DNA from: Prolixibacteraceae bacterium | Lineage (GTDB): Bacteria > Bacteroidota > Bacteroidia > Bacteroidales > Prolixibacteraceae | Reading direction: 5' to 3' | Length of the DNA: 40,188 nt | Assembly: GCA_025355875.1 (NCBI GenBank) | Contig: JANXYV010000198.1 | Location: 1-40,188 of the forward strand | Notes under the pieces: model-generated | What the model was told of the DNA's origin: nothing | Databases searched by the model: none | What the model saw: the letters and a program-made list of their open reading frames with translations, nothing else | Made by a program: the position numbers and the translations under genes | Shown here: positions 1-40,188 of the stretch, piece by piece | Layout: each line of letters opens with the position of its first letter | Numbering within the stretch: position 1 is the stretch's first letter

Positions 1-117
1 ATCCTTGGCAATTCCCTTCTGGTCAAGGATCCCATTCAAGAACTCTTGGCTCATAGGGCAAATAAGGCCTGTGATGATAACGATTTCCAACTGCATATGG
101 ACTTCAAATTGGATTAA
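1..117 (+). CDS. C-terminal fragment of an unrecognised protein (cut by window edge)
   Basis: Frame 1 is open from the first base to a TAA at 115-117 and gives 38 residues ending HMDFKLD. It is the tail of a gene that begins outside the window. It runs convergent to the apnL-like gene, whose stop lies 55 bp further on. I do not recognise the family. The segment is mostly hydrophilic with no membrane helix. Being short, it could also be a chance open frame. Confidence 0.45.
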   Translation: MLGNSLLVKDPIQELLAHRANKACDDNDFQLHMDFKLD

Positions 118-154
118 CATTTTTTAATAGACACCAGTGACCAATGTTCTTGTT

Positions 155-172
155 TTCAATCCTTTGATTGAA
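155..172. terminator. Small hairpin between convergent gene ends
   Basis: A perfect 7-bp stem (TTCAATC / GATTGAA) with a 4-nt loop sits directly beyond the stop codon of the apnL-like gene, in the gap between two convergent genes. Its position suits a transcription end point. There is no clear U-tract on either side, so a factor-independent terminator is only weakly supported. Confidence 0.25.
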
Positions 173-2032
173 CTAAAATAACCGGATAATCACCAAATCC
201 CATGCTCTAAGCTTCAATATTTTTTCAGAACCTTCCGGTTTTGTTGGGTAAAGAAGTGATCTGATTCTTTTGGATTGAAAGCCGGATCCAATTCTGATTT
301 TGAGGTCTTCCGGTGAAAAACTGAATAGAAACAGTTTGATTTCGCTTTCCGATTTTACGACCAGACCGTCGAACCGAAGTGGGTGCGATGAATGTGAGTG
401 AATGACTTGCCGGTATCCTGAAATCTCTTTCAACGACTCATAAACCGGGAAGATATCATCAGGTTTTGAAGAGAATTTCTCCGGGCAATCCGGCGGAATT
501 TCGCCCTGAATCAGGCCTTTCCATCCAACAGTTTCGTAAAATGTTATTAAACTTGTTTCTGATTGTGCCAAAAATTTCAGACTTCCCAAAGTCCAGCTGG
601 CGGCAAAAACCGAAGGCTGACGAACATCGACCGACGAAGGCAACGTTCCGGCTGGAGGTTCCGGTTCCGGAGCTGTTGCCACCACGTTGAACCGTTGCCG
701 CAAACTAACCGGCGAGATGAAAATGGGCTTTCCGGGAAATAGTTTCTGAGCTGATTTGATAACTTCAGCCTGCGCTTCGAGGTTTTCGACCAGCGAAGCA
801 TGATCGAACGAGTGAACCTGCGGACAGATAGTAAAACTCACAAAATCAGCTTTTTCGATAGCCGGACGGTTTCGGTTGAGCTCGGCAAAATAGGCATTCA
901 CGCCGGTTCCCAATTGGATTCCTTGAAAATCTTGCCGGATCTGATGTTCAAGTTCGTCAAACCCTGTGAAAGGCAGATGATTTTTGCCCAGCGGGAGCAA
1001 AAATTTTGGCGCAACTTTCATTTCTCTGCAAAGTTCGGTAAACCGACGGTAATCATTTTTCCAATTCAGAGAAAGATACAGCGCCACAAACAGCGGCCAA
1101 CCGAGCAAATGGCTTTCTTTGGCCGCTTTTTCAAACTCATTACTGAATTTGTCCTCCCAGGGTTTAAGTTCCACCCGTATATGTTCTGCCGGAAGCTTTT
1201 TAAGCAGTTCAATTTCATTTGGAGCTAATGTTTCCTTTCTTGAACTGATTGTAGTTCCCAGTTCAGGAAAGGCTGAAACCTGATCCGGATTCCAGGAAAA
1301 CTCGAAATGATCAGCCGTTCGTCCGGATTGGAGAGAAGTTTCAACGGTCAATTCGACAAGCTGAGAAACAGTTTCAGCCGCCCTAATTTCCACAGGATAA
1401 GGAATTGAAAGCGGCGTGCAATAGGTTTTAAATGACGCGTCGGTCCAGTTTCGGTGATCTTCCATCTCAAAAACATCACCGGTCAGGTTCAGCGTCGCCT
1501 CGATTCCCGGTTGCGGTTCCCAGGTTATGGATTGGATATCCTGTGCAGGTTGAACACTGGAAATTTGCTCCGGAAAAGAAAAATCGGAAACCGATCTGTC
1601 GGGATGAATTACCCGGGCTTTTCTACCCACGCAATCGGTCAACGGATGCAAAATACAGAATCCAATCCGGTTTTTCAGGAAGGTAGATCGTGCGGTTCCA
1701 TCCATTTCGAAGCGAATTTTGTTTTCCGTTCCTGAAATCCGGTAATCTGCCGAAAAATGAATCGGATCAGCATCATAGTTGACTTTCAACCGAATATCGA
1801 AGGAATTTTCATGTATTTCGATGGTTTCTGTTTCGATTTTAGGTTCGATCGTACCCCAGTTTCGGTCGCGGACAGCCGAATAAACCATCCGGAGAATCTC
1901 TGTGTTCCCAAGTCTGATCCAGCGAATGGCACCATATTCATAAGTCACTTCCAGTTGTCCTGCCTTCAGTATTGTTTGTTTTGGAAGCGAATCCGACATT
2001 CCATAAGCTTTGATTCGTTGTTCAGGGGTCAT
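173..2032 (-). CDS. apnL: D-apionate lactonase-like protein (ApnL family)
   Basis: This 619-residue protein has no signal peptide, so it is probably cytoplasmic. ApnL enzymes hydrolyse D-apionolactone to D-apionate, the second step of D-apiose catabolism. I recognise the family from its N-terminal pattern: LKAGQLEVTYEYGAIRWIRLG followed by NTEILRMVYSAVRDRNWGT, in which the RxWGT stretch is characteristic. The C-terminal half reads like a glycosidase-type TIM barrel with beta domains, in line with the length of this family. It is the last gene of the minus-strand apiose operon. About 160 bp containing a strong hairpin separate it from the preceding gene, so it may have its own expression level. 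The ATG at 2032 has a plausible hydrophilic start. The assignment is from memory of family sequences plus context; it could also act on a related aldonolactone. Confidence 0.72.
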   Translation of the reverse strand: MTPEQRIKAYGMSDSLPKQTILKAGQLEVTYEYGAIRWIRLGNTEILRMVYSAVRDRNWGTIEPKIETETIEIHENSFDIRLKVNYDADPIHFSADYRISGTENKIRFEMDGTARSTFLKNRIGFCILHPLTDCVGRKARVIHPDRSVSDFSFPEQISSVQPAQDIQSITWEPQPGIEATLNLTGDVFEMEDHRNWTDASFKTYCTPLSIPYPVEIRAAETVSQLVELTVETSLQSGRTADHFEFSWNPDQVSAFPELGTTISSRKETLAPNEIELLKKLPAEHIRVELKPWEDKFSNEFEKAAKESHLLGWPLFVALYLSLNWKNDYRRFTELCREMKVAPKFLLPLGKNHLPFTGFDELEHQIRQDFQGIQLGTGVNAYFAELNRNRPAIEKADFVSFTICPQVHSFDHASLVENLEAQAEVIKSAQKLFPGKPIFISPVSLRQRFNVVATAPEPEPPAGTLPSSVDVRQPSVFAASWTLGSLKFLAQSETSLITFYETVGWKGLIQGEIPPDCPEKFSSKPDDIFPVYESLKEISGYRQVIHSHSSHPLRFDGLVVKSESEIKLFLFSFSPEDLKIRIGSGFQSKRIRSLLYPTKPEGSEKILKLRAWDLVIIRLF

Positions 2033-2119
2033 TTGTGATGATGATGGTTGTTGCTAAATTTTATATGATATCTCTTTGAAGAGCTGAACCTAGATGCTAG
2101 ATATTATATATTATATTTT

Positions 2120-2190
2120 ACTGGAAACTTGATTATGATATCAAGTTTCCAGTATCCCGTTTTCCATATCCAGTATCCAGCATCCAATAT
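2120..2190. repeat. 14-bp perfect inverted repeat plus degenerate CCAGTATCC-type repeats
   Basis: Positions 2120-2153 form a hairpin with a perfect 14-bp stem (ACTGGAAACTTGAT and its complement) and a 6-nt loop. It is followed at about 2150-2190 by short degenerate copies of the words CCAGTATCC and CCAGCATCC. The element fills the gap between the PQQ-propeller gene and apnL. No T-run follows, so it looks more like an intergenic repeat or mRNA-stabilising hairpin than an intrinsic terminator. The repeat runs right up to the stop codon of the propeller gene. Confidence 0.6.
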
Positions 2191-3477
2191 CTAGTTTCCT
2201 GCATCCTTTCCAATCCGATATAACTTCGAATCGGTGCGCAGAAGAATTGAATTCCGCACAATGGCTGGGGTGGCATAAACTTCGCCGGGCAGCTTGTTTT
2301 CAGCAACAAGTTGAAACTGATTTCCTGTCTTGAGAACCATGGTTTCGCCCTTTGCCGAAGTAAAATAAAGATTTCCGTTAGCTAATACCGGCGACGAGTT
2401 GTATTTCTGTTTGAGCTTTTTGGAATAGATTTCAGCACCGGTTTTGGCATCGAGGCAATAGAGCACATTCTTGGTGTCAACCGTGTAAATCAGGCCATCT
2501 TTTATCAACGGAGTGAGCAGTTGCAAAATGGGCGATCTGAATTTCCAAAGCACATTGGTTTTGGTAATATCGCCTTTTCCATCAGGATTTACAGCAAGCA
2601 GTTCAGCCACTTTTTCACCCTCTGTAGGAGAGATAAATCCGGGGTAAAAATACACGATCCCATTTTCAGCCAAAGGCATGGCAATGGTCGAATCTTCGCC
2701 TTCCACCACCCGCCATATTTCTTCTCCGGTTTCAGGATTGTATGCGCAGCAAATGGCCGAACCATTTGAAATTAGCAAATCTTGTCCTTGAACATTTACG
2801 ATGATCGGAGTGATGTATGATTTCTTTCCAATGGGTGCCAAGGGCTCATAAACTGCGCCCGGTCTATCTGTTTTCCAGATCGTTTTCCCCGTCTTTTTAT
2901 CGAGCGCCACCAGGTATTGCACGTCAATCCCTTCCAATTGAAGGATAAGCAGATTCTTATAAAGAATGGGTGATGATCCGGGCCCCTGAACATGCTGGCA
3001 ATTCAAATCAGTACGTTTCCAAACAACTTTTCCATCGGTGGTACTGACGCAAGCTGTCCCGTAAGTTCCAAAATGCAGATAAACAAAACCTTCTTCGATG
3101 CAGGGAGTTGGCGTGGCAAAGGTATTGATGGAATGCTTGGGCTGAAGCGAATCGGGCTGAAACAGAAGAATCTGATGCAGTAGTCTCCCCGTATTCAGAT
3201 CGAGACAAATACCTTTCATTTTCTTTCCATCTTCGGTAGCTGTTGTGACCCAAACCTGATCGCCAAAAACCACGGGTGACGACCATCCTTTCCCGTCCAA
3301 ATCCGTTTTCCAGATGATGTTGGTTGAATCATTCCAGACAACTGGTGCTGAAGCTGTTTCAGAAATTCCATTCAGCTTGCTTCCCCTGAAATGGGTCCAA
3401 TTATCCTGCTGCGCCTTTAAAGCCTGGAAATTCAGGAAAATTAGAAGATAAAGAAAGGTTTTTGTGAAGGTTTTCAT
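2191..3477 (-). CDS. Secreted PQQ-type beta-propeller repeat protein
   Basis: This protein has 428 residues with an N-terminal signal peptide ending near LKAQ (about residue 22). Repeated blade motifs such as GKVVWKR, GKTIWKTD, GEEIWRV and GAEIYSKK mark a PQQ-binding-like (BamB/quinoprotein-type) propeller. The opening NWTHFRG...WKTDL...GWSSPV is typical of the PQQ-like repeat proteins common in Planctomycetes and Bacteroidota polysaccharide loci. I see no separate dehydrogenase domain, so quinone-dependent activity is not implied. It lies between the LamG lipoprotein (8-bp gap) and apnL, inside an otherwise catabolic operon, which suggests a surface or periplasmic role such as substrate binding. 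Its function is unknown. Confidence 0.8.
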   Translation of the reverse strand: MKTFTKTFLYLLIFLNFQALKAQQDNWTHFRGSKLNGISETASAPVVWNDSTNIIWKTDLDGKGWSSPVVFGDQVWVTTATEDGKKMKGICLDLNTGRLLHQILLFQPDSLQPKHSINTFATPTPCIEEGFVYLHFGTYGTACVSTTDGKVVWKRTDLNCQHVQGPGSSPILYKNLLILQLEGIDVQYLVALDKKTGKTIWKTDRPGAVYEPLAPIGKKSYITPIIVNVQGQDLLISNGSAICCAYNPETGEEIWRVVEGEDSTIAMPLAENGIVYFYPGFISPTEGEKVAELLAVNPDGKGDITKTNVLWKFRSPILQLLTPLIKDGLIYTVDTKNVLYCLDAKTGAEIYSKKLKQKYNSSPVLANGNLYFTSAKGETMVLKTGNQFQLVAENKLPGEVYATPAIVRNSILLRTDSKLYRIGKDAGN

Positions 3478-3485
3478 TGGTTCAG

Positions 3486-4184
3486 TTATTTCATTTGTTG
3501 GTTGATCTCGCCTAAAGTCAAAGCTCTTTTGTAAATCTGCACTTCATCAATTGTTCCCTTGAAGCAATCCACCAGGGTTTCATTCCGGTCGTTCGAATTT
3601 CCACCAATCAGCAATGGATTACGGTCGTTAAAATGGATCGGCATCTTGCAACTTGCAGATTTGACGAGCTTTCCGTTGAGATATAATTTGATGGAGTCAT
3701 TATCATAAGTTCCGGCCAGATAGTACCAGATTCCAGGCATGAGAAGATCATCGGCTTTGACGTTCTGGTAACTCTTTCCATCCGGGTCAACAGAAAACAA
3801 GGCTTTGTTCTGATGGACAGCCAACCCGAAATATTCGGACCATCCATTGCCAATTTCTCTGGAAGCCACTGTATTCCAATGCATCGAAGTGTCTTTTTTG
3901 ATCCAGGCCATGACCGTAATTCCTTTGGAAAAGTCATCCAGAACCGGATCATACGAAACCTGCAAAACTGACTTACCATCAAATCTCAAGGCCTGTCCGA
4001 TCTTCCCTTCGACCGGAAATGCCCCTTTATTGACCGCATCCAATACGTGGGGCGACAGGTCGGGTGCCAGAGTCACTGTCGCATTGTCAAACGACCAGTA
4101 TCCCACTAAATCAGGATCGTGAGCTGATGGAGAAATGCAAGAAAACAGAGCAAGACCTGTCAAAAAATATAGGAATTTCTTCAT
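3486..4184 (-). CDS. LamG/concanavalin A-like lipoprotein
   Basis: This 232-residue protein starts MKKFLYFLTGLALFSC, a lipoprotein signal with the lipid-acceptor cysteine at about residue 16. The rest is one LamG-type jelly-roll: YWSFDNAT near the N-terminus, IGQALRFDG, ITVMAWIKKD, WYYLAGTYD, IKLYLNGKL, and the closing FKGTIDEVQIYKRALT, the standard LamG ending. I chose the ATG at 4184 over the one at 4217 because it gives a clean lipoprotein signal and leaves 19 bp after the apnO-like gene instead of overlapping it. A role in binding carbohydrate at the membrane is likely but inferred. It is translated just before the PQQ-propeller gene, so the two may work together. Confidence 0.78.
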   Translation of the reverse strand: MKKFLYFLTGLALFSCISPSAHDPDLVGYWSFDNATVTLAPDLSPHVLDAVNKGAFPVEGKIGQALRFDGKSVLQVSYDPVLDDFSKGITVMAWIKKDTSMHWNTVASREIGNGWSEYFGLAVHQNKALFSVDPDGKSYQNVKADDLLMPGIWYYLAGTYDNDSIKLYLNGKLVKSASCKMPIHFNDRNPLLIGGNSNDRNETLVDCFKGTIDEVQIYKRALTLGEINQQMK

Positions 4185-4203
4185 GCCTGCTAAGTTAGAT
4201 GTT

Positions 4204-5031
4204 TTATGTGATGTCAATCACTTGCTGCAACACATTTTCAGGCTCAAAAATCTGTTTCCAATCGTCTTTGAAAAGGATGCTTCGTCCGCGGGTAAGCGCT
4301 TTGTTGGCAGCATCAGAAAAAACTGCATTTGGTAATTCCTGAAAAAGTACCGCCAGCTGAATGTTGATATGTCCCATCAGGAATTCGCGGGCAGCTTCGC
4401 GTGGAACTCCGCGGGCGATGATTTCTTCCATTCCTTCACGAACCAGATCCAGGCAGGAGGATGATAGGGTTTCGACCAAAGCAGGTTCAAGTAAAGCCAT
4501 TTGCTCCATGGTAATTTTGAAGGCCTTTTTAACCGGTGCATACATGGCGTTGGCAACCGATTCGCCGAGTTCGTAATCTGAATCCGGACCTTGCATCAAG
4601 GCACAGACAATGGTTTGTTTAGCCAAAGTTCCGCCGAAAAAATCGGCTTGTGCTTCCGGAGTTGGTTCCCAATTGAACACCGATGGATGCGATGGGTGCG
4701 CGATAAAATAGGAAATATCTTCCCGTAAAAACAACCTGCCAGCCCTGGCTACAGCCGGATCAAGCGTCATCAGCAGCGAGCCAGGTGTCATTTCAGGGAT
4801 GATTGTTGCAGAAACTTTGGCCAGTGCCACATCCGGAACAGCCAGAATTACCACATCTGCATCCGAAACAACATGTTCTGCAGTGGAGGTCGAAATTCCC
4901 AATTCAGCCAGTTTTTGCTGACCGGCTTCGCTGATTTCTACGTAACTCATTTCAAAGGAAGAATCTTTTAGGTTGCGGGTCAGACGCATTCCCATTTTTC
5001 CTCCGGCACCGATAATTGTTACTTTTTTCAT
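4204..5031 (-). CDS. apnO: D-apionate oxidoisomerase-like NAD-dependent dehydrogenase (ApnO family)
   Basis: This protein has 275 residues, cytoplasmic. ApnO converts D-apionate to 3-oxo-isoapionate with NAD+. The N-terminus is a Rossmann dinucleotide fold (VTIIGAGGKMGMRL, residues 3-16) with VVILAVPD near residue 65. The motif FIAHPSHPSVFN at about 109-120 and the helical C-terminal part (EQMALLEPALVETL, LVREGMEEIIARGVP, FLMGHINIQLAVLF) match the 6-phosphogluconate-dehydrogenase-like C-terminal domain of the ApnO family as I remember it. It sits between the broken isomerase/garR remnant and the LamG gene, in the same operon as the apsD-, oiaC- and apnL-like genes. An alternative is an oxidoreductase of this fold acting on another branched aldonate. 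Confidence 0.75.
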   Translation of the reverse strand: MKKVTIIGAGGKMGMRLTRNLKDSSFEMSYVEISEAGQQKLAELGISTSTAEHVVSDADVVILAVPDVALAKVSATIIPEMTPGSLLMTLDPAVARAGRLFLREDISYFIAHPSHPSVFNWEPTPEAQADFFGGTLAKQTIVCALMQGPDSDYELGESVANAMYAPVKKAFKITMEQMALLEPALVETLSSSCLDLVREGMEEIIARGVPREAAREFLMGHINIQLAVLFQELPNAVFSDAANKALTRGRSILFKDDWKQIFEPENVLQQVIDIT

Positions 5032-5044
5032 TTTGATAATGATT

Positions 5045-5077
5045 AGCTCCCTCCAACCTCCCCCGATGGGTGAGGCT
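5045..5077 (+). repeat. 33-bp dispersed repeat, copy 1
   Basis: The C-rich word AGCTCCCTCCAACCTCCCCC followed by GATGGGTGAGGCT lies in the 75-bp gap before the apnO-like gene. Its reverse complement recurs at 37324-37356 with few differences. Similar C/G-rich intergenic repeats are widespread in Bacteroidota genomes. Confidence 0.6.
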
Positions 5078-5106
5078 TATGAGTAGCGATTATTAATTAA
5101 GTTTTA

Positions 5107-5403
5107 CTATTGCTTTTTCACTTCGGTTTGAGCCATCTTTTCAAAATATTGAACCAGACTGCAGTGGTCATTTTCCTGCTTGCCATCGACTTTCAGTGCC
5201 TGCATCATTTCCATAACCGCGCTGGTTAATGGCAGTGGTACGCCTACCTGATGCCCGGTTTCAATGGCATTGGCGAGGTCTTTGATATGAAGTTTGATTT
5301 TGAATCCGGGATTGAAATTTCGGTTCAGAATCATAGGTGTTTTGGCATTCATTACGGTGCTTCCGGCTAATCCGCCCTTGATGGCTTCGAAAACCAATTC
5401 AGG
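5107..5403 (-). pseudogene. garR: C-terminal remnant of a GarR-type 2-hydroxy-3-oxopropionate reductase
   Basis: From about 5403 the minus strand encodes 98 residues starting PELVFEAIKGGLAGSTV and including FNPGFKIKLHIKDLANA, the C-terminal third of the beta-hydroxyacid dehydrogenase family (tartronate semialdehyde reductase, about 295 residues). The NAD-binding domain and the catalytic lysine region are absent. The remnant is joined out of frame to the 5' part of an isomerase gene, so no reductase can be made. The pairing with a hydroxypyruvate-isomerase-like fold suggests that a former glyoxylate/hydroxypyruvate gene pair was here. The alternatives are a deletion of roughly 1 kb in the genome or an assembly error. 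Confidence 0.75.
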
Positions 5404-5813
5404 ATATCCACGAACATGTCGCGGGTGTAGGCTACCGGTTTGTGGCTGATGGCCGGTTCGCGGAAAATGCCAATGTTGGCAAAACAGTTGAACCGCGCAG
5501 CAGCCCGGATCATGCTTTGAAATTTTAGTACTGCTTTCTCCTGAATTTCCTTCTTCTCGTGAATGAGTGTTACGCCGTATTGCGAGTACAACCTTCCGGA
5601 GTTGATGCTCGACATGGTGAGTTGGTGTTCGTTCAAGGCTTTTTCCAGCCGGTCCCATTCAAACTCATCGGGATTGGGAGTGATCAATTCTACCGCGTCG
5701 AACCCGGCTTCTGCAGTTTTACGGATATTATCTTCAATTTCTCCTTTGTACAGATGTACATAATCCACATCGGGCATGTCGGGGGTTGCAATAAAAAGTG
5801 ATGTTTTAATCAT
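5367..5813 (-). pseudogene. Truncated TIM-barrel sugar isomerase (AP endonuclease 2 family), fused to garR remnant
   Basis: The reading frame gives 148 residues, of which about 137 look native. MIKTSLFIATPD, the alpha/beta pattern AGFDAVELITPN, and EKAVLKFQSMIRAAARFNCFANIGIF are typical of xylose-isomerase-like TIM barrels (usually about 280 residues). After YTRDMFVDIL the frame runs into the garR remnant and ends at a TAG after about ten foreign residues. The metal-binding half of the barrel is therefore missing and the product should be inactive. The start ATG at 5813 is 11 bp after the MDR dehydrogenase. The original substrate is unknown; a hydroxypyruvate-isomerase-like role would fit the adjoining garR piece. 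Confidence 0.72.
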
Positions 5814-5824
5814 ATCGTGTGGTT

Positions 5825-6838
5825 TTAAAATTCAATGATTACCTTGCCTTCGTTGGCCATGTTTTTTGTGGTATATTCCAGTGCTTCAACTATTTGGCTG
5901 AACGTAAACTTCTTTGTGATCAGCAAGTCAGCATGGGTTTTTCCGGAAGCAATGGCATCGATTACAGCCGGAAATTCGCCTGCACTGTTGCGAGTACCAA
6001 GAATATTCATTTCGCGTTTGGTAAAGTTGATTCCGGTAAATGCTACCTTTTCATTAGTTAAACCTGCAATGACGATAGTACCGCCAGCAGCAACAAGGTT
6101 TTCTGTATTTTCCATGACCGATCGCACGCCAGTGGCTTCAATCACAATTCCTGCGCCTTCATTGTTGGTGATTTCCATCACTCTGGCCAATAAATCTTCT
6201 TTCGACGGATCGATCACGAAATCGGCGCCAAATTTCAAGACCATTTCTTTTCGGAATTCCGACATCTCGGCCACCAGAACGCGTGCTCCGGCAATTTTAG
6301 CAAAATCGATGGCGGTTAGGCCAATGGCTCCAGCACCAAGAATGAGTACCGTATCGCCAGCGCTTACCTTTGCCCCTGATGTAGAATGATTTCCGATGGT
6401 ATAAGGTTCGGCTGTAGCAGCCAAATCGACCGGCATACCTTCGGGAATGAGGTGAACTTTGTTTGCCGGAACAGCCAGGTAATCGGAAAATCCGCCATCC
6501 ATATGAGCGCCAATCACCTCCAAACTTACACAACAATTGTATTTTCCTTTTCGGCAAGGGAAACAGGTTCCGCAAGCCAGAAGTGGCTCAATTACCACGC
6601 GGTCGCCCGGCAGAACCTTGGATACACCTTCACCAACCTGATCAATTTCTCCGGCCAGTTCGTGACCGTGAATTCGGGGATACATTTTGTAAGGATGACT
6701 TCCTTCGAAGAAATGTACATCGCTGCCACAGATTCCGGCGGCCTTTATTTTTACTAAGACTTCACCCGGTTTTATAACCGGCACCGGAACCTCTTCAAGC
6801 CTGACATCGAAAGGCGCGTATTGTACAGCTGCTTTCAT
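5825..6838 (-). CDS. Zinc-dependent MDR alcohol/polyol dehydrogenase
   Basis: This is a 337-residue cytoplasmic medium-chain dehydrogenase, the usual length for sorbitol or L-threonine dehydrogenase relatives. Catalytic zinc ligands are visible as GICGSD (Cys37) and GHE (His59/Glu60). The structural zinc site has Cys89, Cys92, Cys95 and Cys103 or Cys102 in CGTCFPC...NCC. The NAD-binding motif GAGAIG is near residues 168-173. It lies 8 bp after the apsD-like gene in the apiose operon. The upper apiose pathway does not need it. It may oxidise or reduce a downstream polyol or ketose (L-erythrulose is the predicted pathway product) or serve another sugar. The substrate cannot be read from the sequence. 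Confidence 0.85.
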   Translation of the reverse strand: MKAAVQYAPFDVRLEEVPVPVIKPGEVLVKIKAAGICGSDVHFFEGSHPYKMYPRIHGHELAGEIDQVGEGVSKVLPGDRVVIEPLLACGTCFPCRKGKYNCCVSLEVIGAHMDGGFSDYLAVPANKVHLIPEGMPVDLAATAEPYTIGNHSTSGAKVSAGDTVLILGAGAIGLTAIDFAKIAGARVLVAEMSEFRKEMVLKFGADFVIDPSKEDLLARVMEITNNEGAGIVIEATGVRSVMENTENLVAAGGTIVIAGLTNEKVAFTGINFTKREMNILGTRNSAGEFPAVIDAIASGKTHADLLITKKFTFSQIVEALEYTTKNMANEGKVIIEF

Positions 6839-6846
6839 GAGATTTT

Positions 6847-7866
6847 CTAAAAAAAGATTACTTTACCTGATCTTGCTGATTCGTAGGCTCCGAAAACCAT
6901 TTGTACGGTTTTGAAATTGTCGTCGCCAGTGTTCTCAGCTTTGGCTTTTCCCAGAATATTCTGAAGAATATTGTTGTTGCAGGCCACGATGCTTGGCGGT
7001 TCGACCGACAACCGCGGATGATCCCAGGAATAGTGCGGAATGGTGATGGTCTCGGTAGTGGTTCCTTCTTTGGTGGTAATTTTGATCATAAAGTCCGGAT
7101 CGATTTTCACACTCCCTTCCGAACCTTCAATCAGGAGCAACGTTTGCGGAAAAATTTCTCGTTCGAGCCTCGAAGTGAACGATATTTCCTGCTCACAGAC
7201 GACCCCGCTTTTCATTTTGATCATTGTAGTTACAACATCTTCGCCTTTGATAGTCGGATTGATCTGCTGTGTGAGGCAATACAATGATTCAGGTTCACCA
7301 AACAGAAATCGCAGCAAGTCAAACTGATGCGAACCCTGATCGGTTAAGGCAAATTGCTCGAGTTCGGCCAGAAACGGCTGGGTTTCGAACAGCGGGAAAG
7401 CGGTGTTGAAATTGGTTTTGCAACGGTATGGCTTCCCGATAATACCTGAATCCAGAATCTCTTTGATCCGCCGGAATTGCGGTTGCCAGCGATAATTCTC
7501 GTGGCAATAGTATTTCACACCAGCTGCTTTGGTGACCGCCATCATCCGTTCGGCGATGGCCAAACTTGGAGCCATCGGTTTTTGGGTAATGACGTGCTTC
7601 CCATATTTGGCGGCCATTTCAACAAACTTACAATGGGTGTCGACATCCGTAATGATATCAATTACATCTACTTCGTGATTCCGGAATATTTCTTCAGCAT
7701 CGTTATAGCAATGTTGAATACCGAAGCGTTCTGCAACTATTTTGGCTTTTTCCAAAGTTCGATTATAAAGCGCAACAATTTCTACTTCCGGAAGTTCCTG
7801 CCAGGCTCCAATCTGAAATTGTGACCAGAACCCGGTTCCAAATACGGCAATCTTAAGTTTTGTCAT
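6847..7866 (-). CDS. apsD: D-apiose dehydrogenase-like Gfo/Idh/MocA oxidoreductase (ApsD family)
   Basis: This 339-residue cytoplasmic protein starts MTKLKIAVFGTGFWSQFQ, a Rossmann NAD(P) motif. Other landmarks are VALYNRTLEKA, VDVIDIITDVDTH, the family lysine/proline motif TQKPMAPS, and the substrate-domain segments HENYRWQPQFR and FALTDQGSHQFDLLRFLFGE. The GFW and HENYRW patterns match ApsD sequences as I recall them; these oxidise D-apiose to D-apionolactone. The ATG at 7866 overlaps the oiaC stop as ATGA, so the two are translationally coupled; a longer open frame upstream to 7989 runs inside oiaC and is not used. Other Gfo/Idh/MocA sugar dehydrogenases remain possible, but four apiose-type neighbours favour this call. 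Confidence 0.75.
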   Translation of the reverse strand: MTKLKIAVFGTGFWSQFQIGAWQELPEVEIVALYNRTLEKAKIVAERFGIQHCYNDAEEIFRNHEVDVIDIITDVDTHCKFVEMAAKYGKHVITQKPMAPSLAIAERMMAVTKAAGVKYYCHENYRWQPQFRRIKEILDSGIIGKPYRCKTNFNTAFPLFETQPFLAELEQFALTDQGSHQFDLLRFLFGEPESLYCLTQQINPTIKGEDVVTTMIKMKSGVVCEQEISFTSRLEREIFPQTLLLIEGSEGSVKIDPDFMIKITTKEGTTTETITIPHYSWDHPRLSVEPPSIVACNNNILQNILGKAKAENTGDDNFKTVQMVFGAYESARSGKVIFF

Positions 7867-8678
7867 GATATCGCTTTTAATTTTTTCAGGTTTGTAATGC
7901 TTTGTTCTGCCCAATCGTTTTCTTTCCGGATGGTTTCTTCGATAGTTTCTGAAGGCGGCGTCCAGAGTTCGAGAATGGCCGATTTGCATTTACCGGTTTT
8001 TTCGATGGTTTCCAGCAACGACGGAATGTTCAGCATTCCTTCGCCAGCCGGAAGTCCTTCGACTACGAAGCCCATTTTATGGCTCACCCGTTTGATTACG
8101 AATTCTTTCAGGTGCAGATTGATGGTAAAAGGTGCCAGTGTCCGAACCACTTCTTCGATTCCTTCACCGGCACCGATGCTGTTTACCGAGTCGAGACAGA
8201 TTCCAACCCATTCAGGATCGGTTTCTGTGATCATTTGTGAAAATTCATAGCTTTTAAACCGATCGTGATTTTCGATGGCCAGGCGGATGTTGTTCACTTT
8301 CAGCTGTGGAACCATTTCTTTGAGAATTTCAATGACTTCATCAAGGCTTGGTTCAAAACCCGGTCCGTCAATCACGATCCGGAGAATATCCGAATGGAGC
8401 CGTTTGGCAATGGCCAGATAAGCAGACACATTTTGTGCGGTCAATCCACGGGTTCCTACTTCGATAGAAATTCCTTTTCTTTTTGAATAAACTAAAAGCT
8501 GATCCAGTTCTTCTTCAGAAAGCAGATGCAACGGACTGTTATCAGCGATCTGAATTACTTTTAGTTGGTGACTAAATGCCAGATCTACCAATTGAAATAG
8601 CGTCATCGGGTTTTCCGGCCGATGTCCCGGTACGCCAATCGCCCAGGTGTATGCGTAGGTTGATAATCCGAGATTCAT
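7863..8678 (-). CDS. oiaC: 3-oxo-isoapionate decarboxylase-like TIM-barrel protein (OiaC family)
   Basis: This 271-residue protein has the xylose-isomerase-like TIM-barrel fold and no signal peptide. OiaC decarboxylates 3-oxo-isoapionate to L-erythrulose. Matching landmarks are LSTYAYTWAIGVPG at the start, IQIADNSPLH, IEVGTRGL, LAIENHD, CLDSVNSIGAGEG, NLHLKEF, GFVVEGLPAGEG and ILELWTPP. The conserved Glu, Asp, His and Glu in these barrel ends are the expected metal ligands. It overlaps the apsD-like start by 4 bp (ATGA), the tightest coupling in the operon. Without context it would be annotated only as a sugar phosphate isomerase/epimerase. Confidence 0.72.
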   Translation of the reverse strand: MNLGLSTYAYTWAIGVPGHRPENPMTLFQLVDLAFSHQLKVIQIADNSPLHLLSEEELDQLLVYSKRKGISIEVGTRGLTAQNVSAYLAIAKRLHSDILRIVIDGPGFEPSLDEVIEILKEMVPQLKVNNIRLAIENHDRFKSYEFSQMITETDPEWVGICLDSVNSIGAGEGIEEVVRTLAPFTINLHLKEFVIKRVSHKMGFVVEGLPAGEGMLNIPSLLETIEKTGKCKSAILELWTPPSETIEETIRKENDWAEQSITNLKKLKAIS

Positions 8679-8689
8679 GTTTTTGAATT

Positions 8690-8744
8690 GTTACGGGTTT
8701 CAAGTTACAGGTTCCGGATTTTCATGTAAAGCGAAACTCGTAAC
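8690..8744. repeat. Imperfect inverted repeat between GH140 and oiaC
   Basis: Arms at 8690-8701 (GTTACGGGTTTC) and 8733-8744 (GAAACTCGTAAC) pair at 11 of 12 positions around a loop of about 31 bases. The element occupies the 85-bp gap between the GH140 gene and the oiaC-like gene. It may set different transcript levels for the secreted and cytoplasmic parts of the operon, or be a dispersed intergenic repeat. Confidence 0.45.
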
Positions 8745-8763
8745 CCGCAACTAAATTGAATGA

Positions 8764-10191
8764 TCACTTCTTAGTTCCCGGAGCACCATATTTCTTCGCT
8801 GCATCATCCAAAACCAGAATCCAGTCTGTGCTTTCACCCGGTTCAGGAGAGATAAATTCTTTGTTTCCTAAATTGGCGAATTTGCCGATCTGTTTAGCGG
8901 ATCCGTTGCGCGGATTGTACCACCAGGCATTCACCTCTTTGCCTTTGATGACATCCATCCGAACGCTGAATTTCCGGCCAACAGGCACATAAACCATCGC
9001 ATAAGTTCCTTCCTGATCGCGGGTAGCTACAAATTGATATGCTCCGGCACCCGGAACTGAAGTTGGAACATCGGAAGTAACTATGATCGAACTGTCCGGG
9101 ATTCGGGTAAGGAACGGACGCGATTCCATCAATAGTCTGCCGTGTATCATTTGTGCTGCACCTGGCTGATCAATGGCTTCGGTCCAGGGCATCAACGGAC
9201 GATTGATCGGCTCACGCTCACGTGAATACATCTGCCAAACAGAATGGTGTCCATAGGTGTGTCCACAAGCTCCGCTGAACAAATCCCAGTATACTGGACG
9301 TCGTACATCTGCTGCAACCGAATGACCATTCTGATCAGAATTAAAATTGATCGGATGATCCTCGTAAATAGGTTCTGCATCAAGGACGGGCTTCACCGGA
9401 GTCAGATTGTAATCATCCAATGTTGAATGGTAACGTTCAGTATAACTCTGGCTGTGGCCATTCTGACGCATGTTGAAATCGAGCCAAGAATCGTTTTGAA
9501 AGTACTGCGACGAGCCACTTCCCCCGGTTGGATGAAAAGAAATCAAATGGTTACCACCATCGCCTTCACGCAAACCTTTCGCCATTTCTGTGATGATCTG
9601 CCGGTGCAGATCTGTTTCAACCGGACGGTCGCCGCCCAAAATCCAGATGATATTCGGACTGTTTTTATAACGGCTTCCAATGAATTTTCCATATATTTTG
9701 GCATTTTCAGGAGTAAATATTTCGGGACCAACCCCCCATTTTTTGTTCCATTTATCGCCCCAGGTTGGCAAAAGTCCAATAAAAATTCCTTTTTCTTCCG
9801 CCTTTTTAATTACCCAATCGACATGGGTAAAATACTTTTCATTTGGTTTAGTTGGATCGTTATTGATCAGCGGTTTCTCACCTTCCGCATTCGGAATGTT
9901 CAGACCATCCATCTCTGCCAAAGCAACGGCCTGAATAACCGTAAATCCTTTCGAACGGCGGTTTTCGAGGTATTTTTCGGTGTCGGTTTTATTTAAACGA
10001 TGAAACAATTCCCAGCCGGTATCCGCCAGATAGAAAAACGGGGTGTTGTCTTCAAAAACCAGAAAGCGTTTGTTCTCTGAAACTTTAAGTTTTCCGTGTT
10101 TGAAATCGACCGATTTGCCTTGCCATTGTTGCGCGTTTGAGATTTTAGAAACAAGGAGAAAAACTACAATGAGTAAAAGAATCCGTTTCAT
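8764..10191 (-). CDS. Secreted GH140 apiosidase
   Basis: This protein has 475 residues with a signal peptide (about residues 1-20, ending SNAQ). The catalytic domain is the DUF4038/apiosidase type (PF13204). It includes [43 protein letters not shown], the acid/base motif GGDRP with Asp188, and the nucleophile motif DAEPIYED with Glu273. These correspond to the Asp/Glu pair of characterised GH140 enzymes that cleave apiose from galacturonan in rhamnogalacturonan II. The C-terminal 90 residues ([11 protein letters not shown]... [10 protein letters not shown]) match the collagen-bind-2 type beta domain usually found in this family. It is the second gene of the operon, 10 bp after the transporter. 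Its substrate could be RG-II, apiogalacturonan or apiosides. Confidence 0.88.
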
Positions 10192-10201
10192 TTTTTCAGG
10201 C

Positions 10202-11218
10202 TTAAATATTTGAGACCGTAATTAATATCAGACCAATGATGTAGAAAGAGAACATGATTACCAGGTATCTGATGGTAGTACTGTCGGCATCTTTGAATTC
10301 TTTCCAGACAAAAATTCCCCAGATCATGGCAACTACCGGTGCTGCATTGCTCAGTGCATAAGCGATTGCAGGGTTTGCCGCGCCAACAGCCATAAAGCTA
10401 ACCACCATTCCGAGGCACCAAATCATTCCACCAAGTATTCCGGAGAAATGTTCTTTGCCTGTTCCGGCAAAATACATTTTCATAGTTACCGGTTCACCTT
10501 CAACTGGTTTTGCCATAAAAACTGGATTGATCAGGATTGTACTGATGAGCACGCCGATTGAAAAGAAAAACAAGGCAGTATAAGGTGTCAAATGCCCAGT
10601 ACTGCCTAAAATGTAGTCTGGATCGATCGATTTAACGACAAATCCGTAGAAAAAAGCGATGATGATACCCGCAATAACCGACAGTGTGATTCCGGTTAAC
10701 GAAGGTTTTTTCCGGATTTTTGATACCCTTTTGTAAATGATGCTACTGATATAAATGGCCGAGACAATGATTGCAACGCCAATCCAAAGCAATGCCGGTT
10801 TTTGTGATGCGGTGCCACCTCCCGAAACTACAATGATGTAATTAACTACAGTTCCCATAATCCAGGCAATACCTCCCCCAATCGGGAAAGCGATTGACAT
10901 TCCGGCCACTGAAATGGCTGCTACCAGCAGCAAAGTTCCCAGGTTCCAGAGCGCTCCGCCCAACATGGCAAATCCGATACTTTTTAAGTCAGCCTGCCGA
11001 ATGTCTTCCAGAAAGCTGCGTCCGTCACTTCCGAAACTGCCAAGGGTAAATGCCGCAAGGGTGCATAAGATAACAATGCCAAGAACCATATCCCAGTAAA
11101 ACAGTTCGAAACGCCAGGTTTTCTGAACCATTTTTTGGGTATTCGCCCACGATCCCCAGCAAATCATGGCGAAAACACAGAAAAGAATTGCAAGCCAGTA
11201 ATTGGTTAGAATAATCAT
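10202..11218 (-). CDS. RhaT/GRP-type sugar permease, probable apiose importer
   Basis: This protein has 338 residues and about ten hydrophobic membrane segments. The first segment [18 protein letters not shown], and [41 protein letters not shown], match the drug/metabolite superfamily glucose/rhamnose (GRP/RhaT) permeases. It is the first gene of the apiose operon. It is separated by 181 bp from the divergent regulator and preceded by a TACTTTTG -7 box. Apiose transport is inferred from position only; L-rhamnose or another pectin sugar is possible. Confidence 0.8.
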
Positions 11219-11334
11219 AAATTCAGGTTTTTCTTTAGTTACAGCTATAAATAAGAAGTTCCCGGCTTCTGGTAACGAGCAATTAGCTGCCAGACACCAA
11301 TAGAACTATTTCAACTTTACCATACTTATACAAT

Positions 11335-11342
11335 CAAAAGTA
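11335..11342 (-). promoter_or_regulatory. Promoter of the apiose operon (-7 box TACTTTTG)
   Basis: The minus strand reads TACTTTTG, a full match to the Bacteroidota -7 consensus TAnnTTTG, about 115 bp upstream of the transporter start. No good -33 TTG is seen at the normal distance, which suggests dependence on an activator bound at block 2. The same box occurs in promoter copy B and before the gene at 24718-28341. Confidence 0.55.
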
Positions 11343-11353
11343 GAGTTTCTGCT

Positions 11354-11361
11354 TATCTTTG
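11354..11361 (+). promoter_or_regulatory. Promoter of the GntR-LacI regulator (-7 box TATCTTTG)
   Basis: TATCTTTG matches TAnnTTTG and lies 38 bp before the regulator ATG at 11400. It is only 11 bp from the divergent operon -7 box, so RNA polymerase footprints on the two promoters would overlap. The box is absent from copy B at 32 kb, where no regulator gene follows, which supports it as the regulator's own promoter. Confidence 0.5.
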
Positions 11362-11399
11362 CACTTTTCCATTGGATATGTTATAAAATACCTTTGCTT

Positions 11400-12413
11400 A
11401 TGAATTGGTCGTTTCAAATTGAACCGAAGTCAATTACTCCGGTTTACAGACAAATGATTCAGAATGTTCTGGACGGAATAGGACAAAAGAGAATTAATCT
11501 TGGTATGAAAATGCCCTCCATTCATAAAATTGGAGAAGAATTCGGTCTGGCACCTGGTACAGTAATCAGAGCCTATGAAGAACTTCGTGAAATGGGCCTG
11601 ATTTCGTCAAAACAAGGCAAAGGCTATTACATTTCAAGCATTCAGATTCAGGAAAAAGTAAAGGTTTTTCTGTTATTTGACCGGATGAATGCCTATAAGG
11701 AAATTTTATATGACGCTATCCATCACAATCTGAATCCCGGAATAGAAATGGATGTATTTTTTCATCACTATGATCTCAAACGCTTTGAAAAACTGATTCG
11801 CGGAAACCTTGGGAAATATAGTTTTTATGCGGTGATGCCGCATTTTAATGAAGATGTTTCGAAAATTTTGGCAAAAATTCCGGAACGAAAACTAATTATC
11901 ATGGACAAAGCCGTTCAAGGACTAAAGGGTAAATATGCCGCTATTTTTCAGGATTTTGAGGCGGACATTTATCAAGGCCTGATTTCTCAGCGAGAAAGAA
12001 TCAATCCTTACAAGCATTTTGTTTTCAGCAGTTCCGAAAGTCCATTTCAGTTTATTCCAGATGGTTGTATCAAAGGATTTAAGCGGTTTTGCAACGAAAC
12101 TGGAATCCCATTCGAAATAGTCAGGAAGCTGGATTTGACTATGATTAAACAGAAAACTATCTATTTGCTATACAGCGATATGGAATTAATTGGTCTGATC
12201 AAAGAGGTTGAATCCCGAAATTGGATACCGGGAAAAGATGTAGGAATCATTTCATACGATGAAACGCCAATGAAAGAAATACTTCAAGGCGGTATATCTG
12301 TGCTGTCAACGGATTTCAGACAAATGGGTAAACAGGTCGCTTCTTTCATTAATGGTGATTCTTTCACACAAAAAACCAATCCATTTCAGTTAATTCTCAG
12401 GAATTCCATTTGA
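11400..12413 (+). CDS. GntR-LacI chimeric transcriptional regulator (AraR-like architecture)
   Basis: This 337-residue protein starts at the ATG at 11400, not the in-frame TTG 6 bp earlier. Residues 1-75 form a GntR winged helix: ITPVYRQMIQNVLDGI, LGMKMPSIHKIGEEFGLAPGTVIRAYEELREMGLI and SKQGKGYYIS. The rest is a LacI/periplasmic-binding-protein sensor: FYAVMPHF, LIIMDKAV, the hinge segment, and VGIISYDETPMKEIL followed by GGISVLSTDFRQMGKQVA. Such chimeras (AraR type) sense a free sugar. It is divergent from the apiose operon, so it very likely controls the operon and itself, with apiose or a pathway intermediate as ligand (inference). It ends 23 bp from the convergent MFS gene. Confidence 0.85.
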   Translation: MNWSFQIEPKSITPVYRQMIQNVLDGIGQKRINLGMKMPSIHKIGEEFGLAPGTVIRAYEELREMGLISSKQGKGYYISSIQIQEKVKVFLLFDRMNAYKEILYDAIHHNLNPGIEMDVFFHHYDLKRFEKLIRGNLGKYSFYAVMPHFNEDVSKILAKIPERKLIIMDKAVQGLKGKYAAIFQDFEADIYQGLISQRERINPYKHFVFSSSESPFQFIPDGCIKGFKRFCNETGIPFEIVRKLDLTMIKQKTIYLLYSDMELIGLIKEVESRNWIPGKDVGIISYDETPMKEILQGGISVLSTDFRQMGKQVASFINGDSFTQKTNPFQLILRNSI

Positions 12414-12436
12414 GTAATTCCATTACTTTGAAGGTT

Positions 12437-13660
12437 CTAATTGCGTTTGATTTTTGGCGTTTGATTTTTGCTTTTCAGTGCAAAAAACAACACATACCCG
12501 TAAGTGGCAATGCTGACAATAAACGAATATTTCAAACCTAACCAATCGGCCATTTTACCCTGAATAACCGGGAGTAGTGCAGCTCCAAGAAATCCCATGG
12601 TCAGCAAACCTGAAGCCATGGCGGTGTTTTTTCTCAATCCCTTGATTGAAATGGCATAAAGTGTCGGAAAAAAGATAGAAATAAAGAATCCCAGCAAGGT
12701 TATAGCGATCACAGCAACAATGCCTGTTGACATCATCATTACCGATAATAAAATCATAGCAGCAAGTACGCCATAAACCAGCGTCAAAGCCGGGTTGATT
12801 CGTTTTTGAATATATGCTCCAACTAGCCTACCAACAGCAAATGTGGCAAAGTAAATGGTGTATAGAATGTATGACTGATGCGAACTCAAAGCAGCAATCG
12901 AAGGGTCTTCCAGATAATTACGATACAAGCCGAAAATACCCGATTCGGCGCCTAAAGCAATGAAAATGGCCACAAAACCCAAAATCAGGTTTTTGTTTTT
13001 CCAGATCGATTCGGATGAATCTGATTCATTCATTTGAATCTCAGCTGAATCTTCAAAACTGATTCTTTCACCTTTCAATACCAATGTGAGAACACCGGTA
13101 AGTACAAGAATTACAGCAATTGCCAGAAACAGTCCATTCATGTAAGGAATTTTATCTGCTACACTAACCACTGTTGGCGGTAGGATAAGCAAAATAATAA
13201 GTGGTGCGATAATCTGGGCAATAGCACCCAAAGCGTTCCCCAAATTCAGGCGGCTCGAACTTCCGGATGGATCGCCAAGTCCTGATAGCAAAGGATTTCC
13301 GGCGACCAGTTCAAAGTTAAAACCAATACCGATAATGAAAAATGCAAGCAAAATCAATGCGTAATTTCCTGAATTCAAGCCCGGAACCAACAAGGCTGTT
13401 CCGGCAGCAAAAAGGAATATGGCGATAGTCAAACAGTTTTTGAACCCAATTTTTTTCGAGAGCCAGCCAATCAATATTGAGAAAACGACAAAAGGAATGT
13501 TTTTGGCGAACATGGTGTACATTTGCTGTTGATAGCTCAGTTGAAAGTGTTCTTTGAATTCAGGCATAAAAGCACCCTCGAAACACATGGCCATGCCACA
13601 AAAAAAGTAAATAAAATACACCGAATAAAGAAGTCGGTCGTTTGCTTGATTTTTTGCCAT
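12437..13660 (-). CDS. MFS sugar:proton symporter (FHS/FucP-like)
   Basis: This protein has 407 residues and about twelve membrane segments. The start MAKNQANDRLL at 13660 is preferred: it follows a GGAG-like ribosome site, lies 7 bp after the epimerase stop, and avoids the 34-residue basic extension of the longer open frame. The first helix region LLYSVYFIYFFCGMAMCFEGAFMPEF and the loop GWLSKKIGFKNCLTIAIFLFAAG resemble the fucose/glucose-galactose FHS family. It is the last gene of the second minus-strand run. A substrate such as apiose, an apiose-containing oligosaccharide or another pectic sugar cannot be decided from sequence. Confidence 0.8.
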   Translation of the reverse strand: MAKNQANDRLLYSVYFIYFFCGMAMCFEGAFMPEFKEHFQLSYQQQMYTMFAKNIPFVVFSILIGWLSKKIGFKNCLTIAIFLFAAGTALLVPGLNSGNYALILLAFFIIGIGFNFELVAGNPLLSGLGDPSGSSSRLNLGNALGAIAQIIAPLIILLILPPTVVSVADKIPYMNGLFLAIAVILVLTGVLTLVLKGERISFEDSAEIQMNESDSSESIWKNKNLILGFVAIFIALGAESGIFGLYRNYLEDPSIAALSSHQSYILYTIYFATFAVGRLVGAYIQKRINPALTLVYGVLAAMILLSVMMMSTGIVAVIAITLLGFFISIFFPTLYAISIKGLRKNTAMASGLLTMGFLGAALLPVIQGKMADWLGLKYSFIVSIATYGYVLFFALKSKNQTPKIKRN

Positions 13661-13667
13661 TTGGAGG

Positions 13668-14696
13668 TTATTTAGTTGTAAATTTCTGATCAATTTCAGC
13701 CTCAAATGCCCGCCATTCCTTAACAATGCGATCATAGAACGGATAATTGTCCGAGTTCTCAATCAGATTGTGTTCCATCAGGTATTCGATGCACATTTTC
13801 ACACCTTCTTCATAGCTGATGGTTTGCTTGAAACCCAGGTCACGCTTGGCTTTCGAATTGTCGAGAATGTTATTGTGCATGAAATTTTCGACACACCATT
13901 CTGATTCAGCCGGAGCCATTTTCGACAGAATATGTGTCGGAATGTACACGAAATCAGGTTCTGGTGCATTCATCACTTTGGCGATGGTCAGCCACATTTG
14001 TTTGATGGTAAACATTTCGTCGCCATTGGCATTGTAAGCTTCGCCAAACGTCTTTTTATTACCGATTGCCCCAACAAATGCGCTGGCCGTCACATCGCGA
14101 TAAACTGCTGTCCAAACAGAAGTGCCGTCGCCATGCAGAATGAAAGGTTTTCCTTTCATTAGTCGGTCAAGATGATAGGTTTGGCCGCCAAAACTATGAA
14201 CTCCCGGGCTCCAAGACTCGTTGAAAGTGGCAGCCGGACGAATTACTGTGAGCTGAAAGTTTCCTTTTTGATGAGCCTCCCAAAATAGTTTCTCGCATTC
14301 AACTTTCTTCCAGACATATGGAAAAGTTGGAGAAGCGCCAATCGCAAAAGTTTCATCTACCGGAAAAGCTGATCCGGTTTTTGGATACACATCAACCGTG
14401 CTGCAAAAAATGAATTGTTTGGTGCGGCCTTTAAAAAGAGCGATGTCTTTCGCTGCTTCTTCCGGTTCAAAGCAAATCATGTCAACCACAGAGTCGTAAT
14501 TTCCATCTTCGAAAATCTGTTTCTCAAACTGAGGTAAATCCGAGCGATTACCAACAATCACTTTTACTTCAGGCAAAAGCCATTCCGGACGAGTTTGATC
14601 GTTATTAAACAAGGTGATGTCATGTCCTTTCCCCTGCAACATTTTGGTGATCGGCGTACTGATATTACCGGTACCTCCAATGATTAATAATTTCAT
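13668..14696 (-). CDS. NAD-dependent epimerase/dehydratase (extended SDR)
   Basis: This 342-residue cytoplasmic protein starts MKLLIIGGTGNISTPI, a GxxGxxG-type Rossmann motif at residues 7-12. DSVVDMICFEPEE and FIFCSTVDVYP are typical SDR strands. A catalytic Tyr/Lys pair is visible as YVWKKVECEK. The ATG at 14696 is chosen because the open frame upstream to 14843 consists of a low-complexity lysine/arginine repeat region. The WCVENFMHNN and SKAKRDLGFKQ segments resemble nucleotide-sugar or sugar epimerase relatives of the isoflavone-reductase/CSP41 type. It is paired with an MFS transporter and a cytoplasmic GH140. The reaction is not known. Confidence 0.75.
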   Translation of the reverse strand: MKLLIIGGTGNISTPITKMLQGKGHDITLFNNDQTRPEWLLPEVKVIVGNRSDLPQFEKQIFEDGNYDSVVDMICFEPEEAAKDIALFKGRTKQFIFCSTVDVYPKTGSAFPVDETFAIGASPTFPYVWKKVECEKLFWEAHQKGNFQLTVIRPAATFNESWSPGVHSFGGQTYHLDRLMKGKPFILHGDGTSVWTAVYRDVTASAFVGAIGNKKTFGEAYNANGDEMFTIKQMWLTIAKVMNAPEPDFVYIPTHILSKMAPAESEWCVENFMHNNILDNSKAKRDLGFKQTISYEEGVKMCIEYLMEHNLIENSDNYPFYDRIVKEWRAFEAEIDQKFTTK

Positions 14697-14750
14697 ATCT
14701 AGATTCTTGTATCGGGTAAAATTCTTTAATTTAAGGAGGAAGAGAAAAAA

Positions 14751-14828
14751 GGAAAGAGAAAAGTCTTTTTCCCGTCTCCGGACTTCTGTCTTCGGTCTCC
14801 CTTTTCCTATTTCCCTTTTTCTCTTTCC
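14751..14828. repeat. Inverted repeat spanning the 3' end of the second GH140 gene
   Basis: Arms at 14751-14763 (GGAAAGAGAAAAG) and 14815-14828 (CTTTTTCTCTTTCC) flank a CT-rich segment with GTCTCCGGACTTCTGTCTTCGG. The element fills the gap before the epimerase gene. It also encodes the last six or seven residues (EREKGK) and the stop of the GH140 protein. It looks like an intergenic mobile repeat that invaded the gene end. Confidence 0.5.
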
Positions 14829-16081
14829 AATATCAAAACCCAATCATTTCCTATTCCTGATGAAAAAGCAGTAAAACTGCCACAGTTTTCTTTTCCAAAG
14901 ACTCCAATCATCTCTGTTTGTCCGGTTCTGGGATTAAACCAGTTTGCATTCACCGTTTGCCATGGAATCCGTTCAGTATTTAGTTCTACATCGCCTCCGG
15001 AAGGCAAATAGCACATCAGGTAATCGTTTCCCCGGGTGCAGCGGATATGCTCCTCTCCCACTTTCGGCGCGTTCAGAATACTCTGATCAGGAATACGATC
15101 GAAATACGAATGCGAAAGCATCAGGTTTTTCAGGTGAATCAGTTGCGAAGAGCCTTTCAGATTCAAAGCTTCTTTCCAGGTGTAACGCACAAATCCGATT
15201 GGTTCCCGATTATCATCGTAAAATTGCCAAACCGGATGGGTTCCGTAGGTGTGGCCGCAAGCTCCGGCAAAAACGGTCCAGTAAGCAGCCTGACGAACGT
15301 CGTAATCGTTGAAAACCCCATTCTGTTCGGGTTTCCAGTTTACAGCATGTTCTTCGTATCGCGGTTCAGAATCAAGACAAGGTTTGACAGGCTGACGCAG
15401 GTAATCGTAGCTTATCATCATGTGGTTCGGGTAGTTTCGCATGGAATGCCCCGATTGGCAGACGTTAAAATCGAGCCATTCGGCCTCATGAAACCACATG
15501 CTTGAACTGGCATCACCCAGCGGATGGAAAGTCATCAGGTGATTCGGATCTTCTGATTTAATTCCCTTTCCCAAAGCATCCCAAACGGCAAAATTGTTTC
15601 CTCCTCCCGAACGGTCACCGCCATTCATCCAGATGATATTTGGATTGTCGCGAAACATCTTGCCCAGCCATTTTCCGTAGGAAAAAGCATTGATTTCGTT
15701 GAAAATTACAGGACCAATTCCGAAAACCCGGTCGATTTTATCGCCCCAGGTTGGCACCAATGCTAGAAACATTTCGCGTTTTTCAGCCAATTTCAGCACC
15801 TGCTCCACGAAATCAAAATACTCAGGATTCGGTTTTTCAGGACTCATCCCGATTAAAGGAATCTGACCGTATGCATTTGGAATTCGCAAACCATCCATCT
15901 CCGAAATCAGAACTGCCTGAATCACATTGAATCCCTGAGCTTTCCGGGCATCTAGGTAGAATTCAATTTCCTTGAGAGTCAGGCGGTGAAACTGTTCCCA
16001 TCCTGTGTCAGCAAGATAAAAAAACGGAGTTCCATCTTCATTTTGCAGAAATCGTCGATTTTCGGATACGTTCAGTTTCAT
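14807..16081 (-). CDS. GH140 apiosidase paralogue without signal peptide
   Basis: This 424-residue protein contains the same DUF4038/apiosidase catalytic domain as the gene at 8764-10191. Landmarks are [23 protein letters not shown] with Asp156, DSEPRYEEH with Glu239, and a C-terminal VNANWFNPRTGQ... NDWVLILE domain. Both catalytic residues are present. It starts directly in the catalytic domain (MKLNVSENRRF). A stop codon two codons upstream in the same frame (that of the preceding gene) rules out a missed signal peptide. The enzyme should therefore be cytoplasmic and act on imported apiose-containing oligosaccharides or apiosides. The gap to the upstream beta-helix gene is 3 bp. Confidence 0.86.
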   Translation of the reverse strand: MKLNVSENRRFLQNEDGTPFFYLADTGWEQFHRLTLKEIEFYLDARKAQGFNVIQAVLISEMDGLRIPNAYGQIPLIGMSPEKPNPEYFDFVEQVLKLAEKREMFLALVPTWGDKIDRVFGIGPVIFNEINAFSYGKWLGKMFRDNPNIIWMNGGDRSGGGNNFAVWDALGKGIKSEDPNHLMTFHPLGDASSSMWFHEAEWLDFNVCQSGHSMRNYPNHMMISYDYLRQPVKPCLDSEPRYEEHAVNWKPEQNGVFNDYDVRQAAYWTVFAGACGHTYGTHPVWQFYDDNREPIGFVRYTWKEALNLKGSSQLIHLKNLMLSHSYFDRIPDQSILNAPKVGEEHIRCTRGNDYLMCYLPSGGDVELNTERIPWQTVNANWFNPRTGQTEMIGVFGKENCGSFTAFSSGIGNDWVLILEREKGK

Positions 16082-16084
16082 GAC

Positions 16085-17470
16085 TTATTCTTTCGTTTTT
16101 TCAGGAACAGGTTCTTCATTGTCGCGAATAATTGCCTTTGCACCAATCTCATTCTTTACCGAAATTCCTTTGTAGCCATTGTTCCCGGTGATAATGGCAT
16201 GTTTGACTCCTGGTTTCACCCAGATGCTTTCTGGTCGACGCTTTTCTCCGCCGTAAGTCCATTGTTTCACTTCGTCGGTCTGTGTTCCGTCGAAGGTACA
16301 ATCCTGAACCTGCAATTTTCCGGCTTCAGCAATGATGGCCCAGCTTGGGTGATCCGGGTCTTTCGAGACATGGTTGCTCGAAAAATAGCAATTCAGGAAC
16401 GAAACGCTGGAATTGCCTAACACCTGAACGTTTTGCTGAACCGGTCCCCAAAAACCGCAATTGGTAAACCGCACGCTTCCTTCGCAGCCTTTTTCGACAA
16501 TGACTTGTGTGCTTCTTCCAGCCAGATGCGAATTGAACTGTCCGTTGGTAATGAGCAATCCCTGCGATTGGATGGCTTCGACCACAATGCAGGTTTCTGT
16601 AGCATCGGCAGCAATTCCTGAAAACTGACCGTTGCACTCACCGCTCCAGTTGCCGTTTTCGGTATGAATAAAACGATAGCCGATTTTCGCCGGAAACACA
16701 AAAGCATTGGTCATGTATTCCCAGTCGCTGCGACCGATAATGAATGCTTCACAATTCTGTTGCATGTATTTAAATATTTTCCAAAAATCGCCGTTGGTGG
16801 CTTTGCTTCCCCAGAAATGACAGTGAAACTGCACATTGTCGATGCGGCCAATATCGCCAACACTTTCGACAAAAATTCCACGACGAAGCACGCATCCAAA
16901 CACACTGTTGATGCGGTGGCGGCCATTTTCGTATGGTCCGGCATGAATTCCGTTGTAACTGTTAATGAGGGTGATATTTTCGATGGTGCAGTCAAAAACC
17001 GTTGAATCGGGTGAATTGCCACCAATGTGAAATGTCCAGGGATAAGCATGAATATCATCGACCGATTGTTCAGGATAAAAAACGGTAATTCCTGAAACAG
17101 CCGACGAATTGCGCATCTCAAAGAGTGCCGGCGCTTTTTCATTGTCTCTTCCGCCAGTTGCCAATAGGATGGTTCCATTCAGAGGTTCCCACGAGCGAGG
17201 CGCAATATTTTCACCTTTCAGCGACACGCCATGTAATAGTAAACTGCCTTTGATCAGAAATTTTCCGGCAGGTACCAAAACCATTCCTCCTGAAACCGCT
17301 GCGGAATCAATGGCCTTCTGAAATGCGACCGTATTGTCAGTGGTTCCATCGGCGACAGCACCAAATTTTAAAACTGAAAATGGACTGGTTACAACTTCCT
17401 GTGCCGAAAGACCTGATAATAATATACCTGTTAGCAAATAGGCAAGGAATTGCTTAAGAAAGATTTTCAT
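16085..17470 (-). CDS. Secreted right-handed beta-helix protein (pectate lyase 3 type)
   Basis: This protein has 461 residues with a signal peptide (ending GLSAQ, about residue 24). FSVLKFGAVADGTTDNTVAFQKAID at residues 31-55 is the standard opening of the Pectate_lyase_3/GH28-like beta-helix fold. Later turns show repeated inward stacks: TIENITLINSYNGI, VRFTNCGFWG, SVSFLNCYFSS, LQVQDCTFDG. I see no clear GH28 active-site set (no NTD/DD/GHG/RIK combination), so lyase, hydrolase or binding activity is open. It is followed after 3 bp by the cytoplasmic GH140 gene. Confidence 0.75.
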   Translation of the reverse strand: MKIFLKQFLAYLLTGILLSGLSAQEVVTSPFSVLKFGAVADGTTDNTVAFQKAIDSAAVSGGMVLVPAGKFLIKGSLLLHGVSLKGENIAPRSWEPLNGTILLATGGRDNEKAPALFEMRNSSAVSGITVFYPEQSVDDIHAYPWTFHIGGNSPDSTVFDCTIENITLINSYNGIHAGPYENGRHRINSVFGCVLRRGIFVESVGDIGRIDNVQFHCHFWGSKATNGDFWKIFKYMQQNCEAFIIGRSDWEYMTNAFVFPAKIGYRFIHTENGNWSGECNGQFSGIAADATETCIVVEAIQSQGLLITNGQFNSHLAGRSTQVIVEKGCEGSVRFTNCGFWGPVQQNVQVLGNSSVSFLNCYFSSNHVSKDPDHPSWAIIAEAGKLQVQDCTFDGTQTDEVKQWTYGGEKRRPESIWVKPGVKHAIITGNNGYKGISVKNEIGAKAIIRDNEEPVPEKTKE

Positions 17471-17525
17471 ATTTCAGGTTTAAGTATGAACTGTATTTTG
17501 AAATTCTAATATTCAAACTTACTTC

Positions 17526-19700
17526 TTATTTTTCAATGAGTACCAGAGCACCATTGGCCGGAATCTTAATTTTTTGTCCGGAGTATTTCGTTTCAAGCTG
17601 ATCTTCGGGTGTCAAAAATACCAGATTTTGGGCTTTTGGAAGATCGACTGCTACCTCCATATCCTGCGTAAATTCTCCGTTAATGACGACCACTGCCCGT
17701 TTATTGGTTTTGTGATTGATAAAAACCGAGTATAATCCATAATGCTCATTTCCCTTGGTAACTGTGGCACCCAGGGTATCACGAAATTCGCCATGCCACA
17801 GGTAATCGGTATAAGTCTGTCGAAGATGATCGACCTTTTCGCCATACGAAATTGTCTTTGGAAAATCTTCGAGATGACCTTTGAAAAAATACGGTTCATA
17901 ACTGATGATGTAATTACAGCGCAAACAAATATTAATTTGTGGCCGGGCATCGAAGTTCATGGCACCAATCATCTGCAAACCATAGGGATCGATGTATTTC
18001 TGAATGGGTGTATGCCAGATTCCCTGACGCGAATAGGAAACACTGTAGATGTTTTTCTGGAAATCATTCACTGCCTCGCCGGTAATCATGAAATCAGGTT
18101 TTTGAGCATCCGAAATATCCCGAAATCCCTTTGCCAATGGGACATCGCCTTCAAAAACACAAGCCGGGACATGATGACCATGAGAAGGATCCCAGCAGTA
18201 ATTGGCCCCGTAATGGTGCTGACATTCGTCGTACAACATGCCCGAAGCTCCCAAATCAATACTCTTCTGAAATTCCTTGTCCGCAATATTCCTCCAGTCG
18301 ACTGACATCTGGCACATGGGAATCAGGCGGCGGGTATTTAATCCGGTAAGTTGTGTAATGGTTTGATAATTATATCCTTTCGCCGGAAAATGATTTCCGT
18401 AGGGATCTTTGATGGTGTATTTATACAATTCGTCTTTGTACCATTCGGTGCTTTCGTCGACCCAGGTATATTTGTTGAAAAGAATGATGTGGACACCCAT
18501 TTTTTCGCATGCTGCAATGGCACCTTTCAGTTCCTGCCAGGTTCCGAGATGCGGATCGGTATTGTGCGATGGATTGCCCCGGTCCTGACCACCACCATTC
18601 CAGCCTACCAGATGAATCGCCGCAACTCCATGTTTGGCGCATTGCTTTGCGTATTCGACCAATTGCGTATATTTTACACGATATTCTTCCTCAGGTGAAT
18701 TCATTTGCAACTGAAACCAGGAATGCACTTCTTTGGCCCACTCCGGAAGTTCCGGATTCTGATGCCAGGTAGCTAACCATTTTTTATATTCGTCCCAACC
18801 CTTGTGCCACGAACCCTGATAAGGATTAAAAACAACCGGAGACAAAGCATATTTATCACCCGGATTAATGAAACTCATGTGCCAGAATTTCATTTCAACG
18901 CACGAAACAACTCCACTTTCAATACTGTCGGGATAATTCCCGCCCCAGCCATCACCCAGGCCAGCACCCGGTTTGAGCTGAAACGCGCATTCAACGCGCT
19001 CTTTGCATGAATAATCATGAACACCCATGTACAAACCCTGATCATCATGGGCAATCAAGAGGTGCAGCGATTCGGTGGTGCCATGTATTTTCGTGGGATA
19101 ATCCACGCCCCAATAACCAGCCTCATTCCAGAAATATGGATAAAGTTCATCGGTTGCAGCATGATCGTAATCGTTTTTAACTAATAGCAGCGGTTTGGCT
19201 TTTTGGGCTGGTTTAAGGTCACCCAAAGCCGGCCAAGCCACCGACTCAATTACAAAAGGACTTTTGTTATCAACGTCCATATTAAAAGTCAATCCATTGT
19301 CATCAATTTTTACAGTGCCGGTAAGGGTTATATCCAGTATTCCGGCTCGCTCGCTTTGAAGGTTCTTCCAGGTAAACGTGATTGATTTTTTATCAGCAGA
19401 AACCACGGATGAAACCAGCTTTTGCTTATTTCCCAAAACCGGATTATTTCGTTTTTCAGGAGCTGGGACCAGTAATTCGAATGACAATGCCAATTCCGGA
19501 CGTTTTTGTATCTGCCACCCAGTTAGGTTATTTGAAAGAGAAAGCAAAGCACCCGTTTCCCGATCGAAAATGACTTTCAGTTGTTGGTTTTCCAAAACCA
19601 GGCCTTTGGGCTCGTTCGTTAATTTGGTCTCACTAACCGGCATGTTTGCCTGGGTTACCAATAAAAAGCAAGAAAAAAAAAGAGAAAGCAAATATTTCAT
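17526..19700 (-). CDS. Putative secreted glycosidase with central TIM barrel (DUF6259-like)
   Basis: This 724-residue protein has a signal peptide (ending VTQAN, about residue 19). The N-terminal 300 residues are beta-rich (LVLENQQLKVIFDRETGALLSLSN, typical of galactose-mutarotase-like supersandwich domains). A TIM barrel follows from about residue 310: AKEVHSWFQLQMNS, AAIHLVGWNGGGQDRGNP, VHIILFNKYTWVD, SGMLYDECQHHYGANYC, and DFMITGEAVNDF near 540. A small C-terminal beta domain ends the protein. Asp/Glu in MLYDECQ and ITGEAV are the likely catalytic pair. I associate this layout with the uncharacterised DUF6259 family, but only from memory. The substrate is unknown; location with GH140, GH28 and GH92 genes points to a pectic or hemicellulosic side chain. 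Confidence 0.6.
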   Translation of the reverse strand: MKYLLSLFFSCFLLVTQANMPVSETKLTNEPKGLVLENQQLKVIFDRETGALLSLSNNLTGWQIQKRPELALSFELLVPAPEKRNNPVLGNKQKLVSSVVSADKKSITFTWKNLQSERAGILDITLTGTVKIDDNGLTFNMDVDNKSPFVIESVAWPALGDLKPAQKAKPLLLVKNDYDHAATDELYPYFWNEAGYWGVDYPTKIHGTTESLHLLIAHDDQGLYMGVHDYSCKERVECAFQLKPGAGLGDGWGGNYPDSIESGVVSCVEMKFWHMSFINPGDKYALSPVVFNPYQGSWHKGWDEYKKWLATWHQNPELPEWAKEVHSWFQLQMNSPEEEYRVKYTQLVEYAKQCAKHGVAAIHLVGWNGGGQDRGNPSHNTDPHLGTWQELKGAIAACEKMGVHIILFNKYTWVDESTEWYKDELYKYTIKDPYGNHFPAKGYNYQTITQLTGLNTRRLIPMCQMSVDWRNIADKEFQKSIDLGASGMLYDECQHHYGANYCWDPSHGHHVPACVFEGDVPLAKGFRDISDAQKPDFMITGEAVNDFQKNIYSVSYSRQGIWHTPIQKYIDPYGLQMIGAMNFDARPQINICLRCNYIISYEPYFFKGHLEDFPKTISYGEKVDHLRQTYTDYLWHGEFRDTLGATVTKGNEHYGLYSVFINHKTNKRAVVVINGEFTQDMEVAVDLPKAQNLVFLTPEDQLETKYSGQKIKIPANGALVLIEK

Positions 19701-19726
19701 AAGCCAATGATAATATTTCCAAAGTA

Positions 19727-21028
19727 CTATTTAACCTGTAAAAATTCAACCTTCTGAAATACCATTCCATAGTGTGAACCGGGAGGGTTGGCAATGATTT
19801 TCATTCCATTCCAGTCTGGAGCAAAATTTCCTGAATAAAGCAGCCAGGCTGTTTTCCCATCGTTGCTGATAAATTTGGATGGGATATTTACAAAATAAGC
19901 TTGCTCCCCAAAATCTTTCAGGTAAGTGACTATTTTCCATGGTCCGGTAATTTGGTTAGCTTCCAGGATATAGGTGTTCATCTTTGCACAAGTATTTCCA
20001 CCATCGGTAACGCACATCAGGTATTTTTTTAATGGGGCATTAAAGGTTACTGTAACACAGCCCATGTTGTTGTTCCATTCGAGCAGTGGTTTGATTTTTT
20101 CGAAATCATTGGACCAGATGGCTTTGCCTTTTTCATCATACCCGGCAAAGAACTCGTATTTGGATCTGTCGTTCATATTTTCAATAGTTGGCGTCACCCT
20201 CATCAAATAGATTTGGTCTCCGGTTATCCAGCTATCGTTCCAGAAGCGGGGTTTCGGATCCGAAATATCGGCTCCATGCGCCACCAGGTAAGCTTTTCCA
20301 TCCGGAGAATACTGCATATTTTTACCAAAATCGACAAAATGCGGCGAACCAATTTTAACCGGAAAACCATTCAATCCGGTTTCACCAAACAAAGCCTTTT
20401 CAGGAGTGGGCGGACATTCCGTCCAGCTATGACCATAATCTTTTGAAACCCTGAAACCGACGAATGGCCCCATCCATGGCCAATTGTAAGTTTTATCTCC
20501 GTATTTGGTTTGACCGTTTGGGTCGAGGCAATAAGTCCCATAATACCAAACTCCGTTGAAAATCAGACTTCCGCAGGGATACCTGCCATGATAAGGCATC
20601 GCTGCAGATCGATATAATCCAATACTGTAAGCAGTTAAGCTTGCCGGATCATTGCCTATAATCACGCCTTGTCCGGTTGTGTTATGGGTTTGACTGTCCC
20701 CTGAATTCGACTCCTCCCGATAGCCATCGAGTCTGGTGCTACTTCCGTCAGTCCATGGTGAATACAAGGTATCGTTTGAAGCCCAGGTTGGGTACCAGGT
20801 ATCGCCATAATGAAACCCGCTTTTTATCCCCAAAAACTTAATTCCAGTCAAGGTTTCTGACTTCTGAAACGGACAATCAGCAGGGATTTCCGATTTCCAG
20901 ATAAAGGGTTCAAAATTCAGGACATCGGGTTTTAGCTGCGCATTGGCAGATATGCTAAGCCAAATGAAAAAACAACTCAAGAATGAATTCCAATTCTTAA
21001 TCGACAGAAGGTTTTTATTTAAATCCAT
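19727..21028 (-). CDS. Secreted beta-propeller protein (DUF4185/GH43-like fold)
   Basis: This protein has 433 residues if it starts at MDLNKNLL (21028), which places a hydrophobic signal segment (FLSCFFIWLSISANAQ) about 15 residues in. The longer frame from 21073 adds only polar residues. The mature part has recurring FGDTWYPT-like and GSLIFNGVWYYGTYC, DYGHSWTECP, YLVAHGAD, YLMCVTDGG and AWLLYSGNF strands, the pattern of a five-bladed propeller as in DUF4185 and related glycosidases. Candidate acidic residues exist but none can be assigned. The gap to the preceding GH92 gene is 49 bp. Function is unknown; a glycosidase or lyase on a plant glycan is plausible. Confidence 0.62.
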   Translation of the reverse strand: MDLNKNLLSIKNWNSFLSCFFIWLSISANAQLKPDVLNFEPFIWKSEIPADCPFQKSETLTGIKFLGIKSGFHYGDTWYPTWASNDTLYSPWTDGSSTRLDGYREESNSGDSQTHNTTGQGVIIGNDPASLTAYSIGLYRSAAMPYHGRYPCGSLIFNGVWYYGTYCLDPNGQTKYGDKTYNWPWMGPFVGFRVSKDYGHSWTECPPTPEKALFGETGLNGFPVKIGSPHFVDFGKNMQYSPDGKAYLVAHGADISDPKPRFWNDSWITGDQIYLMRVTPTIENMNDRSKYEFFAGYDEKGKAIWSNDFEKIKPLLEWNNNMGCVTVTFNAPLKKYLMCVTDGGNTCAKMNTYILEANQITGPWKIVTYLKDFGEQAYFVNIPSKFISNDGKTAWLLYSGNFAPDWNGMKIIANPPGSHYGMVFQKVEFLQVK

Positions 21029-21077
21029 ATCATTAAGTTTAATAAATTTAGTATCCTTCACTCTATATTTCAAGGCT

Positions 21078-23333
21078 TTATTCCATCGAAAACACCATTC
21101 CAGGCTTGTTGCTCATCTGGAATTCAAGCGTTCCTCCTTCGAGTAATTGCTGATGGCTGATGTATCCTTTCGGATAATCCTGGCCGTTCAGAGTTACTTT
21201 TTCGATGTAAATATTTTCTCCGGAAAGGTTTTTCGCCAGAACAGTGAAGGTCTTTTTATTTGGAAGATTGATAGCCAGTTCTGCAAACTGAGGTGTTCCG
21301 AAAACATATCGTCCATCAGCCGGATTAACCGGATAAAATCCGCAGGCGCTGAACACATACCAGGCCGACATTTGCCCCATGTCTTCGTTTCCGCAAAGTC
21401 CATCGGGTTTATTGGAGTACAAGGTGCTCATGATCTGATGAACGCGCTGCTGCGTTTTCCAGGGAGCATCACCAAAATTGAAGAGATAGGCCACATGATG
21501 GCTTGGCTCATTGCCTTGAGCGTATTGACCAATCAAACCGCTCACATCGATTGGCGTATCTTTATCCTGTTTCGAACTTACCGAAAACAGCGTATCCAGT
21601 TTGCTCACAAAACCCGCTTTTCCGCCCATCCCGTTGATCAATGCCTGAATATCCTGAGGTACAAACCAGGTATATTGCCAGGAGTTTCCTTCAATAAAAT
21701 CGCTGTGGGCATTTACCGCATCGTAGGGGTCAAAATCTTTCCTGAACTGGCCTTTCGAATCCTTGCCACGCATAAAACCAATGCTGGTGTCAAACAGGTT
21801 ATCAAAGGCTTTTCCACGTTTTGAGAAATAGGTGTTATCATCAGTCTTGCCCATTTTCTGCGCCATTTGGGCAATACACCAGTCATCAAAAGCATATTCG
21901 AGTGTTCGGGCAACCGAAATAGTCGGAGCCAAATCACGAGGAATATAGCCGTGTTTTTTCAAGCACTGAATGTCAAAATCATCCTGCATGGCACTTTTTT
22001 TCATGGCTTCGAAAGCTTTTTCAGCATCGAACCCGCCGATTCCTTTCAGGTAGGCATCTACAATTACAGGAATGGAATGGTATCCAATCATGCAATTGGT
22101 TTCGCTGTTGCACAAGGGCCAGATCGGAAGCAAACCATATTGTTCGTATTGAACCAGCATCGAATTGATGATGTCGGAAACCGAATTTGGTGCCATGATG
22201 GTGTACAATGGGTTAGCTGCGCGAAAAGTATCCCAAAGTGACAAGCCGGTCATCATTGAAAATCCATTGGTTTTCTGAATCTTGTGATCAAATCCCATGT
22301 ATCGTCCATCTACATCGCTGGCTGTAAACGGCGCTACACATGAATGGTAAAGTGCGGTATAAAAAGTTTCTTTATTGGCCTGATTCGGGTCTTTGACCTG
22401 AAAGGTTTTCAGGATTTCATTCCAGTTTTGATCAGCAGCTTTTACCACTTTGTCGAAGTTCCAGTTGGGGATTTCGGCATCCACATTTTTCAGAGCTCCT
22501 TCCACATCCACTCCAGAAATGCCAACTTTTATCAAAAGCTGTTTATTCTTCGAAATGTCAAAAACCAGATTGGATTTCACATGCATGCCTTGAATTTCCT
22601 TTACATTTTCAGTCACTTTTCCATCGGCATAAAAAGATGCGCTTTTGATGGGTCGCGAAAGCCGTGCTGCAAAGAATACCGAATGTTCAGCAAAGTATTT
22701 TTCCTTTCCTTCGCCCCAGCCTTTTGAGCGGTGCGAGCCAACAATCAAGGTATCGTTCACGATTTTGATGGTTCCATTCAGGATTGAATCGGTTTTAAAA
22801 CTGTGCGCCAGATCAATAACCAAATTGCCTTTTTCATCCTTCCCAAACGAATATCGGTGAAATCCAGCTCGTTTGGTGGCAGTCAATTCAGCCTTAATCT
22901 GGTAATCGTCGAGTATCACCGAATAATAGCCAGCTTTGGTCATTTCAGACCGATGTGAAAAACGTGAACGATAGCCGTTGTTCGGCTTTTCACGTGTTCC
23001 GGGTTCAAATTTGACCGGACCAATTGTGGGCATCATCAACACATCGAGCAATTCTCCACGACCGGTTCCGCTCAAATGGGTATGACTGAAACCCATGATC
23101 GAATTGTCAGAATAATGATAGCCTGAGCACCAGTCCCAGCCTTCGTTGTAAGTATCCGGACTGAGCTGAACCATTCCAAACGGAACGGTTGCTCCCGGAA
23201 ATGTATGCCCATGACCGGATGTTCCGATCATGGGATTGACATAGCTGGTCAGTGACAAATCTTTGGGTCCGGAATTTGTGCATCCCAAAAGAAAACTCAG
23301 CGCAAGGACTGACAGAGATATTTTCGAATTCAT
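21078..23333 (-). CDS. GH92 alpha-mannosidase lipoprotein
   Basis: This 751-residue protein has the lipobox LLGC with Cys18, so it is anchored to a membrane. Family GH92 hallmarks are clear: YVNPMIGTSGHGHTFPGATVPFGMVQLSPD at the start, GFSHTHLSGTG, IEGNSWQYTWFVPQD (catalytic acid region), GNEPSHHVAYLFN, and GNEDMGQMSAWYVFSACGFYPVNP carrying the catalytic base region. GH92 enzymes are calcium-dependent exo-alpha-mannosidases, mostly 1,2-linked. Length is normal. It is the most confidently identified enzyme in the second gene run. It starts 25 bp after the interrupted GH28-like gene. Confidence 0.93.
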   Translation of the reverse strand: MNSKISLSVLALSFLLGCTNSGPKDLSLTSYVNPMIGTSGHGHTFPGATVPFGMVQLSPDTYNEGWDWCSGYHYSDNSIMGFSHTHLSGTGRGELLDVLMMPTIGPVKFEPGTREKPNNGYRSRFSHRSEMTKAGYYSVILDDYQIKAELTATKRAGFHRYSFGKDEKGNLVIDLAHSFKTDSILNGTIKIVNDTLIVGSHRSKGWGEGKEKYFAEHSVFFAARLSRPIKSASFYADGKVTENVKEIQGMHVKSNLVFDISKNKQLLIKVGISGVDVEGALKNVDAEIPNWNFDKVVKAADQNWNEILKTFQVKDPNQANKETFYTALYHSCVAPFTASDVDGRYMGFDHKIQKTNGFSMMTGLSLWDTFRAANPLYTIMAPNSVSDIINSMLVQYEQYGLLPIWPLCNSETNCMIGYHSIPVIVDAYLKGIGGFDAEKAFEAMKKSAMQDDFDIQCLKKHGYIPRDLAPTISVARTLEYAFDDWCIAQMAQKMGKTDDNTYFSKRGKAFDNLFDTSIGFMRGKDSKGQFRKDFDPYDAVNAHSDFIEGNSWQYTWFVPQDIQALINGMGGKAGFVSKLDTLFSVSSKQDKDTPIDVSGLIGQYAQGNEPSHHVAYLFNFGDAPWKTQQRVHQIMSTLYSNKPDGLCGNEDMGQMSAWYVFSACGFYPVNPADGRYVFGTPQFAELAINLPNKKTFTVLAKNLSGENIYIEKVTLNGQDYPKGYISHQQLLEGGTLEFQMSNKPGMVFSME

Positions 23334-23358
23334 GGTACGGATTGTTTGTTGTCTGTTT

Positions 23359-24630
23359 TTACTTCTTCACTTCTTTCACATTATCAATGATATATGGCAC
23401 GCTGCTGCACCCATTTTCAAATTTAACCTTCTCCAGAACGATCGAATTTCCGGAATTGCAGTTCATGATTGGCGCTGCACCCTTTTTTGCCAAGGTGACA
23501 TTCCGAAGTTTGATCTGATTAAATTTGCTGGCATAAAAAAGCGCCAGAGAAGGCAGAATTGCTCCTTCAAAATCGCCTCCGCTATATTCGGTCCCCTCGC
23601 GAAAACTAAAACTTGAGTTCTCAACATTCAGATTGAATTTCAAATCTGAATCGCCCTGAATAGTAAATGCAGCAAGGATTCCGGTGGCTTTGATTCGTTT
23701 AAACTGAACATTGGTAGCTGGCTGACCGGTTTGCCAAAGTCCATCCTTAAAATTATAGAGGTAAAACTGATCGGCATTTTCAATGTCCATATCTTCAATC
23801 AGCCAGTTTCCACTAATCATTTCTGGGTTTTCATCTTTAGGCGAAAAATGAACAAAAACGCTTGGCATATTCGCCTTTCCTTCAATTTTATGTGCGTATT
23901 CACCGGGTTCCCAAACATGGCACTTCCTGACCATCAAATTGAGACAGCCTAATCTGAAAGCATTACACGATGTATTAATCTGACAATCGCTTATGCTGAA
24001 ATCGCGGTTGTCATTTCCGGCGAAAGCATCGTCACCGGTTCTGAAATCGCAACCGGTTACCGTGAAATTATCGCAGAATCGCGTGTGCAGTCCATCGTGA
24101 CCGGCACGAATCAAAACATGATCGACTGTTCCAAACGAGCAATGCCGGCAATTGATGGCTCAGTTTGCCGAATTTTTAATGGTAATGTCGCGGAAAGTGA
24201 TGTTCTTGCAGCCAATCAGCCGGATGCAGTGCGGCCCACGAAAACCCTCTTCGCCTTTGGGATTGTAGCAATCCACGCCATCGATGATTCCTTCACCCTG
24301 AATGCTGATGTCCGAAAGGTCTTTACCGAAAATGAACGCGTCATTTTTATAATCGGCATATTTGTCGCTTCCTTTCAGGATCGCTCCTTTTTCGAATTGC
24401 AAAGTCACCTTGCTTTTCAACTGAATTCCTCCGGAAAGATAAGTTCCTGCTGAAAAAAGAACCACTCCGCCACCTTTTTCAGTGCAGGAATCGATGGTTT
24501 TTTGGATGATTTCAGTCATTAAACCAGCTTCAGGTTTTATACTGACTGTGAATGCTACTTCCTTTGCAAAGGCGGGTGACCCAAACAATACTGCAATCGC
24601 AAGCATGAAAATTATTCCTATTCTATTCAT
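23359..24630 (-). pseudogene. GH28-like polygalacturonase interrupted by an in-frame TGA
   Basis: Translation from the ATG at 24630 gives a signal peptide (MNRIGIIFMLAIAVLFGSPAFA) and a beta-helix start (GGGVVLFSAGTYLSGGIQLKS). It then runs to NSAN followed by TGA at 24160-24162. The same frame continues without shift: AINCRHCSFGTVDHVLIRAGHDGLHTRF, then TGDDAFAGND and further helix turns to the stop at 23359. GH28 relatives have Trp after NSxN, so TGG has become TGA by one base at 24160. Full length would be about 423 residues, normal for the family. The GDD motif and preceding acidic residue are intact. TGA is a normal stop elsewhere in this window (the oiaC-like gene ends with it), so this is a nonsense mutation or a sequencing error. 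Confidence 0.82.
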
Positions 24631-24651
24631 ATATAATATTTTAACACAAAG

Positions 24652-24711
24652 AACACGAAGGTATTCACAAAGGCACACAAAGTTTTCTTCGTCTCATTGT
24701 GTCTTCGTGTT
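24652..24711. repeat. Inverted repeat (AACACGAAG/CTTCGTGTT) between two secreted-enzyme genes
   Basis: Perfect 9-bp arms at 24652-24660 and 24703-24711 flank 42 bp of A-rich sequence containing CACAAAG words. The element fills the 87-bp gap between the 1207-residue glycosidase gene and the GH28-like gene. Repeats of this wording are common in Bacteroidota intergenic DNA. It may weaken read-through into the genes downstream. Confidence 0.5.
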
Positions 24712-24717
24712 TAATAA

Positions 24718-27700
24718 TTATTTCTCAAACCCAAATTCTACTTCATTCGCCCAATGTTCTTTCCATGAGGCATGAAATGCCCGTGAATTGAGTTTCGAAA
24801 CACTGCGTTCGCGCGCCAGTTCCATACAACTGCCCATGTTTCCGTTGTCGTTTACACGGAACGAGAATTTAATTGTTTTTCCAGCATCGAGTGCTTTTTT
24901 TACATCGGGCAATTCGCTCCACGGAATGGCACACTCGGTGATGCGAGTGCTTCCTTCATGGGCGATGGCCAGCTTTCCGTTTTTTACCGCACCATCAAAC
25001 GGCGATTTGGGTTGGCGTGGATAGAAATGTTTCTCAGGCATTCCGGGAACCAGCAAGCGCCATATTTCGGTGCCACCGCCATATTTCGGATCAACCTGAT
25101 TCAAGGCATATTCGTAATCGGTACACTTGTAACCTACATATTTGGGCATTGTTCCTTTTGGGGTCGAAGCGTAACCATCTTCGCCAATCGGAATAACATT
25201 GAATGCAATTTGAACATTGTCGGTTGCAAAGCCCATTCCGGCACTGTTATCAGGTAAAACCGGATCTTTGCGATACGAGAAATGTCGAACCCCTTCAGGC
25301 CATTTCAACGGGATCAGCACATTGTTATCGGTAGGCTTGGCATTAACTCCTGAAGGAAATTTTGGCTCGCTGCCAAATACCCAGTAACCATCTTTGCCAT
25401 ACACATTTTCCCAGTTTCCTTTGGTGTCAAAATCATCTTTCATAGGAAAAACAGAGGTTTTACCATTGGCATCGTTCATGGTCTTGTCGAAGAAAACCCC
25501 TGCCAGCTTCACATTGTACCACCAGTTTCCTTTCAAAGTAACTCTTACGTTTCCTGAAAGCTCGTAAACCAAATAGCAGCCATCCCAAAGTTTGTCGCAG
25601 GTTTTGGATGTAATCAGCGCGCCGGTATTCAAATCCCAGAATTCAACTTCGGTATGCCAGGTATCAAAGCTTGGCAGATAAAAAGCAAGCTGTGTGGTTT
25701 TGTCGGTTGGCAGATTCAGGTCGATTCCCATTCCGATATTGTTGTCGTCGGGTTCCCAGTAGTTCATCAAACGGCCTTTCCCCGCGGGATTTTGCAAAGC
25801 CCACTGATCATTTTCATTCGCATCACGTTTTCCGTCTTTTTTCCGGAACGAAAGGTTGGCATCGGATTTATAGGCCAGATCAGGGTAGAAAAATTCATCA
25901 TCATCTCTGGTTTCGAAACGGTAAGTTCCCGGATGAGGCGTATTGTCGGCCACCTTGGCTGCAAAGTAGAAGTATTGATCGTCGTACCCCAGATAGCCAT
26001 TAGCCAGACCTTCGGCTTTTTTATCGAAATTTTTAAACGGATACCAGGCAGCTTCGGTCACCGAAAGGCTGGCTTTTCCGGCGGAAACGCTTTGAGGCAC
26101 AGATTTGCCCCATTCGTCCAATTTGCCGTCGATGATTGGTGACAGTTTCGAAATCAGGTTGACATGCATGGTCTCGTAGTGATAAGCTTTTCCGTCTTTT
26201 CCGGCATCAAAAACCACCTCGAGCGGATAGGAATTGTCGGTAGCCGTGCTTCCGCCAATTATCTGAACCGGAATTGTCCGGGTTTCGTTGCCTTTTAAGG
26301 TCAGCTTTCCGGGAGTTTTAACAACCAGATTACCCAGTTTCAGTTGGATGTTTCCGGTAAAGGTCCGGTTCAGGATGTTGGTGATCTGTAATTGCATTAC
26401 CGGTTTTTCTTCAATCCGGTTAATCATATCTTTGGCAACGATTTCAATCGGTTCATAACCTTCTATGAAACCTTGTTTAAGGGCCGAAGTCAGGCGCGCA
26501 AACGATCCTTTCGAACCATCGGTGCGCAGGAAATAACCCTGAAATGAAAGCGGAATCTCGATTTTCCCGCCTTTCGCCGGAATTTGGTTTCCGTAGAAAT
26601 CGAATAATGAAAACGAAGGATCGGCTTTGATCGTCATTTTACCACCGGTCAGTCCATGATATTCCTGAAGTTGTTCCTGAAGTTTAGCCCTCTCCGGAGA
26701 ATCGGCTGACAACGCGTTCATTTTCTTTCGGAGTTCTTCTTTACCGTTGGCTTCCTGTGTTCCGCGAACACCGCGGAAAAGGACATTTTCGGCACCAAAT
26801 GCTTCGCCAATATCGCCGCAAACCATGAGGGTTCCATCGTCCGGATTATTCCCGGTTCCTTCGAAACTCATTACCCATGGCAATCCGTTTTTAAACAGCA
26901 GCTCCTTAAAATCGCGTTCGCCAATTAAATGCTGAACAGCGCCCATGGCGGCAGCTGGCGACCATACTGATGGAACAGCCTCTATTTCTTTGGTTCCGTC
27001 GGCGGTACGAATGGCTTGCCGGGTCCCTTCGCCGGTATGTGGTCGCGAAATCATGTAACCACCGTAAATACCCATGGAGCGGTCGTATCCGGCTGAGCGG
27101 TTGGTGGCTACCACGGTTGCAATGCGGTCGTCGGTATTGCCAACCCAGCTTTCGGTATCCCAGATTAGGACGCGGCCTTTGTGGTCTTTTCGGGCATTCC
27201 ACTGCGGATACAGACAAGGTGATTCCATGCCCTGGTAATGAATGGAAAGAAAGTCGAAAATAGGCAGAAAATCCATTTTCCCATCCGCAAAAAGCTTGTC
27301 CCAGGCGTTCGAGTTCGAGTCGCAGCCACCAATCAGAACATCGGCGCCTTCTTTACGGGCTTCCAAAACACCGTTAGCCATGGCAGTATAAAGTTCACGG
27401 TATCGCAACATGTCCGACTGCCAGCCCGAAATGGAAATGCCTTCCCAAGGCTCATTCCACAGATGAACCCCGGTTACACAACCTTTCGGCCAACCGTTTT
27501 GTGTGCAGATGTTCTTTACGAATTTTTGAAAATCCGGATCCAATTCAGGAAGCCAAACGTAATCCTGTTTGGTTTTCAGGAAGGTGTTTTTATCGTCGAG
27601 AAACGAACGCGGATTGCCAAGCGGAATCAAGGCTGGACCTTCCATGAACATGAGCAGAACGGTGATGTTATTATCCTTGTATTCTTTCAGCTTCTTGTTC

Positions 27701-28341
27701 AGCTTTTCCGTTTCCGAAATGTAGTCGCGACTGGTGGTCGGGATGTACGAAATGCCCATCCGGATGGCCTGAACGCCGATGCGACTCAGGAAATCGGCGC
27801 CGATATCATCCAATGCCTGTTTCGGATACTGTATTGCCGAAGGATTTGCCTTGAACGTGCGGACAACGCTGGTTGCCAGGCGGCGGCCATATTTTCCCAA
27901 ATCGAAAACAAGGGCATAACCACCAAACGTTTCGGGAAGATTTGGTTCAAGATTCAGATCGGTGAATCCGTTGGCTGAAATATTTATTTTCACCGGAATA
28001 GTCTGAATATCTGATATTTTAATCATTTCAGGAAGCCAGATATCGTTTGGAATTCCTTTGGCAGCATACTGAATGAGCTTCACTTTGGCATCTACCGAAA
28101 TCGCTTCGTTGGTATTGTTGACCAGTTGAAAGGTAAATTTCGCTTTCTCGCCCGGCCAGAAAAGATTGGCCGGTGCCGAGGTACGGATGGGATACACTTC
28201 AAAATCGTAATGACGCTGGTTGTTTTTCAGGTTCAGAACCGATTCATAATTCTTCCAGTCGGGAGCATCGCGCATTTGGGCATTGAGTTTCTGCACAAGT
28301 GAGAGAAACAAAAGAATTAGAATAGTTGGTTTAAGTTTCAT
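24718..28341 (-). CDS. Giant secreted clan-A glycoside hydrolase with CBM9/DOMON-like C-terminus
   Basis: This protein has 1207 residues with a signal peptide (ending KLNAQ, residue 22). Residues 45-165 form a beta domain (WPGEKAKFTFQLVNN). A TIM barrel spans about 170-480, with HLWNEPWEG (Glu297, acid/base in the NEP motif) and VLIWDTESW (Glu397, nucleophile at the end of a strand), the clan GH-A arrangement. Residues 480-730 contain a helical hairpin and a NEW3-type beta domain (MQLQITNILNRTFTGNIQLKLG). From 735 (SPIIDGKLDEWGK) to the end is a large CBM9/DOMON-like module with an insertion. I could not place it in a named GH family; GH39-type relatives are nearest in motif style. It is encoded on its own side of a strong repeat and has a separate upstream promoter box. 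Confidence 0.7.
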   Translation of the reverse strand: MKLKPTILILLFLSLVQKLNAQMRDAPDWKNYESVLNLKNNQRHYDFEVYPIRTSAPANLFWPGEKAKFTFQLVNNTNEAISVDAKVKLIQYAAKGIPNDIWLPEMIKISDIQTIPVKINISANGFTDLNLEPNLPETFGGYALVFDLGKYGRRLATSVVRTFKANPSAIQYPKQALDDIGADFLSRIGVQAIRMGISYIPTTSRDYISETEKLNKKLKEYKDNNITVLLMFMEGPALIPLGNPRSFLDDKNTFLKTKQDYVWLPELDPDFQKFVKNICTQNGWPKGCVTGVHLWNEPWEGISISGWQSDMLRYRELYTAMANGVLEARKEGADVLIGGCDSNSNAWDKLFADGKMDFLPIFDFLSIHYQGMESPCLYPQWNARKDHKGRVLIWDTESWVGNTDDRIATVVATNRSAGYDRSMGIYGGYMISRPHTGEGTRQAIRTADGTKEIEAVPSVWSPAAAMGAVQHLIGERDFKELLFKNGLPWVMSFEGTGNNPDDGTLMVCGDIGEAFGAENVLFRGVRGTQEANGKEELRKKMNALSADSPERAKLQEQLQEYHGLTGGKMTIKADPSFSLFDFYGNQIPAKGGKIEIPLSFQGYFLRTDGSKGSFARLTSALKQGFIEGYEPIEIVAKDMINRIEEKPVMQLQITNILNRTFTGNIQLKLGNLVVKTPGKLTLKGNETRTIPVQIIGGSTATDNSYPLEVVFDAGKDGKAYHYETMHVNLISKLSPIIDGKLDEWGKSVPQSVSAGKASLSVTEAAWYPFKNFDKKAEGLANGYLGYDDQYFYFAAKVADNTPHPGTYRFETRDDDEFFYPDLAYKSDANLSFRKKDGKRDANENDQWALQNPAGKGRLMNYWEPDDNNIGMGIDLNLPTDKTTQLAFYLPSFDTWHTEVEFWDLNTGALITSKTCDKLWDGCYLVYELSGNVRVTLKGNWWYNVKLAGVFFDKTMNDANGKTSVFPMKDDFDTKGNWENVYGKDGYWVFGSEPKFPSGVNAKPTDNNVLIPLKWPEGVRHFSYRKDPVLPDNSAGMGFATDNVQIAFNVIPIGEDGYASTPKGTMPKYVGYKCTDYEYALNQVDPKYGGGTEIWRLLVPGMPEKHFYPRQPKSPFDGAVKNGKLAIAHEGSTRITECAIPWSELPDVKKALDAGKTIKFSFRVNDNGNMGSCMELARERSVSKLNSRAFHASWKEHWANEVEFGFEK

Positions 28342-28430
28342 TTCCAGTATGGTATTGATGTTTTTTGCAACTTCGATTTGATATCTTGCCCGTACGTCAA
28401 AATTGAGATATCGGATTTTAACCTTGTAAT

Positions 28431-28438
28431 CAAAAGTA
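28431..28438 (-). promoter_or_regulatory. Candidate promoter of the clan-A glycosidase gene (-7 box TACTTTTG)
   Basis: In the 124-bp gap before the gene, the minus strand reads TACTTTTGATT, identical over the -7 box and flank to the apiose operon promoter. Block 2 of the duplicated segment is not present here. The leader between the box and the ATG is about 90 bp and includes an inverted pair of GATATC words at about 28380-28412. Confidence 0.4.
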
Positions 28439-28465
28439 CCTAATTCTGAGCACTTAATCTTTTAT

Positions 28466-31400
28466 TTACCGGTTGATCGTGAATTTAGAATTCGCATTCA
28501 TTTCCCTCGTCCGGATATTCAGGATGTAAATTCCGGAATTCAGATCGGAGACATCGATGCTGATGGGCATATTTCCGCCGGACTTCATCAAACCTGACTT
28601 CACATTCCGTCCCAAAATATCTGTGATTGTAAAGTTTACCTGTCCCTGAAATGGATTGATCCACGCGTAAATAAATTGACTGGCCGGATTCGGATAAACG
28701 ATTAAGTCCTGATTTTCAAGTCTGGCAGAAGAAAAACCGGTTGTGCTGGTATAATACGCCAGTCTCGAAGATGGAATCGGTGTTTCGGTAACTCCGTCGG
28801 GTAATTTCCATGCAACCGAAAGATTATCACCACCTTCTCCTTCTTTAAACATGGCTTCGACGTAATATTTTTTACCGGAGTCAAGATGAATTGGCGCCGA
28901 TGTTTGTTGAGGAAACTTGTCATACTGCCTTGGATCGGTCCATTCAGGAACGGTTGCTATTGGATCCGCCCTGAGGTTTTTAGGCAAGGAATCGGTACTC
29001 AGCTTCAGCTGTCCGTTGTCGTCGCTGGCGATGTAAAAAGTATAGTTTCCTGTTTCAGGGGCGATGAGCCAGCCCGAGAGTTTAACTCCGTATTGATCAG
29101 CAATATTCGATGGAATTTCAAACTTGTTGATGAAACTGATGGAATCGGGATCGAACGGAAATTTTGCAGAACTTAGTAAATCACTAATAGAGGTTCCATC
29201 GAGATTATACCAGCTTTGCTTGAGCAAAAATCCAATTTTTGTAGCGCCATAGGGATTGTTTACCGTCAAAATTGCTTCCGAAGAAGTGATATTTCCAAAT
29301 ATATTGGTGGCAATTACTTTAATTTTTGCTTTGTACAGATCAGCCGAAACGCCTGTAAACAGAAAGGTATCGGAGTTTGAATTGACCTGTTCCACATTAT
29401 TTACGTACCATTTGTATGAAATTGGTCCAGCTCCCAGAATCCTGGCTGTAAAAGTGGCCGTTCCACCGACATTGATCGTTAGGTTGGCCGGGTTTGTCTC
29501 CACAAACAGAGTATCGTAACTATCGGTGGTGACCGTGAGGTTATTGTTTGTTCGGTCGCATTCAACAATGTTTGAACCCGTAGTTTGATTTACCTGGGCC
29601 GTGATGATGAACTTTCCTTTTTCGACCAACCAATCGTAGGGTTTTGTTGCACTGAAGCTGATGATTTGAACCGATTTCCCGGAACCAATAGCCTGTGTGC
29701 AGGTATCAGCCACCAATGTTTTTGAAAGGTTTGTTTTCAAATTTTTAATTATAAAGTTTACCTTGACACTTTTGCCATCCTTAAAAGTCTTTCCCGCAGG
29801 TACCGCACCGGGTCCCTGGTTGGTTACTTTTATTCTGAAATGAATGGTTTGATTTTGAACCGGTTTCGGAATTACTTCATTATTGGCATTCAGGATTTCA
29901 AGATCAGAAGGAACCAGATCAGCAAACAACTGATCATTGGTATCAAAACTTGTCATTCGATACATGATCACTTTGGCGAAGGCATTTTCTTCGTTAAAAA
30001 TCAGGTATTCATTCGGTGTCTTAATGGCGTTGATCGAATAATCAATGTCGGTCCAGCCACTTTCTCCGTTAACTTCCGTCCCTGGTTGAATCTGCCCAAG
30101 ATATTTACCGCCACTTCGTTGATATACATTAATATAACCATTGCGTGCCAGTGCAACAAACATGTAGTCTCCACCAACTGAGAAGGATTTTCCATCTGAT
30201 TCATTTCCAGGGTCACCGTCGGCTGCAAAGGGGATAAATATTTTCCAGTCAGGAACCAATTTTGAATAATTGGTCGTCGTGTTAGTTTGGATGCTATTCA
30301 AAATTCCTTTATACAAGCAAACTGTCGACCCCATGCACCACCAATCGTCATTTCCGCTTCCATCAGCTTTAACATCAGGCCTTTGAGCACTGAATCCGGC
30401 CACATATAATTCATCCTTTTCGCTGTCGAAAACCAGACGTTTGATTCCATTGGTGCCCAAATCGCTTCTCCCAAGGTCAAGCAATTTCGATGTCGCAAAA
30501 TCATAAACCGGAACTCCGGCGCTGTTTACTTCTTTCAGTGGTATAAACCGGACCCCATTTTCGCGGACGCCTTTCCAGATATTTCCTTCCTGATCGACCC
30601 AAATTGCCATCGAAAAAGGATTATCATATCCGGATTTGAATGTGAATTCATTCGATTGAATAGCCCCGTCGCCATTCAAATCCATCCAGATAAAATCCTT
30701 TTCAGCACCAAGTTTGGTCGGATACGAGGAATTGATATCCCATCCGCCTACGTTCATCAGCAGGCAAGGAATGGCCACTTCTCCATCGGTTCCCGGGGAA
30801 AAACGAAATCCGGCAAGCTGACTGGCATACATGTCGGTAGCAAACAAAAATTTTTGTCCGTTGATGTATTTAATCCAGGAAGAAGTATAAAAAGCGCCTT
30901 TGACACGCGGATCATCAGGATATTTGAACCGGTTCATTGTATAGGCAACGAACGACCATTCACTTCCGGCTGTGGTTTTAGAATAGTCCATTTTCACCCG
31001 CTTATCGACAGAATACACATCTTCAGGAATTTGCGGATCAGGACAAGCCGTTGAAGTAAAGACAAGACCTTTTTTATCCCAGATCAATGTTCCGTCAGGT
31101 CGGTAAGCCTGCAAAACAGAACCACCGCCCGGGGCTGAATTGGCCACATAAATGTTTCCATGGCCATCGGCTCCGACACCTTTGATATCGAAAAATTTCA
31201 ATGGTTCATATTTTCCTGCTATTCCTGAAAAGATTCCAAGTTTTGCTCCAAATTCAGAAGAAAAAACAGAGGTTTCATACAAATTGGTATAAATCCTGAT
31301 ATTTTGGTTTATCCCATTGTCAGCCACCAGAATTCGGTTTGCAAGGGTATCCACAAAAAAAGCTGTTGGAACAACTTCGTCGGGGAAAGTGATTTTCTGA

Positions 31401-32170
31401 GCAGATAAAATCCCGGTATGAATGTCGAAACGCACGATTGATTTGGTTTTTGGCTGAAGCATCCAAATTCCGCCATGATTATCGGGCGAAAGCTCTCCAA
31501 TTCCATCCAAGAATTTGAATTTACGAAGAGGCTTGGAGTCCATGGTTGTTTTGTCATATACCTTAACCGAATCCCCCGACTCATCAGCAACGAAAATTTC
31601 ATTCTTCAAGATGGCCAAGCCTTTCAAGTCACCTTTTCCTCGATGAACAATGAGCATATCACCCAAATATCCATAACCTTTTGCAAATGGAGCCGATTTG
31701 CCGGTCGATAAATTATATCGCCTGACTGTTTTCCAGGTGAAATCATCGCCGCACGACGGATACTGCGGCAATTTATTCTGATTGTTCGAATTGTTTGCTC
31801 CATTGCAACCGTTCTGTGAAAGCAATTGGTAGGTGTATAGATTATCTATTGCAACTCCAATCATGGAGCCTCGTCCCCAACCACCGGTTCCTGAACCTTC
31901 CGGAACACTTTGAATTGAACCATCAGATTTGAAAACAGTTACGTTCGAACCACCTTCATCCCAACCGGTAACAGTAGCGGTCACTCCATCCGGACGAACA
32001 GCCAGGTAATCCATCCAGTGCATGATGTGTTTGGCCTGATTTCCGCCATCGTTTAATATCCACGAAGTTTTGTAAGGTGTTTTCCAGCTGCGCTTGATAC
32101 AGGGATCCTGAGCCTGAATCTGCATCATCACTGAAAACAAAAGAAAAAAGGATATTACACTGGCTTTCAT
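28466..32170 (-). CDS. Secreted propeller-CARDB-Ig-PA14 protein with T9SS sorting tail
   Basis: This protein has 1234 residues with a signal peptide (ending QIQAQ, residue 21). Residues 40-760 show NHL/propeller-like blades (GVGADGHGNIYVANS, NRILVADNG, ELYVAGFS) and a dockerin-like calcium loop DLNGDGAIQSNEF at about 497-509. CARDB (DLEILNANNEVIP... FRIKVTNQGPG) covers roughly 770-880. An Ig-like domain (NVGGTATFTARILGAGPISYKWYVNN) follows, then a PA14 module (LSGWLIAPETGNYTFYIASDDNGQLKLS) at about 980-1145. The last 80 residues, LIVYPNPASQFIYAW...LNSGIYILNIRT, are a type A Por sorting domain, so it is exported by type IX secretion to the cell surface. I see no catalytic motif. Its promoter is a near-copy of the apiose operon promoter, which suggests co-regulation and a role in capturing the same plant glycan. 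Confidence 0.78.
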   Translation of the reverse strand: MKASVISFFLLFSVMMQIQAQDPCIKRSWKTPYKTSWILNDGGNQAKHIMHWMDYLAVRPDGVTATVTGWDEGGSNVTVFKSDGSIQSVPEGSGTGGWGRGSMIGVAIDNLYTYQLLSQNGCNGANNSNNQNKLPQYPSCGDDFTWKTVRRYNLSTGKSAPFAKGYGYLGDMLIVHRGKGDLKGLAILKNEIFVADESGDSVKVYDKTTMDSKPLRKFKFLDGIGELSPDNHGGIWMLQPKTKSIVRFDIHTGILSAQKITFPDEVVPTAFFVDTLANRILVADNGINQNIRIYTNLYETSVFSSEFGAKLGIFSGIAGKYEPLKFFDIKGVGADGHGNIYVANSAPGGGSVLQAYRPDGTLIWDKKGLVFTSTACPDPQIPEDVYSVDKRVKMDYSKTTAGSEWSFVAYTMNRFKYPDDPRVKGAFYTSSWIKYINGQKFLFATDMYASQLAGFRFSPGTDGEVAIPCLLMNVGGWDINSSYPTKLGAEKDFIWMDLNGDGAIQSNEFTFKSGYDNPFSMAIWVDQEGNIWKGVRENGVRFIPLKEVNSAGVPVYDFATSKLLDLGRSDLGTNGIKRLVFDSEKDELYVAGFSAQRPDVKADGSGNDDWWCMGSTVCLYKGILNSIQTNTTTNYSKLVPDWKIFIPFAADGDPGNESDGKSFSVGGDYMFVALARNGYINVYQRSGGKYLGQIQPGTEVNGESGWTDIDYSINAIKTPNEYLIFNEENAFAKVIMYRMTSFDTNDQLFADLVPSDLEILNANNEVIPKPVQNQTIHFRIKVTNQGPGAVPAGKTFKDGKSVKVNFIIKNLKTNLSKTLVADTCTQAIGSGKSVQIISFSATKPYDWLVEKGKFIITAQVNQTTGSNIVECDRTNNNLTVTTDSYDTLFVETNPANLTINVGGTATFTARILGAGPISYKWYVNNVEQVNSNSDTFLFTGVSADLYKAKIKVIATNIFGNITSSEAILTVNNPYGATKIGFLLKQSWYNLDGTSISDLLSSAKFPFDPDSISFINKFEIPSNIADQYGVKLSGWLIAPETGNYTFYIASDDNGQLKLSTDSLPKNLRADPIATVPEWTDPRQYDKFPQQTSAPIHLDSGKKYYVEAMFKEGEGGDNLSVAWKLPDGVTETPIPSSRLAYYTSTTGFSSARLENQDLIVYPNPASQFIYAWINPFQGQVNFTITDILGRNVKSGLMKSGGNMPISIDVSDLNSGIYILNIRTREMNANSKFTINR

Positions 32171-32225
32171 TTTACTATAGGTTTATAATTTAAGGACTAG
32201 GCTTTGCATTAATCAATCTGACAAC

Positions 32226-32312
32226 TCAACTTTACCACACTTATCCAGTCAAAAGTAGAAATTTCGTTCTCGTTCCGACTTCTATATTGGATATGTTTTA
32301 TAATACTTTTCT
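32226..32312. promoter_or_regulatory. Conserved promoter/operator segment, copy B
   Basis: This is a near-copy of 11311-11397: block 1 at 32226-32259, a 27-bp spacer, and block 2 at 32287-32312. Minus-strand -7 box TACTTTTG lies at 32250-32257, about 80 bp upstream of the gene ending at 28466. The plus-strand TATCTTTG box of copy A is not conserved here (CTCGTTCC in its place). Only the minus-strand promoter and block 2 have been kept. Confidence 0.62.
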
Positions 32313-32762
32313 GTTGATAAAGACTATCCAGTCATTCCTGTCATTATGATCGTCTGGGGTCGTCAAGATTAAAGCATTCATGGGTTTTTCAAATGTGGCA
32401 GATTTGAAAATTTTCGATTCAGAATTGCATCCTTGATCTTGAATATCTATTTTAATTTTTGAAATATCTCCTGTTGAATTTTGTCTTTGAGTTCCTGATC
32501 GCAGGCGATTAAAGTTCATGAAATAATTCAAACTTAAAATAGACAGTACTGATATTTTCGTTCTAATTAAAACTCCATATTTTCTCTCGACTATTCCGGG
32601 AATTCCTTAGAAATATAAAAAAAATGGAGATTCACGGATACATGCGTTCTGCCTGTATAAAAGTAATCGTGATTTCCACCTTTCTCTTCAATCTTGGACT
32701 AAGTTACTGAAGGATTTCGGAACAAATTAAAAAGCATTCTTCCAAAAATATTTTTACATCAA
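32313..32762. other. 450-bp intergenic stretch with no recognisable gene
   Basis: This AT-rich stretch lies between promoter copy B and the GH9 promoter. It contains a 77-codon minus-strand open frame (32298-32531) and a 28-codon plus-strand one (from 32624). Neither has a recognisable domain, a ribosome site or a persuasive composition. I see no RNA gene or repeat in it. Confidence 0.5.
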
Positions 32763-32776
32763 CTTGTACGTACAAG
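32763..32776. promoter_or_regulatory. Perfect palindromic operator CTTGTACGTACAAG
   Basis: This 14-bp perfect palindrome includes TTG at 32764-32766, the probable -33 element, 21 bp before the -7 box at 32788. A protein bound here would block RNA polymerase. The word resembles operators of GntR-family regulators, including the AraR type (TTGTACGTACAA). The GntR/UTRA gene at 37371, downstream on the same strand, is the nearest candidate; the GntR-LacI protein at 11400 is the alternative. Confidence 0.6.
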
Positions 32777-32787
32777 CTAATTTTTTC

Positions 32788-32795
32788 TACCTTTG
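32788..32795 (+). promoter_or_regulatory. Promoter of the GH9 gene (-7 box TACCTTTG)
   Basis: TACCTTTG fits TAnnTTTG, with TTG 21 bp upstream inside the palindromic operator. Transcription would start near 32802, leaving a leader of about 43 bases before the ATG at 32845. Confidence 0.6.
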
Positions 32796-32844
32796 TGTAG
32801 AATTAGAATTCTGACTAAACCCCGCATTAACCTAAAACTTGAAA

Positions 32845-35800
32845 ATGAAATTGAACTTCATTAAGATTACTTTGACCTTGACCACCATCATGGTCAGTAC
32901 ATTTAATTCTTTTTGCTCCGACATCAAGGAAGTACTGCCACTCACCAGTAAAATCATCATGGTGCATTTCGATGATGGATCGGTTACTTATCCCAACACA
33001 CTGAAAGTGAGCCGACTCGATGTTGCCAAAGCTGATCAGACCGCTTCGTGGTCTTTTTCAAGCAGCGATGACACCGATTTCCAGACGGCAGTTAACCCTG
33101 CATCGCTTGGAAGAAAGACGAAAGGAACCGAATTTGTGAAAGATGCGCCCTGGGACAATACAGTCAAGGCATTCGATCCAAGGACCAAACCCTGGTCATC
33201 AGAGCATTGGGTTTACCTGGTTTTCAGCAAGGAAATGAAACCGGGGAAATCCTATTCGCTGAACACCGGAACGATGGCTGCCAACGGCTCCTCATGGAAT
33301 TTTATTTTTGACGAAAAGAATCTTCGCAGCGAAGCTGTTCATGTCAATACACTTGGCTACGCTTCCAAAGCGCCCAAATATGGGTACATCTACCAGTGGA
33401 TGGGCAGTCTGGGGAACCTCGATTTAACTTCATACGCCGGAAAAACATTCCGGATTTACAAGGATGGCAGCGATTCGCCTGTCAAAACCGGAACCATCCA
33501 AAAACGAAAATCAGCGACCAATGCCGAAACCACCCAAACCAACGACACGCCAAACCGGAATTTCCTTGGCGCCGAAGTTTACGACTGCGATTTTTCGGAT
33601 GTCACGGCCGATGGAAACTACAGACTGGTTGTCGACGGAATTGGCTCATCCTATCCGTTCAAAATCGGGACCGATGCCGTCTGGGATGCCTATTACAATG
33701 TGGCACGCGCCCTGTATCACCAGCGGAGCGGCATACGTCTGGCCCCGCCATATACGGCTCCGGGCTACATTCGTCCGGTGAATCAAAATACCAAAGTCAC
33801 GAGCGACGACGGAACCAGTTTCGCCGGAAAACTTCTGTATTCTGATTATTCCTATATGGATTGGGCCGATGCTGATGGCGGAGGCGCCTCGCAGGCAGCC
33901 ATCCGGAACGCCGCTTCAGGTAAAACATTGGATGTTGCAGGCTGGTATCACGATGCCGGAGACTGGGACAGCTACTCAACCCATCAGCGCATTCCGATGA
34001 TGCTCATGGCCACCTGGGAATTTGCACCCGACCGTTTTGGCGATGCCGAACTCAACATTCCTGAAAGTGGAAACGGCATTCCCGATCTCATTGATGAAGC
34101 TTCGTGGCTGATCAAATTTAACTACCGGCTCCGGAAGGAATTGAAGGCAAAAGGCTACAGCGATGGCGGAGTTGGTGGCGCAAGGGTTTGTGCCGATGTT
34201 TATACCAGTGTTGACGGAAGTGCCGAAGATCATCTTCCTTCCTGGAAAGAAATCCGCCACACCGTCGTGACCAAAGCCGATGCCTACATGACTTACATGT
34301 ATGCCGGAGAGGCTGCCCAGCTGGCTTGCATTCTGAAACGACTGGGAAGAGATCCGAAAAACTTCCCGGTGGAAATGCTCGATCAGGTCGACTTTGCAAA
34401 AATGAGCAAAGATCAGGTCAACTGGATCACCGAAGCACAGGAAGCCTATGCATGGGCTTCGGCTCCCGGAAATCAGCCTTCGAGCGGAAAAAATTACGAT
34501 GCACCTTTGTCAACCTATAAAATGTATGCCGCGGCCAGCCTTTTCCGCCTCACCGGGAAAGACGAATACAATGCCGTTGCAAAAGCTGAACTGGCCAAAA
34601 TTTCAGGATCCAGTTCGATCACCGGAGATTCACGCTGGGGCGTATATGCTTACCTGCTTTCAGCAAATGCCAGCGTCGACAAAAGTCTTCAGGCCTCACT
34701 AAAATCAGCAGTAATCAGCACTGCAAACACCAATGGAATCAGTTCAGCAAATAACCGGGCCTGCCGCTGGAGTGGAGATTTCGGGTTCCCGATGCTGGTC
34801 GGACAAGGTTCCACACCGATGGTTTTTGAAACACTGATCGCAGCCTGTCTGACTGGTGATCAGCGATTTGATGATGTCGTTCACACCACCACCGATTATT
34901 TTCTGGGAACCAATCCGGAACATTCGACATGGATGACTGGTGTTGGACCACGTCCGGCAGCCTGCGGTTTCCATTTGGATACTCGCTACAACAACAACTG
35001 GAAGAATTATCCGGGATGGATTCCTTATGGACCCTGGTCGATGGCCTATGGATACACGCCATACACCTGGGTGATCGACGGAGTCAGCATGCAGGGCGGA
35101 GCCGGACCCTGGAACAAGGACTGGGGAAATTTCTCACGTTATCCTACCATGGACAAATGGCCGGGACACGAAGCATGGAACAGCGATATCCATGCACCGA
35201 TGTCCACTGAAAACACGATCCATCAAAATACCGTTTACGGGGCAATTACCTATGGTTACGTCAACAACCGTCATTATCAGAATGGAACAGCAACCATCCA
35301 GATTGGCTCGATCACGCTGGATAAAACTGCTATAACTCTAACTGCTGTAGGAACATCACAGGAACTTGCGGCAACATTAAACATTCAAAATGCTACTTTT
35401 TCAGCCCTGAAATGGACTTCTTCGGATGCAAGAGTGTCGAGTGTCGACGAATTGGGAAAAGTGACCGGAGTTACAAAAGGTACCTGTGTAATCAGCTGCT
35501 CCACGCTCGACGGAAGTGTTTCGGCCACCTGCAATGTCACCTGCGACTGGCCAGAGATAGCAGTGAACAGCATCAGTATTGCGCCTTCGACGCTTTCCCT
35601 TTTCAAAGGCCAGTCACAACAACTGACCATCCAATTCGATCCGGCCAATGCCACCAACCAATTTATTGATTATTTGTACAGCATTCCCGGAGTGGTTGAG
35701 GTGGATCAAAACGGTGTGCTGAAGGCGCTGGCAAAGGGCTCGGTTACCGTAACCGCGACTTCGGCAAGCGATAAAAAAAAAGCAACCTGTGAAGTCACCG

Positions 35801-37293
35801 TTAAAGATCTGACCGATTATATCATTGCTGACTTTGATGCCGTCATCCCGGTTACAAGCGCACCACAGCCTGATGTGGCGCAGCTGTATACCCCAAACGG
35901 AACCAACGATATTGCCTTTGCAAATCCGATGACAAACGGTTCAAACCCAAGCCGGAAAGTAGTCAAATGGAACCGCATTGCCGGCGACTGGCAGTTGATC
36001 GGAATTGTTTTGCCAACTAAAAACAAGCAGGATTTGAGTCAGTTTAAACAGTTTCAGTTTAAATACTACGGAAAAGACATCCAGGATTTTCACCTTCAGT
36101 TAATTGGTAAAAAAGGAAATATAGATATTGATCAAAGTATTGAAGGTGAAGATTGCTGGAAGCTTTTCACTTTGGATTTGTCTTCAACCGATTCGCTGGC
36201 TCAGTTCAACATCTTTGCCAACAAAGCAGTCGGTTCGAAAGCCTTTGCCAGTTATTACGACGACTTCAAACTGGCTGGCATTTCGGCAAGCTGGTACAGC
36301 GGAACAACCATCAGCGATGCTTCGGTCAAATTAAAAAAGGACGGCATTTACCAGTTGTCAGCCGATGCAAAGGGAAATCCATTCTCATGGGTTTCAGAAG
36401 ATCCGACGATTGCCACGGTTGACCAGAATGGTAAGGTTTTGGCCACTGGCGGCGGAACAACGATCATTAAAGCAGTTCCCTTGTACGGAACTCCAGCGCA
36501 ATGTGTTGTGACCGTTGAAGGACCGGTAACCCCAGTTTACCAGGAAGAAGTTTTTCTTGATTTTGAAACCATTACCCTGGATTGGACCGGCGGTTATGGT
36601 GCTTATTCTTGGAATACAACTCAGCAGATGATCAGCGCAAATGCCCTGGTTGATGCAGCCAATGGTTCGGCAAAAGTCTACCAATGGACCCGCGACTTGT
36701 CGGGTGGAAACAAATGGGGCGGATATGCCATCGGTCTACCGGCCAAAAATACCAACGGTTGGGAACGGATTTCGTTCCAGGTGTATACCAGTGTTCCGGT
36801 AAGCACCGTTCGCATCGAATTGTTCCTCGGAACTGTCAGCCAGGGAAACTATACACTTTCATCGCTGACCATTCCGGCAAAAAAATGGACCACCGTTTCG
36901 TTCAGTCTGGCCGACATGGCCATGATCAACAAAAACTTCGACAAGGTTCAGATGCAGATCGCCGGTGGCTCGGACGTAGCTTCCGTAGTAACCTATTCCG
37001 ACAATTTTAAATTCGAAAAAGGTCCGGCGACTTCAGTTTCCGAACTAAATGCAAACAACAGTAATGTCCAGATTTATCCCAATCCAGCGAAAGATCGGGT
37101 GTTTGTGAATTGCATGAATGGCCTTAAGCAAATTGAGGTTTATGATCTTTCTGGGAAAAAATTAATCTCCAGAAAATTAGATGGTGAAATTATCTGCACA
37201 CTTTCAAAAAGCCAGTTGAATTCAGGACTTTTTATCCTGAAAATTACAGACTCAAAGGAAAATACGTTTATCCGAAAATTGGTGTTTGAATAA
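32845..37293 (+). CDS. Multidomain secreted GH9 glucanase with T9SS sorting tail
   Basis: This protein has 1482 residues from the ATG at 32845, two codons inside a longer TTG-started frame, with a signal peptide near residues 1-24. An N-terminal beta region and CelD_N-type Ig domain precede the GH9 barrel (about 275-815). The nucleophile/base motif GWYHDAGDWDSY has both Asp intact (about residues 370 and 373). The catalytic acid lies in APMSTENTIHQN (Glu about 789). Then come two bacterial Ig-like (Big_2) domains, a jelly-roll module (YIIADFDAVIPVT), a third Big_2 and a second jelly-roll (VFLDFETITLDW). The closing Por sorting domain contains VQIYPNPAKDRVFV and LNSGLFILKI. GH9 enzymes cleave beta-1,4-glucan, some xyloglucan or related substrates. 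The repeated Ig/CBM-like tail is unusually long. It is followed after 77 bp by a GntR/UTRA gene. Confidence 0.88.
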   Translation: MKLNFIKITLTLTTIMVSTFNSFCSDIKEVLPLTSKIIMVHFDDGSVTYPNTLKVSRLDVAKADQTASWSFSSSDDTDFQTAVNPASLGRKTKGTEFVKDAPWDNTVKAFDPRTKPWSSEHWVYLVFSKEMKPGKSYSLNTGTMAANGSSWNFIFDEKNLRSEAVHVNTLGYASKAPKYGYIYQWMGSLGNLDLTSYAGKTFRIYKDGSDSPVKTGTIQKRKSATNAETTQTNDTPNRNFLGAEVYDCDFSDVTADGNYRLVVDGIGSSYPFKIGTDAVWDAYYNVARALYHQRSGIRLAPPYTAPGYIRPVNQNTKVTSDDGTSFAGKLLYSDYSYMDWADADGGGASQAAIRNAASGKTLDVAGWYHDAGDWDSYSTHQRIPMMLMATWEFAPDRFGDAELNIPESGNGIPDLIDEASWLIKFNYRLRKELKAKGYSDGGVGGARVCADVYTSVDGSAEDHLPSWKEIRHTVVTKADAYMTYMYAGEAAQLACILKRLGRDPKNFPVEMLDQVDFAKMSKDQVNWITEAQEAYAWASAPGNQPSSGKNYDAPLSTYKMYAAASLFRLTGKDEYNAVAKAELAKISGSSSITGDSRWGVYAYLLSANASVDKSLQASLKSAVISTANTNGISSANNRACRWSGDFGFPMLVGQGSTPMVFETLIAACLTGDQRFDDVVHTTTDYFLGTNPEHSTWMTGVGPRPAACGFHLDTRYNNNWKNYPGWIPYGPWSMAYGYTPYTWVIDGVSMQGGAGPWNKDWGNFSRYPTMDKWPGHEAWNSDIHAPMSTENTIHQNTVYGAITYGYVNNRHYQNGTATIQIGSITLDKTAITLTAVGTSQELAATLNIQNATFSALKWTSSDARVSSVDELGKVTGVTKGTCVISCSTLDGSVSATCNVTCDWPEIAVNSISIAPSTLSLFKGQSQQLTIQFDPANATNQFIDYLYSIPGVVEVDQNGVLKALAKGSVTVTATSASDKKKATCEVTVKDLTDYIIADFDAVIPVTSAPQPDVAQLYTPNGTNDIAFANPMTNGSNPSRKVVKWNRIAGDWQLIGIVLPTKNKQDLSQFKQFQFKYYGKDIQDFHLQLIGKKGNIDIDQSIEGEDCWKLFTLDLSSTDSLAQFNIFANKAVGSKAFASYYDDFKLAGISASWYSGTTISDASVKLKKDGIYQLSADAKGNPFSWVSEDPTIATVDQNGKVLATGGGTTIIKAVPLYGTPAQCVVTVEGPVTPVYQEEVFLDFETITLDWTGGYGAYSWNTTQQMISANALVDAANGSAKVYQWTRDLSGGNKWGGYAIGLPAKNTNGWERISFQVYTSVPVSTVRIELFLGTVSQGNYTLSSLTIPAKKWTTVSFSLADMAMINKNFDKVQMQIAGGSDVASVVTYSDNFKFEKGPATSVSELNANNSNVQIYPNPAKDRVFVNCMNGLKQIEVYDLSGKKLISRKLDGEIICTLSKSQLNSGLFILKITDSKENTFIRKLVFE

Positions 37294-37323
37294 AAAAGAC
37301 AAAAATGAAGACGTTGCTTTTTT

Positions 37324-37356
37324 AGCCTCACCCTCGGGGGAGGTTTGGAGGGGGCT
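37324..37356 (-). repeat. 33-bp dispersed repeat, copy 2 (inverted relative to copy 1)
   Basis: AGCCTCACCCTCGGGGGAGG followed by TTTGGAGGGGGCT is the reverse complement of the element at 5045-5077, with a few substitutions. It lies in the 77-bp gap between the GH9 gene and the GntR/UTRA gene, ending 14 bp before the latter's ATG. Confidence 0.6.
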
Positions 37357-37370
37357 TAAAACTTTAAAAA

Positions 37371-38078
37371 ATGAAATTAACTCGCTACCAGGAAATACAA
37401 TTTATGCTGAAAGAAAAAATTCAGCAAGGCGTTTATCAGATTGGAGATTATCTTCCTTCTGAAAATGAGTTGTGTACAGAATTTTTGATAACCCGTACCA
37501 CCGTCCGAAAAGCTTTGGACAACCTGATCAGGGAAGGTTTTATCGAAAAGCAGCAGGGGAAAGGAAGTCGGGTAAAAGAGCGCCGGAATTCGCTTGGATT
37601 GCTGAATGTGAAAGGATTTTCGGAAGCAGTGGGTCAAAATGTGAAAACTGTTTATTTACAGAAACCTGCCATTCGTAAATGGAATCCAGAAGTCCCTTTT
37701 CAACCTTCAGGCAAGGAACTTCAGGCAAATTGTCTGCATTTTGAACGGCTTCGCTGCGTTGGAGATGATCCGGTGATGCTCGAAAACAACTGGTTTGCCG
37801 ATCTGGAAATTAAGGATTTATTGGATCAGGAGTTTGTGGAAGGTTCCTTTTTTAAATTGCTTAGCCAGAGATATCTGATCGAAATCACGGGTTCAGAGCA
37901 GGAACTTCGGGCAGAGTATGCGAATGTACGGACGGCATCTTTCCTGAAAATGGAAACCGGTGCTCCGATTTTGCATATTTCCATTAAATTTTATACGAGC
38001 AAACCTGATCTGAACATTTACAGTGAACTTTATTGCAATACAGAAAAATACCCGGTTGGAAACAGTTACCATTTATAA
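37371..38078 (+). CDS. GntR-family regulator, HutC subfamily (UTRA effector domain)
   Basis: This 235-residue protein has a winged helix at residues 1-70: LTRYQEIQFMLKEKIQQGVYQIGDYLPSENEL, CTEFLITRTTVRKALDNLIREGFI and EKQQGKGSRV. A UTRA effector domain fills residues 75-235, with LHFERLRCVGDDPVMLENNWFAD, SEQELRAEYANVRTASFL and GAPILHISIKFYTS. UTRA domains bind sugar phosphates or similar small ligands. It follows the GH9 gene on the same strand and precedes a GH9-like lipoprotein gene. It likely represses this short plus-strand group through the palindrome at 32763-32776 (inference). Confidence 0.9.
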   Translation: MKLTRYQEIQFMLKEKIQQGVYQIGDYLPSENELCTEFLITRTTVRKALDNLIREGFIEKQQGKGSRVKERRNSLGLLNVKGFSEAVGQNVKTVYLQKPAIRKWNPEVPFQPSGKELQANCLHFERLRCVGDDPVMLENNWFADLEIKDLLDQEFVEGSFFKLLSQRYLIEITGSEQELRAEYANVRTASFLKMETGAPILHISIKFYTSKPDLNIYSELYCNTEKYPVGNSYHL

Positions 38079-38247
38079 AAAGTGTTCAGTCGCAGTTCTC
38101 AATCGCAGTATATCGAAATGATCAGGATTAGTCAGCAAAGTAAAGTCATTAATAGTAATTTGCTTCGCGTCATTAATGGTTAATGATTGTCTTAGGCTGA
38201 GAGCAATGTCAACAAATACAAAACGATAATCAATAATTCACCTAACT

Positions 38248-40104
38248 ATGTCCAACAAACCCTTCCTTTCACGCCGGAATTTTATGAAGTCAACTGCGTT
38301 GGCTTCAACAGCCCTCATCGGATCAGCAGCAATTTCAGCTTGTTCCGGTCCTGAAAAAACCAATTTGAAACCGGGAAAATTTCCGCAGAAATTTCTTAAA
38401 AACTACTCGCCAAAAGATGGCTTTGCCGGGTTGCTTTTTTCTCAGATTGGCTATGAACTGGGATTTCCTGTGCGTATTGTCGTCAGGCTACCTAAAATAG
38501 AAATGCTGCAGGGAAAATCGGTTTGCCAACTGAACCCGGTTTCAGCAGGCAAATCATACGAAAAAGAATTTAACTATTTTGGTCAAATCTGGGGGAGTCA
38601 CTGGTGGGTGGCCGATTTCAGGAATATTGAGGAAGCCGGTGAATGGGATGTTGAAGTAATGAATGGAAATGAATGTGTTTTTGCCGACAAAGGTCTTCAG
38701 GTGGGCAAAAATATACTTTGGGATAAAACCATCGAATATGCTTCGGTGGATATGCTGGAGCGGCGCAAACATTTTACCAAGGTGGGAGCTGGCTGGCAGG
38801 ATGCCGGAACGCTTTGGGTAGAAAGTCCGGCTCAGAGTGCGATGATCATTGCTTTGACCGAGTTGCTTGAAAAAACTCCGGAACGCTTTGATCAGGTTTT
38901 CAAAGACCGGATTTATGCGCAACTCATTATTGGCAGCAATTACCTGGTCATGTCTCAGGAAAAGGCCGAAAAGCTTGGATTTCCGGAAGGTGCAATGTCG
39001 CACGATTTGTTGGGACACGAAAAAGACATTCTTCCGCACGATGCCATGAAAGCGGTGATTGCGCTCGTCAGATCGGCCGAATTGCTTCCTGAAACCTTTC
39101 AGGATAAAAAGGTCATCTACCGGAAAACAGCCGAAAAATCATTTACCTGGTTACTGACCAAAGCCAAACCTATGGGAAGCTACGGCTACAGCAAGTTTCA
39201 ACGCGGACTGCCTGAAAACACGGTGATCCCAAATGATGAATATCCGACACGCGATCTTATTTTGATGTGCCGCGCTGCACTTGAAATGCGGAAACTGAAT
39301 TATCCAAAGTCGGACGAATTAGCCCTGAAATATGCTGATCTTGTCATAATGCGGCAGATTTCAAAAGAACATGCTGAAAATGGTTACTATGGTCATTTCC
39401 TTGAATTTGCCAGCATGACGCATTCTGAACCTTCGTGGACGCATGGCATCATTGGGAAAGAATTTGGTGCCGACATGGGTGGTATTTATCCAAATTACCT
39501 GATGCCGTTGATTGAAATGTTGCAACTTTGGCCCGATCATAAAGATGCCGGATCCTGGAAATCCACCTTGCAGAATTTCGTCTATGGATTTTTGATTCCA
39601 GCATGTGAGAAAAATCCGTTCTATCTGGTTCCACAGGGAATTTTCAGAGAAGAAGGACCCATCTGGTTTTGCGGGACTTTCCATGGAACCAATGCAATCT
39701 ATGGCTTTACCGCTGCTTTGGCACTCGAATTAGGTAAATTGTTCAATGAACCAAAACTAAAGGAAATTGCCTACGGAAACCTTCAATGGCTGGCAGGTTT
39801 AAATGGAGGAATTACCCGTGAAAATGTGAAAGAAGGATGCGTGATTTTCAGCACCGACATTCCGGAAGGAGCTGCCCTTCCGGCAAGTATGATGTGCGGC
39901 GTTGGAAATCGCTGGGCCGGAACCTGGTTCCAGACTCGGGGCGTGATTTGCAACGGGTTTTCAACAGGCAAACAATTTGTATACGATTCCGCACCAATTC
40001 GGAAGAATGATAGCCCAAACTCATTGACCGACGAAGACTGGATCCCTCATAGTGCAGGCTGGTTAACCGGAATGATGCGATTGGAAAAAGTCTTGAATAT
40101 TTGA
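38248..40104 (+). CDS. Tat-exported GH9-like lipoprotein with an altered catalytic motif
   Basis: This 618-residue protein opens with a twin-arginine signal (SRRNFMK, Arg9-Arg10) followed by a lipobox-like AISAC (Cys32), so it is probably exported folded and lipid-anchored. Residues 60-155 form an Ig-like CelD_N-type domain (LLFSQIGYELG). The remainder is an alpha-helical barrel like GH9. At the expected nucleophile site it reads GAGWQDAGTLW: Asp185 of the DAGD motif is kept, but the second, catalytic-base Asp is Thr188. Near the C-terminus, SLTDEDWIPHSAGWLTGM retains an acidic residue (Glu596) where GH9 has its catalytic acid. It may be an inactive binding protein or an enzyme of different mechanism or substrate. 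A 169-bp gap without a clear -7 box separates it from the regulator. Confidence 0.7.
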   Translation: MSNKPFLSRRNFMKSTALASTALIGSAAISACSGPEKTNLKPGKFPQKFLKNYSPKDGFAGLLFSQIGYELGFPVRIVVRLPKIEMLQGKSVCQLNPVSAGKSYEKEFNYFGQIWGSHWWVADFRNIEEAGEWDVEVMNGNECVFADKGLQVGKNILWDKTIEYASVDMLERRKHFTKVGAGWQDAGTLWVESPAQSAMIIALTELLEKTPERFDQVFKDRIYAQLIIGSNYLVMSQEKAEKLGFPEGAMSHDLLGHEKDILPHDAMKAVIALVRSAELLPETFQDKKVIYRKTAEKSFTWLLTKAKPMGSYGYSKFQRGLPENTVIPNDEYPTRDLILMCRAALEMRKLNYPKSDELALKYADLVIMRQISKEHAENGYYGHFLEFASMTHSEPSWTHGIIGKEFGADMGGIYPNYLMPLIEMLQLWPDHKDAGSWKSTLQNFVYGFLIPACEKNPFYLVPQGIFREEGPIWFCGTFHGTNAIYGFTAALALELGKLFNEPKLKEIAYGNLQWLAGLNGGITRENVKEGCVIFSTDIPEGAALPASMMCGVGNRWAGTWFQTRGVICNGFSTGKQFVYDSAPIRKNDSPNSLTDEDWIPHSAGWLTGMMRLEKVLNI

Positions 40105-40156
40105 ATCTCGAATATTAGAATATCTCAGGAAATTCAATATTGGATATTGATAGTTG

Positions 40157-40164
40157 TATATTTG
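40157..40164 (+). promoter_or_regulatory. Candidate promoter for a gene beyond the window (-7 box TATATTTG)
   Basis: TATATTTG matches TAnnTTTG in the last 84 bp, which contain no gene. The nearest TTG (40140-40142) is closer than usual for a -33 element, so only the -7 match supports it. Confidence 0.35.
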
Positions 40165-40188
40165 TCATTTCATAAATATAGGTGACAA

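Follow-up and report, generated by a model that had tools for sequence, protein, structure and literature searches.

The window, by which we mean the whole stretch of 40,188 nucleotides analysed here, belongs to the draft genome sequence of a Prolixibacteraceae bacterium with relatives among degraders of plant matter. It carries at positions 173 to 11218 a minus-strand run of genes next to a divergent regulator gene (Table 1). Every gene named in the original prediction was present, and the coordinates and inter-ORF gaps (−14 to 158 bp, ORFs as listed) bear out a single run, which would be co-transcribed. The core genes all have uninterrupted reading frames of full length that contain no N. 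As for the starts, the LamG ORF as listed begins at a TTG (4217), and that of the Gfo gene (7989) falls within the neighbouring TIM-barrel gene.

Table 1. Features of the run and of the adjacent regulatory region
Feature	Position	Strand	Remarks
ApnL-like D-apionolactone hydrolase (lactonase), predicted	173..2032	-	NF049900 match; no signal peptide seen
PQQ_2/BamB-like beta-propeller, accessory	2191..3477	-	PF13360, 91.1 bits; signal-peptide-like start
LamG-domain lipoprotein	3486..4184	-	PF13385, 94.8 bits; lipobox-like start
ApnO-like D-apionate oxidoisomerase, predicted	4204..5031	-	PF16896, 210 bits; PDB 5t57, 300.8 bits
Broken fused remnant (IolO-like TIM barrel N half and tartronate-semialdehyde reductase end)	5107..5813	-	
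Zinc-dependent alcohol/polyol dehydrogenase, PRK10083/IolM-like	5825..6838	-	PF08240/PF00107; frame intact
ApsD-like Gfo/Idh/MocA dehydrogenase	6847..7866	-	PDB 5uhw, 229.9 bits
Xylose-isomerase-like TIM barrel, OiaC candidate (3-oxo-isoapionate decarboxylase)	7863..8678	-	PF01261, 64.4 bits
Exported apiosidase-family glycosidase (GH140-like)	8764..10191	-	PF13204, 408.3 bits (cut-off 26.5), and PF12904; signal-peptide-like start
Inner-membrane sugar permease, RhaT/ureide-permease-like	10202..11218	-	PF07168, 98.2 bits
Conserved divergent promoter/operator block, putative	11309..11390		Local alignment with relatives
GntR-type regulator, divergent	11400..12413	+	PF00392, 34.6 bits

Recurrence of the gene set and its promoter block

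Four related loci were found, three in Prolixibacteraceae and one in Balneolaceae, and all four combined the regulator, a PF13204 gene, the TIM barrel and ApnO, which rules out chance clustering. The Gfo and ApnL genes were also present in the three loci whose sequence extends far enough (L042, G024/L041 and G010, the last split over two contigs), together with a permease homologue. Locus L043 holds the GntR, GH140-like, TIM and ApnO genes up to the end of its contig, and no permease homologue was found there. The expected linkage of an apiosidase-family enzyme to oxidative D-apiose enzymes is thus real and conserved across related loci. The locus is rare in the phylum, ApnO being found in 2 of 395 sampled genomes, the present one included. 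In the literature searched, mostly titles and abstracts with few subscription journals, no description of a GH140-apsD/apnL/apnO operon was found.

Homologues of the regulator occur at the four other loci (39–77% identity). It had been described as sugar-sensing; the GntR type was confirmed by PF00392, but the C-terminal, presumed sensor domain had no Pfam match. The intergenic block of about 80 bp is conserved in two relatives, with alignment scores of 81 (G024) and 129 (G010) against 30 and 29, respectively, for the best of 300 single-base shuffles. A promoter and terminator scan gave no excess above shuffles.

Both anticipated accessory proteins, the propeller and the LamG protein, are encoded in the run. 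Copies of the propeller (66–67% identical) lie upstream of ApnL in L042 and G010, and none was detected in 59 kb around the G024 locus (E 1e-5). The LamG protein was seen in the window only, with no match in the related loci searched (E 1e-5).

Two further genes were absent from the original prediction. The intact zinc dehydrogenase matches NF007489 with 268.2 bits, under the cut-off of 376, and is 46% identical to a homologue at a second G024 locus (C48). The other is a remnant that begins as the N-terminal half of an IolO-like TIM barrel and continues, in another frame, as the last 98 or so residues of a tartronate-semialdehyde reductase, 88% identical over 98 residues to an intact G024 reductase; homologues occur in just 2 of 60 relatives (24–31% identity). 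On its sequence we regard it as a deletion scar fusing two partial genes. An assembly misjoin is unlikely, since the genes flanking the scar belong together in relatives, and the remnant was ruled out as the OiaC gene, since the separate TIM barrel is kept in all five loci.

Predicted functions of the encoded proteins

The apiosidase-family enzyme scored 485.8 bits against PDB 8t9w, deposited as 'Apiosidase', and is nearer to it than to 3kzs/5msy (256) or 4qfu (236). The motifs GGD and EPxYE, which presumably hold the catalytic pair, are conserved in 8/8 aligned PF13204 proteins, a set that did not include the G010 operon copy, in which there is an N gap. Family and signal-peptide-like start agree with the secreted GH140 apiosidase originally predicted. 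At the G024 locus a different protein, PF13204 plus DUF5060, replaces the GH140-like gene, so that an apiosidase-family gene is kept in 5/5 loci. Entries 3kzs/5msy are, we assume, the Bacteroides thetaiotaomicron GH140 apiosidase BT1012, which has a PF13204-type fold and motifs in common with the window enzyme. BT1012 cleaves the Api-GalA bond in rhamnogalacturonan II (RG-II), according to PMC7939467. The permease scored 42.2 bits against TIGR00776 (cut-off 319.6). No SusC/SusD was found among the Pfam matches of 26 window proteins scanned, which leaves outer-membrane passage without an explanation.

The ApnO-like protein is 51–52% identical to copies from Rhizobiaceae operons that also encode Gfo, ApnL and OiaX, and 44% identical to an Erwinia/Pantoea copy; sequence comparison strongly supports its assignment as ApnO. 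The Gfo/Idh/MocA protein has 5uhw, which we take to be ApsD, as its best PDB match, the second-best scoring 77.4 bits, and is 34–35% identical to the copies in Rhizobiaceae apn operons; the Gfo tree was mostly open or poorly resolved, with long outgroup branches. The ApnL-like protein matches NF049900 almost end to end (303.7 bits, E 2.6e-90, profile positions 2–593 of 595) but misses the curated equivalog cut-off of 750, which two Rhizobiaceae members pass (813.5 and 816.4 bits) and which was exceeded in 0/101 genomes in the search of relatives. It is 29–30% identical to the Rhizobiaceae copies, and 70 positions are invariant across 8 homologues, GDxFEMEDxRNWTDxSxKT among them. Its structure model (mean pLDDT 68.9, pTM 0.52) was set aside, as were the Foldseek matches listed for it, mostly glycosidases (query TM 0.22–0.40).

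Since ApsD, ApnL and the TIM barrel share only 27–37% identity with the proteobacterial proteins used for comparison, and ApnL lies far below its cut-off, we infer their substrates. At the C48 locus of G024, homologues of ApnL (37%) and Gfo (41%) occur with a PTE-like protein and a split transketolase, in the absence of ApnO; family membership therefore does not settle the substrate of either, and both families may serve other sugars too. The claimed likeness to apsD, apnL, apnO and oiaC is strong for ApnO and correct at family level for ApsD and ApnL, but the families do not fix the substrate.

The TIM barrel is conserved in all five loci, and residues E136, D163, H189 and E237, presumably its metal ligands, are invariant in five sequences. 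Its predicted structure (mean pLDDT 79.8) resembles the barrels of sugar isomerases, and 3-oxo-isoapionate decarboxylase is itself xylose-isomerase-like. In Erwinia/Pantoea plasmids a homologue (27–28% identical) sits next to ApnO, with a Dak1-type kinase close by; the tree groups the two proteins (87/85, drawn open) but is poorly resolved, with long branches. ApnO was missing from the viewed stretch in 9 of 11 plasmid loci with a TIM homologue. Context and 27–37% identity to uncharacterised homologues make this protein a candidate for the OiaC step.

Relation to known D-apiose pathways

The oxidative D-apiose pathway with an OiaX/OiaK end was reportedly described by Carter et al. in 2018. All three Rhizobiaceae plasmids viewed (L009-L011) carry apnO, a transporter, Gfo, an ApnL-type protein, a regulator and OiaX, and thus share the ApsD-type Gfo/Idh/MocA protein, the ApnL-type protein, ApnO and the regulator with the window. 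They differ in using ABC or TRAP import and OiaX, L010 also having an adjacent PF07005 kinase, whereas the present run has a single permease, an apiosidase-family enzyme and the TIM enzyme, and its genome lacks the OiaK family. Within 9 kb at these three loci, tblastn (E 1e-5) detected nothing similar to the apiosidase-family protein of the window. PMC11747546 describes a Rhodobacteraceae strain that has an annotated apsD/apnL/apnO/oiaK/oiaX set and grows on D-apiose.

The Erwinia/Pantoea plasmid run has the order DhaK-TPI-TIM-ApnO, and we take it to be of the D-apionate to L-erythrulose type. It resembles the window in the TIM homologue beside ApnO, and differs by its Dak1 kinase; the window Gfo, ApnL and apiosidase-family proteins had no match in the stretches viewed. 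The non-oxidative pathway of Pectobacterium and E. coli, with ApsI and the transketolases AptA/AptB (PMC13001218), starts from the same sugar, but its isomerase and transketolase route differs; no transketolase gene was found among the profile matches of the operon proteins. The locus is a variant of known D-apiose catabolism and no new type of system.

The known route uses a Dak1-type kinase to phosphorylate L-erythrulose. The kinase at the OiaK position belongs to PF07005, OiaX to PF00016 and the Erwinia kinase to PF02733, which makes these the right families to search. PF07005 was found in 0/5 genomes and RuBisCO-like PF00016 in 1/5, with one match in the Balneolaceae genome G456; a phosphorylated branch, in which OiaK works with OiaX or OiaT, is therefore unlikely, and decarboxylation to L-erythrulose is the one known route that fits. 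PF02733 had no match in the window's own genome or in the four fellow genomes; in the control search, 3 of 14 named genomes had matches and the Erwinia kinase was above the cut-off. Catabolism to L-erythrulose, as originally proposed, is thus plausible, but the known onward route is missing from all five genomes.

A protein of split-transketolase size is present in G024, G455 and G456, in the last two on contigs other than the short contigs of the operon, and was not found in the window genome or in G010. Being absent from the window genome, it has no explanatory value there as an operon partner for the missing step. Split transketolase pairs also lie near homologues of the putative TIM decarboxylase in alphaproteobacteria (5 of the 11 plasmid loci viewed), which would point to an ending without a dihydroxyacetone-type kinase. 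As a tentative possibility, these Bacteroidota might consume L-erythrulose without phosphorylating it, transketolase taking it as a two-carbon donor, for example, or might phosphorylate it with a kinase from a family not known to act at this step.

A probable D-apiose operon

Gene content, synteny, promoter conservation and motif conservation are the observed basis on which we consider this locus to be probably a D-apiose utilisation operon, leading from the release of apiose to L-erythrulose. The exported enzyme would free D-apiose from a glycoside of plant origin or from a side chain of pectin, and the RhaT-like permease would import it. As originally suggested, the substrate may be RG-II, apiogalacturonan or plant apiosides, each of which suits the locus equally well. 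The Gfo/Idh/MocA enzyme would then oxidise D-apiose to D-apionolactone, the ApnL homologue would open the lactone to D-apionate, and the ApnO homologue would convert this by oxidation and rearrangement into 3-oxo-isoapionate, from which the TIM-barrel enzyme would form L-erythrulose and CO2 by decarboxylation. The GntR-type protein would control the run via the conserved intergenic site.

The 29–35% identity of Gfo and ApnL to the Rhizobiaceae copies, the ApnL score under its cut-off and, in G024, both a sibling locus with ApnL and Gfo without ApnO and another PF13204 subfamily at the operon locus would also suit a different branched or furanose sugar (e.g. D-hamamelose), in which case the Gfo, ApnL, ApnO and TIM proteins would be substrate-shifted paralogues and the PF13204 enzyme no true apiosidase. 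We hold this to be rather unlikely, given the close match of ApnO to copies whose operons also contain Gfo, ApnL and OiaX, an apiosidase-family gene at every locus and the high score of the window enzyme against 8t9w. Decay of the operon in this genome, leaving a locus that no longer functions, is suggested by the deletion scar but highly improbable, as the remnant lies outside the core kept in relatives and the core genes are intact.

It is rather unlikely, too, that the TIM protein is an isomerase or epimerase and that an unlinked enzyme uses 3-oxo-isoapionate. Sugar isomerases and epimerases are the structural neighbours of its model, most viewed homologues are not adjacent to ApnO, and the kinase for L-erythrulose was not found in the five genomes; set against this are the arrangement of the homologue beside ApnO and near the Dak1 kinase in Erwinia/Pantoea, and the lack of OiaK-type kinases in 5/5 and of RuBisCO-like proteins in 4/5 genomes, which leaves no known alternative.

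Apiose, a branched plant sugar, crosslinks RG-II through borate, decorates the pectins of duckweed and seagrass as a side group and is a component of many plant glycosides. Its occurrence in plants is covered in part by PMC11747546. A conserved operon uniting hydrolase and oxidative enzymes shows which apiosidases feed which pathway and offers a testable apiose sensor and operator. It also exposes a gap, as five genomes seemingly make L-erythrulose without the known kinase. If true, an ending without a dihydroxyacetone-type kinase, together with the operon's own apiosidase, would make the locus a module that leads from glycoside to central metabolism and ends in a new way.

Gene content of the operon and identity of its enzymes

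The window corresponds to contig C73 in a genome of 5.18 Mb (230 contigs, 97.9% complete). In the direction of transcription, its minus-strand operon encodes a permease, an apiosidase-family protein, a TIM barrel, a Gfo/Idh/MocA protein, a zinc dehydrogenase, a broken remnant, ApnO, a LamG lipoprotein, a PQQ-type propeller and ApnL. A single run of apiosidase, permease and apsD-, apnL-, apnO- and oiaC-like genes facing a divergent regulator, as the original prediction had it, is indeed present. Coordinates are collected in the table.

Features of the window and of related genomes (aa, amino acids)
Feature	Position	Strand	Remarks
Operon	173-11218	minus	Ten gene positions; inter-ORF gaps -14 to 158 bp (ORFs as listed)
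Short stretch between ApnO and scar	~5023-5094		Eight further genomic sites match at 79-92%
Scar (broken remnant)	5107-5813	minus	N-terminal half of an IolO-like TIM barrel followed, after a frame change, by the C-terminal 98 residues of a tartronate-semialdehyde reductase; absent from the original prediction
Zinc dehydrogenase	5825-6838	minus	Intact frame; absent from the original prediction
TIM barrel	7863-8678	minus	No curated name
Divergent spacer	11309-11390
GntR-type regulator	starts 11400		Divergent from operon
Neighbouring run	12437-24678	minus	MFS, SDR, pectate-lyase-like, DUF6259, DUF4185 and GH92 genes; holds the next feature
Second PF13204 gene	14807-16081	minus	Starts a few residues ahead of the domain; no signal peptide visible
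GH28-like gene	23359-24678	minus	Interrupted by one in-frame stop codon; a pseudogene or sequence error is likely
1207-aa protein	24718-28341		No Pfam match at E 1e-3, no NCBIfam match
618-aa protein	38248-40104		No Pfam match at E 1e-3; NCBIfam sub-threshold TAT-signal match only
Second G024 locus (L074, G024 C48:1-20000)	1606-14370		GntR homologue, TIM, split transketolase, MFS, zinc dehydrogenase (46%), TIM (31% to remnant), PTE-like protein, Gfo (41%), reductase, ApnL (37%)
GH140-like and TIM-barrel pair (L075, G010 C71)	7262-9646		Second such pair; ApnO, Gfo and ApnL unmatched within 19 kb
249-aa ORF (L082, G010 C45)	2395-3144	opposite	Between PQQ and ApnL of the G010 operon

The glycosidase scored 408.3 bits against PF13204, and its best PDB match was 8t9w, deposited as Apiosidase (485.8 bits), followed by 3kzs/5msy at 256 bits. 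The predicted likeness of four other proteins to ApsD, ApnL, ApnO and OiaC held in part. ApnO stood: it matched PF16896 and PDB 5t57 and shared 51-52% identity with its counterparts on two Shinella plasmids and one Ensifer plasmid, where its neighbours are a Gfo protein, an ApnL-type protein, a regulator and OiaX. To the copies on these plasmids the window Gfo protein was 34-35% identical and ApnL 29-30%. ApnL failed the curated cut-off, with 303.7 bits against NF049900 compared with the 750 required; over the 101 genomes of the relatives search this model gave matches in 3, none above cut-off, and the ApnL-type proteins of the Rhizobiaceae plasmids exceeded it in the two scanned. The ApnL alignment retained 70 invariant positions among eight homologues drawn from both groups. 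Alphaproteobacterial homologues of the TIM barrel shared 34-37% identity with it, those of Pantoea and Erwinia 27-28%.

The PQQ-type propeller begins with a signal-peptide-like stretch. It recurs at 66-67% identity in the related locus L042 and in genome G010, did not turn up in the surroundings of the G024 locus, and could act in the periplasm as a sugar-binding or oxidising protein. A LamG lipoprotein was seen in the window alone, with no counterpart among the related loci searched. No SusC/SusD appeared among the Pfam matches of 26 window proteins scanned. PF13204 matched five times in the window genome, once weakly (29.6 bits).

Related loci

One protein scan of genome contigs gave four related loci. 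According to the labels of the relatives search, G010 belongs to the same genus as the window genome and G024 to the same family. L042 carries GntR, permease, GH140-like, TIM, Gfo, ApnO, PQQ and ApnL genes, all in the same direction, and the G024 locus has GntR divergent from permease, TIM, a PF13204 plus DUF5060 protein, ApnO, Gfo and ApnL. The G010 locus is spread over two contigs, the first ending after GntR, permease, GH140-like, TIM and ApnO and the second starting with Gfo, PQQ and ApnL; a two-base N gap crosses each of its GntR, GH140-like and ApnO copies. In L043, where no permease was found, the contig ends after GntR, GH140-like, TIM and ApnO. All five loci thus combine an apiosidase-family gene with ApnO and the TIM gene, which bears out the proposed linkage of apiosidase to apiose catabolic genes. 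No apiosidase-family match was found in the three Rhizobiaceae (Shinella, Ensifer) apn stretches.

The divergent spacer aligned with those of G024 and G010 with scores of 81 and 129 (best of 300 shuffles, 30 and 29, respectively); L042, whose regulator points in the same direction as its operon, was left out. Strong ApnO matches occurred in 3 of the 61 genomes of the relatives search, window genome included, the remaining matches being weak Rossmann-fold ones, and in an evenly drawn sample of the phylum ApnO was present in 2/395 genomes, one of them the window genome.

The end of the pathway

D-apionate use has three known ends, namely direct decarboxylation of 3-oxo-isoapionate, phosphorylation by OiaK followed by the RuBisCO-like OiaX, or OiaK followed by OiaT. 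The RuBisCO-like reactions are given in PMC6302742. PF07005, the OiaK family, matched in none of the five genomes holding the locus and RuBisCO-like proteins were present in one, so the decarboxylase branch remains, and the TIM protein is a candidate for its decarboxylase. On plasmids of Erwinia and Pantoea, the TIM homologue has ApnO on one side and a TPI-like gene on the other, near a dihydroxyacetone-type kinase, confirmed as Dak1 in Erwinia. Plasmid records with a TIM match numbered 79, 18 of them across at least 80% of the query; among 11 loci viewed with 6-9 kb on each side, five held a dihydroxyacetone-type kinase, five a split transketolase pair, two ApnO and three none of these.

The predicted catabolism to L-erythrulose is plausible in that, of the known routes, the decarboxylase branch alone fits, but no Dak1-type kinase was found: PF02733 gave no match in the window genome or in its four fellows (controls, positive in 3/14 genomes). 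Reference proteins bore out the choice of families, the kinase at the OiaK position, OiaX and the Erwinia kinase falling in PF07005, PF00016 and PF02733, respectively. Its loss from all five through absent contigs is unlikely, since three genomes are rated 92-99% complete (two are unrated). Either L-erythrulose is consumed another way or the product of the pathway differs. Split transketolase was found in 3/5 genomes; as the window genome has full-length matches only, transketolase as the pathway end is a conjecture.

The scar and novelty of the arrangement

The reductase end of the scar is 88% identical to an intact G024 copy situated in the second G024 locus, L074, which appears to encode an uncharacterised oxidative sugar pathway. 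We read the scar as the leftover of a piece of an L074-type locus that would have entered the operon and later lost its middle. The donor was not L074 itself, because the identities differ (88% versus 31%). At E 1e-5 the relatives' operons gave no match to either the zinc dehydrogenase or the remnant, a result to be taken with caution, as the G010 operon is split over contigs and L043 lies on a contig that ends early. Given its eight further matches, the short stretch beside the scar is a dispersed repeat.

No account of the apiosidase-apsD/apnL/apnO linkage turned up in the literature searched, which does not establish absence from print. The enzymes are of known kinds; new, as far as could be tested, are their arrangement, the host group and the lack of the known pathway end.
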